Source: Glycomyces luteolus (lineage in GTDB: Bacteria > Actinomycetota > Actinomycetes > Mycobacteriales > Micromonosporaceae). From it: DNA of 64,000 nt. Both the position numbers and the translations under genes were made by a program. Position 1 is the first letter of the stretch; every line of letters begins with the position of its first letter. The notes beneath the pieces were generated by a model. The model worked only from the letters and a program-made list of their open reading frames with translations, had not been told where the DNA came from and did no database searches. Of the stretch, positions 1-64,000 are shown one piece after another. The stretch spans positions 192,627-256,626 of the forward strand of contig NZ_JAPZVP010000003.1 of assembly GCF_027622875.1 (NCBI RefSeq). Reading direction: 5' to 3'.

Positions 1-170
1 GCGCCCCACCGGCGCGTGCCCGGGTACTCCACCGGGACGAGCCCGAACGATTCGCGGAGGCGGCGCAGGCCGAGTTCGTACGGCAGCGGCAGCAGCGCGG
101 GCAGCCCGGAGGACGGCGAGACGATCGCGACCTGGTCTCCTGGCACCGGTTTCGGCGGGTAATGCGGCAC
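1..170 (-). CDS. LD-carboxypeptidase (peptidase S66 family), N-terminal part only
   Basis: The minus-strand frame beginning at GTG 170 reads PHYPPKPVPGDQVAIVSPSSG and continues open to the window edge. The PGD.VAIVSPSSG opening with a following leader-like arginine-rich helix is the start of S66 peptidases, which trim the terminal D-residue from muropeptides during cell-wall recycling or give resistance to peptide antibiotics (MccF type). Only about 56 codons are visible, so the catalytic Ser, Glu and His cannot be checked. The start is chosen because no other in-frame start lies nearby; no strong ribosome binding site is seen. Confidence 0.7.
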   Translation of the reverse strand, partial: MPHYPPKPVPGDQVAIVSPSSGLPALLPLPYELGLRRLRESFGLVPVEYPGTRRWG

Positions 171-287
171 GAGGCAAGGCTACCGACGCGGCGCCCCGCG
201 ATGCCGTCCATTGCTTGATCGCCGACTGCGGCGCGGGTGGAGTAGATTGACGCCCATGATGTTCAACGAAACGAGCACCCAAGGTTC

Positions 288-2069
288 ATGACGCGGTCCG
301 GCGAGCGCAATGCGCTCGAACCCGACCCCGTCCCTGTCCTCCACCGCGTCCGCGAACTCTGCGGGCGCTTCCCCGAAGGCCCGCTCCCTCCAGCGGAAGT
401 CAAAGCCCTTCGCGAGTCCATCGATACCCCCGGCCCGGTCGAGCGGACGCTCCTGCCGGATCGGCGCACCAGGACCCGCGAGGAATTCGGGGCCTACAAG
501 CGCGAACGCGACGCCGCCTTGGCCGAACTGGCCGAGTGGGTCCGGTCCGCCGTGTCCGGCTCGACGGCAGACCTGGAGCGGCTCGGCGACCGGCTTCGCC
601 GCCTCGGCGACCATCGCCGACTGCGTTTCGATCCCGAAATGCTCGGCCTCGGGCTCCAGCCCGAGCAGACGCGCGCCATCGCACTCCATCTCCTGCATAC
701 CGGCGTCTCCAGCGGCGAGATCTTCGTGGGCCTCCAGCTCATCGAAACGGTCGTGCAACCGGCCGACGCCTCGCTGATCCGCACGCTGGGCCATCTCGGC
801 CGCAACTACGGGTACCTCGCCTCGAAGGCCGTCCGGCGCCTCGAGTTCCCCGCACCCCACCAGTTCGCGCTGGCCATGCGCGCACCGCGCACCGATCGGC
901 AGCAGTTCGCGGCCGCCCTCGCAGGGTCGCCTCGAGCCGACATCGACGCGCTCATGACCACGCTCTCGGTCGCCGACACGATCGCGCTCCTGACCATGAT
1001 CGGCGACATCCAAGGCACTCCGAAGTGGATCGAGGGGAACGACGCGCTCGCCGCGACGGTCGTGGCGGCCGCCGAGTCCCCGAGCCTGCTGGGCGAGGGC
1101 GTCCCAGCGCTCATGTCGATCGCGTGCCTCATCGACGAGGTCGCCTACGGCACCGCCGCCTTCCTGCCCTACTCCCCCGGCCGGCGCGAGCAGGTGATCG
1201 CCGGGTTGGAGTCCGCGCTGGCCGCGCCCGCGGCTTGGGCGTCGGTGACGGCGGCGCTCGAGCGGCACCCGCGCGACAGCGAGTTGATCTGGCTGCAACG
1301 CCGAGTCCTCGAGGCACGCCGAGGCGCCATCGCCGGGTTCCCCGAGGGACTGGCGATCCGGGTCGCGGTGCCGCCTCCGGGTTCGAGGCAGGAGGTGCGG
1401 ACGCATCTGCTCATCGACGGGATGCCGCTCGTACCGCGCGTGTTCAGTCTCGGGGTCGCGGCGATGCCGGATCGGGTCCTCCAGTGCGAGAGCGGTCTGG
1501 TAGCCACAGTGGAGCCTAGGGACGTGAAGATCGCCGATCCCGACTGCGTTGAGGAATGCTGCGGTGCGCTGTACGCCGAGATCAGGCGGGACGAGGCCGG
1601 TGGTCGCGTGGAGTGGGAGCTCCGGAGGACCCGCAGCGCCCATGAGCATCGGGAGCGCCTCGTGTTCGACGCCGCCGCCTACGATGCCGAGATCGCACGC
1701 GTCTCAAGCGATTTCACGTGGGAGTGGCCCGCGCGGCGCGCGGCCAGGCTGCTGCGGGAGCGGCTGGCCCCCGATCTCATGGCTCGCTGGGACTGTCGGC
1801 TCGGCCTTGTCAACTCCTGGAACTCCGACCGTTCCATCCTCGAGCTGTCCTTCTCGTATCCGGATGCGCCGTCGTCCGCATCAGATCGACCGTGGCTGCA
1901 GTTCGTGTACCGGACCGAGATTCCAGACGCGGCAGCGGTGGACGACCGGGCGGTCGGGATCGCGGTCGAGCGGATCGCAAGCCAGTTCAGGGAAGGCGAT
2001 CCGAAGCGGTTCGCGAAGGTCGTCTCGGGGTCGAAGGAGCTCGCGGCGTCGCTGGGCATTCCCTGGTAG
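288..2069 (+). CDS. Hypothetical protein, 593 aa, helical N-terminal half
   Basis: I do not recognise a family. The protein has no signal peptide or membrane segment. Residues about 60-330 are leucine- and alanine-rich amphipathic helices in a repeat-like arrangement that could be HEAT-like, around the run LHLLHTGVSSGEIFVGLQLI. The last 200 residues are mixed alpha/beta with many charged pairs and a WEWPARRAARLL stretch. The start ATG at 288 has a weak AAGG about 7 nt upstream. It is followed 65 nt later by an unrelated deaminase gene. It is probably a cytoplasmic protein; its function is unknown. Confidence 0.75.
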   Translation: MTRSGERNALEPDPVPVLHRVRELCGRFPEGPLPPAEVKALRESIDTPGPVERTLLPDRRTRTREEFGAYKRERDAALAELAEWVRSAVSGSTADLERLGDRLRRLGDHRRLRFDPEMLGLGLQPEQTRAIALHLLHTGVSSGEIFVGLQLIETVVQPADASLIRTLGHLGRNYGYLASKAVRRLEFPAPHQFALAMRAPRTDRQQFAAALAGSPRADIDALMTTLSVADTIALLTMIGDIQGTPKWIEGNDALAATVVAAAESPSLLGEGVPALMSIACLIDEVAYGTAAFLPYSPGRREQVIAGLESALAAPAAWASVTAALERHPRDSELIWLQRRVLEARRGAIAGFPEGLAIRVAVPPPGSRQEVRTHLLIDGMPLVPRVFSLGVAAMPDRVLQCESGLVATVEPRDVKIADPDCVEECCGALYAEIRRDEAGGRVEWELRRTRSAHEHRERLVFDAAAYDAEIARVSSDFTWEWPARRAARLLRERLAPDLMARWDCRLGLVNSWNSDRSILELSFSYPDAPSSASDRPWLQFVYRTEIPDAAAVDDRAVGIAVERIASQFREGDPKRFAKVVSGSKELAASLGIPW

Positions 2070-2122
2070 GGGCTCGGCGATGGGGGAGGCGGCCGTCGTT
2101 GACCGCGTCGGCCGCCGCTCGC

Positions 2123-2128
2123 TAGGGT
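2123..2128 (+). promoter_or_regulatory. -10 hexamer TAGGGT, likely leaderless start for the deaminase gene
   Basis: TAGGGT ends six bases before ATG 2135, so transcription starting at the usual distance would begin at the start codon. There is no ribosome binding site. The same spacing recurs at several genes in this window, which favours ATG 2135 over GTG 2132 as the start. Confidence 0.45.
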
Positions 2129-2134
2129 CGGGTG

Positions 2135-3130
2135 ATGAGCGCACCGGATGCATTTGCGAGCCTGCCCAAAGCAGATCTGCACGTCCACCAGGAGGCGACG
2201 CGGTACCTCGATCTGGTGCTGGCCGAGCGTGAGTGCCGGGACCCGTACGACTGGTCGGCGTGGCGTCGGCGGCTGGCGGCCGAGGTGCCGCCCGGCAAGG
2301 AGCGGCTGCAGCGGATCGGGTCGGTGCAGCCGGTCGGGATCGAACACGATGAGGACGACGAGTTGTTCGTCGCGCGGTTCGCGGCGCTCATGCGGGACCA
2401 CGCCGCGGCCGGTGCGTGCTACGTCGAGATCCGCTGCGGCGGTGAAGTGGTCACGCGTGAGGGCTTCATGTCGATGTTCCGGGAGGCGGAGCGGCGGGTG
2501 CGGGCCGACTTTCCGCGGCTCCGCGCCGAGGCGCTGGCGATCGTGATCGGGGCGGGGCAGGATCGCGAGCGTGCGGACGCGTTCGCCGACGGGTGCGTCC
2601 GAGCTGCCGGTGAGGGTCTCGCGGGGATCGACTTCCTCTACGCGCCGTACGACACCGAAGCGGATTGGGCACCCATGTACCGGCTCGCGGAGCGGTTCGC
2701 CGGGGTCGGGCTGGGGATCACGGCGCACGCGGGCGAGGTGTCGACGGCGAACATCGCCGCGGCGGCGCGCATGCCGGGTCTGACCAGGATCGGGCACGGC
2801 GTCCACGCCGCGGCCGATCCGGAGCTGCTCGGCCTGCTGGTCGAGCGCGGCGTGACGTTGGAGTGCGCGTTGACGTGCAACGAGTTCTTCGGGGTCCTGC
2901 CGGATCTTGAGGAGCATCCGCTGCTGCGGCTGGTCGAGGCCGGGGTCGCGGTCACGCTGGCCACGGACAACCCGGTGCAGCTCGGCACGACGATCGAGCG
3001 GGAGTACGCGGCGGCGGCCGGGCTGGGTCTGGGCGCCCGGGAGCTCGCCGGGTTCACGCGCAACGCGATCCGCGCGGCGTTCACTTCGGACGGACGCCGT
3101 GCCGCGATGCTCGCCGAGCTCGACGGCTGA
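2135..3130 (+). CDS. Adenosine deaminase-like amidohydrolase
   Basis: This is an adenosine/AMP deaminase superfamily enzyme of 331 aa, the usual length, and is cytoplasmic. Visible family motifs are DLHVHQE near the N terminus (two metal-ligand histidines), THAGE-type AHAGEV around residue 210 (metal ligand plus catalytic Glu), IGHGVHAA, and TDNPVQLGTT with Asp278. Canonical adenosine deaminases have Asp-Asp here (TDDP); this protein has Asp278-Asn279, so the residue that contacts the purine differs. That suggests another aminopurine or aminofutalosine-like substrate (inference). It converges with the gene ending at 3141. Confidence 0.8.
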   Translation: MSAPDAFASLPKADLHVHQEATRYLDLVLAERECRDPYDWSAWRRRLAAEVPPGKERLQRIGSVQPVGIEHDEDDELFVARFAALMRDHAAAGACYVEIRCGGEVVTREGFMSMFREAERRVRADFPRLRAEALAIVIGAGQDRERADAFADGCVRAAGEGLAGIDFLYAPYDTEADWAPMYRLAERFAGVGLGITAHAGEVSTANIAAAARMPGLTRIGHGVHAAADPELLGLLVERGVTLECALTCNEFFGVLPDLEEHPLLRLVEAGVAVTLATDNPVQLGTTIEREYAAAAGLGLGARELAGFTRNAIRAAFTSDGRRAAMLAELDG

Positions 3131-3140
3131 GCGGTCCCTC

Positions 3141-4028
3141 TTAGGGTTCGGGCACGAAGCGCGGGTGATCGCCGGTGTGGGCGCCGTCGGCGTCCGCGGG
3201 GCCGAGCACTCGGCGCGCCTGCAGATCGATGGCGACGTAGGCGCGGTAGTCCTCCCACTCGCCGAGGCCGTCGGCCGCCCAAGCGGGCTCGTCCTCGTCG
3301 TCTTCGTCGAGCTCGCCGGTCTCCCCCTTGAACTCGACCATGGCGATGCGGTCGTCGACGTACCGGCCGGACCACAGGAAGATGGTCTCGATCTGGTCGG
3401 AGTCGAGGTCGAAGCCGAAGTCCTGCAAAGCGATCTGCCACTGCACGGCCCCTGAGGGGAAGTCGCGGAACGTGACTGCTGCGTCGTCGTGCTCGAACGC
3501 CATGACCTGGCCGCCGTCCGAGGAGAGCGCGGCGATGCGCTGGTCGCACTGATGGGGGTCGTCGGCGACCGGCCACGGGGCCGAGGTCATGACGCCGTCG
3601 TCGATCCATCCTTTGAAGAGGTAGCTGCCGTCCTGGCCGCAGCCGACCTCGAGGAGGACGTGGACGCCGTCGGGGTGGACGACGTGGTAGCCGCCGTGGC
3701 CGCCGTAAGTCGGCAGGGCCGCGTCGCCGAGGATCGCGCCCGTGGCCGCGTCGAGCGCGAACCAGCGGTCGATCTCGCCGTGCCCGGAGTAGAGGTCGGG
3801 GCGGTAGAGCCAGACCGCGGTCCCGTCGAGCGAGAAGCGGCAGTTGGTGCGGGCGTTAGCCCTCTCGCCGGTGCTCGGCCCGAAGTCGAAGCGCCACAGT
3901 TCGGCCCCGGCCCGGTCGAGGCAGACGAGGTAGGCGCTGGTGGCGATCGCGATGCGGTCGCCGGAAGGGGTCTCGTCCCGCGACTGCACGGCGTGGCCGA
4001 AGTCGGGTGGCGTCGCTGCGGCTTCCAT
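3141..4028 (-). CDS. Hypothetical beta-propeller-like protein, 295 aa
   Basis: The protein has no signal peptide. Its sequence is a string of short beta-strand blades (ATSAYLVCLDRAGAELWRFD, SLDGTAVWLYRPD, FALDAATGAILG, ALSSDGGQVMAFEHDD), like PQQ/WD-type propellers used for binding. A very acidic linker (GELDEDDEDEP) sits near residue 245. It starts at ATG 4028 behind a good GAGGAG site. It lies 72 nt downstream of the DUF2071 gene on the same strand and could be co-transcribed. No catalytic motif is visible and the role is unknown. Confidence 0.7.
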   Translation of the reverse strand: MEAAATPPDFGHAVQSRDETPSGDRIAIATSAYLVCLDRAGAELWRFDFGPSTGERANARTNCRFSLDGTAVWLYRPDLYSGHGEIDRWFALDAATGAILGDAALPTYGGHGGYHVVHPDGVHVLLEVGCGQDGSYLFKGWIDDGVMTSAPWPVADDPHQCDQRIAALSSDGGQVMAFEHDDAAVTFRDFPSGAVQWQIALQDFGFDLDSDQIETIFLWSGRYVDDRIAMVEFKGETGELDEDDEDEPAWAADGLGEWEDYRAYVAIDLQARRVLGPADADGAHTGDHPRFVPEP

Positions 4029-4100
4029 GGCTCCTCTTCGCCTTCAAGGGAAATGCGCCGATCGTAGTCCGGGCCCGCGAACCCGGCTCGGGCGTGGAGC

Positions 4101-4838
4101 TCAGGCGCGCCGCGGGCGGCCAAGGCGCACCGCGACGCCCGGCGAGTAGAGGACGCTCATCGGCTCGCCCACGATTCGCGGCAGCCCGGCCGCGGCCAGG
4201 AGGTTCTGTTCGCAATCGACGAGTTCGGCACGGCGCAGGGGCCAGCGCCGGTGGGCGTTCGGGAGGTAGTGGAGCCGCCCGGCGACGGTGTGGTGGAGTC
4301 CCCAGCGGGCGGTCAGGAAGTGTTCGAGTGGCGTTGGGGCGGTCAGGGGTTCGCCGATGCGGACGGTGATGCGGGAGTGGGCCGGGCGGGGTCCGGGCCA
4401 GCGGCGGGCGCTGGTGTACGTGCGGGTGTCGCCGGCGGCGCGGAGTCGCATGCGGGACCAGAGGTAGGGCAGGCGGAAGCCGATGCGGGCGGCGAGTACG
4501 GGCAGGAGCCGGGCGGCGTCGAGGGAGAGGAAGGCGACGCCGCGGCGGCCCTGTCCATCCACTGTGTAGAGGCGGACGTTGGTTTCGGGGAAGGTGCCGA
4601 GGTAGGGGATGCCGGGGAGGCGGAACCAGCCGACGCGGTGCATGCGGAAGGGGATGAGGCCGACGTAGGTGGCGCCTTCGAAGGTGTCGGGGACGGTCCC
4701 GGCGGGGAGCAGGGGCGCGACGTCGGCTTGGGGCACTTGCCAGTGAAGGAAGGCGAGGTCGAGCCAGGATTGGGTGAGCAGCGGGCGGCTGATCGGCGCG
4801 GGCGGCTCGGGGGTCACGGGCTCGGGCGACTGGTGCAC
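4101..4838 (-). CDS. YqjF-like DUF2071 family protein
   Basis: This 245-aa protein matches the DUF2071/YqjF pattern: SWLDLAFLHWQVPQADVAPLLP, then TYVGLIPFRM, PYLGTFPETNVRLYT and GVAFLSLDA. The family is widespread in bacteria with an acetoacetate-decarboxylase-like fold, and its function is unproven. The open frame extends far upstream over the sigJ gene on the other strand, so I placed the start at GTG 4838, just before the family homology and about 60 nt from the divergent sigJ start. GTG 4814 is an alternative. Confidence 0.8.
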   Translation of the reverse strand: MHQSPEPVTPEPPAPISRPLLTQSWLDLAFLHWQVPQADVAPLLPAGTVPDTFEGATYVGLIPFRMHRVGWFRLPGIPYLGTFPETNVRLYTVDGQGRRGVAFLSLDAARLLPVLAARIGFRLPYLWSRMRLRAAGDTRTYTSARRWPGPRPAHSRITVRIGEPLTAPTPLEHFLTARWGLHHTVAGRLHYLPNAHRRWPLRRAELVDCEQNLLAAAGLPRIVGEPMSVLYSPGVAVRLGRPRRA

Positions 4839-4886
4839 TCGCCCAGCATGGCAGGACCGCGCTGGCGCGCGCAGGGCATCGGCGCC

Positions 4887-4892
4887 TACGCT
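4887..4892 (+). promoter_or_regulatory. -10 hexamer TACGCT, likely leaderless promoter of first sigJ-like gene
   Basis: TACGCT is followed by seven bases and then GTG 4900. No Shine-Dalgarno sequence is present. The spacing fits a leaderless transcript. Confidence 0.4.
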
Positions 4893-4899
4893 GCGGAGC

Positions 4900-5742
4900 G
4901 TGGAGATCTTCGAAGACCGGCGCGGGCTGCTGCAGGCCGTGGCGTACCGCGTGCTCGGGACGGTCACGGACGCGGAGGACATCGTCCAGGAGGCGTGGCT
5001 GCGCTGGAGCGGTGTCGATGCGGACGCGGTGGAGGATCCGACGGCGTACCTGGTGAAGGTGACGACGCGGTTGGCGATCGACCGGCTGCGGAGCGCGCAG
5101 GTCCGGCGGGAGTCGTATGTGGGTCCGTGGCTGCCGGAGCCGGTGCTCACCGGCGGGGACGTGGCCGAGGAGGTGGCGCTGGCGGACACGGTGTCCTCGG
5201 CGATGCTGCTGGTCCTGGAGACGCTGTCGCCGCTGGAGCGGGCAGTTTTCGTGCTGCGCGAGGCGTTCGGGCACTCGCACAGGGAGATCGCCGAGATCCT
5301 CGACCGGAGCGAGGCGTCGGTGCGGCAGACGGCGATGCGGGCCCGGGAGCATGTGGAGGGGCGCAGGCGGCGGTACGACACCGATCCGGTGACGAGGAAG
5401 CGCGCGGTGGAGTCCTTCATGGAGGCTTCGGCGGGCGGTGATTTGGCGGGGTTGATGGCGATCCTGGCGCCGGACGTCACGCTGGTGTGCGACGGGGGCG
5501 GGCTGGCTCCGGCGCCGCGCAAGGCGATTCAGGGCCTGGAGCTGGTGGCGCGGGCGCTGGTCACGTTCGCTGGGCGGATGCCGGAGGATCCGAGCATCGA
5601 GTTCGCGGAGGTGAACGGCGGCCCGGCGATCGTGATCCGGTCGGGCGAGGCTGCCGCGGCGGTCGTCATGCTGTACCTGGTCGACGGGGTGGTCGAGGAG
5701 ATTCACCTGGTCAGCAACCCCGAGAAACTCGGCAATCTGTGA
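4900..5742 (+). CDS. sigJ: ECF41-type RNA polymerase sigma factor (SigJ-like)
   Basis: This 280-aa ECF sigma factor has sigma2 (GRGLLQAVAYRVLG..TDAEDIVQEAWLRW type, residues about 5-60), sigma4 (LSPLERAVFVLREAFGHSHR, with the HTH near residue 130) and an added SnoaL-like C-terminal domain from about residue 165. The linker motif WLPEP, the DGGG motif and the C-terminal NPEKL are signatures of the ECF41 group, where the fused domain replaces a separate anti-sigma factor. The oxidoreductase gene starts 49 nt downstream, the usual partner type. A second paralogous pair lies at 59324-61457. Confidence 0.9.
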   Translation: MEIFEDRRGLLQAVAYRVLGTVTDAEDIVQEAWLRWSGVDADAVEDPTAYLVKVTTRLAIDRLRSAQVRRESYVGPWLPEPVLTGGDVAEEVALADTVSSAMLLVLETLSPLERAVFVLREAFGHSHREIAEILDRSEASVRQTAMRAREHVEGRRRRYDTDPVTRKRAVESFMEASAGGDLAGLMAILAPDVTLVCDGGGLAPAPRKAIQGLELVARALVTFAGRMPEDPSIEFAEVNGGPAIVIRSGEAAAAVVMLYLVDGVVEEIHLVSNPEKLGNL

Positions 5743-5758
5743 TGATCGTCACATCAAC

Positions 5759-8056
5759 TCACGTTCGATGGTGCCGTCTCGTCCTTGGGGCATGAATGAC
5801 ATCCTCGTTATCGGCGCCGGCTACACCGGCATGATGGCCGCCCACGGCATCGCCCACCGCAACCGCGACGCCCGCGTCACGCTGCTCAACCCGACCGACC
5901 GCTTCGACGAGCGTCTGCGCCAGCACCAGGTCGCGGCCGGGCAGGAGCTCGGCGACCACCGGATACCGGACCTCGTCGCACCGGCGGGCATCCGCTTCGT
6001 CGAAGGCCGGGCCGCCGCCATCGACCCCGCCGCACGCCGGGTCGTCCTCACCGACGAGCGCGAGCTGCGGTACGACTTCCTCGTCTACGCGATCGGCAGC
6101 GCCACTCGCAAAGTCAAGGGCGCCTTCACCATCGACGACCCGCTCCTCGCCGGGCGCCTGCGCGAGCGCCCCGACGGCACGCTCACGGTGTGCGGGGCCG
6201 GGCTCACCGGCATCGAGGCGGCGACCGAGATCGCCGAGGCCTACCCGCGGATGCGGGTGCGGCTGCTCAGCCGCGGCGAGCCCGGCTCGATGATGGGCCC
6301 CAAGGCGAAGGCGCACTTGATGCGGGCGCTCGACAGGCTCGGCGTCGAGGTCCGCACTGGCGCGACCGTGGCCGAGGTGGCACCCGAGGCGGTGGTCCTC
6401 GAAGGCGGGGAGCGGATTCCCACTGACACTGCACTGTGGACCACGGGAGTCCGGGTCGCGCCGCTCGCCGCCGAGGCGGGCATCGCGACCGACGACACCG
6501 GGCGGGTCCTGGTCGACGCGGCCTTGCGTTCGGTCTCGCACCCCGAGATCTACGCGATCGGCGACGCCGCCGCGATCCGCCAGGCCTACGGCGTGATCCA
6601 CGGGACCTGCCAGAGCGGCATCCCGTCGGCCGCGCACGCCGCCGAGTCGATCACGCGGCGGCTGCGCGGCAAGGAGCCGAAGCCGTTCCGGTTCGGCTAC
6701 ATCCACCAGCCGGTGTCGCTCGGCCGCAAGGACGCCGTCATCCAGTTCACGAACGCCGACGACACGCCGAGCCGCTGGTACCTCAAGGGGAAGGCCGCGA
6801 TCGCGTACAAGGAGGCGGTCAGCGGCAGCCCCCTGAAGTTCTACCGGTCGCGCCGGGCGATCCCTGCCCGCATGACCGGCCGGACCGGAGGCCGCCGCAA
6901 CCGCCTTGCGGCATAACGCGTTCGCCGCGCGGCCTTCGCTGACATGGAGGACCGCATCGGCCCCTTCGAGGATCGCCCGGTTCAGCGGGAAGGGGCCCTG
7001 CGGTGCGGTGATGTCCGTGCGTTCGGACGCGTCGGTCAGAGCGGCGGCGGCGATCAGGCCCCACGTGTCGAATCGCCGCTGGAGCCCGCCCTCGTGCGTG
7101 TCCGGGTCGGGCGCGGGCACCCCGATGCCCTCGCTTCGGCCGAGGCTGCCGACGATGCAGGCGTACCGGTCGCCGAGCAGCGACGCGAGGATCGCGCCGG
7201 TGCCGTACCAGGCGAGGTCCATGCCGCCCATGGACATCCGGCTCAAGTTCCGCTGAAGGTGGAGGTTGTGTCCGGAAAGGAACGTCGGCCCGCGGTCGGC
7301 TTCGAGGGCCCGGATGTCGAGCACGTTCTGGGCCATGACCGCGTCGCGGACGGCGCCGAGGCGGCTCCACCGGTCGGCATCCGCACCGGGCCGCGCCGCC
7401 TCGCGGTGATAGCGCAGCAGGCCGAGCGCCGTGGTCACGTGGACGCGGGCGCGGTCCCAGTCGGCCCGCGACTTCCCCGGGACGAGTTCGGGAGCGCGCA
7501 CGTAGAGCTCGGTGAGCAGGTCGTCGGCGATCGCGCAGAGCCTCGCGGCCTCCGGTGTGTCGCCAGGTGATCGAGCCGGGTCGGTGACGGCGTCCATGCC
7601 GGCCCAGCGGTCATCGTCGCCCGCGAGGCCGCGGACGTCGAGGTCGAGCCCCAGGTAGTCGATGGCGTGCTCGAGATAGCGGCGGGGGCTCTCGGCGGTG
7701 AACTCGAACGGCGCGTCGATGCCGTGGAAGGCGAGGCGGTCCTCGGGGCGCCGACCGGAGTTGTACTCGCGCATCCAGGCGACGAGCGCCCGGTTGGCGG
7801 GGAACGCTCCGAAGCCGTGTGAGAATCCCTGGGCCACGGCCGCATCGAGCGTTCCGACTCCATGTTGGACGAAGGCGTTGACGGCGAGAGCGGCGAGCCG
7901 GTCGGATTCGAGGGCGAACGACCGGAAACCGCGGTCGGCGAGTTGGGCGAACAGCTCGTTGCGGATCTCCCCGAACGCGGGCTCCCGATGGTCGGGTTCG
8001 CCGAGGGCCACGAGGTCGTGTGAGTCGTTGACGAAATCGCGAATGTCCTGAGTCAT
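5759..8056 (-). CDS. Erythromycin esterase-like protein with run-on C terminus
   Basis: The first about 380 residues match the erythromycin esterase/succinoglycan-biosynthesis family: LVALGEPDHREPAFGEIRNE, SFALESDR, FHGIDAPFEF, FLSGHNLHLQRN, DAVLHVSE. The Glu-His pairs in the GEPDHREP and GHNLH blocks are the metal/catalytic-type residues. The family normally stops soon after the DAVLHV strand (about position 6960), but here no stop occurs and the frame runs on to 5759. That tail lies entirely antisense to the well-supported oxidoreductase 5792-6916 and has shadow-like composition. The true stop has probably been lost by a deletion. Functional length is uncertain. Confidence 0.65.
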   Translation of the reverse strand: MTQDIRDFVNDSHDLVALGEPDHREPAFGEIRNELFAQLADRGFRSFALESDRLAALAVNAFVQHGVGTLDAAVAQGFSHGFGAFPANRALVAWMREYNSGRRPEDRLAFHGIDAPFEFTAESPRRYLEHAIDYLGLDLDVRGLAGDDDRWAGMDAVTDPARSPGDTPEAARLCAIADDLLTELYVRAPELVPGKSRADWDRARVHVTTALGLLRYHREAARPGADADRWSRLGAVRDAVMAQNVLDIRALEADRGPTFLSGHNLHLQRNLSRMSMGGMDLAWYGTGAILASLLGDRYACIVGSLGRSEGIGVPAPDPDTHEGGLQRRFDTWGLIAAAALTDASERTDITAPQGPFPLNRAILEGADAVLHVSEGRAANALCRKAVAAASGPAGHAGRDRPARPVELQGAAADRLLVRDRGLPLEVPAARRVVGVRELDDGVLAAERHRLVDVAEPERLRLLAAQPPRDRLGGVRGRRDAALAGPVDHAVGLADRGGVADRVDLGVRDRTQGRVDQDPPGVVGRDARLGGERRDPDSRGPQCSVSGNPLPAFEDHRLGCHLGHGRASADLDAEPVERPHQVRLRLGAHHRAGLAAAEQPHPHPRVGLGDLGRRLDAGEPGPAHRERAVGALAQAPGEERVVDGEGALDFASGAADRVDEEVVPQLALVGEDDPACGGVDGGGPAFDEADARRCDEVRYPVVAELLPGRDLVLAQTLVEAVGRVEQRDAGVAVAVGDAVGGHHAGVAGADNEDVIHAPRTRRHHRT
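5792..6916 (+). CDS. NAD(P)/FAD-dependent oxidoreductase (NDH-2/AIF-like)
   Basis: This 374-aa flavoprotein disulfide-reductase-fold enzyme has the FAD dinucleotide motif ILVIGAGYTGMMAA at the N terminus, a second GxGxxG (VCGAGLTGIEAATEIA, near residue 140) for NAD(P)H, and the C-terminal FAD motif SVSHPEIYAIGDAA. The start ATG 5792 follows a CTTGGGG patch, and the upstream ATG 5768 looks less likely. It lies 49 nt after the ECF41 sigma gene and is a probable target of it. Its 3' end converges with, and is overlapped by, the esterase frame. It resembles the protein at 59324 over its whole length (for example RxHQVAAGQ and PKxxxHLMR). Confidence 0.9.
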   Translation: MNDILVIGAGYTGMMAAHGIAHRNRDARVTLLNPTDRFDERLRQHQVAAGQELGDHRIPDLVAPAGIRFVEGRAAAIDPAARRVVLTDERELRYDFLVYAIGSATRKVKGAFTIDDPLLAGRLRERPDGTLTVCGAGLTGIEAATEIAEAYPRMRVRLLSRGEPGSMMGPKAKAHLMRALDRLGVEVRTGATVAEVAPEAVVLEGGERIPTDTALWTTGVRVAPLAAEAGIATDDTGRVLVDAALRSVSHPEIYAIGDAAAIRQAYGVIHGTCQSGIPSAAHAAESITRRLRGKEPKPFRFGYIHQPVSLGRKDAVIQFTNADDTPSRWYLKGKAAIAYKEAVSGSPLKFYRSRRAIPARMTGRTGGRRNRLAA

Positions 8057-8254
8057 GGCCTCGAACCTATCCTTGAAAGTTCGGTTGAGACTTGCAATGG
8101 GTTCGCGCTCGATCGGCGACTCCGGAGTCTCAATCGTGGGTGCAACGTGGGCATGGCTCCGGTCGAGCCCGTTGCCGGTCCTCTGCCCTCCCGGTCGTCC
8201 CGCTTCGCTCCGGGCGATTCGAGCCGGCGGGCCCGGCCTCGATACCGTGGCGCC

Positions 8255-8545
8255 ATGAATGCGATGCAGCGGCGGCCCGGGGCGGTCCGCTTGCTCGCGT
8301 TGGCGGTCTTGACCGCGGCGTGGGTCGCCGTACTGGCGTGGTTGTGGGCTGACGAGACTTCGCTGTCGTGCTTCGAGTACGCACCCTCGGAGGGCGCGGA
8401 TTCGGGTCGCACCTGTGCCGAACTCGCCGAGCGGGAGATGCGGCGGTTCAACGCCTGGTTCGCGCCGGCCCTCATCTGCGGCCCGGTCGCGGGCATCGCG
8501 CTCTGGTTCACGTTGCGTCCGAGGCGTGCAGGCGCGCCCCGCTGA
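8255..8545 (+). CDS. Small two-helix membrane protein, 96 aa
   Basis: The protein is not assigned to a family. It has two predicted membrane helices (LLALAVLTAAWVAVLAWLWA at residues 14-33 and FAPALICGPVAGIALWFTL at 69-87) around a loop with two cysteines (LSCFEYAPSEG and RTCAEL) that could form an extracellular disulfide, and an arginine-rich C-terminal tail. The start ATG 8255 lies six bases after TACCGT (8243-8248), a likely leaderless -10. It diverges from the esterase gene. Confidence 0.65.
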   Translation: MNAMQRRPGAVRLLALAVLTAAWVAVLAWLWADETSLSCFEYAPSEGADSGRTCAELAEREMRRFNAWFAPALICGPVAGIALWFTLRPRRAGAPR

Positions 8546-8585
8546 CGTGGCGCCGCGAGTCGCCGCCTTTGTCGGTCCTGTCCCC

Positions 8586-8591
8586 TAGGGT
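8586..8591 (+). promoter_or_regulatory. -10 hexamer TAGGGT, likely leaderless promoter of the DinB gene
   Basis: TAGGGT ends six bases before ATG 8598 and no ribosome binding site is visible, as expected for a leaderless mRNA. Confidence 0.45.
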
Positions 8592-8597
8592 CGTGGC

Positions 8598-9167
8598 ATG
8601 ACGGTGCAATGGCCTGAGGCGATCCTCGGACAGCTCGAGTTCTACTGGGACTTCCATCTGCGGCCCCGGCTGGAGGGGCTGACCGACGACGAGTACCTGT
8701 GGGAGCCGGTCGACGGCTGCTGGAGCCTCCGGCCCGGCGCCGACGGCGCCCGCGAGTTCGAGTTCACCGAGCCCGCCCCCGAGCCGCCGCCGGTGACCAC
8801 GATCGCGTGGCGGATGGTCCACATCGGGCGCGAGGTGCTCGGCGTCCGCGCCCGCGCGTTCTTCGGACCCCATGAGGGCCTTGAGGACGCGAACATGTGG
8901 GACCTGAGGCTCTGGCCCGATCCGCTGCCCGCCACGGCCGCCGACGCGATCGCCATGCTCGAGGATTCGTACGCGCACTGGTGCGCGGGCGTGCGGGCGC
9001 TCGACGCCGAGGCGATCGAACGCCCGCTCGGACCCAAAGGCGCCTGGTTCGCCGAGGACTCGATGGCGGCCCTCGTCCTCCACCTCAACCGCGAGGTGAT
9101 GGCCCACGGCGCGGAGATCTGCCTCCTCCGCGATCTGTACCGCGCCAAGGGCTTCGGCGAGCGCTGA
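8598..9167 (+). CDS. DinB-like (mycothiol-dependent enzyme fold) protein
   Basis: This 189-aa protein of the DinB/DUF664 four-helix-bundle superfamily shows the N-terminal LEFYWDFHLRPRLEGLTDDE helix, the WEPVDGCWSL strand and the histidines expected as metal ligands (WRMVHIGREV near residue 75 and LVLHLNREVMAHGAE near residue 160). Actinobacterial members include mycothiol- or bacillithiol-dependent transferases, but the substrate cannot be read from the sequence. It is cytoplasmic. It ends 3 nt from the convergent GH3 gene. Confidence 0.8.
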   Translation: MTVQWPEAILGQLEFYWDFHLRPRLEGLTDDEYLWEPVDGCWSLRPGADGAREFEFTEPAPEPPPVTTIAWRMVHIGREVLGVRARAFFGPHEGLEDANMWDLRLWPDPLPATAADAIAMLEDSYAHWCAGVRALDAEAIERPLGPKGAWFAEDSMAALVLHLNREVMAHGAEICLLRDLYRAKGFGER

Positions 9168-9170
9168 GGT

Positions 9171-11069
9171 TCACGCGGTCTGGAGGCCGAAGCCGAAGGG
9201 GTACAGCGGGTCGTAGGCGGCGTCGCCGACGTTCATCGGCTCCTGGTCGTTCGAGCGGGGCCAGGTGACCGGCAGGCGGCCGCCGTAGGGCGTCTCGCCG
9301 AACAGCGGGTCGGCGACTCCGGTGCCTTCGCTGCCGGGCAGCCAGGCCGCGACGAGCGCGTCGACCTCGGCGAGGTGAGAGGTGATCTCGATCGGGCGGC
9401 CGGAGACGACGATGACGACGCACGCGACTGCGGCGCAGACGGTGTCGATCGCGGCGGCGTCCGCTTCGGACACCCGCATGTCGTGCGCCCCCGCGCCCGC
9501 GTCGCCGATGCCCTCGGCGTACGGGTCCTCCGCGACCACGACGATGCCGACGTCGGCGTCGCCGATCGGCTCGGACGCGGTCTCGCTGTAGGCGATCGCC
9601 GCGTCGGGTGCGACGGCTTCGAGACCCGCGCGGATGCTGGTGCCCTCGGTGACCGCTTCCACGGAGCCCTGCCAGGACGCGGTCCAGCCGCCCATCTGGC
9701 GGCCGAGCGAGTCGGCGCCGGAGCCGGCCAGGTAGATCGACTCGTCGCCGGCGAGCGGCAGCAGGCCGTCGTCGTTGCGCAGCAGCGTCTGCGAAGCGGC
9801 GGCGGCCCGGCGGGCGGCCTCGCGGTGCTCGGCCGAGCCGATCTCGGCCGCGCCTGCGGTGTCCGCGTAGGGCTGCTCGAACAGGCCGAGGGCGAATTTC
9901 TGCGTGAGGATGCGGGAGACGGCGTCGTCGATCCGCTCCTCGCCGATGCCGCCGGAGTCCACTTCGGCCAGCAGCGTGTCGATGAAGCGGCGGTACTCGA
10001 ACGGCACCATGACCATGTCGACCCCGGCGTTGATCGAGGTGCGCACGGCCTCGGCGTAGTCCTCGCTGACCTGGTCCACGCCTTGCCAGTCGGAGACGAC
10101 GAAGCCGTCGAAGCCGAGCTCTCCCTTGAGGACCTCGTTGACGAGGTAAGCGTCGCCGTGGGTCTTCAGCGGTCCGTCCCCGAGGTCGGTCGAGGAGAAC
10201 GAGACCATGACGGAGCCGACGCCCGCGTCCACGGCGGCTTTGAAGGGCGCCAAGTGGATCGAGCGCAGTTCCTCCTCGGTGAGGGTGGTGACGCCCTGGT
10301 CGAGGAGGTAGTCGTCCGTGGTCGAGGAGCCGAGGGCGGTGCCGCCGTCGCCCGCGTAGTGCTTGGCGGTGGCCAGGACGCTGCCGTTCGCGGCCAGGTC
10401 CTCGCCCTGGTAGCCCTCCACGACGGGCCCGGCGTACTCGACGGCCAGGCCCGGGTCCTCGCCGAACGACTCGTAGGTGCGGCCCCAGCGGCTGTCGCGG
10501 GCGACGCACACGCACGGCGCGAAGGTCCAGTGCACGCCGGTCGCGCGGGTCTCGGCGGCGGTGATCGCGGCGGCCTCCGCGGCGAGGGCGGGGTCGTGGG
10601 CCGCGCCGAGGCCGATGTTGTGCGGGAAGATCACGGCGCCGGGGAGCGCGCCGTTGCCATGGACGGCGTCGATGCCGTACATGAGCGGGATGCGAAGGCG
10701 CGATCCCATCGCCTCGCTTTGGAAGCCGTCGATCATCTCGGCCCAGGCCTCCGGGGTGTCGCGGAGGGCGTCCGAGCCGCCGTTGAGGAGCGAGCCGATG
10801 CCGAGATCGCCGATGTCCGCCGGGACGCCCTCGATGGCGGGCACCGCGACCTGCGTCATCTGGCCGACCTTCTCCTCGATCGTCATGCGGCCGAGGAGGT
10901 CGGCGACGCGGTCGGCGATCGGCGCGTCGGGGTCGAGGTAGGAGGCCTCGCCGGTGTCGTCGCCGGGGACGACCACGAGCACGGTGATCACGGCGGCGGC
11001 CAGCGCGGCGATCAGGGCGGTCCAGAGGACGGCCGGGCGGCGGAGGGCTGGGGGCAGGTGTGCGCCCAT
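9171..11069 (-). CDS. Glycoside hydrolase family 3 beta-glucosidase, membrane-anchored
   Basis: This 632-aa exo-acting beta-glucosidase of the GH3 ExoP/barley-ExoI type has an N-terminal hydrophobic segment (residues about 14-34, signal anchor), then the GH3 barrel (MTIEEKVGQMTQ, AKHYAGDGGT, nucleophile Asp327 in VVSDWQGV) and the alpha/beta sandwich domain (RNDDGLLPLAGDESIYLAGSG to VVVSGRPIE). It ends with PLYPFGFGLQ, typical of the family. It starts behind a clear AAGGAG. It probably releases glucose from oligosaccharides made by the divergent GH74 enzyme. A CebR-like box lies inside its promoter. Confidence 0.93.
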   Translation of the reverse strand: MGAHLPPALRRPAVLWTALIAALAAAVITVLVVVPGDDTGEASYLDPDAPIADRVADLLGRMTIEEKVGQMTQVAVPAIEGVPADIGDLGIGSLLNGGSDALRDTPEAWAEMIDGFQSEAMGSRLRIPLMYGIDAVHGNGALPGAVIFPHNIGLGAAHDPALAAEAAAITAAETRATGVHWTFAPCVCVARDSRWGRTYESFGEDPGLAVEYAGPVVEGYQGEDLAANGSVLATAKHYAGDGGTALGSSTTDDYLLDQGVTTLTEEELRSIHLAPFKAAVDAGVGSVMVSFSSTDLGDGPLKTHGDAYLVNEVLKGELGFDGFVVSDWQGVDQVSEDYAEAVRTSINAGVDMVMVPFEYRRFIDTLLAEVDSGGIGEERIDDAVSRILTQKFALGLFEQPYADTAGAAEIGSAEHREAARRAAAASQTLLRNDDGLLPLAGDESIYLAGSGADSLGRQMGGWTASWQGSVEAVTEGTSIRAGLEAVAPDAAIAYSETASEPIGDADVGIVVVAEDPYAEGIGDAGAGAHDMRVSEADAAAIDTVCAAVACVVIVVSGRPIEITSHLAEVDALVAAWLPGSEGTGVADPLFGETPYGGRLPVTWPRSNDQEPMNVGDAAYDPLYPFGFGLQTA

Positions 11070-11121
11070 GGGGCGGGCTCCTTGAGGGGTGAGCGATCGA
11101 CTAGGGCCCCAACCTGGTTCG

Positions 11122-11150
11122 ACTCTAGCGGAAGAGCGCTCCCATGTCCA
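11122..11150 (-). promoter_or_regulatory. GH3 promoter with CebR/LacI-type operator in the spacer
   Basis: On the minus strand TGGACA (11150-11145) and TAGAGT (11127-11122) are separated by 17 bp, a good -35/-10 pair. The spacer begins with TGGGAGCGCTCTTC (11144-11131), which matches 11 of 14 positions of the cellobiose-repressor box TGGGAGCGCTCCCA known from streptomycetes. The 10-bp core TGGGAGCGCT is shared with the site at 29571. Repression by a LacI-family protein encoded elsewhere is inferred. Confidence 0.6.
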
Positions 11151-11257
11151 GGTCGAGCTGGCGAGCCTTCGCGTTCGACGCCCCGGGAGCGCGGTAGTGC
11201 ATCACATGGCACATGTCATGTACCGCCGGGCGAGGAGGAGTCGCTTTCGCCGCGTGC

Positions 11258-11286
11258 TTGCCAGCGTCACCGCGCCCTGTTATGTT
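11258..11286 (+). promoter_or_regulatory. Candidate promoter of the GH74 gene
   Basis: TTGCCA (11258-11263) and TATGTT (11281-11286) are separated by exactly 17 bp and lie 75 nt before the start codon. The 291-bp divergent region 11070-11360 holds this promoter, the GH3 promoter and otherwise nothing I can name. No full CebR-like box is visible on this side. Confidence 0.45.
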
Positions 11287-11360
11287 GGGTCTCCAAACTA
11301 ACCCTGCACGGCCCTTCCGGGGGCCGAACCCTCACGTCCCTCTGCCCCCTAGGAGCACCC

Positions 11361-13751
11361 GTGCGACGACGCACATTCGCCGCTTCCCTCGGCGCCGCCG
11401 CCGTGGCCGCCACCGCCGTGCCCGGCATCGCGGCCGCCAAGACCTCCGGCCGCTGCGAGGACGCCTACACCTGGCGCAATGCCGTGGTCAACGGCGGCGG
11501 CTACGTCCCCGGCATCGTCTTCAACGAGACCGAGGCCGACCTCGCTTACGCCCGCACCGACATCGGCGGCCTCTACCGCTGGCAGGAGGCCACCCAGGCC
11601 TGGCTACCGCTCCTCGACTGGGTCGGCTTCGACAACTGGGGCTGGACCGGCGTCGTCTCCGTCGCCACCGACCCCGTCGAGACCGACCGCGTCTACGCCG
11701 CGGTCGGGACCTACACCAACGACTGGGACCCCAACCCCGGCGCGGTCCTCTACTCCGACGACCGCGGCGCCACGTGGGGCGTCGCCGAGCTCCCCTTCAA
11801 GCAGGGCGGCAACATGCCGGGCCGCGGCATGGGCGAACGCCTCGCCGTCGACCCGGCCGACAACGCCGTCGTCTACCTGGGCGCCCCCAACGGCAACGGC
11901 CTGTGGCGCTCCACCGACCACGGCCGCACCTGGGCGAAGGTCGAGGCGTTCCCGAACGCGGGCGACTTCGTGCAGGACCCCGGCAGCGACTACTCCGACG
12001 ACAACCAGGGCGTCATCTGGATCGAGTTCGACCAGGCCGACGGCCGCATCTTCGTCGGCGTCGCCGACCCGGACGACCCGCTCTACGTCTCCGAGGACCG
12101 GGGCCAGACCTGGCAGCCCGTCCCCGGCGCCGCCGCGATCGGCTCCGTGGACGGCAACCGGACCATCCCCAAGCAGGCCGCGATCGACCACGCCAACGGC
12201 CACCTCTTCATCGTCACCAGCTGGGATCCCGGACCCTACAACGGCGCCCCGGCCTCCGGCAAGGGCGGCGCGATCTGGCGCCTCGACCTCGCCACGGGCG
12301 GCTGGGCCGACGTGACCCCGACCTACAGCCCGGTCGGCAAGACCCCCGGCTTCGGCGGGATCACCGTCGACCGCCAGCGCCCCGGCACCCTCATGGCCGC
12401 CACGCAGAACAACTGGTATCCGGACGAGATCATCTACCGCTCCAGGGATTCGGGCGCGACCTGGGAGACCAGCTGGGACTACGCGTTCGACGCGAACTGG
12501 TCGTGGCCGCCCGAGCGGGTCGACCGGTTCAAAATGGACGCTTCGGGCAGCGAGTGGCTGTCGTTCGGCGCCGCCGACGACGGCCCGGCGTACGCGGTCA
12601 AGCACGGCTGGATGATCGACGCGCTGGCGATCGACCCGCACAACTCGGACCGGATCATGTGGGGCACGGGCGCCACGATCTGGGGCACGGAGCAGCTGAC
12701 GGCCTGGGACGCGCAGGGCCCGCTCGTGGGCTGGGACGCCGAGGCCGGGCACCAGGTGGCGCTGCCGGTGGAGCAGTTCACCGTGGCGGTGCGCGCGGAC
12801 GGCGTGGAAGAGACTGCGGTGCAGGACATCGCGGCGCTCGGCGGCACGCTGGTGTCGGCGACCGGGGACCTCGGCGGGTTCGTGCAGGACGACTTGGGGC
12901 GCGCGGGCGAGCAGATCCGCCACCCGGACTGGTCGTCGGGGCGGAGCGTGGACTTCGCGGCGCTGAACCCGGACATCGTGGTCGGCTCCGGTGACGTGCA
13001 CGGCGACGTCGACGGGCACGTGGGCGTCTCGACGGACCGCGGCGCGACCTGGCTGACGACGAAGCGCCTCGAAGGCGTTGCGGGAGGGGCGAACGGCGGC
13101 ACGGTCGCGGTGAGCGCGGACGGCGCGGTGATCGTGTGGACGCCGGGCGACGGGACGACCGCGCCGGTGTCCAGTTCCGATCTCGGCCAGACGTGGACGA
13201 CGGTGGACGGGCTGCCCGCGGGCGCGAAGGTGCGCGCCGACCGTGTCGACCCGAACCGCTTGTACGCCTATGCTTCCGGGAAGTTCTACGCGAGCGGGAA
13301 CGGCGGGCTGAGCTTCGCCGAGACCGGCGCGTCGGGCCTGCCGCCGACCGGCGACGTGGATTTCCGGGCGGCGCCGGGCAAGCGCGGGCACCTGTGGCTG
13401 GCCGGGGGCAACGACCCCGACGTGGTCGACCCGCTGTACGGGATGTGGCGTTCGAAGGACGGCGGTGCGACCTGGTCGCGGATCCGGGACTTCGAAGAGG
13501 CCGACGCGGTCGGGTTCGGCAAGGGACGCGGGCGGCGCGGCTATCCGGCGATCTTCACGTCGGCGAAGGCGGGCGGCCAGCGCGGCATCTGGCGTTCCAC
13601 CGATGAAGGGCTGAGCTGGCAGCGCGTGAATGACGATGCGCACCAATGGGCTTGGACCGGGAAGTCCATCACGGGCGACCCGGAGGTGTACGGCCGCGTC
13701 TACATCGCGACGAACGGTCGCGGCTTGATCTACGGCGACATCGCGGACTGA
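11361..13751 (+). CDS. Secreted GH74 xyloglucanase
   Basis: This 796-aa glycoside hydrolase family 74 enzyme cuts xyloglucan. A twin-arginine-like signal (MRRRTFAASLGAAAVAATAV, cleavage near AAA-KT) precedes tandem beta-propeller blades with the sialidase/BNR-type repeat S.D.G.TW. The two catalytic aspartates expected for GH74 are visible: Asp67 in RTDIGGLYRW and Asp503 in ATGDLGGFVQ. There is no carbohydrate-binding module. The GTG start at 11361 follows AGGAG; a longer open frame upstream is only antisense to the GH3 gene. A strong hairpin terminator follows. Confidence 0.93.
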   Translation: MRRRTFAASLGAAAVAATAVPGIAAAKTSGRCEDAYTWRNAVVNGGGYVPGIVFNETEADLAYARTDIGGLYRWQEATQAWLPLLDWVGFDNWGWTGVVSVATDPVETDRVYAAVGTYTNDWDPNPGAVLYSDDRGATWGVAELPFKQGGNMPGRGMGERLAVDPADNAVVYLGAPNGNGLWRSTDHGRTWAKVEAFPNAGDFVQDPGSDYSDDNQGVIWIEFDQADGRIFVGVADPDDPLYVSEDRGQTWQPVPGAAAIGSVDGNRTIPKQAAIDHANGHLFIVTSWDPGPYNGAPASGKGGAIWRLDLATGGWADVTPTYSPVGKTPGFGGITVDRQRPGTLMAATQNNWYPDEIIYRSRDSGATWETSWDYAFDANWSWPPERVDRFKMDASGSEWLSFGAADDGPAYAVKHGWMIDALAIDPHNSDRIMWGTGATIWGTEQLTAWDAQGPLVGWDAEAGHQVALPVEQFTVAVRADGVEETAVQDIAALGGTLVSATGDLGGFVQDDLGRAGEQIRHPDWSSGRSVDFAALNPDIVVGSGDVHGDVDGHVGVSTDRGATWLTTKRLEGVAGGANGGTVAVSADGAVIVWTPGDGTTAPVSSSDLGQTWTTVDGLPAGAKVRADRVDPNRLYAYASGKFYASGNGGLSFAETGASGLPPTGDVDFRAAPGKRGHLWLAGGNDPDVVDPLYGMWRSKDGGATWSRIRDFEEADAVGFGKGRGRRGYPAIFTSAKAGGQRGIWRSTDEGLSWQRVNDDAHQWAWTGKSITGDPEVYGRVYIATNGRGLIYGDIAD

Positions 13752-13794
13752 CGGCCGCCTGACGGCGGCCCTTGAGACGCTCTGGGGAGCGACT

Positions 13795-13840
13795 GCGCCG
13801 GTCGCGGGACCAACCGTTCGGTCCCGCGGCCGGCGCTTTG
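13795..13840 (+). terminator. Rho-independent-type terminator after GH74
   Basis: A 17-bp stem (13795-13811 pairing with 13820-13836, one G-U pair) with an 8-base loop is followed by TTTG. A smaller GGCCGCC/GGCGGCC hairpin sits at 13753-13770 directly on the stop codon. Confidence 0.7.
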
Positions 13841-13972
13841 TCATGCGCGGGCACGCTTCCACGGAGAATGCGGTTGGCTGGCATGAACTGTCGGTAATGC
13901 CCAGTACGAACGCCTGATCGGCACCGGTAAGGTGATCGCATGAATCGCCTTGTATAGGAAGGACCACCCCTG

Positions 13973-14662
13973 GTGCCCGACGTGCCCTCCACTCGTCTGG
14001 TCTACGACGCCCTCCTGATCACCTCGCTCGACGATGCCTACAAGCCCGCCACCGGTCCTCGTGTGACGGGGCTCGGCATCGGCGCGGCGCTGCTGGCGGA
14101 GCTGGTGCTGTCGCAGCATCTGACCGTCTGGGCCGCAAAGGGAGTCGATCGGGTGTGCATCGACCCTATGGGAGGCACGGGCGAGGGGTACCGGCCGCCG
14201 GACGACTCCCTGGCGCTGTGGCTGGTCGAGCACGTCCGCGCCGAGCACGCCAGCCTCCCGGTGCGCGACTGGCTCGACTTCCTCTCCGCCTCCGACGTCT
14301 ACACGAAGACCGCCGAGCACATGGCCATGCTCGGCTTCATGGTCCGCCGCGAGTACCGCTCGCGGTGGCGCCAGCGGGTGGAGGTCGGCTACGAGCCGAG
14401 CGACCCGCTCATCGCGAACGCCGTGTTCTCGCGGCTGCGCCGCCATCTGTCCCTTTCGGAGGGATCGATCTCGGTGGAGGACGCCTTCCTGCTGGCGCTC
14501 ACCGAGGCGGTCGGCCTCTCCAAGCCGCTCTACCACCAGTTGCCTTCCGGCGCACGCGTGTACGCCGGAAAGCGCAGGCAGGCGCTGCCCGCCGCGCTGC
14601 GCGCCGTCCTGGCGCACCTGGCCGCTTCGGTGGCGGACATCGCCATCACCGGCGGCCGCTGA
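13973..14662 (+). CDS. GPP34 (GOLPH3/VPS74-like) family protein
   Basis: This 229-aa actinobacterial member of the GOLPH3/VPS74 phosphoprotein family is mainly helical, with ALLAELVLSQHLTV near residue 40 and DALLITSLDD at the start. The eukaryotic relatives bind PI4P; bacterial members are of unproven role and are common in streptomycetes. No signal peptide is seen. The start GTG 13973 has AGGAAGGA upstream. It is followed after 34 nt by an amino-acid permease gene with its own ribosome site, so the two may be co-transcribed. Confidence 0.85.
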   Translation: MPDVPSTRLVYDALLITSLDDAYKPATGPRVTGLGIGAALLAELVLSQHLTVWAAKGVDRVCIDPMGGTGEGYRPPDDSLALWLVEHVRAEHASLPVRDWLDFLSASDVYTKTAEHMAMLGFMVRREYRSRWRQRVEVGYEPSDPLIANAVFSRLRRHLSLSEGSISVEDAFLLALTEAVGLSKPLYHQLPSGARVYAGKRRQALPAALRAVLAHLAASVADIAITGGR

Positions 14663-14696
14663 CACACCCGTCACCGGAAGAAGGAGTCCCGCCCCC

Positions 14697-16190
14697 ATGC
14701 CCACTCCGTCCTCGCCGCCGAGCGCGGTGCAGGCCGTCCTGGCCCGCGACAAACTCGGCACCTTCAGCCTCCTCCACTTCTCCCTCACCGCCGCGACGCC
14801 GTTGACGGTGATCGCGGGCGGCGTCGTCGTCATGTTCGCCCTCGCCGGGCAGATCGGCATCCCCCTGGGGTACCTCATCGTCGCCGCCTGCCTGTGGCTC
14901 TTCAGCGTCGGCTACACCACGATGTCGCGGCACATCACGAACGCAGGCGCGTTCTACGCGTTCGTCGCACGCGGCATCGGCCGCATTCCCGGGGTCGCGG
15001 CCGCGTGGGTCGCGGCGACCGCCTACTGCGCCATGCAGATCAGCCTCTACGGCCTGCTCGGGCTCACGGCGGAGAGCGTGCTGGCCCGCATAGGCCTGGA
15101 CGCGCCGTGGTGGGCCTGCGCGCTCGTCGCGTGGCTCCTCATCGGACTCCTGGGCACGCGCGCGGTCGACATCAACGCGAAGGTGCTGGCGATCCTCCTG
15201 GCCGTGGAGATCGCCGTTATCCTGCTGTTCAGCGTCTCGAACTTCGCCAACGCCGCCGACGGCGTCCCGCTCGCGGCGATGTCGCCGTCCACGCTCGGCG
15301 GCGAGGCGGCCGGGGCGATGCTGGCGCTGGCGGTCACCGGCTTCATCGGCTTCGAGTCGCCCACCGTCTACGGCGAGGAGGCGAAGGACCGGCGCCGCAC
15401 GGTCGCGCGGGCCACCCTCGCCACCGTCGGCATTCTCGCGTTCATCTACATCGCCTCGTCGTGGTCGATCATCGCCGCCGTCGGCGCGGACGACGTCGTG
15501 GACGCCGCGATCGCGGACCCGTCGCTCATGTTCACCCTTGCCGGTGACCAGCTCGGCGCCCCGTGGGCGATCATCGGCGAGGTGCTGCTGCTGACCTCGG
15601 TCACCGCCGCCGCCTTGAGCTTCCACAACACGACCGCGCGCTACCTGTTCGCGCTCGGCCGCGAGCGCGTCGCGCCCGCCTGGCTGGGACGCACCTCACC
15701 GCGGACCTCATCCCCCGCGGCCGCCTCGCTCACGCAGACCGTCGTCAGCGGCGTGGTGATCATCGCCTGGGCGGTCCTGGGCCTCGACCCGCTCGTGCAC
15801 CTGTTCTTCTACATGAGCACCTCGGCGGGGATCGGCCTGCTCGCCCTGATCGCCACGTGCGCCATCGCGGTCGTCGTGTACTTCGCGCGCGACCGGCGCG
15901 GCGAATCCCTGTGGGCCACCAGGATCGCGCCAGTGCTCGCGGTCGTCGCGCTCCTGTGGGTGCTGTACCTGTCGGTCCTGCACTTCCACACCTTGCTGGG
16001 TGTCGAGAAGGGATCGACGCTGCCGGTGCTCGTCCCGATCCTGTTCGCGGGCTTGGCGGTCCTCGGCGCGGCCTGGGGCGCGTACCTGAAACGGGGCCGC
16101 CCGGAGGTGTACGCCGGGATCGGCCACGGCGCGAAGGCCGCGCTCGTGACCGAGGCGTCCGAACCGGTGGGGGTGGCCGGTGGCCGCTAG
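14697..16190 (+). CDS. APC family amino acid permease
   Basis: This 497-aa integral membrane transporter of the amino acid-polyamine-organocation superfamily has about 12 hydrophobic helices. They begin with FSLTAATPLTVIAGGVVVMF, where the TPLTVIAGG break is the substrate/cation-binding helix 1. GYTTMSRHITNAGAFYAFVA and FIGFESPTVYGEEAKDRRRT are typical of the family. The substrate cannot be deduced. It starts behind GAAGAAGGAG. Its end overlaps the GNAT gene by 11 nt, so the two are translationally coupled. Confidence 0.9.
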   Translation: MPTPSSPPSAVQAVLARDKLGTFSLLHFSLTAATPLTVIAGGVVVMFALAGQIGIPLGYLIVAACLWLFSVGYTTMSRHITNAGAFYAFVARGIGRIPGVAAAWVAATAYCAMQISLYGLLGLTAESVLARIGLDAPWWACALVAWLLIGLLGTRAVDINAKVLAILLAVEIAVILLFSVSNFANAADGVPLAAMSPSTLGGEAAGAMLALAVTGFIGFESPTVYGEEAKDRRRTVARATLATVGILAFIYIASSWSIIAAVGADDVVDAAIADPSLMFTLAGDQLGAPWAIIGEVLLLTSVTAAALSFHNTTARYLFALGRERVAPAWLGRTSPRTSSPAAASLTQTVVSGVVIIAWAVLGLDPLVHLFFYMSTSAGIGLLALIATCAIAVVVYFARDRRGESLWATRIAPVLAVVALLWVLYLSVLHFHTLLGVEKGSTLPVLVPILFAGLAVLGAAWGAYLKRGRPEVYAGIGHGAKAALVTEASEPVGVAGGR

Positions 16191-16746
16191 GACCGTGCAC
16201 GTCGCGGGCCTGCTCGCCGAGGCCTTCGTGGAAGTGCCGACCGCGGTCTGGCTCGTCGGGGACCCGGCCGAACGCCTTGCGGCCGTGCAGGGCCAGTTCG
16301 AGATCCTGGTGGAGCACGCGCTCGCCCACGGCGGCGTCGTCACCTCCGGGACCGAAGGCGCGGTCGTCTGGTTCGACCGCACGAAGGACGAGGCGCCGAT
16401 CCCCGGATACGAAGAGCGCCTGCGCGAGGCCTGCGGGAAGCACTACGAAGGGTTCGCGGAGCTCGACCGGATCATGGACGAGCACCATCCCGCCGAGCCG
16501 CACAACTACGTGGCGCTCGTGGGCGTCCGCGCAGACGCGCGCGGGCGCGGCATCGCGAGCGACATGCTCCGCCGCCACCACGAGCGGCTCGACGCGACCG
16601 GCACCCCCGCGTACCTGGAGGCGGTCTCGCTGCAGACCGCGAACCTGTATGCGTCCCTGGGCTACCGGTCGCACGGCGAACCGTTCCGGATCGGCGAGGG
16701 CGGGCCGCCGCTCTACCCGATGTGGCGGCCCACGCCCATCGGATGA
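16180..16746 (+). CDS. GNAT family N-acetyltransferase
   Basis: This 188-aa acetyltransferase carries the acetyl-CoA-binding motif ALVGVRADARGRGIASDMLR (residues about 110-130) and the C-terminal YLEAVSLQTANLYASLGYR motif B. It overlaps the permease gene by 11 nt with a GTG start, so it may act on a compound imported or exported by that permease (inference). The acceptor is unknown. Confidence 0.88.
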   Translation: MAARTVHVAGLLAEAFVEVPTAVWLVGDPAERLAAVQGQFEILVEHALAHGGVVTSGTEGAVVWFDRTKDEAPIPGYEERLREACGKHYEGFAELDRIMDEHHPAEPHNYVALVGVRADARGRGIASDMLRRHHERLDATGTPAYLEAVSLQTANLYASLGYRSHGEPFRIGEGGPPLYPMWRPTPIG

Positions 16747-16842
16747 CACGAGCGTGGACGAGCGGGCGGGCGCGGCTCTAAGGTTGCAAGCTATGCAGCA
16801 CCGATGGCCCGGCCGCCCGCTCGCCGCACGAAGGCGCACGCG

Positions 16843-17265
16843 ATGACCGGCCGGTGGTGGCTGGACCTGCTGCTGGCGGTCGTCGGCGGCTTGGCGCTGA
16901 TCTGGATCGCGCTCGTCATCGCCTTGGCGGTCGCCGGTCCGCGCGGGCCGCTGCTCCGCGAAGCGCTGCGCGTACTGCCGGACCTGCTCCGGCTGCTGCG
17001 GCGCCTCGCGGCGGACGCGGATCTGCCTCGCGGCGTGCGCATCCTGCTCGTCCTGCTGTTCGCCTACCTGGCATTGCCCTTCGACCTGGTCCCCGACTTC
17101 ATCCCCGTCCTCGGGTACGCCGACGACGCGATCGTCGTGGCGCTCGTGCTGCGCTCGGTCGTGCGCCGGGCGGGCATCGAGGCCGTGCGCGGACACTGGC
17201 CCGGCACCGCGGACGGCTTCGCGGTCTTGTGCCGCCTCACCGGACTCCCATTGCCGCGCAAGTGA
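16843..17265 (+). CDS. YkvA/DUF1232 family membrane protein
   Basis: This 140-aa protein has one N-terminal membrane helix (LLLAVVGGLALIWIALVIAL) and the DUF1232 core ILLVLLFAYLALPFDLVPDF, with the LPFDLxPDFIP.LGYADDA signature. Function is unknown; the family often sits in membranes of stress-tolerant bacteria. I chose ATG 16843 because GAAGG lies about 9 nt upstream; ATG 16804 gives 13 more residues and has no ribosome site. Confidence 0.8.
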   Translation: MTGRWWLDLLLAVVGGLALIWIALVIALAVAGPRGPLLREALRVLPDLLRLLRRLAADADLPRGVRILLVLLFAYLALPFDLVPDFIPVLGYADDAIVVALVLRSVVRRAGIEAVRGHWPGTADGFAVLCRLTGLPLPRK

Positions 17266-17532
17266 TTACGGACCCAGCCGCCAGTCGTGCGGAGGGTCGG
17301 CGCCGGCGACCGGTTCGGCCGGACCGAGCCGGTGCCGGCGCGCCCGCACGGCGCCGCAGACGCATCGGGTCCAGACGATCACGCCTTCAGAGGTGTGGTG
17401 CCGGGACACGACGTCGCCCCCGTCGTCATCGGTCCATCCGCACGCCGAGCAGGTAGTCGTCTCACTAGGGCCGCTGCGCCGGTCGCCGGGCGCGCGCCGC
17501 GACGGGCGGTGCTGCGGCGGTCGGTCACGCAT
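17266..17532 (-). CDS. Small zinc-ribbon-like protein, 88 aa
   Basis: The frame starts at ATG 17532 behind GGGAG. It encodes an arginine-rich N terminus followed by TTTCSACGWTDDDGGDVV, then VIVWTRCVCGAVRARR. The CxxC and CxC pairs about 27 residues apart are a plausible single zinc-ribbon site. It is probably a small DNA/RNA-binding or accessory protein. No named family is recognised. Confidence 0.6.
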   Translation of the reverse strand: MRDRPPQHRPSRRAPGDRRSGPSETTTCSACGWTDDDGGDVVSRHHTSEGVIVWTRCVCGAVRARRHRLGPAEPVAGADPPHDWRLGP

Positions 17533-17566
17533 GGCTGCTCCCTTCGGCGATGGCGAGTGCCCCGGC

Positions 17567-18042
17567 CTAAGTGACCGGGCAGGCCGCCCCTCCGCGAACG
17601 CACGCGGCGCGGTCGCACAGCCGGCAGAGCAACGCCCCCAAGGCGTCGTCCGGCAGGCTCTCGGCCCGGCCGCTCTCCCCGTAGACGGCGTGCAGCAGCT
17701 TCTCCAAGAGCGCTTCCAGCGCAACGCGTTCCTGCGGGTCGAGCGCGTCCACGAGCGGCCGCAGGACCTCCCTGCGGTGCTCCAGCAACCGGGCTGCCGT
17801 GCGCTCGCCCTGGGCGGTGAGGTGCACTGCCACGGCGCGGCCCGCCCCGGCGCGGCGCTCCACGAGCCCGCGCAGGACCAGGCCGTCCACCATCCGGGAC
17901 GCGGCGGGCTGGCTCAAGCCGATGTAGCGCCCGAGGCTCGTCACGGCCAATCCGGGGACTCCTCGAGCGTCAGCAGCGCCGCACTCGCGCTGTCGCCCAG
18001 GTCAGAGGCCTTCCGATACTCCTCGGCGACGAGCCCGCGCAC
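17567..18042 (-). pseudogene. Frameshifted MarR family regulator
   Basis: The downstream frame (from 17950) gives the recognition helix and wing (SLGRYIGLSQPAASRMVDGL, LRGLVERRAGAGRAVAVHLT) and a cysteine-rich tail (LLCRLCDRAACVRGGAACP). The upstream frame supplies the missing first helices (LVAEEYRKASDLGDSASAAL, LTLEESPD) and then hits TGA at 17941-17943. Adding one T in GGATTGGCC (about 17947-17953) restores ESPDLAVTSLGRY. So this is a -1 frameshift in the gene or a sequencing error. The start is uncertain (GTG 18042 is the best in-frame choice). Confidence 0.6.
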
Positions 18043-18237
18043 CAGGGTCGGGGCATCGGTGAGGCACTGCTCGCCCGGGCGAAGCGCCGGCGCCCCGAGC
18101 TCGACCTCCGCGTATTCGAGCAGAACACCGGCGCCCGCGCCTTCTATGCGCGCCATGGCTTCAGCGAGATCGCTTCCGGCGACGGGTCGGACAACGAGGA
18201 ACGCCTCCCCGATCTCCACCTGCGCTGGCGGCGTTAG
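18022..18237 (+). pseudogene. GNAT acetyltransferase remnant (C-terminal half)
   Basis: The plus-strand frame reads EPAHQGRGIGEALLARAK followed by RRPELDLRVFEQNTGARAF, YARHGFSEI and ends LHLRWRR-stop at 18237. This is the acetyl-CoA-binding loop through the C-terminal strand of a GNAT enzyme. Upstream of about 18025 the frame loses all similarity and becomes antisense to the MarR fragment, so the N-terminal half is missing. No start codon or ribosome site fits. It has probably been truncated by a deletion that joined it to the MarR gene. Confidence 0.6.
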
Positions 18238-18947
18238 AGCAGCTTCGCGAGTTCCGCGGCCGTCGCGAACGCGCCTGCGGCGGCTTCGCGCTCGCCCTCG
18301 TCGAGCTCGGCCCGCTCGACCTCCTTGAGGAGCGCGGCGGCCTTCTCGTTGTCGCCCATGCGCAGCGCGAGCTCCGCGCGGTAGACGAGGGCGTCGAGGC
18401 GTTCGGGTTTCGAGGCTTCGGCGCCGCTGCGCGCGAGCGTCGAGTCCAGGAGCTTGATCGCCTGGGCGGTGTCGCCCTTGGCTTCGCCGAAGACGATCGC
18501 CCGCTCGAGTGTCTTGCCGAGCTTGCCCTGCGGCGCTTCAGGTTCCGCAGTGTCCTCTTGCTGCGGGAAGATCCGGATGACGTTGCCGCTCGGGTCGGTC
18601 AGGGAGAACCCGGCGCGGTTGCCGGTGTTGGCGCGTTTGCGCGGGCGGGTCACGCGCGGTATCCCCGCGACGAGGACCTTGCCGTGGACTTCGCGCATCC
18701 CGGCGGCGAACTCGTCCCACAGGACGCCGGTGTCGGGCACGAAGACCAGGCAGGTGCCGTAAGTCGTCTCGGGGTCGAGTTCGTCGACGCCGAAGAAGTG
18801 GAGCTGCCAGTCCTCGCGCGCCATCACGATGTACGGGTTCGGCCGCGTCTGGTGGTGGGTCGTGCGGAAGCCGAGCATCCGGTAGAACTCGGCGGTCTCG
18901 TCGATGGACCTGCAGGGCAGCAACGGGATGGTGTACGCGCCGCTCAT
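18234..18947 (-). CDS. Glyoxalase/bleomycin-resistance (VOC) protein with TPR-like tail
   Basis: In this 237-aa protein, residues 1-115 are a VOC domain (AYTIPLLPCRSIDETAEFYR, MLGFRTTHHQ, HFFGVDEL, SLTDPSGNVIRIF) of the drug-binding/bleomycin-resistance type. Residues 140-237 are helical and repeat-like (AIVFGEAKGDTAQAIKLLDS, ALVYRAELALRMGDNEKAAA), resembling TPRs. It starts at ATG 18947, overlapping the MarR stop as ATGA, so it is translated together with that regulator. Its stop overlaps that of the GNAT remnant on the other strand. Confidence 0.85.
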   Translation of the reverse strand: MSGAYTIPLLPCRSIDETAEFYRMLGFRTTHHQTRPNPYIVMAREDWQLHFFGVDELDPETTYGTCLVFVPDTGVLWDEFAAGMREVHGKVLVAGIPRVTRPRKRANTGNRAGFSLTDPSGNVIRIFPQQEDTAEPEAPQGKLGKTLERAIVFGEAKGDTAQAIKLLDSTLARSGAEASKPERLDALVYRAELALRMGDNEKAAALLKEVERAELDEGEREAAAGAFATAAELAKLL

Positions 18948-19396
18948 CGGCTTCCTTCCGGTTCGAGCGCGCGGGTCAGCGCACGGAGGGCCGCCGTGGC
19001 GGCCTCGATCTGGGACGGGTCGAGCGCCGCGGCCAGCGCGTCGGACCATTCGGCGTGGGCGCGTTCGACTTCGGCCAGCGCGCGTCGCCCTTCGGCGGTG
19101 GGTTCGAGGAGTTGCGCGCGCCGGTGGCGCGGGTTCTCCCCGAAAGCCGCGAGGCCGTCGGCGACGAGTGCGGCGGCGGTCTGCTGGACGCTCTGGCGGC
19201 GCAGCCCCATCGTCCGGGCGATGTCCGCGACCGTGGCCGGGGCGTCGCCGATGACGCCCATGACCTGCCAGCGGGCGCTCGTGAGCCCGGCGGGCCGGGC
19301 GAGTGCGTCGCCGGCGGCGATGAGGGCGCCGTTGGCCCGGAAGACCTCGATCGCGAGTTCGGACACGGCGAGGCCGCGGGGACTGAGCTGCTCCAC
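18944..19396 (-). CDS. MarR family transcriptional regulator
   Basis: This winged-helix MarR protein (about 150 aa) contains LTSARWQVMGVIGDAPATVA, DIARTMGLRRQSVQQTAAAL (recognition helix) and a wing at NPRHRRAQLLEPTAEG. Two GTG starts are possible (19402 and 19396). 19396 is preferred because it lies 7 nt after the -10 hexamer, fitting leaderless transcription. It is followed with ATGA overlap by the VOC gene. It very probably binds the perfect palindrome in its own promoter and represses the pair. Confidence 0.88.
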   Translation of the reverse strand: MEQLSPRGLAVSELAIEVFRANGALIAAGDALARPAGLTSARWQVMGVIGDAPATVADIARTMGLRRQSVQQTAAALVADGLAAFGENPRHRRAQLLEPTAEGRRALAEVERAHAEWSDALAAALDPSQIEAATAALRALTRALEPEGSR

Positions 19397-19403
19397 GTCC
19401 ACG

Positions 19404-19432
19404 AGGCTACTTGCTTGACAGGTACCTGTCAA
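19404..19432 (-). promoter_or_regulatory. MarR/VOC operon promoter with perfect 18-bp palindromic operator
   Basis: On the minus strand TTGACA (19432-19427), a 17-bp spacer and TAGCCT (19409-19404) form a near-ideal promoter. The palindrome TTGACAGGTACCTGTCAA (19415-19432) covers the -35 and most of the spacer, so a bound dimer would block RNA polymerase. Confidence 0.75.
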
Positions 19433-19490
19433 TGTCGAGCGCTGATCAGGCGTGAGCGGCGTCACGGCATCGCACCGCACTCAAGCCTTG

Positions 19491-19529
19491 TAGTTCGCAA
19501 TACGAACTATTATGGTTCGTAGTACGAAC
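19491..19529 (+). promoter_or_regulatory. Twin palindromic operators before the oxidoreductase
   Basis: Site 1 is TAGTTCG-N5-CGAACTA (19491-19509). Site 2 is GTTCGTA-G-TACGAAC (19515-19529). A TATTAT -10-like hexamer (19508-19513) lies between them. The repeat unit TTCGnAnTACGAAC fits a MarR-type dimer. The MarR gene at 20756 is the likeliest local regulator (inference). Confidence 0.65.
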
Positions 19530-19552
19530 TAGATTTCCGGAAAGGGAACGAC

Positions 19553-20659
19553 ATGACGCAGCAGGGGAAGACCGTGGCGGTCGTCGGCGGCGGGTACGGC
19601 GGCGCCGCACTCGTGAAGGCGCTGGACGAGCACGCCGACGTGGTGCTGATCGAACCCAAGGACGCCTTCGTCCACGCCGCCGGATCGCTCCGGGCGCTGA
19701 CGCAGCCCGAGGAGTGGGCCGAGCGCATGTTCTACCCGTACGACGGGTTCCTCAAGCGCGGCAAGCACCTTCGCGAGTACGCGTCCGGTGTGGATGACAA
19801 GGGTGTCGTGCTCGCTTCGGGCGAGCGCGTCGAGGCCGACTACATCGTGCTGGCCACCGGCACGGGCTACCCGTACCCCGCCAAGACCCGCACCGACTCG
19901 ACCGAAGAGGCCCTCGCGCACTTCAAGGAGACGCACGCCGAGCTGGCCGGGGCCGCCCGCGTGCTCATCGCCGGGGCCGGGCCGGTGGGCCTGGAGCTGG
20001 CCGGCGAGATCAAGGCCGTCTGGCCCGAGAAGCAGATCACCATTGTGGACCCGGCCGAAGAGCTGATGCCCGGCTACGAGGCCGCATTGCGCACCGAACT
20101 CCACGCGCAGCTCGAGAAGCTCGGCATCGAGGTGCGCCTCGGCGTCACCCTCGACGACGAGCCCGCCGTCGAGCCCGGCCGCGCCGGGGCCGTCGCGGTC
20201 ACCGCGGAAAACGAGCCGATCGAGGCCGACATCTGGTTCCGCGCCTTCGGGATGACCACCAACTCCGGCTACCTGAAGGACGGCATCGCGCCGCTCAACC
20301 GGCGCGGCCAGCTGCCCGTCACCCCGAAGCTCAATGTAGAGGGACACGAGCACGTGTACGCGATCGGCGACCTCACCGACATGAACGAGGAGAAGCGGGC
20401 GTCCGCGGCCGGACAGCACGCCGCGGTGGTGGCCGCCAACATCCTCGCGCAGATCAACGGCGAAGCCCCCGAGCAGGAGTACCAGCCCTCGCCCGTGCGC
20501 GTCGCGATCGTGCCGCTCGGCCCCGAGTTCGGCGTCGGCCAGATGCCCTCCGAGGACGGCCCGGTGCAGCTGCCGATCGAATCGGTCATCGAGTGGAAGG
20601 GCCGCGACCTCATGACCGGCTACTTCGACGCCGCGTTCCGGCTCGCCCCGGCCCAGTAA
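19553..20659 (+). CDS. NAD(P)/FAD-dependent oxidoreductase (AIF/NDH-2-like)
   Basis: This 368-aa two-dinucleotide-fold flavoprotein has TVAVVGGGYGGAALVKALD at the N terminus (FAD), RVLIAGAGPVGLELAGEIKA near residue 140 (NAD(P)H) and NVEGHEHVYAIGDLTDMNE near residue 265 (FAD). It is closer to the apoptosis-inducing-factor-like group than to the two SigJ-linked enzymes in this window. The start follows GGAAAGGGAAC. It is controlled by twin operators and followed by a terminator that also faces the convergent MarR gene. Confidence 0.9.
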   Translation: MTQQGKTVAVVGGGYGGAALVKALDEHADVVLIEPKDAFVHAAGSLRALTQPEEWAERMFYPYDGFLKRGKHLREYASGVDDKGVVLASGERVEADYIVLATGTGYPYPAKTRTDSTEEALAHFKETHAELAGAARVLIAGAGPVGLELAGEIKAVWPEKQITIVDPAEELMPGYEAALRTELHAQLEKLGIEVRLGVTLDDEPAVEPGRAGAVAVTAENEPIEADIWFRAFGMTTNSGYLKDGIAPLNRRGQLPVTPKLNVEGHEHVYAIGDLTDMNEEKRASAAGQHAAVVAANILAQINGEAPEQEYQPSPVRVAIVPLGPEFGVGQMPSEDGPVQLPIESVIEWKGRDLMTGYFDAAFRLAPAQ

Positions 20660-20697
20660 GGCTCCCCGCTCCGTCTGATCGTCGCAGGAACGGGAAG

Positions 20698-20725
20698 GCC
20701 CCCGCCTCAATCCTGAGGCGGGGGC
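20698..20725. terminator. Bidirectional terminator between oxidoreductase and MarR
   Basis: A perfect 12-bp stem GCCCCCGCCTCA/TGAGGCGGGGGC with a 4-base loop lies between two convergent genes, followed by CTTCGTCTT on the plus strand. Confidence 0.75.
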
Positions 20726-20755
20726 TTCGTCTTGCCTGGAAGCGGTTGGGCGCCT

Positions 20756-21241
20756 TCAGCGCTCGGTGCCGTCCTGCTCGGAGGGGCAGCCCGAGTCGGT
20801 GAAGACCACCGGCACGTGGTTGTCGGCGACCATCCGGGAGAGCAGGCCGACCAGGACCTCCTGCTCGGCGGCACCGAGGCCGAGCGGGAGCTCGGCCACC
20901 CGCTTCGTGGTCTCGTCATGGAACTCCTCGGCGAGCCGGGCGCCCTTGTCGGTGAGCGCGACGCGGAACGCGCGGCCGTCGCCGGGGTCGGATTCACGGC
21001 GCACCAGGCCGCGCTTCTCGCAGCGGTCGACCAGCCCGGAGATGCTCGACTTCGCGAGGCCCAGGGTCTTCGCGAGTTCGAACATCCCGAACGGGCGGGG
21101 AATGAGGACGCACAGCAGCTGCGCCTGCTGCATGGTGAGGTCGAATTCGCGCACCGAGTCGGCGTACACCGCGTCGACCATGAACGCGGTGCGCACCAAT
21201 GCGGTGCCCATGCTCAACGGCTCGCCTGGCGACTCCTCCAT
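20756..21241 (-). CDS. MarR family transcriptional regulator
   Basis: This 161-aa winged-helix regulator contains FDLTMQQAQLLCVLIPRPFG, ELAKTLGLAKSSISGLVDRC (recognition helix), wing residues RRESDPGDGRAFRVALTDKG and a C-terminal dimer helix. It lies 56 nt downstream of the MFS gene on the same strand and converges with the oxidoreductase, whose twin operators it may bind. The start ATG 21241 has no strong ribosome site. Its ligand is unknown. Confidence 0.88.
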   Translation of the reverse strand: MEESPGEPLSMGTALVRTAFMVDAVYADSVREFDLTMQQAQLLCVLIPRPFGMFELAKTLGLAKSSISGLVDRCEKRGLVRRESDPGDGRAFRVALTDKGARLAEEFHDETTKRVAELPLGLGAAEQEVLVGLLSRMVADNHVPVVFTDSGCPSEQDGTER

Positions 21242-21297
21242 GGAACAAGCCTACCCGCAGGCCACGGCCGGTGCCCGGTGTCGTCGGCCACCGCCGC

Positions 21298-22455
21298 TCA
21301 GCCCGCGGCGGGCTGCGGCGCGGCCGCCTTCCCGCGCACCATCACGATGGTGAGCACCAGGCCGGCGGCCCCGATGACCGCGCCGACCGGACCGAGCGCC
21401 GTGATCGGCACCCAGTTGAGGCTGAGGCCGCCGACGAGGCCGCCGAGGGCGATGCCCCCGTACAGCGCCGAGGAGTTCAATCCGATCAGGACGATCGCCG
21501 ACTGCGGGTGGCGAGAGATGAGCCGGTGCTGCTGCGGCACGATCGCCATCCATCCGACCACCCCGAACACGAACGACATCGCGGTCCCGGCGACCAGGTC
21601 CGCGAAGGCCAGGGGCGCCGCGGCCAGCAGCCCGATCATGGCCGCCTGGACGACCAGCATGAGCCGCTCCGGGCCGAAGCGGTCTGTCAGTCGCCCTGCC
21701 AGCTGGTTGCCGAGGACCGCGCCGATGCCCTGCGCCAGCAGCATCAGTGTGAGCAGGCCCTGCGAGCCCCCGGTCGCCTCCTCGGCGGCCGCGCCGAAGT
21801 ACGTGTAGAGCGCGTAGCCCGCGGCCATGACCAGGCCGGTGGTCGCGACGATGCCGAGAACCCCCTTGTCGCGCAACGGGGCCAGCCTCGCGGCCAGCCC
21901 GGCGGCGGGGGCCGTCAGCGGCGGCAGCAGCGCGGCGATGCCGGCGGCGGCCAAGACCCCGAGCCCCGCCACCGCCCACAGGGTGAGCTGCCAGTCGACG
22001 GCGCCCAGCAGGGAGCCGAGCGGGACCCCGAGCGCGGTGGCGGCGGTGAGGCCGCCCATGACGACGGCGAGGAAGCGGCCGCGCTTCTCGGGCGGGGCGA
22101 TCGAGGCGGCGATGGCGCTCGCCTGCGGCGTGATCAGGGCCGCGCCGAGCCCGGTGACGACTCGCGCCGCGATGGCGAACGCGTAGTCGTCCGCGACGGC
22201 GAACGCGGCGTTGCCGACGGCGAAGACCGCCAGTGCGGCGAGCAGGACCGTGCGGCGGTCGAGCGAGGCGGTGAGGGCGCCGAGGACGGGGGCGGCGAGG
22301 GCGTAGGTGAGGGCGTAGACCGTGATGAGCTGGCCCGCGGCGGCGGGAGTGACGTTGAGGTCGGCGCCGATGGCGGGAAGGAGCGCGGTGATGACGAAGG
22401 CGTCGGTGCCGACGGCGAAGGCGGCTGCGACCAGGGGGATGAGCCTGCGGTCCAT
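21298..22455 (-). CDS. MFS transporter, DHA1-type drug efflux
   Basis: This 385-aa permease has 12 predicted helices. It opens PLVAAAFAVGTDAFVITALL and contains the DHA1 motif A GALTASLDRRTVLLAALAVF and motif C region GLGAALITPQASAIAASIAP (here a GxxxxxPxxxA pattern typical of exporters). The start follows GAAGGAAACCCC. The divergent ArsR gene is its likely regulator, and a palindrome lies between them. The substrate is unknown. Confidence 0.88.
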   Translation of the reverse strand: MDRRLIPLVAAAFAVGTDAFVITALLPAIGADLNVTPAAAGQLITVYALTYALAAPVLGALTASLDRRTVLLAALAVFAVGNAAFAVADDYAFAIAARVVTGLGAALITPQASAIAASIAPPEKRGRFLAVVMGGLTAATALGVPLGSLLGAVDWQLTLWAVAGLGVLAAAGIAALLPPLTAPAAGLAARLAPLRDKGVLGIVATTGLVMAAGYALYTYFGAAAEEATGGSQGLLTLMLLAQGIGAVLGNQLAGRLTDRFGPERLMLVVQAAMIGLLAAAPLAFADLVAGTAMSFVFGVVGWMAIVPQQHRLISRHPQSAIVLIGLNSSALYGGIALGGLVGGLSLNWVPITALGPVGAVIGAAGLVLTIVMVRGKAAAPQPAAG

Positions 22456-22472
22456 GGGGTTTCCTTCGATTT

Positions 22473-22509
22473 TGATGGTTGGGTGACCATCAAACTAAGT
22501 GATGGTTGG
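22473..22509. promoter_or_regulatory. Operator between MFS and ArsR genes
   Basis: TGATGGT-N6-ACCATCA (22473-22492) is an inverted repeat, and its left half recurs as TGATGGTTGG at 22500-22509. For the plus strand TTGTGC (22514) and TATCCT (22537) with a 17-bp spacer look like the ArsR promoter. The sites sit where they could control both directions. Confidence 0.6.
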
Positions 22510-22572
22510 ATAGTTGTGCAACCGTCTGACGTGCGTTATCCTGGCGGCGACGAGAAGGGCCAGGTGACGACC

Positions 22573-22884
22573 ATGCGTGAGCTGCCTCACCCCGCAACCG
22601 AGGACATCCGGCTGAGCGCGGTCATGCACGCGCTCAGCGACGAGGTCCGCCTCGAGCTCGTCCGCCGCCTCTCGAACGACTGGGAGGGGAACTGCACCCT
22701 GCTCAGCGAGGACATCGAGATACACAAGTCCACTTTGTCCCACCACTACCGGGTGCTGCGCGAATCCGGCGTGACGAGGACCAGAGTGGATGGACGCGAC
22801 CGGCACATCCGCATCAACCGCGAAGCCCTGGACGAGCGCTTCCCCGGCCTCCTCGACGCGGTCCTGAAGTCCCTCGATGACTGA
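22573..22884 (+). CDS. ArsR-like winged-helix transcriptional regulator
   Basis: This 103-aa HTH protein reads MRELPHPATEDIRLSAVMHA, LSDEVRLELVRRLS, then IEIHKSTLSHHYRVLRESGV, the ArsR recognition helix, and a wing at RVDGRDRHIRINREAL. No metal-binding ELCVC motif is present, so it is not a classical metal sensor. GTG 22564, with GAAGGG at good spacing, is an alternative start giving three more residues. It diverges from the MFS pump, which it probably represses. Confidence 0.87.
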   Translation: MRELPHPATEDIRLSAVMHALSDEVRLELVRRLSNDWEGNCTLLSEDIEIHKSTLSHHYRVLRESGVTRTRVDGRDRHIRINREALDERFPGLLDAVLKSLDD

Positions 22885-22936
22885 GGTAACCGGCCGCTGA
22901 CTAGCAGTTTCTTTGTTGTTACTGACGATCAAAAGG

Positions 22937-22964
22937 TTGACATGCGCCAATGATCCGGTAATCT
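22937..22964 (+). promoter_or_regulatory. Promoter of the GH5 gene
   Basis: A perfect TTGACA (22937-22942) and TAATCT (22959-22964) are separated by 16 bp in an AT-rich patch. The leader to the TTG start is about 110 nt. I see no CebR-like box here. Confidence 0.6.
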
Positions 22965-23082
22965 TTGCCGCAGTGTTTCGACCCCGCAATACAGGATCAT
23001 CCCGGCAAATCGATTGAACGCGCCCTACACGGGAGGCCGACCCGGCATGCCCTCCCGCGGCGCGCAGAAAGAGTGATCACCC

Positions 23083-24801
23083 TTGCGACGCAAACCGATC
23101 AGGCTCATAGCGGCGCTGGTTGCGGTGGCGGCGGCAGTCGCCGCCGCCTTCACCGTGCGAACCGCTTTCGCCGAACCCGAGACCCCGAAGGAGGGCGGCG
23201 CCGAGCAGCTCGGCGCGGAGGCGACGGTCGCGGCCATGCAGCCCGGCTGGAACCTCGGCAACTCGCTCGACGCCGTCGGCGAGGACGAGACCGCCTGGGG
23301 CAACCCGCGCATCACCGCTGAACTGCTCGACAACATTGAGGCCCAAGGCTTCAACTCGGTCCGCATCCCCGTCACCTGGTCCGCGCACCAGGAGGCCGAG
23401 GCGCCGTACGCGATCGACGCGGCCTACCTGTCCCGCGTCCAGGAGGTCGTCGACCTCGCGCTCGACGAGGGCCTGTACGTGCTCATCAACGTCCACCACG
23501 ACTCATGGCAATGGGTCAACCAGATGCCGACGCAGCACGACGCGGTCCTCGCGCGCTACGACGCGGCGTGGACCCAGATCGCCGAGGCCTTCGTCGACGC
23601 CCCGCCGGAACTCGTGTTCGAGAACATCAACGAGCCGCAGTTCGCCGACGTCAGCGAAGAGGAGGGCGACGCGCTGCTGGACGAGCTCAACGACTCCTTC
23701 CACGCGATCGTGCGCGGCTCGGGCGGCGTGAACGCCGAACGGCTGCTCGTCATCCCCACCCTGCACACCAGCAGCGACCAGGCCCGCCTCGACGCGACCG
23801 CCGAGAGCATCGCGGCCCTGGACGACCCGATGATCGCCGCCACCGTGCACTACTACGGGTACTGGCCCTTCAGCGTCAACGTCGCCGGCTACACCAGGTT
23901 CAACGAGGAGGTGCGCGAGGACATCGTCTCCACGTTCGACCGGGTCAAGGCCACGTTCATCGACAAGGGCGTGCCGGTCATCCTCGGCGAGTGGGGCCTG
24001 CTCGGCTTCGACAAGCACACCGGCGTGGTCGAGCAGGGCGAGAAGCTGAAGTTCTTCGAGTTCCTCGGCCACTACGCGGGCGAGGTCGGCCTGACCACCA
24101 TGTGGTGGGACAACGGCCAGCACCTCGACCGCGAGAGCTTCACTTGGAAGGACCCGGAGCTGTTCGCGCACGTCGCGGGCGCCTGGGAGGGCCGCTCCGG
24201 CACCGCCTACACGGACCTCGTGTACGTTCCGGCGGGAGAAGCGCCTGCGGCGCAGACGATCCCGCTGCACTCGAACGGGCTCGGCTTCGAAGGGGTCTGG
24301 AACGGCGAGACCGAACTCGCCGAAGGCACCGACTACACCGTGGACGAGACCGAGAACCTGACGTTGAGCGCCGAGCTCCTCGCGGGCCTCGCCGGCGACG
24401 GCGGGACGGGCGAGCAGGCCGTGCTCGAAGTCCGGTTCTCCTCGGGCGTGCCGTGGAAGCTCCACGTGATCGCCTCGGCGGCCCCGGTCGCGCAGGACGC
24501 GAGCGGGACCACGACCGAGCTGGCGATCCCGGTGGCGTTCAACGGGGACCAGCTCGCGACGATGGAGGCCGTCTACCCGGACGGGACCGCCGCGGGTCCG
24601 CACGACTGGACGGCGTACAAGGAGTTCGCGACCGCGTTCAAGCCCGATTACGAGGCCGGGCGGATCGTGATCCCCGAGGCGTTCTTCGCCGCGATGAACG
24701 ACGGCTCGACCGTCCAGCTCACGTTCCACTTCTGGAGCGGAACGACCGTCGAGTACACCTTGGAGCGTTCCGGCACGACCGTGACCGGCAGTGCCGCTTA
24801 G
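23083..24801 (+). CDS. Secreted GH5 endoglucanase with X2-like and CBM46-like domains
   Basis: This 572-aa secreted enzyme has a signal peptide (residues 1-30, ending TAFA) and then a GH5 barrel of the GH5_4 look (GWNLGNSLDAVGEDETAWGN, VRIPVTWSAH, VLINVHHDSW). Acid/base Glu184 lies in FENINEPQ and nucleophile Glu303 in VILGEWGL. Residues about 390-480 resemble an X2 Ig-like module (TELAEGTDYTVDETENLTLS) and the last 90 residues resemble CBM46 (LTFHFWSGTTVEYTL). Known proteins with this order act on mixed-linkage glucan and xyloglucan. It has a TTG start with AAAGAG upstream. Confidence 0.9.
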   Translation: MRRKPIRLIAALVAVAAAVAAAFTVRTAFAEPETPKEGGAEQLGAEATVAAMQPGWNLGNSLDAVGEDETAWGNPRITAELLDNIEAQGFNSVRIPVTWSAHQEAEAPYAIDAAYLSRVQEVVDLALDEGLYVLINVHHDSWQWVNQMPTQHDAVLARYDAAWTQIAEAFVDAPPELVFENINEPQFADVSEEEGDALLDELNDSFHAIVRGSGGVNAERLLVIPTLHTSSDQARLDATAESIAALDDPMIAATVHYYGYWPFSVNVAGYTRFNEEVREDIVSTFDRVKATFIDKGVPVILGEWGLLGFDKHTGVVEQGEKLKFFEFLGHYAGEVGLTTMWWDNGQHLDRESFTWKDPELFAHVAGAWEGRSGTAYTDLVYVPAGEAPAAQTIPLHSNGLGFEGVWNGETELAEGTDYTVDETENLTLSAELLAGLAGDGGTGEQAVLEVRFSSGVPWKLHVIASAAPVAQDASGTTTELAIPVAFNGDQLATMEAVYPDGTAAGPHDWTAYKEFATAFKPDYEAGRIVIPEAFFAAMNDGSTVQLTFHFWSGTTVEYTLERSGTTVTGSAA

Positions 24802-24861
24802 GGTTCGCGTTTCCTGACGACGGCGCCTGCCAGCAGAGGCCGCCTCATATAAACAAGTCCA

Positions 24862-24894
24862 GAACGGGGTGCCCGGTTGCCGGGCGCCCCGTTC
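24862..24894 (+). terminator. Terminator after GH5
   Basis: A 15-bp stem (24862-24876 with 24880-24894, one G-U pair) with loop TTG lies about 60 nt after the stop codon. It is followed by CTCACC rather than a T run, as is usual in this GC range. Confidence 0.7.
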
Positions 24895-25117
24895 CTCACC
24901 CCGGCGGGGAGCGTATCCGCAGTGTGGCGGGCCCGAACCGGTCGCCACGGCCGGTGCGCGCACGCTCGTGTTCGACTCCCCCATGGGCTAGTCTGGAGCG
25001 ACGTCCCGTACCGGCGAGGGACCGCTCGCGCGCTTCGGCGCCGAGTACGGCGCGACTGCCCCGACGCGACGCCCCCGCTCCCCTGTCACCTGCCCATTCA
25101 GTGCTGATTGGATAGTC
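24895..25117. other. Intergenic region before methyltransferase gene
   Basis: No gene is supported. A TAGTCT hexamer near 24988 could be a -10 for the methyltransferase transcript, leaving a leader of about 120 nt. Nothing else is recognised. Confidence 0.3.
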
Positions 25118-25945
25118 TTGGACGACGCAGCTCCCCATTGGTCGCCGTCGGGGATCGATCCCACAATCCCCTCCACCGCGCGCGTCTACGACGCCGCGCT
25201 GGGCGGCAAGAACAACTTCAAGGCCGACCGCGAGGCCGTCGACGTCTTCGCGCGCCGGATCCCGCAGGTCCGCGAAGCCACCCGGCTCAACCGCGACGCG
25301 CTCATCCGCGGCGTCCAGTACCTGGTGCGCAGTGCCGGGATCGACCAGATCCTCGACATCGGCTGCGGTTTGCCGACCGAGCAGAACACCCACGAGGCCG
25401 CACAGGAGATCAACCCGGACACGCGGGTCGTCTACGTGGACAACGACCCGATGGTGCTCTCCCACGGCCGCGCGCTCCTCGCCGACAACCGCACCACCAC
25501 TGTGGTCACCGCCGACCTGCGCGACCCGCACGGCATCCTCGCCAATCCCGAAGTGCGCGGACACCTCGACTTCGACCGGCCGATCGCCCTGGTCATCGTC
25601 GGCATGATCATGCAGATCCACGAGAACGAGAAGCCCGACGAGATCATCGGCACCCTCATGGAGCCGCTCGCCTCCGGCTCGCACCTGTTCCTCACCGCCT
25701 GGCCCGACACCGGCGACCCCGCGCAGCGCGGGCTCTCGCAGGGGTGCCTCGAGACGCTCGGCAACGGCTGGATCAGGCCGATCGAACGCCTCGAGAAGCA
25801 CTTCCAGGGCATGCCGCTGGTGCCGCCCGGGCTCGAGTACGTCTCGCGCTGGTATCCCGAGGAGCCCGACAGGAAGGTCCCCGCGTTCGAGGACTTCGAG
25901 CCGTACGAGCGCACGCAGATGGCCGGCATCGCGGTCAAGCCCTGA
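25118..25945 (+). CDS. SAM-dependent methyltransferase, DUF574 family
   Basis: This 275-aa actinobacteria-specific methyltransferase has IPSTARVYDAALGGKNNFKA at the N terminus and the SAM-binding LDIGCGLPTEQNTHEAAQ (residues about 85-105), then VVYVDNDPMVLSHGRALL. Such proteins are numerous in streptomycetes and relatives; substrates are mostly unknown. The TTG start at 25118 is chosen because the family N terminus begins right after it. Upstream ribosome binding is weak. Confidence 0.9.
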   Translation: MDDAAPHWSPSGIDPTIPSTARVYDAALGGKNNFKADREAVDVFARRIPQVREATRLNRDALIRGVQYLVRSAGIDQILDIGCGLPTEQNTHEAAQEINPDTRVVYVDNDPMVLSHGRALLADNRTTTVVTADLRDPHGILANPEVRGHLDFDRPIALVIVGMIMQIHENEKPDEIIGTLMEPLASGSHLFLTAWPDTGDPAQRGLSQGCLETLGNGWIRPIERLEKHFQGMPLVPPGLEYVSRWYPEEPDRKVPAFEDFEPYERTQMAGIAVKP

Positions 25946-26094
25946 CACGGGCGCGCGCCGCGCGAGCCGGTCGCATGGGCGGGATATCGACCGCGCTGAC
26001 TGTCTTGTCATAGCCCAAGCCCTCAGGCGCGGCGGCAGCGGCGGCGCCGTAGATTGGTACCGCGCAGCGTGTTCGAGAAGAGAAGAGACCGCCA

Positions 26095-26637
26095 ATGCCC
26101 ATGCTCGAGATCCGCCGGCACAGCAAGCGCAATGGCGACGAGGCCGTCCACCTCTCCCAAGAGGGGGTCGAGCTGGCCCGCTGGTCGGGAACCCTCATGG
26201 GGCCCTTCGAAGTCGTGGCCGCGAGCGTCGCCCCGCGCGCCCGGGAGACGGCGATCGCGATGGGATTCGCGGTCACCCTGGAACTCCCCACACTGCCGAA
26301 CGTCAACGGATTCCTGCAGGAGTCGCAGGCGGCGACGTACGACGTCGGCGCCCCGTTCACCCGGCTCGCGCGACTCGTGAACCGGCGCGGCAGCACCGCA
26401 TCGGACTACGCGCACGCGCTCGCCCGGCAGTGGTCGGACCTGATGGCGCCGCTCGGTCCGGGCGACGCCGCCCTGGTCATCGGCCACGGCGGGCACATCG
26501 AATGCGGACTCGTGACGCTGTTCCCGGAGGCCAACCACGACGAGTGGGGGGCGCTGTTCGGGTACATGGAAGGCGCACGGCTGCACTACGACGCGGCCGC
26601 CCGGCGCTTCCACGACATCGAGTTCGTGCGCGGCTGA
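26095..26637 (+). CDS. Histidine phosphatase superfamily protein
   Basis: This 180-aa phosphoglycerate-mutase-like fold protein has the N-terminal catalytic motif LEIRRHSKR (RHG variant with Ser instead of Gly), SVAPRARETAIAMG (second arginine) and VIGHGGHIECGL (second catalytic histidine). The RHS change is a deviation from the canonical RHG, though the nucleophilic His is kept. The start ATG 26095 follows AAGAGA. It stands alone and ends in a bidirectional terminator. Confidence 0.83.
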   Translation: MPMLEIRRHSKRNGDEAVHLSQEGVELARWSGTLMGPFEVVAASVAPRARETAIAMGFAVTLELPTLPNVNGFLQESQAATYDVGAPFTRLARLVNRRGSTASDYAHALARQWSDLMAPLGPGDAALVIGHGGHIECGLVTLFPEANHDEWGALFGYMEGARLHYDAAARRFHDIEFVRG

Positions 26638-26653
26638 GCGAGCGGCATGACGG

Positions 26654-26678
26654 AGGGGCCGGGGATGCCCCGGCCCCT
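26654..26678. terminator. Bidirectional terminator
   Basis: An 11-bp stem AGGGGCCGGGG/CCCCGGCCCCT with loop ATG is placed between two convergent genes (ends 26637 and 26699). Confidence 0.75.
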
Positions 26679-26698
26679 TCCCGTCGCAGTCCTTCCCG

Positions 26699-28525
26699 TC
26701 AGTCCTTCCCGACCCTGATCGCCAGGCGCGGCAGGTACCAGACCGCGGCGGCGATCGCGGCGAGCGCGTACAGGATCAGCAGCGGGACCGGGAAGCCAAG
26801 GGCCACACCGGACTGCTCGAGTTCGAGGTTCTCCAGGGCCGAGATCATCGGACCGGAGGACAGCATGTCCTGAAAGGTCAGCTGCTGCCAGAACAGGTCT
26901 TGGGCGTTGACGAGGAGCAGCGCGAGGCCCATGAGCGCGGTCATGGGCCAGGCCGCGTTCAGGAAGGCGAGGCGGGCCGCGCCCGGTTCGGCGCCCTGCA
27001 TGAGGGCGGCGCGGCGGCGGTCCTCCAAACCCCAGAACAGGGCCGTGAAGACGAACAGCAGCGGGATCGCGATCCAGGCCCGGGGCGGGAACGACCCGAT
27101 GACCATGTACTCGCCTTCGCCCGCAACGGCTTCGAGGTTCGCGGCGCCGAGGGGCCCGGTGCCGATGAAGAGCCAGGGCGCGAACACGATCAGCAGCCAG
27201 CGCGAGGCGTTCCCCAAGGGCCGCAGCGCACCGATGGCGTAACCGCCGAGGACGGCGACCGGCAGCGCGACCGCCGTGGTGATGAGCGGCGGCCCCCAGG
27301 TGCGGCGGATCGCGAGCCACAGGTCGGCGCCTTCGCTGGTGTCCTCGCCCATGCGGGCGAGCCAGGGCAGCAGGTAGAAGCCGACGGCGGCGAGCAGGAG
27401 CACCAGCGCGGCGATGCCGAGGAGGTTCGCCGCGGGCCGGGTCGGTGCCGGGTCGACCGGGGTGCCGCCGTCGCTGGCGTCGTCGTCGGGATCCTGGTCG
27501 GCTGGAGCGGGGATGACGTCGATCCTGGTGCGGGCGGCGATGTACACGAGGGCGGCGCCGACGCCGAGCGCGGCGAGGATCGCCATGAGCAGCACCGACT
27601 TCGCGGTGGAGAGGCCTGGCGAGATGCCCGAGTAGAGGCCGTTGAAGATCTGGGCGACCGGGGTCTCGATGTCCTTGGGCAGGCCGCTGACGATGCTGTA
27701 GGCGAAGGTCTGGAGTCCGGCTGCGGCGATGGCGAACGCGGCCAGGCAGGCGGTGACGAGGAGCCCGGACTTCCTGCCGGTCCCGGTGCCGCGCATGGCG
27801 GCGAGTCCGGCGAGGACCCCGAGGCCGACCACGACGCCGGCGCTGAGGCCGGACCAGTCGTACAGGCTCGCTTCGCGATCGCTCTCGGAGACGATGCGGC
27901 CGATGAGCCAGGCGACGGAGAGCGCGGCCGGAGCGAAGGCGATGGCGGTGAGGCTCCAGGCGATTCGGGCGGCGGTGCGCAGGCGCGGGCCGGCCCGGTG
28001 GAGGAGCCAGGCGGCGAGCGGGGCGAGGACGGCTCCGGCGAGGATCATCGCGGCGGTCGGACCGGCGAGGCTGGTGAGGCCTTCGCTGAAGGCGCCTTCG
28101 GCGAAGACGGCGTCGTAGTTGGCGGGCCCGATGGTCTCGGCGGAGCCGAAGACGCTGAGGCCTTCGATGCGGCTGAGCTGGATCGTGCGGATCGTGGGCA
28201 GGAGGTAGGCGCTCACTGCGGCGATCACGGGCGCCGCGAGGAGGATGAGGCCGAGGACGACGCGGGCGGCGTCGGTCTGGGTCTGCAGCAATGTCGAATA
28301 CGGCGGGTCGAGGTCGGTTCGACCGGTGCTTCGGGTGCTTGCGGGGGCGGGTTCGCGCGGGGCCGCGGGCTGGTTCCGGGGGATGGCTCCGGTGGTGCCG
28401 GTGCGGGTGCCGTCGGGCTGCGGGGGCGGGTTGCGGTTCGGGGCGGGGAGGTATTGGGGGGCGATGCGGGCCGGGGCGGAACGGGACGACGGGGGCGGTC
28501 CGCCGGCTCGGGGCGGGTGGTCCAT
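26699..28525 (-). CDS. Large polytopic membrane protein, ABC sugar-permease-like
   Basis: This 608-aa protein has a proline-rich cytoplasmic N terminus of about 85 residues and then roughly 12 membrane helices in two halves, joined by an acidic loop (PADQDPDDDASDGG) near residue 345. The first half (IGPANYDAVFAEGAFSEGLT) resembles the MalF-type GLDNY..F region. The second (TWGPPLITTAVALPVAVLGG, YAIGAL) resembles MalG-type permeases. It may therefore be a fused, diverged sugar-ABC permease pair. No solute-binding protein or ATPase is adjacent. The start ATG 28525 follows AGGAG; the longer frame from 28576 has no ribosome site. Confidence 0.7.
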   Translation of the reverse strand: MDHPPRAGGPPPSSRSAPARIAPQYLPAPNRNPPPQPDGTRTGTTGAIPRNQPAAPREPAPASTRSTGRTDLDPPYSTLLQTQTDAARVVLGLILLAAPVIAAVSAYLLPTIRTIQLSRIEGLSVFGSAETIGPANYDAVFAEGAFSEGLTSLAGPTAAMILAGAVLAPLAAWLLHRAGPRLRTAARIAWSLTAIAFAPAALSVAWLIGRIVSESDREASLYDWSGLSAGVVVGLGVLAGLAAMRGTGTGRKSGLLVTACLAAFAIAAAGLQTFAYSIVSGLPKDIETPVAQIFNGLYSGISPGLSTAKSVLLMAILAALGVGAALVYIAARTRIDVIPAPADQDPDDDASDGGTPVDPAPTRPAANLLGIAALVLLLAAVGFYLLPWLARMGEDTSEGADLWLAIRRTWGPPLITTAVALPVAVLGGYAIGALRPLGNASRWLLIVFAPWLFIGTGPLGAANLEAVAGEGEYMVIGSFPPRAWIAIPLLFVFTALFWGLEDRRRAALMQGAEPGAARLAFLNAAWPMTALMGLALLLVNAQDLFWQQLTFQDMLSSGPMISALENLELEQSGVALGFPVPLLILYALAAIAAAVWYLPRLAIRVGKD

Positions 28526-28717
28526 GAACACTCCTGTATGGATAAAGGGTGGGAGGTCATGAGAATTATGCTCCACGTCACCTAACGGAAATCAAGCGGG
28601 CATGGAGCTGGAACTGCAACGCTTACCAGCGCAGTAATGCATCACATGTCACGCATGACGCGCCATTTCCCGGACCCGCCAATGGAAGCCCACCGCTCAG
28701 AGGACCGGCACACGGCC
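28526..28717. other. Intergenic region before the heptamer repeat
   Basis: No gene is supported; the open frame through here has no ribosome site. It contains TGCATCACATGTCAC (28638-28652), which recurs with one mismatch at 11198-11212 before GH74. Otherwise I see nothing in it. Confidence 0.3.
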
Positions 28718-28801
28718 GGCTCCCGGCTCCCGGCTCCCGGCTCCCGGCTCCCGGCTCCCGGCTCCCGGCTCCCGGCTCCCGGCTCCCGGCTCCCGGCTCC
28801 C
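28718..28801 (+). repeat. Tandem repeat, 12 perfect copies of GGCTCCC
   Basis: The 84-bp block is an uninterrupted 7-bp repeat with no mismatches. The minus strand carries GGGAGCC, so 12 GGG runs are separated by 4-base loops, enough for three stacked G-quadruplexes. It ends 44 nt before the LysE start codon, in its likely promoter/leader. Perfect homogeneity suggests recent slippage and copy-number variation. Confidence 0.95.
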
Positions 28802-28845
28802 TGAATAGGGTTGCCGCCGCAACGCCCGAGTGTTTGGATCGAGTC

Positions 28846-29481
28846 ATGCCAAGCACCGCGCAATACCTGGGTTTCGTCGTCGCCGCGCTCATCCTGATCC
28901 TCATCCCCGGCCCGTCGGTCATGTTCACCGTCAGCCGGGCCCTGGCCTATGGCCGCACCCAGGCCGTGCTCACCGCCTGGGGCAACGCGATCGGCACCTT
29001 CGCGGCCGCGACCCTCGCGGCCGTCGGGCTCGGCGCGCTCATCCAGGAGTCGGCGCTGGCGTTCGCGGTCGTGAAGTACGCGGGCGCGGCGTACCTGGTG
29101 TTCCTGGGCGTCAAGGCGCTGCGCGACCGCAAGGGCCTGATGGCCGCGCCCGAGGACGAGGCGGGGAGTCCGAAGCGGGCGCTGGCGACCATGGCGGAGG
29201 GCTTCGTGGTGGGGATGCTCAACCCGAAGACGATCCTGTTCTTCCTGGCGATCCTCCCCCAGTTCATCAACACCGGGTCCGGCTCGGCCACGGTGCAGAT
29301 GCTGCTGCTCGGCGCGACCTTCGCGGCCCTCGCGGCGGCCTGCGACACGGTCTGGGGCCTGGTGGCCGCGGCCGCCCGCGACGTGCTCCGCCGCCCCCGC
29401 CCGAAGCTGATCCTCAGCCGCACGGGCGGCACGGCCCTCATCGGCCTCGGCATCGCCGCCGCGGCAGGGGAACGGGCCTGA
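28846..29481 (+). CDS. LysE family translocator
   Basis: This 211-aa membrane protein has six predicted helices and the RhtB/LysE signature LILIPGPSVMFTVSRALAYG at residues 15-35, plus GMLNPKTILFFLAILPQFI near residue 125. The family exports amino acids or homoserine-lactone-like compounds. I chose ATG 28846 where family homology begins; an open frame through the heptamer repeat upstream has no ribosome site. Expression may depend on the repeat length (inference). Confidence 0.88.
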   Translation: MPSTAQYLGFVVAALILILIPGPSVMFTVSRALAYGRTQAVLTAWGNAIGTFAAATLAAVGLGALIQESALAFAVVKYAGAAYLVFLGVKALRDRKGLMAAPEDEAGSPKRALATMAEGFVVGMLNPKTILFFLAILPQFINTGSGSATVQMLLLGATFAALAAACDTVWGLVAAAARDVLRRPRPKLILSRTGGTALIGLGIAAAAGERA

Positions 29482-29570
29482 CAGACGCCGTTCGAACCGT
29501 TGGCACGCGGCCCTTCGGATTCGGGGGGCGGCGCTATTCGAAACGCCCGACCTCGGGTGGCGGATCCATT

Positions 29571-29608
29571 TGGGAGCGCTTGCATATAGATAATCATAGA
29601 TATATAGT
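29571..29608 (+). promoter_or_regulatory. CE1 esterase promoter with CebR-like operator
   Basis: TGGGAGCGCTTGCA (29571-29584) matches 11 of 14 positions of the CebR box TGGGAGCGCTCCCA. It overlaps a -35 TTGCAT (29580-29585), which is followed after 17 bp by TATAGT (29603-29608). The promoter core is strikingly AT-rich. The arrangement means a bound LacI-type repressor would cover the -35. Confidence 0.65.
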
Positions 29609-29701
29609 GTGTGGACCCCTCACCGCGATCCCCGCATCTCACGGCTCGCACGGCCCGCTCGGGCCGTCACGACGCCTCCGGCAGCGTCAAGAGAGGACCC
29701 C

Positions 29702-31015
29702 ATGTCAGCCATCTCCCTCCCCCGTATGCGAAGAAGCCTGATCGCCGCGGCCGCAGCAGTGTTCGTCGCAGCGGCCGCGCTCATCGCGGTCATGATCCCG
29801 CAGCCCGCCAACGCCGCGTCCCTCACCAGGATCACGGACTTCGGGAGCAACCCCAGTAACCTGGAGATGTACCTCTACGTCCCCGACAACGTGGCCCCCG
29901 AACCGGCCATGGTCCTCGGCATCCACTGGTGCACCGGCTCGGCCAACGACTTCTACAACGGCACCGAATGGGCCCGCCTCGCCGACCAGTACGGCTTCAT
30001 CGTGGTCTACCCCTCGGTCACGCGCTCGAGCAAGTGCTGGGACGTCGCATCAGCGGCCTCCTTGAGCGGCACCGGATCCGACTCGCTCGGCATCAAGTCC
30101 ATGATGGACTGGACGATCCGCGAGCACAACGTCGACACCGACCGGATCTTCTCCACCGGCATCTCCTCCGGCGCGATGATGACCAACGTGATGCTCGGCG
30201 TCTACCCCGAGGTCTTCGAAGCGGGCGCGGCGTTCTCCGGCGTCCCCTACACCTGCTTCCGGACCACCAACGGCTCCGAGTGGAACTCGGAGTGCTCGCA
30301 GGGCCGGATCAACCGCACCCCGCAGCAGTGGGGCGACGAGGTCCGAACCACCAACCCCGGCTACACCGGCCCGTGGCCGCGCATGCAGATCTGGCACGGC
30401 ACCAACGACGACGTGCTGTTCTACCAGAACTTCCAAGAGCAGATCGACCAGTGGACGAACGTCAACGGCACCGACCAGGCGCCCGAGCTCTCCGACACGC
30501 CGCAGGCGAACTGGAACCGGACCCGCTACGGCGGCACCGGCGCGCAGGCCCAGGTCGAGGCGATCAGCCTCCAGGGCGTCGGCCACAACCTGATGGCGAA
30601 CGGCATGGCGGCCAAGGCGCTCGAGTTCTTCGGCATCGACAAGCCGGTCGACCCGACCACCTCGCCGACGACCGGCCCGACGGACCCGACCACGAGCCCC
30701 ACGGGCGGCCCGGCGGGCGGGTGCTCGGCGGTCATCAAGGTGGTCAGCACCTGGAACTCGGGTTGGCAGGCCAATGTGGACGTGACGGCGGGCAGCGCCG
30801 CGATCACCGGCTGGACGCTCAAGTGGACCTGGCCGAGCGGGCAGACGATCTCCAGTTCGTGGAACGCGGGCGTGACCAGTTCGGGCGCTTCGGTGACGGC
30901 CGAGGACGTGGGCTGGAACGGCTCGGTCGCCGCGGGCCAGACCCGCACCTCCACCTGGGGCTTCATCGGCACCGGAACGGCCGCCACCCCGGCCGTGACG
31001 TGCACACCCGCGTGA
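29702..31015 (+). CDS. Secreted CE1/PHB-type esterase with C-terminal CBM2
   Basis: This 437-aa secreted protein has a signal peptide (residues 1-38, ending ANAA) and then an esterase domain of the PHB-depolymerase/feruloyl-acetylxylan esterase type. Serine155 lies in STGISSGAMM, Asp in WHGTNDDVLF and His in GVGHNL. A Thr/Pro/Ser linker near residue 325 leads to a family 2 cellulose-binding module (STWNSGWQANVDVTAGSAAI, WNGSVAAGQT). It probably removes ester groups from xylan while bound to cellulose. The start ATG 29702 follows AGAGAGGA. Confidence 0.9.
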   Translation: MSAISLPRMRRSLIAAAAAVFVAAAALIAVMIPQPANAASLTRITDFGSNPSNLEMYLYVPDNVAPEPAMVLGIHWCTGSANDFYNGTEWARLADQYGFIVVYPSVTRSSKCWDVASAASLSGTGSDSLGIKSMMDWTIREHNVDTDRIFSTGISSGAMMTNVMLGVYPEVFEAGAAFSGVPYTCFRTTNGSEWNSECSQGRINRTPQQWGDEVRTTNPGYTGPWPRMQIWHGTNDDVLFYQNFQEQIDQWTNVNGTDQAPELSDTPQANWNRTRYGGTGAQAQVEAISLQGVGHNLMANGMAAKALEFFGIDKPVDPTTSPTTGPTDPTTSPTGGPAGGCSAVIKVVSTWNSGWQANVDVTAGSAAITGWTLKWTWPSGQTISSSWNAGVTSSGASVTAEDVGWNGSVAAGQTRTSTWGFIGTGTAATPAVTCTPA

Positions 31016-31036
31016 TCCCCTTACCCCACCGAAGGA

Positions 31037-31072
31037 ACGGGGCCGCGGTCGCTCAGGCGATCGCGGCCCCGT
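31037..31072. terminator. Bidirectional terminator
   Basis: A 16-bp stem (31037-31052 with 31057-31072, one G-U pair) and loop TCAG lie between convergent genes ending at 31015 and 31077. Confidence 0.75.
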
Positions 31073-31076
31073 CGGC

Positions 31077-32045
31077 CTACCGGGCCGCCGCGCCCGCCCG
31101 CAGGCGGGCGCCCAGGAATTCGAGGATCTCGCGGCGAGCGGGCCGAGCGGCCGGGACGACGCCGGGGATGCTGATGAACTTGTGCACCGCATTCGGGTAG
31201 GCGGTGAAGCGGGCGTCGTTCCCGGCGTCGCGCAGCCGCTCGACGTATTCGCGCCCGTGGTCGTACACGGGGTCGAGCTCCCCCGCGACCGCCAGCGCGG
31301 GCGGAAGGCCGTGCAGGTCCGCGGTCGCCAAGGGGGACACGAGGTCCGGATCGAACCCGGCGGGGAGGGCGATGCGGCGGGCGAGGCGCAGTTCACCTGC
31401 CGAGAGCCCTGGCCGGCCGATGTTGCGGGCGACCGAGGGGTGGTCGGTCATGGTCGCGGTCCAGTCCAGGGCCGCGTAGACGAGGACTTGGGCGCTGACG
31501 GCCGGGCCGGTCTCGCGGGAGCGCAGCGCGAGCAGCGCGGCGAGGGCGCCTCCGGCGCTCTCGCCGACGACGGCGATCCTGGCGGGGTCGATGCCCCAGC
31601 CGGAGGGGTCGCCGGCGAGCAGGTCGAGCGTGTCGCAGGCGTCCTCGACGGGCGCGGGGAGCGGGTGCTCGGGGGCGAGCCGGTATTCGACGGCGACCAC
31701 GACGGCGGGGAGCCGGGCCGCGAGACGGCTGTTGAGCCAGTCGTTCTGGGCGGCGGTGCCGGTGATGAAGCCGCCGCCGTGGAAGGAGAGGACGAGCGGG
31801 AGCCGTTCGTGGGGGCCTTTGGGGCGGTGGACGCGCAGGGTGAGTCGGCGGCCGGGCAGTTCGACGGTGCGCTCCTCGATGCCGGCGCGGCGGTCGGGCA
31901 GGCCGGCGACGATGCGCATGGCCGGTGAGCGGAGCAGGCGGACGAGCTTGGCGCGACCGGCGATGACCTCGTCGGCGGTCACGGATTCCCAGTCGGGTCG
32001 GTCCTTGAGGAGCAGGCGGGCGCCGATCGGGGCTTTGGTGGTCAT
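31077..32045 (-). CDS. Alpha/beta hydrolase, hormone-sensitive-lipase family
   Basis: This 322-aa esterase of the HSL/family IV group has the oxyanion motif SFHGGGFITG (residues about 88-97), nucleophile motif VVGESAGGAL (near residue 165) and acid and base residues in GELDPVYDHG and AVHKF. It is cytoplasmic, with no signal peptide. It starts behind CGGGAGGAC. It diverges from a TetR gene across a perfect palindrome, so it is probably the TetR target. The natural substrate is unknown. Confidence 0.9.
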   Translation of the reverse strand: MTTKAPIGARLLLKDRPDWESVTADEVIAGRAKLVRLLRSPAMRIVAGLPDRRAGIEERTVELPGRRLTLRVHRPKGPHERLPLVLSFHGGGFITGTAAQNDWLNSRLAARLPAVVVAVEYRLAPEHPLPAPVEDACDTLDLLAGDPSGWGIDPARIAVVGESAGGALAALLALRSRETGPAVSAQVLVYAALDWTATMTDHPSVARNIGRPGLSAGELRLARRIALPAGFDPDLVSPLATADLHGLPPALAVAGELDPVYDHGREYVERLRDAGNDARFTAYPNAVHKFISIPGVVPAARPARREILEFLGARLRAGAAAR

Positions 32046-32062
32046 GGTGTCCTCCCGGTTTA

Positions 32063-32087
32063 ATTACGCTACTTCCGGTAGCGTAAT
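32063..32087. promoter_or_regulatory. TetR operator between hydrolase and TetR genes
   Basis: A perfect inverted repeat ATTACGCTAC-N5-GTAGCGTAAT lies in the 62-bp divergent region. The TetR gene has TAGCCT (32096-32101) six bases before its GTG start, a probable leaderless promoter next to the operator. Confidence 0.75.
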
Positions 32088-32107
32088 CGACGGGATAGCC
32101 TGATCCC

Positions 32108-32659
32108 GTGCAGGCATCCACTTCCCCGGCCGGTCGACCCCGCTCGGACCTCAACGCCGACGTGTTCGCCGCGACGCTCCGCTCGGTGCACGAGTTCGGG
32201 TACGCGGGCGCGACCATGGACCGGATCGCGGTCGCGGCGGGCGTGGCGAAGACGACGCTGTACCGGCGCTGGCCGTCGAAGGGCGCGCTGATCACCGCGT
32301 GCCTCGTGGACGTGTTCGGCCCCGCGCCGGTCGTGAGCGAGGACCGCGAGGAGCTCCTGACCACCGCGATCCGCTGGGGGGCGGCGAAGATCGCCGAGGC
32401 CGGTGTGGGCGCGGCGTTCGCGGGCGTGTTCACCGACGCGGTCAGCGATCCGGGGCTGCGCGAGATCCTGTCGACCGAGTTGCAGGCGCCCTACCTGCGG
32501 GTCCTGCAGTACGCGCTCGGCGAGTCCGAGCAGCGCGTCCGGTTCGTCATCGACGTCATCATCGGCACGCTGCTCCACCGCATGGGGATCTCGGGGGAGC
32601 CGATGGCCGAGGACGACGTCGAGGCGCTGATCGCGATGGTGCTCGGCGTCTTCCGCTGA
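32108..32659 (+). CDS. TetR family transcriptional regulator
   Basis: In this 183-aa TetR protein the HTH is RIAVAAGVAKTTLYRRWPSK near residue 40, followed by a helical ligand domain (TetR_C-type ELQAPYLRVLQYAL). The GTG start 32108 is leaderless by spacing. It presumably represses itself and the divergent esterase through the palindrome between them; the inducer is unknown. Confidence 0.9.
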   Translation: MQASTSPAGRPRSDLNADVFAATLRSVHEFGYAGATMDRIAVAAGVAKTTLYRRWPSKGALITACLVDVFGPAPVVSEDREELLTTAIRWGAAKIAEAGVGAAFAGVFTDAVSDPGLREILSTELQAPYLRVLQYALGESEQRVRFVIDVIIGTLLHRMGISGEPMAEDDVEALIAMVLGVFR

Positions 32660-32739
32660 GCGCATCGGCACGCGCGAAACCCTAGACTGGCCTCACCGCG
32701 CGCACAACGCCGTGCAGGACATGAACGGAGCCGCCTGAG

Positions 32740-33186
32740 ATGACCGAGTTTCCCCCTGAGGTCCGCGACCGGTTCGCCGGTGCGGGCATGGACCTCGACA
32801 AGCTGTTCTCCGCCGGCGAGCTGGGCGACCGCATGGGGATCGAGGTGCTCGAGGCCGCCCCGGAGCGGGTGGTGGCGCAGATGGCGGTCGAGGGGAACCG
32901 GCAGCCGTACGGACTGCTCCACGGCGGGGCCTCGGCGGTCCTGGCCGAGACGCTCGGGTCGGTCGGGTCGATGCTGCACGCCGGGCCCGGGAAGATCTCG
33001 GTGGGCGTGGACCTCAACGTGACCCACCACCGGGCGGTCCGCTCGGGCACGGTCACCGGCGTCGCCACGCCGATCCACCGTGGACGGTCGACCGCGACGT
33101 ACGAGATCGTCGTCAGCGACGAGCACGGCAAACGCGTCTGCACCGCGCGCCTCACCTGCCTGATCCGGGACGCGCCGCAGGACTGA
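32740..33186 (+). CDS. PaaI-like hotdog-fold thioesterase
   Basis: This 148-aa single hotdog domain has GNRQPYGLLHGGASAVLAET, which carries the family His-Gly-Gly and the catalytic Glu/Asp position, then VDLNVTHHRAVRSGTVTGVA and the C-terminal strand RVCTARLTCLI. The family hydrolyses aryl or acyl-CoA thioesters such as DHNA-CoA or phenylacetyl-CoA derivatives. It stands alone between TetR and a hydrolase. A TAGACT hexamer near 32684 may be its -10. Confidence 0.87.
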   Translation: MTEFPPEVRDRFAGAGMDLDKLFSAGELGDRMGIEVLEAAPERVVAQMAVEGNRQPYGLLHGGASAVLAETLGSVGSMLHAGPGKISVGVDLNVTHHRAVRSGTVTGVATPIHRGRSTATYEIVVSDEHGKRVCTARLTCLIRDAPQD

Positions 33187-33215
33187 AGCCGCAACCGCCG
33201 CAATCATCCAGGCGT

Positions 33216-34082
33216 TCAGCGCAGTCGTTCCATGAAGTCCCCGATGAGCGGGGCGATGACGTCCAGGTGCGTCTCGAGGGTGAAGTGCCCGGCCTCGAGC
33301 AGGTGCAGTTCGGCCTCCGGCAGGTCGCGCAGGTAGGCGCGGGCGCCCGCTTCGGTGAAGAACGGGTCGCCGGTGCCCCAGACGACGAGGGTCGTCGGCC
33401 GGTGCTTGCGCAGCCACGCCTGCCAGCCGTCATATCGATCCACATTCGACTTGTAGTCGAACGCCAGCGCGACCTGGGCCTCCTTGCGGCCGGGCAGGTC
33501 GAGGTAGTGCTGGTCGAGCATCCAGCTCTCGGGCGCGATCAGCGAGGGGTCGGGCGCGCCGGTCTCGTACTGGAACCTGGTGCCCTCCAGGGTGAGCAGG
33601 TCGCGGATCTGGCCTTCGGCGCCGGTCTGCTCGGGGGCGAGCGCGATGAAGCTCCGCGCGGCCTCGGAGAGGCCGTCGGCGTAGGCGTTGCCGTTCTGGA
33701 CGACGAGGCCGGTGATCGACTCGGGCCGCCGTTCGGCGAGGCGGAGGCCGACGGGGGCGCCGAAGTCGAAGAGGTACATGGCGAAGCGGTGCAGGTCGAG
33801 CCGGTCGACGAAGCCTTCGACGATGTCGGCGAGGCGGTCGAAGGTGTAGGTGAAGTCGTCGGGGGCGGTGGTCTGGCCGAACCCGGGGTAGTCGGGGGCG
33901 ATGAGGCGGTGGTCGGCGCCGAGGGCGTCGATGAGGCGCCGGAACTGGTGCGAGGCGGTCGGGAAGCCGTGCAGGAGGAGCAGGACGGGGGCGTCGGCGC
34001 GGTCGGGAACGGATTCGCGGTAGTGGACTTCGACGCCGTCGATGTCGATGCGGCCGTGGCGGACCAAGGGGAGTCGGTTCAT
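33216..34082 (-). CDS. Alpha/beta hydrolase, epoxide-hydrolase/dehalogenase type
   Basis: This 288-aa enzyme has the HGFP oxyanion motif LLLLHGFPTASHQFRRLIDA, an aspartate at the nucleophile elbow (YLFDFGAPVGLRLAERRP near residue 107), Asp in WGTGDPFFTE and His in LEAGHFTLETH. Aspartate as nucleophile is characteristic of epoxide hydrolases and haloalkane dehalogenases, though the usual GHDWG is changed to FDFGA. It diverges from a CGNR regulator, its probable controller. Confidence 0.85.
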   Translation of the reverse strand: MNRLPLVRHGRIDIDGVEVHYRESVPDRADAPVLLLLHGFPTASHQFRRLIDALGADHRLIAPDYPGFGQTTAPDDFTYTFDRLADIVEGFVDRLDLHRFAMYLFDFGAPVGLRLAERRPESITGLVVQNGNAYADGLSEAARSFIALAPEQTGAEGQIRDLLTLEGTRFQYETGAPDPSLIAPESWMLDQHYLDLPGRKEAQVALAFDYKSNVDRYDGWQAWLRKHRPTTLVVWGTGDPFFTEAGARAYLRDLPEAELHLLEAGHFTLETHLDVIAPLIGDFMERLR

Positions 34083-34111
34083 CGTTCACACGCTTTCTCT
34101 GCTTGATGTTC

Positions 34112-34163
34112 CATTAGCTTCGAGACATCATGCTAATGCATATCTGATTCGATGTAGCATTAG
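34112..34163. promoter_or_regulatory. Three CATTAG half-sites between hydrolase and CGNR regulator
   Basis: CATTAGC (34112-34118), its inverse GCTAATG (34132-34138) and GCATTAG (34157-34163) lie in the 85-bp divergent region. The last overlaps TAGCAT (34155-34160), a leaderless -10 seven bases before ATG 34168. They are likely binding sites of the CGNR protein (inference). Confidence 0.5.
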
Positions 34164-34167
34164 GGTT

Positions 34168-34725
34168 ATGAACGCGACGACACCACTGGTCGGCGAGCCC
34201 CTGGCCATTGATCTGGTGAACACCGTGACCGCGGAAGGGGACCTGCTCGAGGACACGGACGCGCTGGGCGCGTGGCTGGCGCTCGAGGCCGACCGGCTGC
34301 CGGGGTTCGACGGGGACGCCGATCGCGCTGCACTGCAGGCGGTGCGGTCGGTGCGCGAGCACGCGGCGGCCGCGTTCGGCGCTCTGGCCGAGGGGCGGCG
34401 CCCGCCGGAGTCGAGCCTGCGGGGCCTAGCGGCGGCGGTGAACGCCGCGCCCGGGCGCGTGCGGCTCGCGTGGGACGGCACGGCGGTGGCGGCGAGCGTG
34501 CGGCGCGAAGGCGCTGCGGCCGAACGGCTCGCCGCCGACCTCGCCCAGGCGGCGGTCGACCTGCTCACCGACCCGGCCGTGGCGAAGCTGCGCCGGTGCG
34601 GCGCCGAGGACTGCGTGCTGCTCTTCGTGCCGGCGCATCCGCGCCGCCAGTGGTGCTCCCCCGAACGCTGCGGCAACCGCGTCCGCGTCGCCCGCTATTA
34701 CGAACGCCGCAAGGCGGAACGCTGA
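34168..34725 (+). CDS. CGNR zinc-finger (ABATE domain) regulator
   Basis: This 185-aa protein has an N-terminal ABATE domain (GEPLAIDLVNTVTAEGDLLE) and a C-terminal CGNR finger (RRCGAEDCVLLFVPAHPRRQ, WCSPERCGNRVRVARYYERR) with four zinc-binding cysteines. The family is actinobacterial, with presumed stress-responsive DNA-binding function. It ends 10 nt from the convergent lipoprotein gene. Confidence 0.9.
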   Translation: MNATTPLVGEPLAIDLVNTVTAEGDLLEDTDALGAWLALEADRLPGFDGDADRAALQAVRSVREHAAAAFGALAEGRRPPESSLRGLAAAVNAAPGRVRLAWDGTAVAASVRREGAAAERLAADLAQAAVDLLTDPAVAKLRRCGAEDCVLLFVPAHPRRQWCSPERCGNRVRVARYYERRKAER

Positions 34726-34735
34726 GGCACGGGCC

Positions 34736-35626
34736 TCAGTGGACCGCGTCGATGAGGTAGACCGAGCTCGTCCCCCAGTCGCATACGGCGAGTCGGCCGT
34801 CGGGCGCCACGGTGATCCCGGTGGGGCTGTCGAAGCCGTCGGCGACGGTGGTGCGGGTGCCGTCCGGTTCGATCATGTCCACAGTCGAGCCTCCGTAGTC
34901 GACGACGTACACCGCGCCCCCGCCCGCGGGGGCGATGCCGGGTCCGGGGCTGGAGAGCTCGGTGTTGACGTGCTCGGCCTCGGTGCCGCCGGAGACGAGG
35001 GAGACGCCGCCGTTGATGTTGCTGACCATGAGGTCGCCGTTGTCGAGTTCGACGGCGCCGACCGGGGTCTGCAGTCCGGTCGCGACCACGCGCGTCTGGC
35101 CTTCGGCGTCGGCCGCGAGGATCTCGTCGGCCTGGCGGTTGGCGATCAGCAGTTCGCCCGCGGCGTTGAACGACAGCCCGGCGGGCGTCGCGAGGCCCTC
35201 GACGAAGACCTCGGGCTCGCCGTCCTCGCTGAAGCGCCAGACCACGTCGCCGCCGTACGAGGCGGCGTAGACCACGCCTTCGGCGTCGATCGCCAGGCCG
35301 GAGGGGCCGTCGAGGTCGCTGGCGAAGGTGCTGCGCTCGCCGTCTTCGGTGAACCGCTCGATGGTGCCGCCGGACCAGTTCGCGATGTACAGGGCGCCGT
35401 CGGCGTCGTAGGCCATCCCCACCGGCGAGGAGAGGCCGTCCCAGACGGCTTCCCCTGGCCCTTGCATCGAGCCTGCGCCCGAGTCGGTGCCGGTCGCCTC
35501 CGTTTCGGTTGGGGTGCAGGCTGTCGCGGCCACGATCGCCGCCATCGCCGGGACGACGAGGAGACGGCGGGCCCGCCCGCCGTTCGCCGCGTTCGCTTCG
35601 TTGGGCTGCTGTGGGTTCGCGCGCAT
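34736..35626 (-). CDS. NHL/SMP-30-like beta-propeller lipoprotein
   Basis: This 296-aa protein has a lipoprotein signal ending AAIVAATAC (Cys near residue 35), so it is probably anchored on the outer face of the membrane. Repeated propeller blades follow (SSPVGMAYDADGALYIANWS, GPSGLAIDAEGVVYAASYGG, TPAGLSFNAAGELLIANRQA). It is probably a binding or lactonase-like protein; no lactonase metal triad can be certified. The start ATG 35626 is chosen for the signal peptide. It lies 76 nt after an MFS gene on the same strand. Confidence 0.85.
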   Translation of the reverse strand: MRANPQQPNEANAANGGRARRLLVVPAMAAIVAATACTPTETEATGTDSGAGSMQGPGEAVWDGLSSPVGMAYDADGALYIANWSGGTIERFTEDGERSTFASDLDGPSGLAIDAEGVVYAASYGGDVVWRFSEDGEPEVFVEGLATPAGLSFNAAGELLIANRQADEILAADAEGQTRVVATGLQTPVGAVELDNGDLMVSNINGGVSLVSGGTEAEHVNTELSSPGPGIAPAGGGAVYVVDYGGSTVDMIEPDGTRTTVADGFDSPTGITVAPDGRLAVCDWGTSSVYLIDAVH

Positions 35627-35702
35627 GGTCTTCTCACTCCATAATGGTTCGATTGGACGTTGCTTGAGTGCGTCGGTATTGGATGGCCCGCGACCATGTC
35701 GC

Positions 35703-36926
35703 TCAGGCCAGGCGGTTCCTGATGCGTTGCGCCGCAAAGGCGGTCAGTGTCCCTGCGGCGAGCAGCGCCCCGGCCGCGGCGCAGACGCCGATGAAGCCCG
35801 CGCCGTCCGCGGCGGCAGCGAACTGCGGCCCGAGGCTCGCGCCCACGAACAGGACGAACGTGTAGAGGGCGGTGGCCGCGGCCCGGGCCTGGCCCGCGAC
35901 CTCGCCGACCGCTTCGATGAGTCCCGGGGCCGAGAGCCCGATGCCGCTGACGAATACGAACAGGCTCAACGCGATCGCCCACATGCCGAACCCGGAGACG
36001 GCGGCGGTGAGGAGCGCCCCGGCGGCAGCGGTGGCGAGGGCCCCGACCACACGGGCGGCCGCGGGAACATGCCGCAGGCGTCCCGCGATCCAGGGCGCGG
36101 CGAGGAAGGCGGGCAGCGCCGAGGCGCGCAGGGCGAGCATCTCGGCGGGGTGGCCGGACAGGCCTTCGGGACCGACCGTTTCGAGTCCTGTGTAGACCGC
36201 GACGAACGAGGAGAGGACGGTGGCCGTGGCGAGGTAGAGCAGGATCGTGTCACGGCGGCGAAGGAGCGCCGCCATGGCGCCCACCGGGCTGATCCGCTTG
36301 CCGCCCTGGCGTTCCGGGTCGGGTTCGAGCACGAACCACAGGATGACCGCGAGCGCCAGCAGGGCGGCCGCCCCGCCGAAGAACGGGGCCTGCCAGCCGA
36401 ACGCGGGCAGCAGCACGGTCGCCGCGACCTGGGCGATGATCGCAGAGCCGATGAAGCCGCTGGTCATTGCGGTGAGCGCGATCGCGCGCCGCGGCGGTGC
36501 GATGCGCTCGGCGACGTAGGCGAGGGCTGCCGGGGTGAAGAACGCGGAGGTGAAGCCCTGGACGACTCGGAGGGCCAGTCCGGCGGTGAGGCCGTCGGCG
36601 AGGCCGACGGCGGCAGTGGCGAGGGCGGCGGCGACGAGCCCGGTGAGGAGCACGCGGCGGCGGCCGAAGCGGTCGGCGGCGGGGCCGGAGAACAGGAGCC
36701 CGGTCGCGTAGGCGAAGCCGAACGCGGTGACCATCCAGGCGGTTCGGGCGGTGCCCGCGCTCCAGCCTGAGGCGAGTTCGCCGAGGAGCGGGATGACGAC
36801 GTAGAGCTGGCCGACGATGCAGACCGCCGACGCGGCGAGCGGAACGATCGTGCGTCCGGTCGGGACCCAATGCGTCGCAGCGCCGTCGCCCGGCGGCGCG
36901 GATCGGATCGGGGCTTCCTGCCTCAT
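35703..36926 (-). CDS. MFS transporter (DHA-type efflux)
   Basis: This 407-aa, 12-helix permease has motif A SGPAADRFGRRRVLLTGLVA, motif B-like LRVVQGFTSAFFTPAALAYV and the SGFIGSAIIAQV exporter motif region. It diverges from a TetR gene across overlapping inverted repeats, the usual pattern for a drug pump and its repressor. The downstream lipoprotein gene may be co-transcribed. Confidence 0.88.
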   Translation of the reverse strand: MRQEAPIRSAPPGDGAATHWVPTGRTIVPLAASAVCIVGQLYVVIPLLGELASGWSAGTARTAWMVTAFGFAYATGLLFSGPAADRFGRRRVLLTGLVAAALATAAVGLADGLTAGLALRVVQGFTSAFFTPAALAYVAERIAPPRRAIALTAMTSGFIGSAIIAQVAATVLLPAFGWQAPFFGGAAALLALAVILWFVLEPDPERQGGKRISPVGAMAALLRRRDTILLYLATATVLSSFVAVYTGLETVGPEGLSGHPAEMLALRASALPAFLAAPWIAGRLRHVPAAARVVGALATAAAGALLTAAVSGFGMWAIALSLFVFVSGIGLSAPGLIEAVGEVAGQARAAATALYTFVLFVGASLGPQFAAAADGAGFIGVCAAAGALLAAGTLTAFAAQRIRNRLA

Positions 36927-36940
36927 GGCCCCATTAGACC

Positions 36941-36981
36941 ACCAACTCGTTTGTTGGTCAACATCAGAGTTGGAGTATTAT
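36941..36981. promoter_or_regulatory. TetR operator region and leaderless promoter
   Basis: ACCAAC-N6-GTTGGT (36941-36958) is an inverted repeat. CCAACTC (36942) also pairs with GAGTTGG (36967-36973), so several half-sites are spaced about one helical turn apart. TATTAT (36976-36981) ends seven bases before ATG 36989. Confidence 0.6.
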
Positions 36982-36988
36982 TGCCTGC

Positions 36989-37633
36989 ATGTCGGATCCA
37001 GACCTTCGTAAACCAGACGAGACCGCCCAGACGTCAACGATGACGACCCGCGAGAAACTCCTCCACGCCGCCCGGGAGGTGTTCGCCGAGCAGGGACTCG
37101 CCCACACCCGCATCTCCGACATCGCCGTGCGGTCCGGCGTCAACCGCGAGCGGGTCTACGGGTACTTCGGCAGCAAGGAAGGGCTCTTCGACGCCGTCAT
37201 CAACGACGCGCTCGACGAACTCGCGGAGGCCGTGCCGCTCACGCCCGGCGAGGACCTCGTCGAGTACGTGGACCGGGTGCACGAGTTCCACCGCCTCCAC
37301 CCGCAGCTGCTCCGGCTGCTGCTCTGGGAGGCGCTGCACTACCGGTCCGAACCGCTGCCGGGCGAGGAGGACCGGCGGGCGCGGTACCGGGAGAAGGTAG
37401 GTGCGCTGGAGCAGTCGCTCGGCGCGGCGCAGGGACGGCTCCAGGCCGCCCCCACGCTGTTCATCCTCATCGGACTCGCGGCCTGGCCGAGCGTCGTCCC
37501 GCAACTCGCGCGCCTCATCATGGGCGCCGACACGAGCGAGGACCCCGAGCTCATGCGCGCACACGTGCTCTCGTTCGCAAGCGCGGCACTGCGACCGGAG
37601 GACCAGGCGGCGGCAGCCGAAACGAAGGACTGA
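36989..37633 (+). CDS. TetR family transcriptional regulator
   Basis: This 214-aa regulator has its HTH at DIAVRSGVNRERVYGYFGSK around residue 45 and a C-terminal helical ligand domain (HEFHRLHPQLLRLLLWEALH). The start ATG 36989 is leaderless by spacing; MTTREKLLHAAREVF at an internal ATG is a possible shorter start. It probably represses the divergent MFS pump. Confidence 0.9.
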   Translation: MSDPDLRKPDETAQTSTMTTREKLLHAAREVFAEQGLAHTRISDIAVRSGVNRERVYGYFGSKEGLFDAVINDALDELAEAVPLTPGEDLVEYVDRVHEFHRLHPQLLRLLLWEALHYRSEPLPGEEDRRARYREKVGALEQSLGAAQGRLQAAPTLFILIGLAAWPSVVPQLARLIMGADTSEDPELMRAHVLSFASAALRPEDQAAAAETKD

Positions 37634-38094
37634 CGAGCGGTAACGGCTCAGCGCACAAAGTTATCCACAGGCAGAAAACTTCCTGTTGCGACTCGACTAC
37701 CGCACGTGTCAGCCTTGATACAAAAAACCATCCGGCTCCCGCGGGATGGCGGCGACAAAGGGGATTCGCGAACGTCGCCATACCGAGGCCGCGCGCGGGA
37801 AGCCCCCCGCGCGCGGCCGCCGCAGGAGCCGCCTCCTCCATGGAAATGCGGGCGGCACTCGCCGGCTCACAGCCGCAGCCGAGAGAAGCCGCCCAGCGAG
37901 CCACCGAGCTGCCCTTCGCGACTGGCGCTCATGCCTTCGTGAACGGCCAGGCGAGCCGGGCCTCTCGCGCACACGCGAGGCGATCAGGCCGGCCCCCGAG
38001 AGCGGCCGAGCGGACCGGCCTTCGCGACTGGCGACGAGGAAATCGGGCCAGCCTCCGCGAACAGCCGGGCGGAGCTGACAGCTGCGACCCGTGG
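37634..38094. other. 461-bp intergenic region with hairpin, duplicated segments and one DnaA-box-like 9-mer
   Basis: No gene is supported on either strand. It contains TTATCCACA (37671-37679, an exact DnaA-box sequence, single copy), a very strong 13-bp hairpin (37787-37799 with 37806-37818) and the 15-mer CCTTCGCGACTGGCG twice (37913-37927 and 38019-38033) inside two loosely similar segments of about 70 bp. The hairpin may end the TetR transcript. Confidence 0.55.
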
Positions 38095-38904
38095 TCAGGC
38101 GAGGAGATCGTTCATCGTGCCGTAGCCGATGCCGCCCTCGATCGCTTCGTACGAACCGTCTTCAAGGAACCCGACCGCCGCCTTGCGGGCCAGTTCGTAA
38201 GCGGCCGTCGCCAGACCCGGGCCCAGGCTGATCCTCGCCACGCCCAGGCGCTCCAGCTCCGAGGGCGCGAGCGCACCCGGTCCGGCCATCACATTGAGTG
38301 GCAAGCGGATCGCCTGCACCAGCGCGGCGATCACGGCCGGATCGGTCACGCCCGGCACGAAGATGCCGTCGGCACCGGCCTCGGCATAGGCCTCGGCGCG
38401 GGCCACGGTCGCGTCGAAGCGCTCGGACTCCTCGCCGATACCGGCGAGGTACATGTCGATGCGCGCGTTGATGAACAGGTCCGGCCCGGCGCCCTCCCGG
38501 GCCGCGCCCAGGCGCTCCATCTGATCGGCGAGCTCGCGCAGCGACCCGGGGGCCTCCGCCGTGGTGTCCTCGATGTTCACACCCACGGCGCCCGCCTCGG
38601 CCACCGCAGCGAGCGTCGCGGCGACCTCCTTCGGCGTGGCACCGAACCCGGACTCGATGTCAGCGGTCACCGGCACGTCCACGACGCGCACGATCCGCGC
38701 GATCGCTTCTACGGCAGCGTCGCGGTCGAGCGCGTCGCCGTCGGGACGGCCGAGGCTCCATGCGATCCCGGCGCTCGTCGTGGCGATCGCGGGCGCGCCG
38801 GCGGCGGCGATGACCGCCGCGCTGGCGGCGTCCCAGCAGTTCGGGAGGCGCAGGGCCGGGGTGGTGTGGAGGGAGCGGAAGCGGGCGGCGGTCTGGTTCG
38901 TCAT
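38095..38904 (-). CDS. Isocitrate lyase/PEP mutase family protein
   Basis: This 269-aa (beta/alpha)8 enzyme has LPNCWDAASAAVIAAAGAPA, TADIESGFGATPKEVA (metal/substrate Asp-Glu site) and GVNIEDTTAEAPGSL. It lacks the KKCGH loop of true isocitrate lyases, so it belongs to the PEP-phosphomutase/carboxyvinyl-phosphonate-like group with unknown substrate. The start ATG 38904 is preferred because the in-frame ATG at 38961 would run through a 34-bp palindrome. It shares a strand with the hydrolase upstream. Confidence 0.85.
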   Translation of the reverse strand: MTNQTAARFRSLHTTPALRLPNCWDAASAAVIAAAGAPAIATTSAGIAWSLGRPDGDALDRDAAVEAIARIVRVVDVPVTADIESGFGATPKEVAATLAAVAEAGAVGVNIEDTTAEAPGSLRELADQMERLGAAREGAGPDLFINARIDMYLAGIGEESERFDATVARAEAYAEAGADGIFVPGVTDPAVIAALVQAIRLPLNVMAGPGALAPSELERLGVARISLGPGLATAAYELARKAAVGFLEDGSYEAIEGGIGYGTMNDLLA

Positions 38905-38922
38905 GTCGACAATGAAAGCAGC

Positions 38923-38956
38923 GATGTCGCCTCGTGGCTGGCCACTAAGCGACATC
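38923..38956. promoter_or_regulatory. Long nested palindrome before the PEP-mutase-like gene
   Basis: GATGTCGC (38923-38930) pairs with GCGACATC (38949-38956), and inside them GTGGC (38934) pairs with GCCAC (38941). No regulator gene is adjacent. It is either a repressor site or an mRNA hairpin in the leader. Confidence 0.55.
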
Positions 38957-38982
38957 ACCATCGATCCGCAGGTCGGCTCTGC

Positions 38983-39684
38983 TCAGGCGTGACCGACGGC
39001 CGAGACGATCGCGTCGGCGAGCTCGGTCGGCTTGGTGAACTGCGGCCAGTGGCCGGTCGGCAGGTCGATGTACGCGATGTCCTTGATCGCGGCGAGTTCC
39101 CTCACGAACGGCACGCCCTGCTCGATCCAAGCGCGGACCATGGCGCTGCTGAACTCGCAGCAGATGAGGGTGATCGGGACGTCGAAGCGGCGCTCGTCGC
39201 CGAGCACCTGCTTGTCGAACGCGGCGCCCCGCGGGGTCGGGATGGCCTTGGCGCGGAAGGCCTCGCGCAGGTCGTCGTCGAGGTCGACCAGGTCTTCGTC
39301 CTCGAACACGTTCCAGTCCGGCAGCGGGATCTCGCCGTCGACCACCGGGAGCTCGTCGTTGACGGCCCCGCCGGGGCCGAGCGGCGCGGAGTCGACATAG
39401 ACGACCCGGGCGATGCGGTCGGGCCGGGCGTCGGCGACCGCGTGCGCGATCGCGCCGCCGGCGGAGTGGCCCACGAGCACGACCGGGCCGTCGAGCGCGT
39501 CGACGGCGGCGACCACCGCGTCGACGTGATCGCGGCGGCCGATCCCGCTGCGGTCGGCGTCGCGGGACTCCAAGCCGGGCAGCGTGAGCGGATGGGTTCG
39601 GTGCCCGGCCTTCTCGAGCGCGGGCGTGATCTCGCTCCACGAGGACGCGTCGAGCCAGAAACCGGGAATGAGGATGATGTCCAT
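38983..39684 (-). CDS. Alpha/beta fold hydrolase
   Basis: This 233-aa hydrolase has MDIILIPGFWLDASSWSEIT at the N terminus, nucleophile elbow LVGHSAGGAIAHAVADARPD (Ser near residue 73) and a C-terminal DLPTGHWPQFTKP with the catalytic His. It is similar to the salicylate-esterase/HNL-like and EstC-type small hydrolases. It is cytoplasmic. It lies 78 nt upstream of the PEP-mutase-like gene on the same strand. Confidence 0.87.
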   Translation of the reverse strand: MDIILIPGFWLDASSWSEITPALEKAGHRTHPLTLPGLESRDADRSGIGRRDHVDAVVAAVDALDGPVVLVGHSAGGAIAHAVADARPDRIARVVYVDSAPLGPGGAVNDELPVVDGEIPLPDWNVFEDEDLVDLDDDLREAFRAKAIPTPRGAAFDKQVLGDERRFDVPITLICCEFSSAMVRAWIEQGVPFVRELAAIKDIAYIDLPTGHWPQFTKPTELADAIVSAVGHA

Positions 39685-39719
39685 CGCCCGACGATAACGG
39701 CAGGGTCCGACAGCGGCGG

Positions 39720-41174
39720 CTAGTTCGCCGCTCGCAGGGTCATCACCGTGATGTCGGCGTCCGCGCCGACCCGGATCGGGGGGCCGTTCGTGCCCGCGCC
39801 GTTCGTCACGTACACCTGCGTGTCCCCATGCTGCTCAAGGCCGGAGAGCTGCCCGCTGCGGATGAGCGACGCGTAGTGGACGGGCCACATCTGCCCGCCG
39901 TGGGTGTGGCCGGAGAGCTGGAGGTCCACGCCGTACCCGGCGATCCGCTCGACCGCGTTCGGCTGGTGGGCCATCAGGATCACCGGGCGATCGGGATCGC
40001 GGTCGCCAAGGGCCGCTTCGAAGTCGGGGCCGGTCTCGTCCGCGATGTGGCGCTGCTCGACGATGAGGTCGTTGACGCCCGCCAGGTCGAAGCCCGCCAG
40101 TTCGACGCGTGTGTTCGGGAGTCCGATCATGCCGAGTTCGGCCACGCGGTCGTACCATTCGTCGGCGCCCACATAGTGCTCGGCGTTCCCCGAGACGAAG
40201 TAGGCCCCGTCGCGCGCTTGGAGTCTCGCGAGCGGGTCGGTCGCGTCCCGGACCTGGTCGGCCTCGTTGCTGGCGAGGTCGCCGACGAACGCGATGAGGT
40301 CGGCTTGGGCCCGGTTGATCTGGTCGACCACGCGCCGGCAGTACTCGCGGCCGCGGATCGCGGAGAAGTGCGTGTCGCCGACGACGGCGATCCGGTAGCC
40401 GTCGAATCGCGGTGGGAGGCGGGCCAGGTCGACCGTGACGGGTTTGAGCGGCGGCGTCCGGTAGCCCTCGTACAGGCCGTGGCCGACCGTGGCGACGGCG
40501 AGCGCCGAGGCGCTGAGCCCGATGGCGCGGGACATGACTCGTCGTCGGGTCTGACCGGTGCCATGTGATGTGGTACCGGGGTTGATGACTTCGGTTTCGC
40601 CGCTTGGGGTGGTGGCGTGTGACGTATTGCTGGGGTCGGTGTTCGGGATGCGCTCAGATGCCGCGGGCAAAGGCACCGCAGCGGCGGATGGCGTAGCGGC
40701 TGGTGTCGAGTCGGAGGGCGGTGCGGCGGCTGGTGCCGCGGCGGCAAGCGGGGCCGCCGGTCGCCGCCGCAGTCTGAGCCTGATGAGGATCGAGCGGAGG
40801 TGGTGCCAGAACCCGTCCGCGCGGTCGGCGGCGATCTCGGCCTCGGACATGTTTCGGCGGGACCGGCGGATGAGGACGAACCGCAGCGCCTCTCCCACGA
40901 CGAGCAGACCGAACAGGTACATGAAGATCCCGAACCAGATCCAGCCCGGCCAGCCCACGAGTTCCTGGAGCCGCATCGGCGCCTCGGACGGCGCGAACAT
41001 CCGCGCGAGCAGTCCGAGCACCGTCAGGACGCCGAGTACGACCGCCCCGATCGGGCGCCACGCCGAGCGCGGCTTCGTCGTGTCGCGGAAGAGCCGCCAC
41101 CACAGGTAGTAGTGCAGTGCGGCGAAGCCGACCGTGACGGCGAGGAGGCGGACGACGAACCAGGCGAAGGCCAT
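39720..41174 (-). CDS. Membrane-anchored metallophosphoesterase
   Basis: In this 484-aa protein the N-terminal half has about four membrane helices (FVVRLLAVTVGFAALHYYLW and following), then a long Ala/Pro/Thr linker (residues about 145-200) and another hydrophobic helix after RRRVMSRA. The calcineurin-like domain carries AVVGDTHFSA, FVGDLASNEAD, SGNAEHYVG, LMAHQPN and SGHTHGGQMWP, all expected dimetal ligands. This is the YkuE/YaeI-like group, possibly acting on lipid phosphates. It follows eccC after 165 bp on the same strand but looks unrelated to secretion. Confidence 0.88.
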   Translation of the reverse strand: MAFAWFVVRLLAVTVGFAALHYYLWWRLFRDTTKPRSAWRPIGAVVLGVLTVLGLLARMFAPSEAPMRLQELVGWPGWIWFGIFMYLFGLLVVGEALRFVLIRRSRRNMSEAEIAADRADGFWHHLRSILIRLRLRRRPAAPLAAAAPAAAPPSDSTPAATPSAAAVPLPAASERIPNTDPSNTSHATTPSGETEVINPGTTSHGTGQTRRRVMSRAIGLSASALAVATVGHGLYEGYRTPPLKPVTVDLARLPPRFDGYRIAVVGDTHFSAIRGREYCRRVVDQINRAQADLIAFVGDLASNEADQVRDATDPLARLQARDGAYFVSGNAEHYVGADEWYDRVAELGMIGLPNTRVELAGFDLAGVNDLIVEQRHIADETGPDFEAALGDRDPDRPVILMAHQPNAVERIAGYGVDLQLSGHTHGGQMWPVHYASLIRSGQLSGLEQHGDTQVYVTNGAGTNGPPIRVGADADITVMTLRAAN

Positions 41175-41339
41175 CAGCGGCCGACTGCGGCGCCGCCGCC
41201 GATCACTGCCGCTGTGCGTCCCATGTGCCTGTCTCCTTCGGTTGCAGTCGCCGCAGCGATGCTAGCTCGCGCGGGTCGGCGCGGGCGGGCGGCGGGTCGC
41301 CTCTCGGTGCGTGTTGCGGTGGTGGCGTTCGGGTCGCGG

Positions 41340-44300
41340 TCAGGGCCTGGCGATCTGGACGAGGTCGGGGTTCTGGCCTCGGCGGGCGAGGAGGGCCCTT
41401 CCCTGCGGGAGCTGGCGGCTGGCGGTGCCGTTGATGAGGCGGCCTTCGAGGCGGTCGCCGGAGAAGAGGAGGCCGGGGCTGGACATGTCGCAGAGCTGGC
41501 GCAGCAGCGGTTCGTAGACGGCGCGGCTGGCGCCGCCGGTGCGGCGGGCGAGGATGAGGTGAAGGCCGAGGTCGGCGCCGTGGGGGGCGAGTTCGGTCAA
41601 GGGCGCCAAGGGGTTGCCGGCGGTGGTGACGACGAGGTCGTAGTCGTCGACGACGACGAAGACCTCGGGGCCGGTCCACCAGTCGCGGTCGCGCAGCTGC
41701 TGGGGCGTGACGTCGGGGCCGGGCAGGCGCTTCTTGAGGGCCTCGGCGAGCTCGGCGGCGTTCTGGGCGGCGTGGGCGGCGGTGTTGCAGTAGGTGATGA
41801 GGTGGTCCTCGGGGACCTCCTCGAGGTGCGAGCGGCGGTAGTCGACGAGGAAGATCCCCGCTTCGGTGCCGGGCCGCCGCACGATCTGCCGCATGATGCC
41901 GCGCAGGAGCGTGGTCTTGCCGGTCTGGGTGTCGCCGAAGACGACCAGGTGGGGGTCGGTCTTGAAGTCGATCACTGCCGGGGCGAGATCGCTTTCGGCG
42001 ACGCCGACGACGGGCGCGAGCGCGTACGGGTCGCCGGTGGGGGACGCGGCGGGCGGGACGAGTTCGTGCAGCGCCACGTCGACCGGGAGTGCTTTGACGG
42101 CGGCGACGCCGGGTCCGGGCCAGCGGCGCCGGACTTCGTCGGCGAGGTCGGCGAAGGCCTCGGCGAGGTCCTCAATGGAGTCTCGGTCGTCGATGCGAGG
42201 CAGGGCGATGTGCCCGAAGCGCTTGTCGGAGGTGAGGACTCGGCCGGGCACTTCCTTGGGGAGTTCCTCGATGAGTTTGCGGTCGATGCCGGAGTCGAAG
42301 GCGTCGGCGAGGCGCAGTTCGATGCGGCCGGAGAACGAGGCCGCGAGGCGGGCGCGCACCTGCGTGGAGTTCACGGCGGTGAGCACGACGTGCACGCCGA
42401 GCGCGGGGCCGCGGGAGGCGATCTCCGTGAGCAGGTCGTTCGCGTCTTCGTTGGCCTCGGTGAGGCCGCCCCAGCCGTCGATCACGAGCACGAGGTCGCC
42501 CGGGACGTCGACGGCGCCTTCGGCTGCGGCGCGGCGCAGACCGGCGGCCGAGTCGATGGCCTTGCCGCGCATCAGGGTTTCACGGGAGTCGAGGAGCGAG
42601 CGGACTTCGGCGAGGGTGCGGGCGACGAGTTCGGGTTCGGCCCGTCCGGCGGCGACGGCGACGTGCGGGAGCGCGGCGAGCCCGCCGAGCGCGCCGCCGC
42701 CGTAGTCGATGACGTAGGCGGCCAGCGCGTTCGGCGGGTAGCGCAGGGCGAGGCCCGAGACGAGGGTGCGCAGGAGCGTGGACTTGCCGGAGCCGGGGGC
42801 GCCGAGCACGACGAGGTTGGCGTCGGCTCCCGAGAGGTCCCATTCGAGCGGGCCCTGGCGCTGCTCGCGGGGGTGGTCGAGGAGGCCGAGCACGGCCTTG
42901 ACGGTGCCGTCGAGCGCGGCCGCGTCGGGGCTGATCGCGTTGAGCGGCAATGCTTCGGGGAGGGGCGGGAGCCAGACGGGGCGGACGCGGTCGACGCCTT
43001 CGGTGTTCGTCGCGTCGGCGAGGGAGGCGACGAGGACGCGCAGCACGCTGTGCTCGGCGTCCGGCAGCTCCGCCGCACCGCGTGCGGTGCCCGCCAGGGC
43101 TTCGACGGTGTGGACGATCGGCGGGACCGGCCACGGCAGCACCGGCAGTGTCTGCTCGGCCTCCTCGCGCGGCGGCGTGTACTTGCCGGAGACCATGGCG
43201 GCCTTGAATCTCGTGAAGATCGTGGTGTCCACTTTGAGGTATCCGGAGCCGGGTTCGGGCGGCAGCCGGTAGGCGTCGGGCACGCCGATGGCCTCGCGGC
43301 TCTCGGCCTCGGAGAAGGTGCGCAGGCCGATCCGGTACGACAGGTGGGATTCGAGTCCGCGCAGGTGCGCCGATTCGAGGCGCTGCGTGGCGAGCAGGAG
43401 GTGCACGCCGATGGAGCGTCCGATCCGGCCGACCGCGACGAACAGGTCCGAGAAGTCGGGTTTGGCGGTGAGCAGCTCGGAGAACTCGTCGATGATGACG
43501 AGCAGGTGCGGCAGCGGCTCAAGCTCCGGGTGCTGCTGGCGCTGTTTGGCGTAGGCGTGGACGTTGGGGAGGTTCCCGGCGTCCTTGAGGAGCTGCTGGC
43601 GGCGGCTCATCTCGCCGTAGAGCGCTTCGGCGAAGCGGTCGACGAGCCCGAGGTCGTCGGCGAGGTTGGTGATCGCACCGGCGCTGTGCGGGAGGGCGTC
43701 GCAGTCGGCGAATGTGGCGCCGCCCTTGAAGTCCACGGTGAGCAGTGCGAGTCGCTCGGGCGGGTGGCGCACGGCGAGCGCGGCGACGAGGGTGCGGAGG
43801 GCCTCGGATTTGCCGGAGCCGGTGGCGCCGACGATGAGGCCGTGCGGGCCCATGCCGCCGAGCGCGGATTCCTTGAGGTCGAGTTCGACGGGGCGGCCGT
43901 CGGCGTCGACGGCGAACGGGACGCGCAGCAGCGCGGATTCCTCGCGAGGGGCCCAGGTGCGTTTCCAGTCCACTTCGGCCGGGTCGTCGACGCCGAGGAT
44001 GTCGGCGAGGCCGTGCACGCCGGAGAGGGCGCGGGAGACGTCGTCGAGGGCGAGCCGCCAGGGGCTGAGGGCTCGCGCGATGGCGGCGAGGTCGGCGGGG
44101 TCGAGGCGGTCGGGCGTGCCGGTGGCGGTGGTTTCGGCGATGCTGCCTTCGGTGCGTTCGATGCGGGTGACCGCGACGGTAGCTTCGTCCGCTTTGATGC
44201 GTGCGGCGGTGTGCTCGGGTTCTTGGCGCTGTTCGGCGACGAGGGTCCAGAGGTGCACGCCGAGCAGTTGCGGCGCTTCGAAGTCGTTCATCAAGCCCGG

Positions 44301-45296
44301 CAGGGACACTTGGTGCTCGCCGTCGACGATGACGAGCAGGCGGCGCGAGCCGGGGCCGGGCGGGCCGCCGCGCCTGCGGCGCAGTTCGGCGGCCCGGACG
44401 GCGAGGTCCTCGGCGAGGATCTCGGTGAGTTCGATGGTGGTGGGGCAGATGAGCGGGACGGGGGCCTCGCTGTCCGAGGGGTCGGCGAGGAGGTGCGGCA
44501 GCCATGAGAGCTTCGTCCACTCGGGAGCGACGGAGGGGTGGGCGACGATCGCCACGCGGAGGTCCTCGGGGGCGACCAGGACCGCGAGTTGGGCGAGCAT
44601 CGCCTGGGCGGCGGCCCGCGTGTGCGCGTAGTCGCCGACGATCGCGGTGTCGCCGATCTCGGCGAGGTCGAGGGTGAGCGGCTGGTCGGCGAGGCGCGCG
44701 TATTGGTCCACCAGTTCCTCGGCGCCCGACTGGCATACCGGGTCGTAGACGGTGAGCGGGCTCTGCTCGTCGAGTTTCAGCGACAGGGACCGGCTGAGCG
44801 GCACCGCCGCGAGTCCGCATCGGACGGTCAGCAGGTCGGTGTCGGTGGCCCGCCGCTCCCACCGGCGGCCCGGGTCGCACGCGAGGCCGAGCAGCAGTCC
44901 GGGGTGCGGGTGGCGGCGGGCCGCGTGGTCGCGCTGGGCCTTCACCGCTTCGCGGATGGTGTGCCGGGCGTCCTCGAGGTAGTCGAGGTAGCGTTCGCGC
45001 TCCTGCCGGAGCTTCCGCCTGGGGCCCGAGCGCATCGCGGCGAACAGCACGATGCCCATGGCGACGCTGGCGACGAGCATGAGCAGGCCCGCCGTGGCGT
45101 ACAGCGGCCGCTGGAGGTTCGACAGGACCATGATCATCGCGCCCGATCCGGACATGAGCGGCATCATGAGCATCGGCGCGCCCATCGCGGCCGATGGCGG
45201 ATCGCCCAGGGCCGGAGGCGAAGCGAGCGTGATCGGCTCGGTCGAGACCTCGGTGGCGGGGCGGCGCGCGGGGCGGCGGACGACGTCGGTGCCCAT
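41340..45296 (-). CDS. eccC: Type VII secretion ATPase EccC (fused EccCa-EccCb)
   Basis: This 1318-aa motor of an ESX-type secretion system has two N-terminal membrane helices (residues about 40-90) followed by three FtsK/SpoIIIE domains. Walker A motifs are VGATGSGKSE (near residue 489), LGAPGSGKST (near 830) and FGDTQTGKTT (near 1119). Walker B motifs are LLVIIDEFSEL, LVLVIDGWGGL and VFVVVDDYDLV. Only domain 1 keeps the acidic pair DE; domains 2 and 3 have DG and DD. It starts 1 nt after the eccD stop. It lies last in the operon. Confidence 0.95.
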   Translation of the reverse strand: MGTDVVRRPARRPATEVSTEPITLASPPALGDPPSAAMGAPMLMMPLMSGSGAMIMVLSNLQRPLYATAGLLMLVASVAMGIVLFAAMRSGPRRKLRQERERYLDYLEDARHTIREAVKAQRDHAARRHPHPGLLLGLACDPGRRWERRATDTDLLTVRCGLAAVPLSRSLSLKLDEQSPLTVYDPVCQSGAEELVDQYARLADQPLTLDLAEIGDTAIVGDYAHTRAAAQAMLAQLAVLVAPEDLRVAIVAHPSVAPEWTKLSWLPHLLADPSDSEAPVPLICPTTIELTEILAEDLAVRAAELRRRRGGPPGPGSRRLLVIVDGEHQVSLPGLMNDFEAPQLLGVHLWTLVAEQRQEPEHTAARIKADEATVAVTRIERTEGSIAETTATGTPDRLDPADLAAIARALSPWRLALDDVSRALSGVHGLADILGVDDPAEVDWKRTWAPREESALLRVPFAVDADGRPVELDLKESALGGMGPHGLIVGATGSGKSEALRTLVAALAVRHPPERLALLTVDFKGGATFADCDALPHSAGAITNLADDLGLVDRFAEALYGEMSRRQQLLKDAGNLPNVHAYAKQRQQHPELEPLPHLLVIIDEFSELLTAKPDFSDLFVAVGRIGRSIGVHLLLATQRLESAHLRGLESHLSYRIGLRTFSEAESREAIGVPDAYRLPPEPGSGYLKVDTTIFTRFKAAMVSGKYTPPREEAEQTLPVLPWPVPPIVHTVEALAGTARGAAELPDAEHSVLRVLVASLADATNTEGVDRVRPVWLPPLPEALPLNAISPDAAALDGTVKAVLGLLDHPREQRQGPLEWDLSGADANLVVLGAPGSGKSTLLRTLVSGLALRYPPNALAAYVIDYGGGALGGLAALPHVAVAAGRAEPELVARTLAEVRSLLDSRETLMRGKAIDSAAGLRRAAAEGAVDVPGDLVLVIDGWGGLTEANEDANDLLTEIASRGPALGVHVVLTAVNSTQVRARLAASFSGRIELRLADAFDSGIDRKLIEELPKEVPGRVLTSDKRFGHIALPRIDDRDSIEDLAEAFADLADEVRRRWPGPGVAAVKALPVDVALHELVPPAASPTGDPYALAPVVGVAESDLAPAVIDFKTDPHLVVFGDTQTGKTTLLRGIMRQIVRRPGTEAGIFLVDYRRSHLEEVPEDHLITYCNTAAHAAQNAAELAEALKKRLPGPDVTPQQLRDRDWWTGPEVFVVVDDYDLVVTTAGNPLAPLTELAPHGADLGLHLILARRTGGASRAVYEPLLRQLCDMSSPGLLFSGDRLEGRLINGTASRQLPQGRALLARRGQNPDLVQIARP

Positions 45297-45297
45297 G

Positions 45298-46629
45298 TCA
45301 GATCCCGGCGACCATCGCGTAGAGGCCCGCGAGGTGCCCGGCCAGGACGATCATGCACGCCACCAGGATCGTCTCCGCGACGGCCACGACCCGCCGCCAC
45401 CAGGCGGCCGAGACCGCCGAACGGGACACCGAGGCCACGGACACGTACGCGAGCCCGGCCAGGACCGCCAGCGCCGGGAGCCAGGCCAGGAGGGGTTCGG
45501 ACTGGTCGATCCATTGCCATGCGGCCCACGCGAGTGCGGTCATGCCGGTGAGGCGGAGTGGGGCGACGTGGCGGACGAGGTCGAAGATCCGGGAGCGGGT
45601 GAGGAGTGCGAGTGCGGCGCCGGTGCCCATGAGGGCGGCCCAGGTGTCGGGCTTGGCGGCGAGGAGGGTGGCGGCTGCGGCGGTGGTGGCGGCGAGGCCG
45701 CAGATGGCGCCGGTGAGGCGGGCGTCGGTGGCTTCGAGGCGGCGTGCGAGGTGCAGGTCGGTGGTGGGTTCGCCGGCGCGGACGTCGCGGTCGAGGGTGA
45801 AGAGTCCGGCGGAGGCCATGGCGAGGCGGGGTATGAGGGCGATCGCGAAGAGTCCGATGAGGATGGTGAGGCTTTGGGCTCGGGTGGGGCTGAGTCCGGT
45901 GTGGGCCCAGAGTGCCCATGCGAGGGCGGTGAGGGCGAGTGCGCTGGCGGTGCCGACGGCGTAGGCGGTGGCGAGGCGGGCTCCGGCGCGGGCGGCGACG
46001 ATGAGGGCGAGTGCGGCGATGCCCGCGCCGATGAGTTGGGTGGCGGGGTGGGCGGTGCCGTCGGGGGCGAGGACGTCGACGGCGCTGTAGCCGGCGCGTC
46101 CGGCCCAGAGGGCGCCGCCGGTGAGGGCGAGGTGGGTCATGAGGTCGTGCTGGCGGGCGGACCACCAGGACATGAGGACGGCGAGGAGGCTGATGAGGCC
46201 GCCGGTGAGGAGGATGGCTTGGTCGGTGCCGGGGCTGAATGCGGCGGCGGCGATGAGGAGTCCGGCGGTGGCGACGGCGAGGAGGCGGCCGGTGGCGGGG
46301 TCCCAGCGGGCGCCGCTGGCGTCGACGGCGTCTTCGACGGCGTCGCGGACGTCTTCGACGGTGTCGGGGAGGGCGGCGGCGGTGGCGTCGTGGAGGAGGA
46401 GTACGCCGCCGTCGGGGACGGCTCGTGCGGCGAGGGTTTCGGCGGGTGTGAAGGTGGTGCCGTCGATGGTGGACAGTGCCCAGCCGGTGCCGTCTTCGTC
46501 GGGTTCCTCGGGTCCGGTGTGCCGCAGGAGTTGCGGGAGGAGTTCGGCGATGGGGAGGTCGTCGGGGAGCGCGAGGTCGCGGGTGGCGCGGGGGCCGACG
46601 ACGGTGACGGTGCTGTATCGACCGGGCAA
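45298..46629 (-). CDS. eccD: Type VII secretion membrane protein EccD
   Basis: In this 443-aa protein, residues 1-85 form the ubiquitin-like cytosolic domain (YSTVTVVGPRATRDLALPDD, LPIAELLPQLLRHTG), followed by about 11 membrane helices ending ILVACMIVLAGHLAGLYAMV. This matches EccD, the membrane pore-lining component of ESX systems. I placed the start at TTG 46629 because AAAAGG lies upstream and the domain begins there; the longer frame is shadow of the preceding gene. Confidence 0.9.
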   Translation of the reverse strand: MPGRYSTVTVVGPRATRDLALPDDLPIAELLPQLLRHTGPEEPDEDGTGWALSTIDGTTFTPAETLAARAVPDGGVLLLHDATAAALPDTVEDVRDAVEDAVDASGARWDPATGRLLAVATAGLLIAAAAFSPGTDQAILLTGGLISLLAVLMSWWSARQHDLMTHLALTGGALWAGRAGYSAVDVLAPDGTAHPATQLIGAGIAALALIVAARAGARLATAYAVGTASALALTALAWALWAHTGLSPTRAQSLTILIGLFAIALIPRLAMASAGLFTLDRDVRAGEPTTDLHLARRLEATDARLTGAICGLAATTAAAATLLAAKPDTWAALMGTGAALALLTRSRIFDLVRHVAPLRLTGMTALAWAAWQWIDQSEPLLAWLPALAVLAGLAYVSVASVSRSAVSAAWWRRVVAVAETILVACMIVLAGHLAGLYAMVAGI

Positions 46630-46661
46630 GGCAAGCCTTTTCGGGAGGTTCAGGTGCGGAT

Positions 46662-47012
46662 TCAGGGGGTGTGGACTTGCACGGCGGCGGGGGGCGTGCT
46701 GAGGGCGTTGCGTTCGGCTTCTTCTTCGGCTTCGCGCTGTTGCTGTTTCTCGAAGGCGTTGGCGACGGCGAAGGCGGCGACGACGAGGGCGACTGCGATG
46801 GCGCCGATGAGGGCGGCGGGCCATAGGGGTTGGCGCTGGCGCCAGCTCCGCGCGGAGCCGTAGAGGACGGCGGCGCGGAGCTGGCGTCGGCGCAGGGCGG
46901 CGGCCTGGAGCACGTAGCGCTCGCTTTGGCCGGTGCGCCGCATGGCCATCGGGGCGAGGTCGGTGCCGGGTTCGGCGGGTCTCGCCGGGGCCTGGGGTGC
47001 CTCCGAGGTCAC
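46662..47012 (-). CDS. Small single-helix membrane protein in ESX operon
   Basis: This 116-aa protein has an N-terminal cytosolic segment rich in Arg (YVLQAAALRRRQLRAAVLYG), one membrane helix (WPAALIGAIAVALVVAAFAV) and a charged tail (FEKQQQREAEEEAERNALST). The layout resembles only the N terminus and helix of EccB, whose large periplasmic domain is absent. Its GTG start overlaps the stop of the Esx gene as GTGA, so translation is coupled. I know of no named family. Confidence 0.6.
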   Translation of the reverse strand: MTSEAPQAPARPAEPGTDLAPMAMRRTGQSERYVLQAAALRRRQLRAAVLYGSARSWRQRQPLWPAALIGAIAVALVVAAFAVANAFEKQQQREAEEEAERNALSTPPAAVQVHTP

Positions 47013-47311
47013 CCGCCCCACCGGGAGTTGATGCGGGTCATGGTGCCGGACCAGTTGGTCGCGGAGTCGTCGGTGGCCGAGGCGAGCTTGTTGAAGGCCG
47101 CCTGGATCTCCGTGAACTCGGCTTCGGAGGTGGTGTTGAAGGTGCCGAAGCCGTCGGTGCCGGCGCCGACCCATTGGCCTTGGACGGTGCTGACGTGGCT
47201 TTTGATCTCGCCGAGGATGGCTTCGAAGCGGCCGCGGTAGGTGTGCTGGACGCCGGCGAGGTCTTGGAGGTTGCCGACGTTGCCGTAGAGCTCGAATCCT
47301 GAACCAGGCAT
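47009..47311 (-). CDS. WXG100 family protein (EsxA-like)
   Basis: This 100-aa two-helix protein has the hairpin motif Trp-Val-Gly in VQGQWVGAGTDGF and begins MPGSGFELYGNVGNLQD. There is no C-terminal YxxxD/E secretion signal; it ends TRINSRWGG. It is the second of two tandem Esx genes and is likely exported as a complex with its neighbour at 47327. Confidence 0.88.
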   Translation of the reverse strand: MPGSGFELYGNVGNLQDLAGVQHTYRGRFEAILGEIKSHVSTVQGQWVGAGTDGFGTFNTTSEAEFTEIQAAFNKLASATDDSATNWSGTMTRINSRWGG

Positions 47312-47326
47312 AGTGGAGTGTCCCTT

Positions 47327-47677
47327 CTAGATCTGGATCGTGATCGGCTTGATGCCGGGCAGGTTGCCTTCGGCGCCGGTGTAGCCGCCGACGTTCATGT
47401 CGTCCGTGCCGAAGCCGTCGTTGCTGGTCTCGCCCTGCGCGAGGGCGCTGATGCCGTACTTCTCGGCCATGTTGTTGTAGGACTCGACGAACGCGGCCTT
47501 GGCACGCTGGAAGGCGGCGAGCGCCTCGCCCTGCTGGGCGTCGACGTCGGCCTCCATCTCGTTGATGAGGGCCTGCAGGTCGCCGGTGAGGCTCTCGACG
47601 GAGATGCCGTGGTTGTTGGCGCTGGTGGTGAGTGCGTTGGCTACGGAGAGCCCGAATTCCGTTCCGATTCCGGCCAT
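47327..47677 (-). CDS. WXG100-like protein (EsxB-like) without the WxG motif
   Basis: In this 116-aa helical protein of WXG100 size and layout the turn reads DVDAQQGEALAAFQRA, so Gln replaces the expected Trp. The tail holds GGYTGAEGNLPG, a YxxxE secretion signal of the ESX type. It starts behind AGGAGG. It is the first gene of the eccCD operon. The pair therefore splits the two hallmark motifs between partners. Confidence 0.75.
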   Translation of the reverse strand: MAGIGTEFGLSVANALTTSANNHGISVESLTGDLQALINEMEADVDAQQGEALAAFQRAKAAFVESYNNMAEKYGISALAQGETSNDGFGTDDMNVGGYTGAEGNLPGIKPITIQI

Positions 47678-47931
47678 GTGGGGTGCCTCCTAGGGAGCTG
47701 TGGATGGCCCGTGCGGGGGGAGCGTATCGGTTCATGTTGACACGGCGGTGAAGTGAAAGTAAAGGGCCGCGTCCACCACTCTGGACTGCTTCGGCATCAT
47801 CGCACCACTTGATCAACTTGCTTCACTTCCGTTGGGGCGCAACGGAGACAGTTCACCTGATGTTATTCCAATCCTCATTGATTCTCGGTACGCTGACCCC
47901 AGCCAAGAGTCCGCACCCCCCTGGAGGACCA

Positions 47932-48264
47932 ATGGACCGCATCGGCATGAACCCCGGCCAGGCCAACTTCAAAGGCGGCCAGACCATCGCCTCGGCGGAG
48001 TCGTTCGGCTCGCTGGAGGGCGAGCTGCGGAGCATCGTCGACAAATGCACGACCGCCGCCGGGGAGACCGAGGTCATGACCGGCTACGACGAGTTCGGCG
48101 CGACCTGGGCCACCGACCTCGCGAAGACCGCCGAGCACGGCGCGAGCGTCGGCACCACCACCCACCTCACCGTCGGCGACGGCGTCGGCACCGACGCCGC
48201 GAACGCGGGGCTGCAAGGCGTGGAGGCGCCGAAGCCCAGCGCCCCCGGCATCAACCTGGTCTGA
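47932..48264 (+). CDS. Small Esx-like/EspC-like protein, 110 aa
   Basis: It starts at ATG 47932 behind GGAGGA. A helical segment FGSLEGELRSIVDKCTTAAG is followed by YDEFGATWATDLAKTAEHGA, then a Gly/Thr-rich tail. The size, the YDEF.ATW. pattern and the position next to the ESX operon suggest a small secretion-associated or chaperone-like protein. No formal family was certain. It is followed 21 nt later by the large protein, probably one operon. Confidence 0.6.
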   Translation: MDRIGMNPGQANFKGGQTIASAESFGSLEGELRSIVDKCTTAAGETEVMTGYDEFGATWATDLAKTAEHGASVGTTTHLTVGDGVGTDAANAGLQGVEAPKPSAPGINLV

Positions 48265-48285
48265 TCCGCTCGAAGGAGAACCCCC

Positions 48286-50826
48286 ATGCCGAGCATTCCC
48301 ACCGCGGCCAGTCTCAGCGTCCCCGAGTCCAAAGCGGACGTCGGGACGCTGCGCGAGGGCGCCACCGAGTTCGAGTCCAAGTCCGGAGCCATCATCGGCC
48401 GCGGCAGCGAGGTCGTGGCCCAGATGAAGTCCACCGCCGTCGAGTTCACCGAGCTCGTCTCCGAGCAGCTGAAGTCCCGCGGCACCGAGTCGATCGAGGC
48501 CGCCCGCACCGCCATGCAGGGCTCGGTGTGGGGCGGCGCCGTCACCGGGAAGTGGGCCGACGCCGCCGAGACGTACCAGCAGATCGCCGCCAGCCACACG
48601 GCATCGTGGAACGAAGCGGTGCGCAGCGGCTTCGGCGTCACCGCCGAGTCGGCCGGGGTCACCGCCGGCATGCCGGGCGACGTCGCGTCCAAGATCATGG
48701 ACAACAAGATGGCCGAGGCGGGCGCCGAACAGCTCGCCGCCATGCAGGGCGCCGTCAACGCCGCGTACGAGAAGTACAAGGACGAGGCGAAGCTCGCCGG
48801 GACCCGCCTCCAGCAGGGCCCGACCCCCGCGAACCTCAGAGCCCTCTCCGGCGGCGGCACCACCACCTGGGCCCTGTTCAACGCCTTCGGGCTCAAAGCG
48901 GGCATCCCGCCGCTCGACGGCGCCGACGGCAAGCGGCTCGCCGAGGCCCTGATCGGCTTCCTCGCCGGCGATGACGACGCCATCCCTCCCGCGCTGCGCA
49001 CGCAGATCGACAACCTCCTCGCCATCGCCCGGCACGCGCAGGGCATCCAGGACGCCGGAAAGCAGCTCGACCCCGGCCAGCTCGACTTCCTCCAGCAGCT
49101 GTTCAAGGGCCTGGACATCCCCGCGAACGACAACAACCCGAACGGCGGGACCGTGTTCGAAGCGCTCCCGCACTGGCTCAAGGCGCGCGACGTGTCCGGC
49201 GCCGACCAGACCCTCATCCTGGGCGCGTTCGGCGGCGGGCTGCTGGCGATGACGAACGAGAAGATCGGCGGCGGATTCGGCCGGCTCCCCGAGAGCCTCC
49301 GGGACACTCTCGGGTACTACTCCGGGAAGGTCGACAACTTCAACGTCCACACCCTCCACGACCAGCTCATCGCGCTCGCCCCTTACCTCGGAGCGACCAC
49401 CGCCAAGCAGATCGGCCTCGGAAGACTCGAGGGCGGCAAGGAGTTCTCGGCGGCGCTCACCTTCGCGGTCGCCGACTTCTACTCCGAAGTCACGCGTCGG
49501 CGACCGGCCTACGAGGTGCCCTTCACCGACCTCGAGGAGTTCGCCCCGCACCTGCTGGAGGCGAGCACCCGCAACACCGACGTCAACCACGAACTCCTCA
49601 CCGGCAAGATCCAGCACCCCGACATCGGCAAGCACACCCCGGAATACCTGGTGCGCGCCCTGTTCGGCAACACCTGGGACAAGGACGCCGGCAAGGCCGC
49701 CGCCGGCCTCATCGACTGGATCGGCACCGACGCCGGCTCGAACGACCCGGCCACCAAGGACCGCGCCACCGAAGCCGCCTACGCGCTCTTCACCACGATG
49801 ACCGACCGCGACAACACCTCCGGGCTCTTCGACAAGTCCGCCTACGACTTCTTCACCGACTCCTACGGCAAGATCGGCAGCTTCGAGAACGCCCCCATCG
49901 GAGCCGCGAACGGCGCGATCACCTACTCCATGGCCAAGGCCGCAGTGCCGTACCTCGACTACTTCGCCGAGACCGACACCGGCGGCAAGGACCAGCTGTT
50001 CATGTCGAAGGACCCCAAGGCCGCGGACATGTACCTCTCCCAGCAGACCCGCGAGGACTTCGTCGAGCTCATCATGGGCGGCGACGCTTCCCGCGACAAG
50101 TTCGGCGCGGAGGTCTACCGCAACGTCCTCCTCGACGCCCACTACGCCGACAGCTGGAAGGACACCGAGGAGGCCAACGACGAGGCCATGCGCACCGGCC
50201 GGCTCATGGGCCTGCTCGACACCGGCTTCCAGCGCGTCTTCGACGACGCCAACGTGGACGCCAACGCGAAGACCTCCGAGTCGACGCAGCACGCGAGCTG
50301 GGCGCGCGCCGGCGCCGCCGCCGTCAAGGAGGTCGTCACCGAACTGCCGTTCGTCCGAGGCCTCGGCCGCGGCGCGCAGCAGATCATCCGGCAGGTCGCC
50401 GAGAGCTTCAAGTGGACGCCCGGCGTCGTCCAGTCGTACGACCTCGTCTGGGAGAAGGGCGTCGCCCCTAAAGCCGAGGACTTCGACCGCAAGGGCGACC
50501 CGAGCTACGAGCAGTTCAACTTCGCGGTGACCCACACCGTGATCGAACAGCAGCTCAAGGACACCGACTCGGGCATCACGATCGAGGACATCCGCCAGGC
50601 CGACTCCCGCCTCGTCGAGCAGGACGCGAACGGCAAGTGGCAGCTGCGCCCCGCCGACGAGCTGATGAAGATCCACGAGCCCTCAGGCAAGGCCGAAGAC
50701 AAGGGCATGTACACCTACAGCGACGCCGAGCGGGAGCTCCACCGCCTGCTCGAGCAGAAGCTCAAGGACAAAGTCGACAAGTTCAACAACTCCTTCAACC
50801 TCCAGCGCAAGGACACCGGCGGATAG
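48286..50826 (+). CDS. Putative type VII-secreted 846-aa protein
   Basis: Residues 1-150 are long helices of Esx/PPE-like character with SVWGGAVTGKWADAAETYQQ. The middle (residues 200-620) is a helix-rich, TPR-like body (EFAPHLLEASTRNTDVNHEL, ALFGNTWDKDAGKAAAGLID). Near the C terminus YTYSDAEREL holds a YxxxE signal. It has no Sec signal or membrane helix. Similar large proteins accompany ESX loci in other actinomycetes, with the activity unknown. No toxin motif was recognised. It begins behind GAAGGAG. Confidence 0.7.
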   Translation: MPSIPTAASLSVPESKADVGTLREGATEFESKSGAIIGRGSEVVAQMKSTAVEFTELVSEQLKSRGTESIEAARTAMQGSVWGGAVTGKWADAAETYQQIAASHTASWNEAVRSGFGVTAESAGVTAGMPGDVASKIMDNKMAEAGAEQLAAMQGAVNAAYEKYKDEAKLAGTRLQQGPTPANLRALSGGGTTTWALFNAFGLKAGIPPLDGADGKRLAEALIGFLAGDDDAIPPALRTQIDNLLAIARHAQGIQDAGKQLDPGQLDFLQQLFKGLDIPANDNNPNGGTVFEALPHWLKARDVSGADQTLILGAFGGGLLAMTNEKIGGGFGRLPESLRDTLGYYSGKVDNFNVHTLHDQLIALAPYLGATTAKQIGLGRLEGGKEFSAALTFAVADFYSEVTRRRPAYEVPFTDLEEFAPHLLEASTRNTDVNHELLTGKIQHPDIGKHTPEYLVRALFGNTWDKDAGKAAAGLIDWIGTDAGSNDPATKDRATEAAYALFTTMTDRDNTSGLFDKSAYDFFTDSYGKIGSFENAPIGAANGAITYSMAKAAVPYLDYFAETDTGGKDQLFMSKDPKAADMYLSQQTREDFVELIMGGDASRDKFGAEVYRNVLLDAHYADSWKDTEEANDEAMRTGRLMGLLDTGFQRVFDDANVDANAKTSESTQHASWARAGAAAVKEVVTELPFVRGLGRGAQQIIRQVAESFKWTPGVVQSYDLVWEKGVAPKAEDFDRKGDPSYEQFNFAVTHTVIEQQLKDTDSGITIEDIRQADSRLVEQDANGKWQLRPADELMKIHEPSGKAEDKGMYTYSDAERELHRLLEQKLKDKVDKFNNSFNLQRKDTGG

Positions 50827-50869
50827 CGCGCCCCGCCACCGCCCGCCCACCGACGAGGAACCCTCCACT

Positions 50870-51592
50870 GTGACCCGAATCGACCCGCCCCCGGCGGCGA
50901 GCCGCAAACCCGACGGGCGCGACCTGCCCGACCGCCTCCAGAACGGCCTCGAAGGGCTCCGCGACCGCGTCGGCGCCAACAAGGCCGTCGCCGCGACCGC
51001 CGCCGTCGTGGCCGTGGTCCTCCTCGTCGCGATCGTCGCGGCCGTCATCGCTTCGAACGGCGGCGACGGGGACGGGGCCGCGCCGCCCGCAGACGAGGCG
51101 ACCTCCTCCCCCGCGGCGGCAGGCGAACCCGCGCCGACCCTCCCGGCCGACGGCGCGTACCTGGCGCGCCAGGAGGCCACGGGCCTCTGCGTCACGAACG
51201 GGCCCGAACCGGGCAACCCCGAGCGCAGCGTCATGGTCCTCGGCGACTGCGCCGCAACGTATCCCGCGAGCCTCGCCTTCACCTCCGAGGGCGGCGGCGC
51301 GTACACCGTCGGCCTCGACTTCACCGAGGACGACTGGCAGGCCTGCTGGGGCGCCGACGAACCGGCCGACCAGGCGGGCTACCTCTCCGCCGGGCAGGAC
51401 TGCGCCGACTCGGACCTGCAGCGGTTCCAGCTCACCGGAGTCGGCGCCGACTCCTACACGATCGCGGTCGTCGCCTCCGGACTCTGCATGGGGCTCCTGG
51501 AGGACGCGGCCGCCGAAGCGGGCGCGGCCCTCGCCACGGCACCGTGCGACCCGGACGACCCGAAGCAGCGGTTCGCGCTGCTGGTCCCCTGA
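50870..51592 (+). CDS. Membrane-anchored ricin-like lectin-domain protein
   Basis: This 240-aa protein has a cytosolic N terminus of about 40 residues, one membrane helix (VAATAAVVAVVLLVAIVAAV) and an outside Ala/Pro linker. A beta-trefoil-like domain follows, with six cysteines and repeats GLCVTNGPEPGNPERSVMVL, CWGADEPADQAGYL and KQRFALL (the QxW/F lectin motif). The GTG start is at 50870. It is a paralog of the next gene. Confidence 0.7.
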   Translation: MTRIDPPPAASRKPDGRDLPDRLQNGLEGLRDRVGANKAVAATAAVVAVVLLVAIVAAVIASNGGDGDGAAPPADEATSSPAAAGEPAPTLPADGAYLARQEATGLCVTNGPEPGNPERSVMVLGDCAATYPASLAFTSEGGGAYTVGLDFTEDDWQACWGADEPADQAGYLSAGQDCADSDLQRFQLTGVGADSYTIAVVASGLCMGLLEDAAAEAGAALATAPCDPDDPKQRFALLVP

Positions 51593-51623
51593 CCCGAACC
51601 GCCCCTCCATAAAGGAACCCCTG

Positions 51624-52451
51624 GTGGCACAACGAGACCCGCACCTCCCCCGGCACTCGGCCGGGACGGACCTGCCCGCGAAGCTGCGCGAGATCTGGGA
51701 CAAGTCCCGGATGCGCCTGGGCACCGGGCAGGCCATGGCCGGCGTCGCGGCGGGCGTCGCGCTCGTCCTGACGATCGCGGTCGTCGCCGCTGTGATGACC
51801 GCGGGCGGCGGCAAAGGCGACCCGGAGCCCGCCGCGGCCAACGAACCCGCCGCGACCTCGCCGGCCGCGACCGCGACGCCCGCCGCGTCGCCCAGCCCTA
51901 GTCCGAGCCCCTCCGGGTCGCCGACCGCCTCGGCGTCCGAAGAGGACGAACCGGAGCAGCCGCAGGACACCGCGGAGGAGCCGACGGAGGCCGCCCCACC
52001 CGCGCCCGCGTACCCCGATGACGGCTGGTACCAGGTGAAGCAGGAGGCCAGCGGCCTGTGCCTGAGCACCGGCCCCGAGCCGGGCAACGAGGGCCGCACC
52101 GTCGTCGTGCTCGCCGCCTGCGGCTCGGCGAACCCGTCCTCGATCCAGGTCGTGGCGTGGGACGAGGGCGTGTACGTGTTCAACCTGCACTTCCCGGACT
52201 GGAGCGCCTGCATGGGCGCCGACGCCCCCGCCGACCAGGAGGGCTACCTCATGGCCGCCTACGGCTGCGAGTTCACCGAGACCCAGTTCTGGGAGCTCGA
52301 ACCGCAGGGCAGCGGGGTCTACACGATCGCCACCAGCGCCTCCGGGATGTGCGTGGGCATCCTCGGCAGCCGCTCCGCGACCGCCGGGGAGCCGACCGCG
52401 ACCGACACCTGCGACGCCGGCGACGCGACCCAGCGGTTCACCCTGTCCTGA
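51624..52451 (+). CDS. Membrane-anchored ricin-like lectin-domain protein (paralog)
   Basis: This 275-aa protein has the same layout as its neighbour: N-terminal cytosolic part, one helix (MAGVAAGVALVLTIAVVAAV), a longer Ser/Pro/Glu linker (about residues 70-130) and the lectin-like domain (GLCLSTGPEPGNEGRTVVVL, CMGADAPADQEGYLM, TQRFTLS). The conserved GPEPGN and ADxPADQxGYL blocks show recent tandem duplication. It starts at GTG 51624 behind AAAGGAA and is probably the last gene of the cluster. Confidence 0.7.
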   Translation: MAQRDPHLPRHSAGTDLPAKLREIWDKSRMRLGTGQAMAGVAAGVALVLTIAVVAAVMTAGGGKGDPEPAAANEPAATSPAATATPAASPSPSPSPSGSPTASASEEDEPEQPQDTAEEPTEAAPPAPAYPDDGWYQVKQEASGLCLSTGPEPGNEGRTVVVLAACGSANPSSIQVVAWDEGVYVFNLHFPDWSACMGADAPADQEGYLMAAYGCEFTETQFWELEPQGSGVYTIATSASGMCVGILGSRSATAGEPTATDTCDAGDATQRFTLS

Positions 52452-52461
52452 ACCAGCCCAA

Positions 52462-52489
52462 GGGGTGCGCCGCGGAAGCGGCGCGCCCT
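52462..52489 (+). terminator. Terminator after the lectin-like genes
   Basis: A 12-bp GC stem (52462-52473 with 52478-52489, G-U pairs included) with loop GGAA is followed by TCG. It separates the secretion cluster from the ABC operon. Confidence 0.6.
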
Positions 52490-52516
52490 TCGCCGTTCCC
52501 GCAACGGGTGGGCGGA

Positions 52517-52548
52517 TCAACCGATCGGTTGACCGGCGGGATCAACCG
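52517..52548 (+). promoter_or_regulatory. Palindromic site before the ABC/two-component operon
   Basis: The perfect palindrome TCAACCGATCGGTTGA (52517-52532) is followed by a third half-site TCAACCG (52542-52548). It lies 77-108 bp upstream of the ABC ATPase start. The operon's own NarL-type response regulator is the natural candidate binder (inference). Confidence 0.55.
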
Positions 52549-52624
52549 GTGCCCCAGCCGCGCGGTCGATGCCGCGCGCCGCCGTTCTTGCGAGTGTTGA
52601 CCTACACGAAGCAGGGAGGCCGCC

Positions 52625-53533
52625 ATGGCGATCATCGAAGTGCAGGACCTGGTCAAGGACTACGGCAGTTTCCGTGCCGTGGACGGGATCTCGTTCGAGG
52701 TGGGCGAAGGCGAGATCTTCGGCATCCTCGGCCCGAACGGCGCGGGCAAGACCACCACCGTCGAATGCGTCGAAGGGCTCCGCTCGCGCGACGGCGGCAG
52801 CGTCAAGGTCATGGGCCTCGACCCCGAACGCGACGGCGCCGAACTCAAGCAGGTCCTCGGCATCCAGCTCCAGGAGAGCCGCCTGCCCGACCGCATCCGC
52901 GTCGGCGAGGCCCTGGACCTGTACGGGTCGTTCTACCGCCAGCGCGCCGACACCGACCGCCTCATCGAGAAGCTCGGCCTCGGCGGGAAGCGCAAGACGC
53001 CGTACGGGAAGCTCTCCGGCGGCCAGCAGCAGCGGCTGTCGATCGCGCTCGCGCTCGTCGGCAACCCGCGCGTGGCGGTCCTCGACGAGCTGACCACGGG
53101 CCTCGACCCGCAGGCGCGGCGCGACACGTGGGACCTCATCGAGCAGGTCCGGAACTCCGGGGTCACGATCATCCTGGTCACGCACTTCATGGACGAGGCC
53201 GAGCGGCTCTGCGACCGGATCGCGGTGGTCGACTCGGGGAAGATCGTCGCGCTCGACACCCCGGCCGGGCTCACCGCGCGGGTGAGCGAGGAGCAGCGGG
53301 TGCGGTTCCGCCCGTCCGCCGAGTTCCCGGACTCGCTCCTGCTGGACCTGCCCGAGGTGGCGCGGCTCGAGCGCAGCGGCCCGCACGTGGTCGTCACCGG
53401 CGGCGAGCACCTTCTCCAGGCCGTCGCTTCCGTCCTGGCGCGCAACCAGATCGTGGCCGCGGACCTGCGCGTCGAGCAGGTAAGCCTCGACGACGCGTTC
53501 GTGGCCCTCACCGGCAAGTCCCCCGAGAACTAA
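52625..53533 (+). CDS. ABC transporter ATP-binding protein (drug-export type)
   Basis: This 302-aa ATPase has Walker A LGPNGAGKTTTVECVEGLRS, Q-loop IQLQES, signature LSGGQQQRLSIALALVGNP, Walker B VAVLDELTTGLDPQARRD (one Glu-Leu-Thr variant of EPTSGLDP) and H-loop LVTHFMDEAE. A C-terminal extension is typical of DrrA/CcmA-like exporters. It is the first gene of a four-gene operon with its permease, kinase and response regulator. It starts at ATG 52625 behind GGGAGG. Confidence 0.93.
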   Translation: MAIIEVQDLVKDYGSFRAVDGISFEVGEGEIFGILGPNGAGKTTTVECVEGLRSRDGGSVKVMGLDPERDGAELKQVLGIQLQESRLPDRIRVGEALDLYGSFYRQRADTDRLIEKLGLGGKRKTPYGKLSGGQQQRLSIALALVGNPRVAVLDELTTGLDPQARRDTWDLIEQVRNSGVTIILVTHFMDEAERLCDRIAVVDSGKIVALDTPAGLTARVSEEQRVRFRPSAEFPDSLLLDLPEVARLERSGPHVVVTGGEHLLQAVASVLARNQIVAADLRVEQVSLDDAFVALTGKSPEN

Positions 53534-53553
53534 GCCCCCAAGAGGAGTATGTG

Positions 53554-54288
53554 ATGTCGTCCCTCGGCAAGCTCGTTCAGATCGAGACCAGGCTGTTCCT
53601 GCGCGACCCCATGTCGTTCACGATCGGCCTGCTCCTTCCCGCCGCCGTCCTCCTCGGGCTCGGCGCCGTGCCGATGCTTCGCGAGCCCTCCCCCGACATG
53701 GGCGGGCAGCGGTTCATCGACTACTTCGCGCCCTCCACGCTCGTGATGGCCGTCGGCGTCATCGGCCTCACCAACCTCCCGGCGGTCCTCGCGGCCTACC
53801 GCGAGCGGGGCGTCCTGCGCCGCATGCGGACCACCCCGATCCACCCGGCGAAACTCCTGCTCGCGCAGCTGATCGTGAACATCGGGGCGTCGCTCGCCTC
53901 GGCGCTGCTGGTGATCGTCGCCGGGAAGCTCGTGTTCGACGTGCCGATGCCCCAGCACCCGTGGGGCTTCGCGATCGCGTTCGTGCTCGGCATCTCCTCG
54001 GTGTTCGCGATCGGTATGCTGGTGGCGGCCGTGGCGCCGACCGCCCGGGCCGCTTCGGGACTCTCGACGGTCCTGTTCATGTCGGTGATGTTCTTCGGCG
54101 GCGTGTACCTCCCCCGGTTCATGCTGCCGGACGCGGTGGCCCGCATCGGCGACTACGTGCCCCCGGGCGTGCAGTCGCTGCTCGACGCCTGGACCGGGAC
54201 GGCCCCCGCCGTGATCCCCCTGGTCGTCATGGCCGCCACCGCGATCGGCGCCGGAGCGGTCGCCGCCCGAATCTTCAAGTGGGAGTAG
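53554..54288 (+). CDS. ABC-2 type permease
   Basis: This 244-aa membrane protein of the ABC-2 group has six helices, an amphipathic N terminus KLVQIETRLFLRDPMSFTIG and the AYRERGVLRRMRTTPIHPAK coupling region typical of DrrB-like exporters. It starts at ATG 53554, 7 nt after GAGGAG, 20 nt behind the ATPase gene. The exported compound is unknown, possibly an antibiotic or membrane lipid. Confidence 0.92.
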   Translation: MSSLGKLVQIETRLFLRDPMSFTIGLLLPAAVLLGLGAVPMLREPSPDMGGQRFIDYFAPSTLVMAVGVIGLTNLPAVLAAYRERGVLRRMRTTPIHPAKLLLAQLIVNIGASLASALLVIVAGKLVFDVPMPQHPWGFAIAFVLGISSVFAIGMLVAAVAPTARAASGLSTVLFMSVMFFGGVYLPRFMLPDAVARIGDYVPPGVQSLLDAWTGTAPAVIPLVVMAATAIGAGAVAARIFKWE

Positions 54289-54293
54289 CGATC

Positions 54294-55559
54294 ATGGAGC
54301 CGGTGGAGCGGACCCCCGAGGAGCTGTCCGAACGGCACTCGAAGATCGAGGGCGCCTACCACCGGCTCCTGGACTGGCTGCCGTACGGCACGCTCGCGCT
54401 CAGCGCGGCCCTGAGCGCCCTGATCAACCAGCGGCCGTGGGCGGTCCAGCTCCCGACGCTCGGCCTCGCGGCCGCGGCGGCACTGTGGGTGTACGTCGCC
54501 TACACCCGGATCCCGTCGAAGACCGAGGCGTCCGAGACGCGGATCGCGGTGCACCTGTTGGTGATGCTGGCGTTCGGTGCGGCGCTGATGTCCCGCGACA
54601 TGATGTTCTTCGTCTTCGTGGTCACCGGGTTCTTCCACGCCGGGTACCTCAAGTCGATGGGGATGCTCGTCGCCGGCATCGGCGCGACCTCCCTGGTGGT
54701 CAATTCCAGCATCATCGACTTCAACCGCCCCGAACCGCAGGCCGTCGCGGTGTTCGCGGTGATCGTCGTCGTCCAGACGGGGGCGATCGGCTCCGGGTTC
54801 CTGCTGAACGAACGGCTCGTGCGGCTGCGGACCCAGCGCGAGGAGGCGCTCCTCGCCCGCGAGGCCGCACTGCAGGAGAACGCCGGGCTCCACATGCAGC
54901 TGTTCACGCAGGCAAGGGAAGCGGGCATCCTGGACGAGCGCCAGCGCATGGCCCGGGACATCCACGACACGGTCGCGCAGGGCCTGGCCGGGATCATCGC
55001 GCAGCTCCACGCCGCCGACGGCACCGACGACGCGGCGCAGCGCCGCCGCCACCTCGACAGCGCCGCCGACCTCGCCCGCGAGAGCCTGGCCGAGGCCCGC
55101 CGCACGGTGCAGGCGATCGGCCCGCCGCCGCTCGACACCGCGCAGCTGCCCGAAGCGCTCGCCGAGGTCTCGGCCAAGTGGTCGGAGGCGAATGCGGTGC
55201 CGGTGGAGGTGACCTTGACCGGGGACGCGAAGCCGATGCACCCGGAGGTCGAGGTGACGCTCCTGCGCGTCACCCAGGAGGCGCTCACCAACGCCGCCAA
55301 GCACAGCGGCGCCAAACGGGTCGGTATTACGCTCTCCTACATGGATGATCAGCTGGCGCTCGACGTGCGGGACGACGGGATCGGGTTCGAACCGGCGAAG
55401 ACGAAGGCCGCCAAGGGGAACGGGTACGGTCTGGCGGCGATGCGCCAGCGCGTGGGCCGTCTCGCCGGGAGCCTGTCGATCGAGTCCGAGCCCGGGTCGG
55501 GCACCGTCGTCTCGGCGATCGTCCCGGCGGTGCCCCGGGTGGTGGCCGATGCCGCCTGA
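54294..55559 (+). CDS. Sensor histidine kinase (NarL/DesK type)
   Basis: This 421-aa kinase has four to five N-terminal membrane helices (residues 30-185), a coiled linker (RLRTQREEALLAREAALQEN), HisKA_3 with His224 in RMARDIHDTVAQGLAGIIAQ, and an ATPase domain with N box VTQEALTNAAKHSGAK and G box DDGIGFEP. The short extracellular loops suggest it senses membrane state or a lipophilic drug. It begins 5 nt after the permease stop and overlaps the regulator gene by 11 nt. Confidence 0.93.
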   Translation: MEPVERTPEELSERHSKIEGAYHRLLDWLPYGTLALSAALSALINQRPWAVQLPTLGLAAAAALWVYVAYTRIPSKTEASETRIAVHLLVMLAFGAALMSRDMMFFVFVVTGFFHAGYLKSMGMLVAGIGATSLVVNSSIIDFNRPEPQAVAVFAVIVVVQTGAIGSGFLLNERLVRLRTQREEALLAREAALQENAGLHMQLFTQAREAGILDERQRMARDIHDTVAQGLAGIIAQLHAADGTDDAAQRRRHLDSAADLARESLAEARRTVQAIGPPPLDTAQLPEALAEVSAKWSEANAVPVEVTLTGDAKPMHPEVEVTLLRVTQEALTNAAKHSGAKRVGITLSYMDDQLALDVRDDGIGFEPAKTKAAKGNGYGLAAMRQRVGRLAGSLSIESEPGSGTVVSAIVPAVPRVVADAA

Positions 55560-56199
55560 ACCGATCCGCGTGCTCATCGTCGACGACCATCCGGTGGTGC
55601 GCGACGGGCTGCGCGGCATGTTCGCGCGCGTGGAGGGCATCGCGGTGGTCGGCGAGGCCTCGGACGGCCGCGAGGCCGTCGAGCGGGCGGTCGCTCTGGG
55701 CCCGGACGTGGTGCTCATGGACCTGCGGATGCCCGGGACCGACGGCGTGACCGCGATCCGGGAGCTCGCGGCGCGCGGCGCGGCGGCGAAGGTGCTGGTG
55801 CTGACCACGTACGACACCGATTCGGACGTGCTGCCCGCGATCGAGGCGGGCGCGAGCGGCTACCTGCTCAAGGACGCGTCGCCCGCGGAGCTGCAGCGGG
55901 CCATCAGGACCGCGCACGAGGGCGGCACGGTCCTCGCGCCCTCGGTGGCGTCGCTGCTGATGGACCAGGTGCGCAGGCCCGCGCCGCGCACGGGCCCGCT
56001 GAGCGAGCGGGAGCTGGAGGTGCTGGCGCTGATCGCGAAGGGCCGCAGCAACAGGGAGGCCGCCGCGGAGCTGTTCATCAGCGAGGCCACGGTGAAGACC
56101 CACTTGATGCATGTGTACGCGAAGCTCGAGGTCAACGATCGGGCCGCGGCGGTCGCGGCGGGGTACGAGCGGGGCCTGCTGCAGCCGCGGGGGCGCTAG
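55549..56199 (+). CDS. NarL/LuxR-type response regulator
   Basis: This 216-aa protein has a receiver domain with VLIVDDHPVVRDGLRGMFAR, phospho-acceptor Asp58 in VVLMDLRMPG and Lys in LLKDASPAEL. The LuxR HTH at residues about 150-210 reads LSERELEVLALIAKGRSNRE, EAAAELFISEATVKTHLMHV. It starts inside the kinase gene (11-nt overlap). It is probably phosphorylated by that kinase and activates the ABC operon through the palindrome at 52517. Its stop overlaps the convergent cupin stop. Confidence 0.93.
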   Translation: MPPEPIRVLIVDDHPVVRDGLRGMFARVEGIAVVGEASDGREAVERAVALGPDVVLMDLRMPGTDGVTAIRELAARGAAAKVLVLTTYDTDSDVLPAIEAGASGYLLKDASPAELQRAIRTAHEGGTVLAPSVASLLMDQVRRPAPRTGPLSERELEVLALIAKGRSNREAAAELFISEATVKTHLMHVYAKLEVNDRAAAVAAGYERGLLQPRGR

Positions 56200-56681
56200 G
56201 CTTCTTCGACCCAGTAGTTGTCGTGCTCGATGAAGAACGCGGCGCGCTCCTCCTCGGTCATCTCGCCGATGGTGAGCAGGCCTTCGAAGTAGGGTTCGCG
56301 CGCCGCGCCGGGGGTGAAGAGCAGCAGCATCGAGGCCGGTTCGTCGGTGTCGTTGCGGAAGCCGTGCAGGCCGCCCTGCGGGACGTACACGAAGTCGCCC
56401 TTGCTCATCGGGGCCCACTCGTTGCCGTTGTAGATGGTGATGGTGCCGTCGAGGATGTAGAAGGACTCCGAGATGGTCTTGTGGTAGTGCGCTGCCGGGC
56501 CGCCCTTCTTCGGGCCCATGTTCCAGCGGTAGAGACCGAACTCGCCGCCGGTGGCCGCGCCTTTGGCGAGGTAGTCGGCGGAGCCGTTGTCGAAGAGGAT
56601 GTCGGCGGGCGAGTCGCCGCGGCGGGCGACGGCGCTGATCTCGCCGGTGTCGCCGAAGTACTTCGGTTCGGGGTATGACAT
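56196..56681 (-). CDS. Cupin domain protein
   Basis: This 161-aa single cupin has motif 1 GGPAAHYHKTISESFYILDG (His-x-His...Glu metal ligands, with E at residue 72 or so) and motif 2 GDFVYVPQGGLHGFRN with the second His. The N-terminal YPEPKYFGDTGEISA and C-terminal EHDNYWVEEA flank it. The enzyme or binding function cannot be named. It starts behind GAAGGAGA. Confidence 0.87.
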   Translation of the reverse strand: MSYPEPKYFGDTGEISAVARRGDSPADILFDNGSADYLAKGAATGGEFGLYRWNMGPKKGGPAAHYHKTISESFYILDGTITIYNGNEWAPMSKGDFVYVPQGGLHGFRNDTDEPASMLLLFTPGAAREPYFEGLLTIGEMTEEERAAFFIEHDNYWVEEA

Positions 56682-56762
56682 GCGAAGGTCTCCTTCTGGT
56701 CACGGTGGGGCAGTGGGTGGAGCGTACTGCCGCGAGGCGGGCGCGCCTTTGGGCGGTCCGGA

Positions 56763-56768
56763 TACGCT
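56763..56768 (+). promoter_or_regulatory. -10 hexamer TACGCT, likely leaderless promoter
   Basis: TACGCT ends six bases before ATG 56775 of the nitrilase-fold gene. No ribosome binding site is present. Confidence 0.4.
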
Positions 56769-56774
56769 CGGAGC

Positions 56775-57503
56775 ATGAACGAGCGTCCCGCGCCCTTGAC
56801 CGTCGCCGCCGCGCAGCCTGAGCTGCGGCCTGGCGACCTCGCTTTCAACGCTCCCGTGCACGCCGAGGCGATCCGCGCGGCCGGCGCGCGGCTGGTCGTG
56901 TTCCCGGAGCTGTCGCTCTCCTCGTATGTGTTGGCGGCTCCCGCTGTGGCCCTTGACGACCCGGCGCTCGACGCGATCGTGGCGGCGTGCGCCGAGACGG
57001 GTGCGGTCGCCTTGGCGGGCGCGCCGCTCAAGGAGGGCGACGCCGAGTGCATCGCGATGCTCCGCTTCGACGGCGGGGGCGTCGAGGTCGCCTACCGCAA
57101 GATGCACCCCGACGAGGAGGAGTCGCGGCGCTTCCGGGCCGCGGCCGATCCGGCCGTACTGGAACTGGACGGCTGGCGGCTGGGGCTGGCGATCTGCCGC
57201 GACTCCATGATGTTCGAGCACGCCCCGGCCGTCGCCGAGTTCGCGAAGCGCTCCGGGATCGGCGGCATCGACGCGTACGTCGCGGGCTCGCTCTTCACCT
57301 CGAAGGGCCTGGTCCGGCGTGACAAGCGGATGCCGCAGCTCGCACGCGGCTACGGCATGTGGGTGGTGCAGGCCTGCTTCGCGGGGCCGGGTACCGACCT
57401 GGAGACGACGGGGAACTCGGCGGTCTGGGCGCCGGACGGCTCGGTCGCGGCGCGCGCCGATGAGCGGCCGGGCCGGATCGTCAAGGCCGAGTTGCGGTTC
57501 TAG
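56775..57503 (+). CDS. Carbon-nitrogen hydrolase (nitrilase superfamily)
   Basis: This 242-aa enzyme has the catalytic Glu-Lys-Cys triad visible: VVFPELSLSSYVL (Glu near residue 44), VAYRKMHPDEEE (Lys near 112) and LGLAICRDSMMFEH (Cys near 141). It is likely an omega-amidase or carbamoyl hydrolase; the C-terminal GNSAVWAPDGSVAARADE is family typical. Its end overlaps the convergent HxlR stop by 4 nt. Confidence 0.9.
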   Translation: MNERPAPLTVAAAQPELRPGDLAFNAPVHAEAIRAAGARLVVFPELSLSSYVLAAPAVALDDPALDAIVAACAETGAVALAGAPLKEGDAECIAMLRFDGGGVEVAYRKMHPDEEESRRFRAAADPAVLELDGWRLGLAICRDSMMFEHAPAVAEFAKRSGIGGIDAYVAGSLFTSKGLVRRDKRMPQLARGYGMWVVQACFAGPGTDLETTGNSAVWAPDGSVAARADERPGRIVKAELRF

Positions 57504-57895
57504 CCTTCCGCCGCTTCCTCAGGGCAGTCCTCCATCATGGACGCCGCGTTGAGGCGGATCCAGTCGAACATGCCGCCCAGATGGTCGGCGGCGCCTTTGC
57601 CGAACTCGGTGAGACCGTAGGTGACCTGGGGCGGGACGGTGGCTTCGACGCGCCGCCAGACCAGGTTGTCGGCCACCAGTTGGCGGAGGGTCTGCGAGAG
57701 CATCTTCTCGCTGATGCCCTCGATGCGGTCGCGCAGCTCGAAGAACCGCAGTTCCCTGTGCCGCAGGCCGAGCAGCACCCAGATGCCCCAGCGGTTGGTG
57801 ATGTGGTCGAGCACTTGCCTTGCGGGACAGTTGGTGTGAAAGACCTCACGACCGTCCGGCGGCGCCCATGCGATGATCTGATTTCCTCCCGGCAC
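57500..57895 (-). CDS. HxlR family transcriptional regulator
   Basis: This 131-aa winged-helix protein has NCPARQVLDHITNRWGIWVL, FFELRDRIEGISEKMLSQTL (recognition helix) and VPPQVTYGLTEFGKG. Cys near the N terminus is the redox-sensing position in QorR/YodB-like members, which often control NAD(P)H enzymes as here. The start GTG 57895 has no usual ribosome site. It diverges from the NmrA-type gene across a palindrome. Confidence 0.9.
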   Translation of the reverse strand: MPGGNQIIAWAPPDGREVFHTNCPARQVLDHITNRWGIWVLLGLRHRELRFFELRDRIEGISEKMLSQTLRQLVADNLVWRRVEATVPPQVTYGLTEFGKGAADHLGGMFDWIRLNAASMMEDCPEEAAEG

Positions 57896-57905
57896 GCCAG
57901 GAGCT

Positions 57906-57917
57906 TACCTCGAGGTA
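57906..57917. promoter_or_regulatory. Probable HxlR operator
   Basis: The perfect palindrome TACCTCGAGGTA lies 10 bp upstream of the HxlR start, in the 89-bp divergent region. The half ACCT recurs in CTACCTTGG near 57946, within reach of the NmrA promoter. Confidence 0.6.
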
Positions 57918-57984
57918 GGCCCTTCCCGAAAGTAAGTCTTGGCTCTACCTTGGGTTCCGCACCTGAAACCGAAAGGAACCCAAG

Positions 57985-58800
57985 ATGATCGTCGTAACCG
58001 GAGCCACCGGCAACATCGGCCGCCCGCTCGTCGAGGCCCTCACCACCGCAGGCGAGAAGGTCGTCGCCGTCTCGCGCGGCGACGCCGCATTCCCCGACGG
58101 GGTCCTCCACCGCAAGGCGGACCTCGCCGACACCGCGACCTTGAAGTCCGCCTTTGAAGGCGGCGGCAAGCTCTTCCTGCTCACGATCGACCCTGAACTC
58201 GACCACGCGCCGATTCTCGAAGCGGCCGCGGCCGCCGGGATCGGCCACGTCGTGCTCGTGTCCTCGGAGCGCGTCGTGACCCGACCCACCCCGGCGCTCG
58301 AGGCATTCGAGCGCGCCGTCACCGACTCGGGTCTGGAGTGGACGATCCTGCGTCCGGGCGGCTTCGCCTCCAACTCGCTGCTGTGGGCCGAGTCCGTGCG
58401 CAAGGAGCGCAAGGTCCTCGCACCCTTCGGCGACGTCGGCCTCCCGGTGATCGACCCGCGCGACATCGCGCACGTCGCCGCGGCCGCACTCACCGGGGAC
58501 GGCCATGCCGGCAAGGCCTACCTGCTGACCGGCCCGGCGCTCATCACGCCCCGCCGGCAGGCCGAGGCGATCGCGGCGGCGATCGGCGAACCCGTCCAGT
58601 TCGTCGAGCAGCGCCGGGCCGAGGCCTACGCGCAACTGGCCCGGTTCTGGCCCGACCACGTCGTCGAGGACACCCTCGACATCATCGGCAACCCGAACGC
58701 GGCCGAGCAGGAGATCAGCGGCGACGTGGAACGCGTCCTCGGCCGCCCGGCGGCCGCGTTCGCGGACTGGGCGCAGCGCAACGCCGCCGCGTTCCGCTGA
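57985..58800 (+). CDS. NmrA-like NAD(P)H-binding protein / quinone-reductase-like
   Basis: This 271-aa atypical short-chain-dehydrogenase-fold protein has MIVVTGATGNIGRPLVEALT (dinucleotide motif) and KADLADTATLKSAFEGGGKL, VLVSSERVVTRPTPALEAFE and WTILRPGGFASNSLLW. It resembles the NAD(P)H:quinone oxidoreductase type 2 (QOR2/YtfG) and NmrA groups; no catalytic YxxxK is kept. It starts behind GAAAGGAA. It is the probable target of the divergent HxlR regulator. Confidence 0.9.
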   Translation: MIVVTGATGNIGRPLVEALTTAGEKVVAVSRGDAAFPDGVLHRKADLADTATLKSAFEGGGKLFLLTIDPELDHAPILEAAAAAGIGHVVLVSSERVVTRPTPALEAFERAVTDSGLEWTILRPGGFASNSLLWAESVRKERKVLAPFGDVGLPVIDPRDIAHVAAAALTGDGHAGKAYLLTGPALITPRRQAEAIAAAIGEPVQFVEQRRAEAYAQLARFWPDHVVEDTLDIIGNPNAAEQEISGDVERVLGRPAAAFADWAQRNAAAFR

Positions 58801-58866
58801 GCGCTGCCCCGCAATACGATCCGAGCGCCGTCGCCGCGGTCCGCCGCGGCGGCGGCCACCCCCGCC

Positions 58867-59184
58867 ATGACCGGAGGCGGACGTGATTGGATTCGAAACG
58901 TGTCACACGAGGAGATCCTTGCGGACCGGCTCCGTGAAGCCGGTTACGCCGCACGGGAAGTGGAACGGGCCGTCGGCGGCGTGGTCGCCAGCGCCGGGCT
59001 GGTCACGCTCCAGGACGGCACCCGGCTCTTCGCCAAGACCCTGCTCGATCAGGAACCCGACGTCTTCGCCGTCGAATCCGCCGGCCTGGCCGAACTCCGC
59101 GACCTCGGCGGGGCCCACGGCGATGACGACTGGGGCGCCGCGGCGGCGGTCCGAGCCGCCATCCAACCATTTCGGCGCAGGTAG
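58867..59184 (+). pseudogene. Fructosamine kinase-like gene, truncated
   Basis: The 105-codon frame has LREAGYAAREVERAVGGVVA, LQDGTRLFAKTLLDQEPDVF and AVESAGLAELRDLGG, the phosphate-binding and lysine-containing N lobe of fructosamine/ketosamine 3-kinases. These are normally 250-290 aa. The frame then ends in low-similarity sequence, and no C-lobe (HGDL or catalytic loop) occurs in any frame before the next gene at 59324. GTG 58900 may be the true start. It is a remnant rather than a working kinase. Confidence 0.6.
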
Positions 59185-59260
59185 CGACGGCCGCGCCGCG
59201 AAGCTCGGCTCCAGCAGCCCTTCACGAGACCAGGCGGTGACGCAAGACACCGACCGAACC

Positions 59261-59287
59261 TGTCATGGAAATCGAGGCTGTCCCGTT
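59261..59287 (+). promoter_or_regulatory. Candidate ECF41-type promoter
   Basis: TGTCATG (59261-59267), 16 bp, then CGTT (59284-59287) resembles the ECF41 target pattern TGTCACA-N16-CGTC as I recall it (5 of 7 and 3 of 4). It lies 37 bp before the oxidoreductase-sigJ operon and would give autoregulation. Confidence 0.4.
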
Positions 59288-59323
59288 CAAAGGGCGTCAA
59301 TCGAACCAGACAGGAGCGAGACC

Positions 59324-60511
59324 ATGCAGCACCGCATCATCGTCCTCGGCGCGGGGTACGCCGGCACCTTCGCCGCCGGCTACCTCGCCCGCCACCTCCA
59401 CACCGACGACGTCACGGTCACCGCCGTCAACGCCGAACCCGACTTCGTCGAGCGCTTCCGCCTCCACCAGGTCGCGGCCGGGCAGCAGCTCAAGCACCGG
59501 CCGTTCGCGACGATCTTCGCGGACACCGGTGTCCACTTCAGGCAGGCGCGCGTCACCGCCGTCGACGCCGACCAGAAGACCGTCACGGTCTCCGGCGCGG
59601 ACGACCTCGAACTCCTCGAATACGACACCCTCGTCTACTCCCTCGGCAGCACCGCCGCCGACCACGGCGTCCCGGGCGTGGGCGAGCACGCCCACCACAT
59701 CACCAGCCGACCCGCGGCCCTGCGCTTGCGCGACCGGCTCGACACCATGGGCCAAGACGGCACCGCGCTCGTCGTCGGCGGCAACCTCACCGCGATCGAG
59801 GGCGCCGCCGAGATCGCCGAATCCCACCCGGAGCTCAAGGTCGTACTCACCACCAGCGGTGCGCTCGGAGGCTGGCTCGCCCCGAAGTCCCAGCAGCACC
59901 TCATGAGGGTCTTCGACCGGCTCGGCATCGAAGTCCACGAGCAGACCCGGATCGACCGCGTCGAAGCGGACGGCGTGATCGCCGCCGACGGCACGCGCTA
60001 CGCCGCAGACGCGACCGTGTGGGCCGCGGGCTTCGCCGTCCACCCGATCGCCGCCGCCAGCGGCCTCGCGGTCGAGGCCAACGACCAGATCACCGTGGAC
60101 CGCCAGATGCGCTCGGTCTCCCACCCGGAGGTCTACGCCGCGGGCGACGCCGCGTTCATCATCGGCGAGAACGGGCAGCCGCTGCCGATGTCGTGCGCCT
60201 CGGCCGGATTCACGAGCCAGCAGGCCACCGCCGCGATCATCGGCGACCTCACCGGCCGCGAGGTCAAGCACAAGGGACTCCCCTATGTGGGCAACCACAT
60301 CAGTCTGGGACGCCGGGACGGCATCCTCCAGGTCGTCGACGGCGACGTGCGGTCGCGGTACGCCGTGACCGGCCGCGCGGCAGCGCGCATCAAGGAGTCC
60401 ATTCTCAAGGGTGCCACCTGGGGCGTCGCGAACCCGACCGCGAAACTCCCGGTCCGCAGCCACCGCACGACGACTTCCGCGGCGCGCGCCGCCGAGGCGG
60501 TGCCGGCCTAG
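59324..60511 (+). CDS. NAD(P)/FAD-dependent oxidoreductase (NDH-2/AIF-like)
   Basis: This 395-aa flavoprotein has RIIVLGAGYAGTFAAGYLAR (FAD), ALVVGGNLTAIEGAAEIAES near residue 150 (NAD(P)H; GGNLTA departs from GxGxxG at the second Gly) and SVSHPEVYAAGDAAFIIGEN (FAD). It resembles the first window copy at 5792 throughout. ATG 59324 follows CAGGAGCGAG. The sigJ-like gene starts 10 nt after its stop, so they form one operon, in the opposite gene order to the pair at 4900-6916. Confidence 0.9.
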   Translation: MQHRIIVLGAGYAGTFAAGYLARHLHTDDVTVTAVNAEPDFVERFRLHQVAAGQQLKHRPFATIFADTGVHFRQARVTAVDADQKTVTVSGADDLELLEYDTLVYSLGSTAADHGVPGVGEHAHHITSRPAALRLRDRLDTMGQDGTALVVGGNLTAIEGAAEIAESHPELKVVLTTSGALGGWLAPKSQQHLMRVFDRLGIEVHEQTRIDRVEADGVIAADGTRYAADATVWAAGFAVHPIAAASGLAVEANDQITVDRQMRSVSHPEVYAAGDAAFIIGENGQPLPMSCASAGFTSQQATAAIIGDLTGREVKHKGLPYVGNHISLGRRDGILQVVDGDVRSRYAVTGRAAARIKESILKGATWGVANPTAKLPVRSHRTTTSAARAAEAVPA

Positions 60512-60521
60512 AGTGGCGTTC

Positions 60522-61457
60522 ATGGACATCGCCACCGTGCAACGCTTCGAGGCCGGCCGGCCCCGGCTGGCCTCGCTGGCGTACCGCCTGCTCGGCTCGG
60601 CCGCCGACGCCGAGGACGTCGTGCAGGACGCGTTCCTGCGCTGGCAGGCCGCCGACCGCGAGCGGATCGAGGTGCCCGAGGCGTGGTTGACCAAAGTGGT
60701 CACCAACCTCGCGCTCGACCGGCTGCGGTCGGCGCAGGCGCGGCGCGAGCGCGCGGTCGGCACGTGGCTGCCCGAACCGCTGCTCGAGGGCGACCCGATG
60801 CTCGGCCCGGCCGAGACCGCCGAGCAGCGCGAATCGGTGTCCTTGGCGGTGCTCATGCTCTTGGAGCGGCTCCCGCCGATCGAACGGGCCGTCTACGTCC
60901 TGCGCGAGGCGTTCGCCTACAGCCACAAAGCGATCGCGGAGATCCTCGACATCTCCGTTGCGGCGAGCCAGCAGCACGCGCTCCGCGCCCGGCGGCACGT
61001 CGCCGCCGGACACCGCACCGACGAGGTCGACCGCGATGCCGCGCGCCGCATCGTCGAGGCCTTTGTGGACGCCGCCGCGTCGGGCCGCACGGAACGCCTG
61101 GTGGCCTTGCTGACCGATGACGCCATCGGCGTGTCGGACGGCGCCGGACTCATGGGCAAGACCTGGTTTGAATCCGTACCCGCCCGCATCGCTGCGACCT
61201 TCCGGGCGGCGTTCAAACCTACGCAGGCGAAGCGCGACCTCGCGGGGGGCTCCCCTTCGATCCACGCCGGGATCGTCAACGGGACCCCCGCCATGATCGC
61301 CGTCATCGGCGACCGCGTGGCGGGCGTCGTCGTGCTCGATCCCCGCGGCGACAAGATCGCCGCCCTTCGCGGCATCGCCGACAGGGGCCGGCTGGCCCGA
61401 GTGAGCGAGCAGTGGCGCCGCGGCGAACACGACGCCCCGCTCATCGAATGCTGGTGA
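60522..61457 (+). CDS. sigJ: ECF41-type RNA polymerase sigma factor (SigJ-like)
   Basis: This 311-aa ECF sigma factor has sigma2 (RLASLAYRLLGSAADAEDVV, QDAFLRW), linker WLPEP, sigma4 (LPPIERAVYVLREAFAYSHK) and a C-terminal SnoaL-like domain. It has DGAG in place of DGGG and lacks the NPxKL ending of the 4900 paralog, so autoregulation may differ. TAGAGT (60509-60514) overlaps the oxidoreductase stop and lies seven bases before ATG 60522, so a second, leaderless promoter is possible. Confidence 0.9.
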   Translation: MDIATVQRFEAGRPRLASLAYRLLGSAADAEDVVQDAFLRWQAADRERIEVPEAWLTKVVTNLALDRLRSAQARRERAVGTWLPEPLLEGDPMLGPAETAEQRESVSLAVLMLLERLPPIERAVYVLREAFAYSHKAIAEILDISVAASQQHALRARRHVAAGHRTDEVDRDAARRIVEAFVDAAASGRTERLVALLTDDAIGVSDGAGLMGKTWFESVPARIAATFRAAFKPTQAKRDLAGGSPSIHAGIVNGTPAMIAVIGDRVAGVVVLDPRGDKIAALRGIADRGRLARVSEQWRRGEHDAPLIECW

Positions 61458-61528
61458 GCCCGACCGGGACCGGTCCCGAACCTCGCGACTTACGATCCCT
61501 CAGAACGGACTTCTGAAGGCGAGGCGGC

Positions 61529-62191
61529 ATGCTGTGGATCTGGGTCGCGGCGCAGGTCGCCGCAGTGGCCGCCATCGTCGCAGTGTCCGTGCACCGCAGG
61601 CGCCGCACGAGCGGACTGCCGCGACGCCCCCGCCCCGAGCCGCTCGGCCCCGAAGACGCCCGGGTGACCTTTCCGCGGGACGGCGAGACCCGCGAACTCC
61701 GCGCGCTTCACAAGGCCGGCGGCTACTACCTCATCGTGGACTTCCCGGACCGGGCGACCGCACTGCGGTACCTGCGCGGGTGCGAAGTGCGCCGAGAGCT
61801 CGTGTACGTCATCGCCGAGAACCCGGAGGGCAATCTCGGCAAGGACCTCATCATGATCTTCGAGGAGACCGACGGGTCCTTCGTCGAACTCGCCGAACGC
61901 AGCGACGGGTCCCGGTCGACGATGCGGGACTGCGGCCGGTGCGGGTACCAGGTGCTGCCGGTCCACGCCCGCACCGCGGGGATCGCGGAGGTCTCCTACG
62001 GCAGCAGCGTGCGGCGGTACTACGCACTCGACGGCCTTCAAATGGGAGGCCACGGGTTCCGGTGCGGCTCTTGCAAGACCTTGACCTGCGCCTGGTGCCT
62101 CCTCGCGAGCGGTCCGACGAAGCTCGCGGACAGTTCGCTCGTGCTGCGATGCCTGCACTGCCGATCCGAGCTCGAAGCGGATCCCTTCTAG
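61529..62191 (+). CDS. Membrane-anchored protein with multiple CxxC motifs, 220 aa
   Basis: One N-terminal membrane helix (WIWVAAQVAAVAAIVAVSVH) precedes a basic stretch and a soluble domain. Four cysteine pairs occur: CGRCGY (near residue 135), FRCGSC, CAWC and LRCLHC, suggesting two zinc sites. The middle part (VTFPRDGETRELRALHKAGG) is beta-rich. It starts at ATG 61529 behind GAAGGCGAGG. No family is recognised and no neighbour is clearly co-transcribed. Confidence 0.7.
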   Translation: MLWIWVAAQVAAVAAIVAVSVHRRRRTSGLPRRPRPEPLGPEDARVTFPRDGETRELRALHKAGGYYLIVDFPDRATALRYLRGCEVRRELVYVIAENPEGNLGKDLIMIFEETDGSFVELAERSDGSRSTMRDCGRCGYQVLPVHARTAGIAEVSYGSSVRRYYALDGLQMGGHGFRCGSCKTLTCAWCLLASGPTKLADSSLVLRCLHCRSELEADPF

Positions 62192-62333
62192 ACGATCGGT
62201 CCCGGGTTCGACGCCTCCCCGACCGGCCTCCCGGTGACCTTGCCGCCGGGAACGCCCGCCTGTCAGCCCTCCCTCCCAGCAGGACAGCGGCACGAACAGG
62301 GCGGCGACAGCACGCGCGGCGAACCTATTCGAC

Positions 62334-63143
62334 ATGAGCGACAAGCCCACGCCCACCGCCACTGCGGAAGCCCCCGAAACCAACGGATTCGTCGCGAAGC
62401 TCCTCGCCGACCGCCACTCGATCCCCCTGTCCATCGCCCTCCACCTCGCCCCCGGCGCGCTGATCGTCGCCGTCTACGCACTCGCCGCCGCACCGCTCAC
62501 TCGAGCGATGGGCGTCCCGATCTTCGCGGCCTGGGCGATCGCCCTCGCAGTCGTGCTCTTCCCGCTCATGTTCGGCCTCATGTGGCTCGGCAAGCAGCGC
62601 ACCGGCGGCTACAACCTGCGCAGCGTGCTCGGCTACATGGGGAAGCCGTACCCCCGAGGCAGGATCACCTGGATCGGCATCGGCTTCATGCTGTACATGA
62701 CCGTCGTCTCGCAAGCGCTGCTGCCGCTGGACGGCATCGTCTACGACACCTTCTTCACCTGGGTCCAGTTCGAGGGCTCCGGCAGCGCTGCCACCACCTA
62801 TCTGGACGGCTACTCCAAGTCCACGGTCCTCGTCACGATCGCGATCTGCGGCCCCTTCACCGGGTTCATCCTGCCGCTCATCGAGGAGTACTACTTCCGC
62901 GGCCTGCTCCTGCCCCGCCTCCCGCAGCTCGGCCGCTGGGCCCCGCTGTTCAACACGACCCTGTTCTCGGTCTACCACTTCTGGGCGCCCTGGACGGTCC
63001 TGTCGAAGCTCGTGTTCCTGCTCCCGGGCGTCTGGTTCGTCTGGGACAAGCGGGACATCCGCGCCTCGATCTGGATGCACCCCGGCTCGGCCCTCCTCGC
63101 CACGGTCGTCGGCATCACCGCTTACTCCCTCGGCCTCATGTAG
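62334..63143 (+). CDS. CPBP family intramembrane metalloprotease
   Basis: This 269-aa polytopic membrane protein has seven or eight helices and the Abi/CPBP motif 1 IEEYYFRGLLLPRLPQLGRW (Glu-Glu and Arg, near residue 185). Motif 2 is FSVYHFWAPW with the metal-binding His; the last helix contains PGSALLATV. These proteases process prenylated or other membrane proteins; in bacteria they are linked to bacteriocin immunity and stress. The start ATG 62334 has no ribosome site. A terminator follows. Confidence 0.88.
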   Translation: MSDKPTPTATAEAPETNGFVAKLLADRHSIPLSIALHLAPGALIVAVYALAAAPLTRAMGVPIFAAWAIALAVVLFPLMFGLMWLGKQRTGGYNLRSVLGYMGKPYPRGRITWIGIGFMLYMTVVSQALLPLDGIVYDTFFTWVQFEGSGSAATTYLDGYSKSTVLVTIAICGPFTGFILPLIEEYYFRGLLLPRLPQLGRWAPLFNTTLFSVYHFWAPWTVLSKLVFLLPGVWFVWDKRDIRASIWMHPGSALLATVVGITAYSLGLM

Positions 63144-63157
63144 TCCCGCACGGACTC

Positions 63158-63189
63158 GGGAAGGGCCCCTCGCAGTGCGGGGCCTTCCC
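63158..63189. terminator. Bidirectional terminator
   Basis: GGGAAGGGCCCC (63158-63169) pairs with GGGGCCTTCCC (63179-63189) with one bulged G. It lies between convergent genes ending at 63143 and 63202. Confidence 0.65.
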
Positions 63190-63201
63190 GCGTCCACCCG
63201 C

Positions 63202-63885
63202 TCAGTAACCGACGGTGAAGCGGCGCTTGACATGCCGCGCGGTCTCGGCCTCGTCGACGGCCGCCATGGCCAGGTCTTCAAGACTGATGTCGCTCGTGCC
63301 GTCGGCGCGGACCAGCAGCTGGTCGCCGCCGATCCGGAACAGGCCGGTCCGCTCGCCGGACTCGATGCGCCCCGCGGACGGGCTGATGTAGGTCCAGTTC
63401 CGGTTCGACGTGCGGTACAGGTTCAGCGCCTCGGCACCGGCCCTGACGGGAATGACGTACTCGACGGGCACGCCGAGCGCTTCGGGCAGGCCCTCGGCGA
63501 AGCCCTCCGTGTCGACCACGGTCAGCCCCGGCCGCACTTCGAGGCTCCCGGCCCCGCCCATGACGATGAGCCTGATATCAGGGTGGGAGGCGAGCGCTTC
63601 GATCATCGCCCTTGCGGCCCTGGGGAACACGTCGGCGTTCGCGATGGTCTCCGCGACGCCGCGACCGGCGTTGATCGCGCTCACGACCACATCGAGCCCG
63701 CCGATGCTCGCGGCGATGCTCGCCGGGTCGAGCGCATCCGCGACCTGCCAGGCCACTCCGTCCGCAACCGGGCCGAACCGGTCCGGGTCGCGGGTGAACG
63801 CGGTGACCTCGTGGCCGCGTTCGACTGCTTCGGCGACGATCTGACCGCCGATGGCGCCGGTGGCGCCGAAGACTCCGATCCGCAT
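63202..63885 (-). CDS. NAD(P)H-binding (atypical SDR) protein
   Basis: This 227-aa Rossmann-fold protein has MRIGVFGATGAIGGQIVAEA, VVVSAINAGRGVAETIANAD, LIVMGGAGSLEVRPG and WTYISPSAGRIESGERTGLF. It belongs to the BVR-B/NmrA-like group (NAD(P)H-dependent, flavin or quinone reductase-type), without YxxxK. The start ATG 63885 follows GGAGG. It diverges from a partly visible gene at 63981, probably its regulator. Confidence 0.88.
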   Translation of the reverse strand: MRIGVFGATGAIGGQIVAEAVERGHEVTAFTRDPDRFGPVADGVAWQVADALDPASIAASIGGLDVVVSAINAGRGVAETIANADVFPRAARAMIEALASHPDIRLIVMGGAGSLEVRPGLTVVDTEGFAEGLPEALGVPVEYVIPVRAGAEALNLYRTSNRNWTYISPSAGRIESGERTGLFRIGGDQLLVRADGTSDISLEDLAMAAVDEAETARHVKRRFTVGY

Positions 63886-63980
63886 GGCGGACCTCCGTTC
63901 TCGATGCAACGGCACTCAAATATTGAACGCCGTGTAGTTTTCATACGGAGCATAGTTTCTGCATGGGGTAGACTGTCAAG

Positions 63981-64000
63981 GTGACGAACACGACTCCCAC
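63981..64000 (+). CDS. Start of a gene cut by the window edge
   Basis: GTG 63981 lies six bases after TAGACT (63969-63974), a likely leaderless start, and reads VTNTTP before the window ends. The repeated TAGTTT (63935 and 63953) in the divergent region hints at regulator sites. It is probably a transcription factor, but nothing more can be said. Confidence 0.3.

Follow-up and report, generated by a model that had tools for sequence, protein, structure and literature searches.

Glycomyces luteolus is a soil actinobacterium. The window analysed here, a 64,000-nucleotide stretch of its genome, contains a compact type VII secretion locus. The sequence-only reading had described an operon of EccC, EccD, a 116-aa one-helix protein and two Esx-type proteins, with a small Esx-like protein, an 846-aa protein and two membrane-anchored lectin-like proteins encoded divergently. 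Each of these genes was confirmed in place.

eccC, 41340..45296, minus strand: 1318 aa, FtsK/SpoIIIE ATPase; TIGR03924 (751 bits) and TIGR03925 (699 bits), both above cut-off
eccD, 45298..46629, minus strand: 443 aa, ubiquitin-like and transmembrane domains; TIGR03920 (108 bits), PF19053 and PF08817, all above cut-off
mini-EccB (the one-helix protein), 46662..47012, minus strand: 116 aa, a cytosolic helix and one transmembrane (TM) helix without extracytoplasmic domain; profile match to the EccB N-terminus
esxA, 47009..47311, minus strand: 100 aa, WXG100 protein; PF06013, 30.1 bits, above the Pfam cut-off
esxB, 47327..47677, minus strand: 116 aa, Esx-type partner, assigned by position and alignment
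divergent intergenic region, 47678..47931, no strand: separates the two operons; set by the flanking gene coordinates
p110, 47932..48264, plus strand: 110 aa, EsxB-like, presumed partner of p846
p846, 48286..50826, plus strand: 846 aa, all-helical, presumed substrate; PF23275, 41.6 bits, above cut-off
lecA, 50870..51592, plus strand: 240 aa, one N-terminal TM helix and a ricin-type beta-trefoil-like domain; PF14200, E 9.4e-5, slightly below cut-off
lecB, 51624..52451, plus strand: 275 aa, one N-terminal TM helix and a ricin-type lectin domain; PF14200 and PF00652, above cut-off

All three Walker A motifs of EccC (positions 490, 832 and 1121) are intact. The TTG start of eccD was chosen by comparison with relatives, and the GTG start of the mini-EccB gene overlaps the esxA stop codon (GTGA). 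EsxA scored 30.3 bits against NCBIfam TIGR03930, below the model cut-off of 44.85. EsxB itself matched no family above cut-off, and 1 of the 13 members of its alignment gave a WXG100 match; in this alignment the tail is conserved, with an invariant Asp and a frequent KPI[NT] end. In profile-profile comparison, p110 matched the EsxB family (103 columns aligned, E 3.1e-5, probability 73), and a purine-rich stretch lies upstream of p110. PF23275 was matched by 16 of the 18 members of the p846 alignment; the AlphaFold2 model of p846 (mean pLDDT 77) has long N-terminal helices followed by a helical-repeat-like body. The TM helices of lecA and lecB were called by hydropathy, and lecA recurs at the locus in relatives.

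The gene set was found again in relatives, and pN/pS was 0.18-0.43 for eccC, eccD and the mini-EccB gene in four strain pairs. By recurrence and pN/pS, the compact locus is real and conserved beyond chance. That the divergent genes accompany eccCD, on which the sequence-only reading depended, was borne out by p846 relatives in 12/13 loci (the window's own included) and in 18/33 named mini-EccB loci; the p110/p846 pair looks as if it has been swapped between strains. The YxxxE tail of p846, which that reading had singled out, is not a conserved signal, because YxxxD/E occurred in the last 40 aa of 3/11 p846 relatives against a chance expectation of 0.096 per 40-mer. EsxA and p110 contained no YxxxD/E.

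EccB, EccE and mycosin in the genome and in relatives

EccB, EccE and mycosin had been reported missing, and either a reduced machine or a module borrowing parts encoded elsewhere had been proposed. The full-length proteins are indeed absent from the locus; part of EccB, however, seems to remain in the one-helix protein, whose sequence looks like the EccB N-terminus, a likeness that had gone unnoticed. With our own EccB and mycosin models, the window yielded no ORF for a full EccB or a mycosin, and our full-length EccB model detected no EccB in the other mini-EccB loci searched. Nor were full eccB, eccE or mycP genes found directly beyond the window in a matching operon context; the full parts sit on other contigs. 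A complete canonical ESX is present on contig C16, which holds the single PF05108 (EccB) match of the genome and its single PF11203 (EccE) match above cut-off (C16:78392). The genome encodes several mycosin-like proteases, none of them within the window; one, an orphan mycosin, is on contig C49.

Because a complete ESX lies on another contig, borrowing is possible in the host: the EccB, EccE and mycosin of C16, or the orphan mycosin of C49, would complete the compact EccC/EccD/Esx set. Exactly one EccB and one EccE above cut-off beside several mycosin-like proteases fit such sharing, as does the retention of a full EccB in 12/12 compact-locus genomes (among the matches listed). The orphan mycosin is likewise conserved, but it is not tied to the compact locus, because it is kept in 22/22 genus genomes and the locus was found in at least 9 of the 22 (among the matches listed; counted as near full-length EccC matches with at least 50% identity, leaving out a 258-residue piece in G031 at 64%). 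Moreover, the compact and canonical EccCs are only about 40% identical, and a borrowing module would have no need of an EccB-like stub of its own. We found no EccB or EccE in G039, G054 and G120, three genomes of one related genus that are 99-100% complete and carry EccC and mini-EccB; these own nothing to borrow, although their EccCs, 38-45% identical to the compact-locus EccC, belong to distant systems. We therefore favour a reduced machine, and consider borrowing rather unlikely.

The mini-EccB family is not uniformly free of mycosin, since mycosins adjoin mini-EccB in G040 and Fodinicola and some Nocardiopsis mini-EccB loci encode S8 proteases that reach roughly 100-106 bits with the mycosin model. 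EccE is also missing from some ESX-4 systems.

Modest resemblance of mini-EccB to the N-terminal part of EccB

From its sequence, the one-helix protein looks like an EccB of which only the cytosolic helix at the N-terminus and the TM helix are left, and several weak but agreeing signs suggest that it is derived from EccB. In hhalign, the mini-EccB profile matched the N-terminus of EccB co-linearly through the helix, the linker and the TM (63 columns, E 5e-4); a profile of 36 sequences did so over 57 columns (E 8.2e-6). The real score was reached by 1/100 shuffles of the cytosolic columns and 0/60 full shuffles. The TM contributes most of the EccB profile score: after shuffling of the cytosolic columns, the mean remained at 24.3 against the real 30.3, and a single shuffle gave 30.7.

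In nine genomes, PF05108 missed most mini-EccBs and gave three matches below threshold. Two of these were mini-EccB genes of relatives, one covering positions 10-71 of the model with 16.3 bits and the other 17-71 with 16.5 bits, both below cut-off; the third was not a mini-EccB. When an EccB N-terminal model was run against 3318 ORFs, the top non-EccB match was a mini-EccB. In the reverse search, with a model of the first 13 mini-EccBs, the best real EccB scored 8.1 bits (E 0.37) and ranked below an unrelated ORF. When 396 genomes of the phylum were searched with mini-EccB, 21 genomes gave matches, and a real EccB N-terminus was matched at 24.5 bits; 13 weak matches (E 1e-4 to 1e-3) were left out, and the remaining weak match, in G627, was a real EccB. 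No EccB chain was found in the PDB with the mini-EccB profile.

The extracytoplasmic domain is absent throughout: the open frames stop after the TM in 23/23 aligned mini-EccBs, some with a longer Pro/Ser-rich tail. A separate case is G048 (locus L034), in which an EccB frame (85.8 bits, model positions 1-63) stops directly after the TM; no more EccB sequence was found in six frames of the 20 kb around this locus, and its EccC falls outside the mini-EccB clade described below.

The one-helix protein might instead be an unrelated small membrane subunit of separate origin, comparable by description to TsdH/TseK of T7SSd/T7SSe. The modest similarity to EccB, chiefly in the TM, and the weak reverse search are in keeping with such an origin, and T7SSd includes a single-TM subunit whose cytoplasmic part is short, according to the accessible text of PMC11217815. 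The co-linear match of helix, linker and TM, the two sub-threshold Pfam relatives and the ranking in the forward search argue for EccB instead, and we judge a separate origin unlikely.

Distribution of mini-EccB loci and the EccC tree

In 54 of the 56 locus records (13/13 loci, 12/12 loci, 23/25 named records and 6/6 further genomes), mini-EccB had eccC and/or eccD nearby; both misses were short pieces. The mini-EccBs of L032 and L072 were counted from the adjoining stretches L031 and L071. The 56 records count three genomes twice (L114, L116 and L136 repeat L029, L080 and L083) and leave out eight Glycomyces records, L105-L112, which repeat L021-L028.

In an EccC tree (FastTree), the 38/38 mini-EccB-linked EccCs formed exactly one clade (support 0.999), which included 0/24 comparators and did not include L037, a locus assigned to neither group. 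In the tree as a whole, the compact-locus EccC was placed among EccB-linked EccCs. Of the comparators, 22 had EccB within 10 kb, L034 had the short EccB frame, and L152 had EccB only on another contig. L146 was excluded because of its length (824 aa); L077, L078, L105-L112, L114, L116 and L136 were left out as genome repeats, and L073, L080, L082, L083, L115, L118, L119, L123, L124, L128, L131 and L137 because EccC was broken, cut or beyond the stretch. L134 was also left out.

A similar gene set is present in other genera of actinomycetes. Together with the low pN/pS and the intact Walker A motifs, this makes it very improbable that the locus is the non-working remnant of a formerly complete ESX, as its missing canonical parts and patchy occurrence (9/22 genus genomes, among the matches listed) might suggest.

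Discussion

Like the T7SSa/ESX systems (ESX-3, ESX-5 and the ESX-4-like systems of actinomycetes), the compact locus encodes EccC and EccD, as identified by curated models, and a WXG100 protein. It differs from them in that EccB appears to be cut to a helix and a TM, EccE and mycosin are lacking, EsxA and p110 are without YxxxD/E, and p110/p846 and lectin-like partners are added. An EssC-type ATPase of T7SSb was rejected, as the compact EccC scored 510 bits against TIGR03928, below the cut-off of 778. Like the compact locus, T7SSd (Garrett et al. 2024, PMC11217815) has few core parts and a small single-TM subunit, and it occurs in Actinomycetota. In the accessible text of that paper, however, the T7SSd ATPase carries FHA domains and is nearer EssC, whereas the compact EccC is of the T7SSa type; T7SSd also has the kinase TsdD and a large TsdI, and is without a ubiquitin-like part. 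The compact locus does not fit T7SSd on this last point, since its EccD has a YukD domain. An eccC-eccD-mycP cluster of Micromonospora lupini, which can be set beside the compact locus by description, likewise lists eccC and eccD and no eccB; it differs in having mycP, and mini-EccB is not mentioned in the accessible part of PMC4182475.

We propose, with a probability of about 0.6, that the locus encodes a reduced secretion system of T7SSa descent, built around an inner-membrane core of EccC, EccD and an EccB stub. In ESX-5, residues 10-48 and the TM helix of EccB5 couple the EccD barrels and form a basket for EccC; the EccB segment that mini-EccB lacks is the part that assembles with MycP5, and the EccB/MycP chamber is regarded as part of the proposed conduit (accessible text of PMC8131196). 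We infer that mini-EccB stands in for EccB, and from sequence that the compact machine secretes and what its cargo may be. EccD barrels would form a membrane raft, in which the cytosolic helix of mini-EccB would link adjacent barrels, like the same segment of EccB5, and its TM helix would serve as a basket around the EccC helices. ATP hydrolysis by EccC would then drive the EsxA/EsxB and p110/p846 pairs across the membrane. The locus lacks the periplasmic chamber of EccB as well as mycosin and EccE; these are probably not needed, and the reduced variant is probably self-sufficient.

In reconstituted ESX-5, loss of any of EccB, EccC, EccD, EccE and MycP abolished secretion, according to the accessible text of PMC10597459. 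This deletion result counts against a machine free of the EccB chamber.

More tentatively, a single ancestral event in Actinomycetes might have trimmed EccB to a membrane anchor, giving rise to a self-sufficient, chamber-less machine of EccC, EccD and mini-EccB without EccE or mycosin. In such a machine, a D...[KR]PI[NT] tail would replace YxxxD/E as the export signal, and the anchored outer partners would vary by lineage (lectin-like in Glycomyces relatives, a kinase in Nocardiopsaceae).

Our searches of the accessible literature turned up no account of a stub EccB. A natural T7SSa clade in which EccB survives only as the segment in contact with EccD and EccC would delimit the minimal translocation core. 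It would also offer a far smaller complex for structural work and open the role of the chamber to direct test, using harmless soil bacteria. If the chamber-less machine is real, the EccB/MycP chamber would be an add-on outside the translocation core. With similar loci in other actinomycetes, evolution may already have tried out which components the machine can do without.

Gene organization of the compact locus

The compact locus consists of two divergent gene groups:
minus strand, tightly packed operon, in order: esxB, esxA, the mini-EccB gene (one-helix protein, 116 aa), eccD, eccC
plus strand, divergent from the esx/ecc operon: p110, p846, lecA, lecB (the last two encoding membrane-anchored lectin-like proteins)

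The GTG start of the mini-EccB gene overlaps the stop of esxA, and eccC starts just downstream of the eccD stop. In profile searches, EccC and EccD each passed the curated cut-offs, EsxA was over the Pfam WXG100 cut-off and under that of NCBIfam, and no family matched EsxB or p110 over cut-off. Profile-profile comparison of the EsxB and p110 families gave an alignment of 103 columns (E 3.1e-5, probability 73); both families have an invariant Asp close to the C-terminus, and the proteins often end in I-N or K-P-I-N/T. We infer that p110 is probably an EsxB-like partner of p846.

The sequence-only reading had the window lacking full EccB, EccE and mycosin, and this held: the genome's matches to all three sit outside it. 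The window is C23:192627-256626 in this genome of 5.74 Mb and 49 contigs (listed completeness 100%). By a profile search of all contigs, the genome has a single EccB (C16:55957) and a single EccE match over cut-off (C16:78392). It has several mycosin-like proteases, the best at C49:215633, C16:76293 and C16:71614, and none is over the model's strict cut-off. Because EccC and EccD adjoin EccB on contig C16, with an Esx-sized gene pair ~12 kb past EccC, this contig was taken to carry a canonical ESX. On contig C49, an orphan mycosin-like protease with a hydrophobic stretch at its N-terminus (fetched stretch L020, 6508-7707) is kept in 22/22 genus genomes; no ESX genes surround it within L020.

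Probable resemblance of mini-EccB to the EccB N-terminus

The mini-EccB profile aligned co-linearly to the EccB N-terminus over 63 columns with 13 sequences (E 5e-4) and over 57 columns with 36 sequences (E 8.2e-6). The real score was 30.3; with the cytosolic columns shuffled, the mean was still 24.3 (SD 1.5, maximum 30.7; 1/100 reached the real value), and with all columns shuffled it was 9.5 (0/60 reached the real value); thus, the TM supplies most of the EccB match score and the helix a modest share. The Pfam EccB model gave three sub-threshold matches in nine genomes, two of which were to mini-EccB genes and fell within the first 71 model positions. When 3318 ORFs were searched with an EccB N-terminal model, the top match other than EccB was a mini-EccB; mini-EccBs headed the sub-threshold list of the full EccB model over their loci; and a mini-EccB model matched a real EccB of genome G627 at its N-terminus. 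Against the resemblance, a reverse search with a model of 13 mini-EccBs gave real EccBs no more than 8.1 bits (E 0.37), below an unrelated ORF, and the mini-EccB profile matched no EccB chain in the PDB. The signs in favour together suggest that mini-EccB is EccB-like, resembling the EccB N-terminus.

Conservation and origin

Close EccC relatives (near full-length, at least 50% identity) occurred, among the matches listed, in 12 of the 61 related genomes searched, the window's genome included: 9/22 in the genus, 2/15 in the rest of the family and 1/24 in the rest of the order. This last genome has two copies, giving 13 loci. The mini-EccB gene was present at 13/13 loci, and the divergent genes did co-occur with eccCD, as the earlier reading would have it (p846 at 12/13 loci, lectin-like genes at 10/13; window counted). 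At least one full EccB was found in 12/12 of these genomes.

The mini-EccB profile matched 14/397 genomes of the order and 21/396 of the phylum (the window's genome, six others strongly, G627, and 13 weakly). The named search gave 33 loci with mini-EccB, from Glycomyces, Stackebrandtia, Actinorhabdospora, Phytomonospora, Fodinicola, Allosalinactinospora, Nocardiopsis, Actinomadura, Mumia and other genera. EccC and/or EccD lay near mini-EccB at 12/12 further loci, in 6/6 phylum genomes and in 23/25 named records (L113-L137), the other two being pieces of 12 kb and 3.3 kb.

A FastTree phylogeny of 63 EccCs, rooted on locus L145, comprised 38 mini-EccB-linked sequences, 24 comparators and the EccC of locus L037. 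The 38 formed exactly one clade (support 0.999) containing 0/24 comparators, with the L037 EccC as its neighbour; by this sequence tree, mini-EccB-linked EccCs have one origin. The stretches fetched for the EccC-EccD clusters L037, L038 and L039 (genomes G027, G022 and G035) gave no match to the EccB and mini-EccB models.

Genomes with mini-EccB in which no full EccB was found

Three genomes of genus g19, in another family (G039, G054 and G120; completeness 99-100%, the first two single contigs), carry EccC together with a short mini-EccB (69-80 aa), and genome profile searches found neither EccB nor EccE in them. EccD adjoins EccC in G039 and G054; in G120, no EccD was seen within the fetched stretch, and ~9 kb separate eccC from the mini-EccB gene. 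Their best mycosin scores, 51, 89 and 184 bits, were all under cut-off, and the 184-bit match belongs to a frame of 1388 aa; since the window genome's own mycosins are also under cut-off, the case for mycosin absence is weaker here than that for EccB and EccE. Elsewhere in the mini-EccB family, as judged by homology, mycosin is retained in some members. In G166 (g19, 88% complete), the sole EccB match was 31 residues, sub-threshold.

Beside EccC and EccD in genome G048, an EccB frame stops right after the TM helix (L034, G048:C1:289700-309600, at 8919-9458), with no further EccB stretch in six frames of L034. The G048 EccC falls outside the mini-EccB-linked clade, and the frame is possibly a second, independent stub EccB.

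Several neighbouring genes were also observed. In g19, HSP70-like and dynamin-like genes follow eccD (L033 8909-12779, L071 7858-11610; family match from L033 only), and L033 holds tandem 414-aa ORFs (13405-14649 and 15133-16377) with identical start and end residues, either a real duplication or an assembly effect. The gene immediately following mini-EccB in two Nocardiopsaceae relatives codes for a protein that has a kinase domain and one predicted TM (L118 10282-12477, L123 10263-12539), reminiscent of the T7SSc and T7SSd kinases. In genome G040, two mycosin-like proteases, each scoring 248 bits, lie near mini-EccB (L032 3703-6985).

The p110/p846 pair

An AlphaFold2 model of p846 (18 sequences, mean pLDDT 77) is all helical save a few short strands, with long N-terminal helices predicted to precede a repeat-like body; PF23275 was matched by 16/18 alignment members. 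Between the window's genome and G. lechevalierae, identity was 92% for EccC, 94% for EsxA, 89% for EsxB and 86 and 82% for the lectin-like proteins, versus 36% for p846 and 52% for p110. Synonymous change was also raised in this pair (pS 0.37 and 0.43 versus 0.09-0.26 in eccC, eccD, the mini-EccB gene and the esx genes), and the diverged stretch (L021 6453-9405 versus window 47932-50826) is flanked by genes ~82-94% identical. The pair looks like one exchanged between strains, likely a cargo exchange.

Discussion

Garrett et al. (2024; PMC11217815) described T7SSc to T7SSj, of which, per the abstract, only T7SSd is actinobacterial; as described there, it differs in not being made of EccC, EccD and a stub EccB. 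Because an eccC-eccD-mycP cluster was reported in Micromonospora lupini (PMC4182475, excerpt), and a Streptomyces paper remarked that the EccB role in S. scabies might be filled by a protease located far from the cluster (PMC8401907, excerpt), a missing EccB had previously been noticed. The literature searched yielded no description of a stub EccB.

In the ESX-5 structure, as excerpted, EccB5 residues 10-48 extend alongside the membrane, linking adjacent EccD barrels, the EccB5 TM forms a basket round the EccC helices, and the EccB5 periplasmic part makes a chamber with MycP5 (PMC8131196). Compared with EccB5, mini-EccB would retain the EccD-coupling segment and the TM but lacks the periplasmic chamber part. 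The compact system would be a pore at membrane level, without a chamber. Against this stands the report, in the part of PMC10597459 cited, that deleting any single membrane component of ESX-5 abolishes secretion. The best explanation, to which we give a probability of about 0.6, is that the compact locus encodes a reduced T7SSa whose inner-membrane core would be EccC, EccD and an EccB stub.
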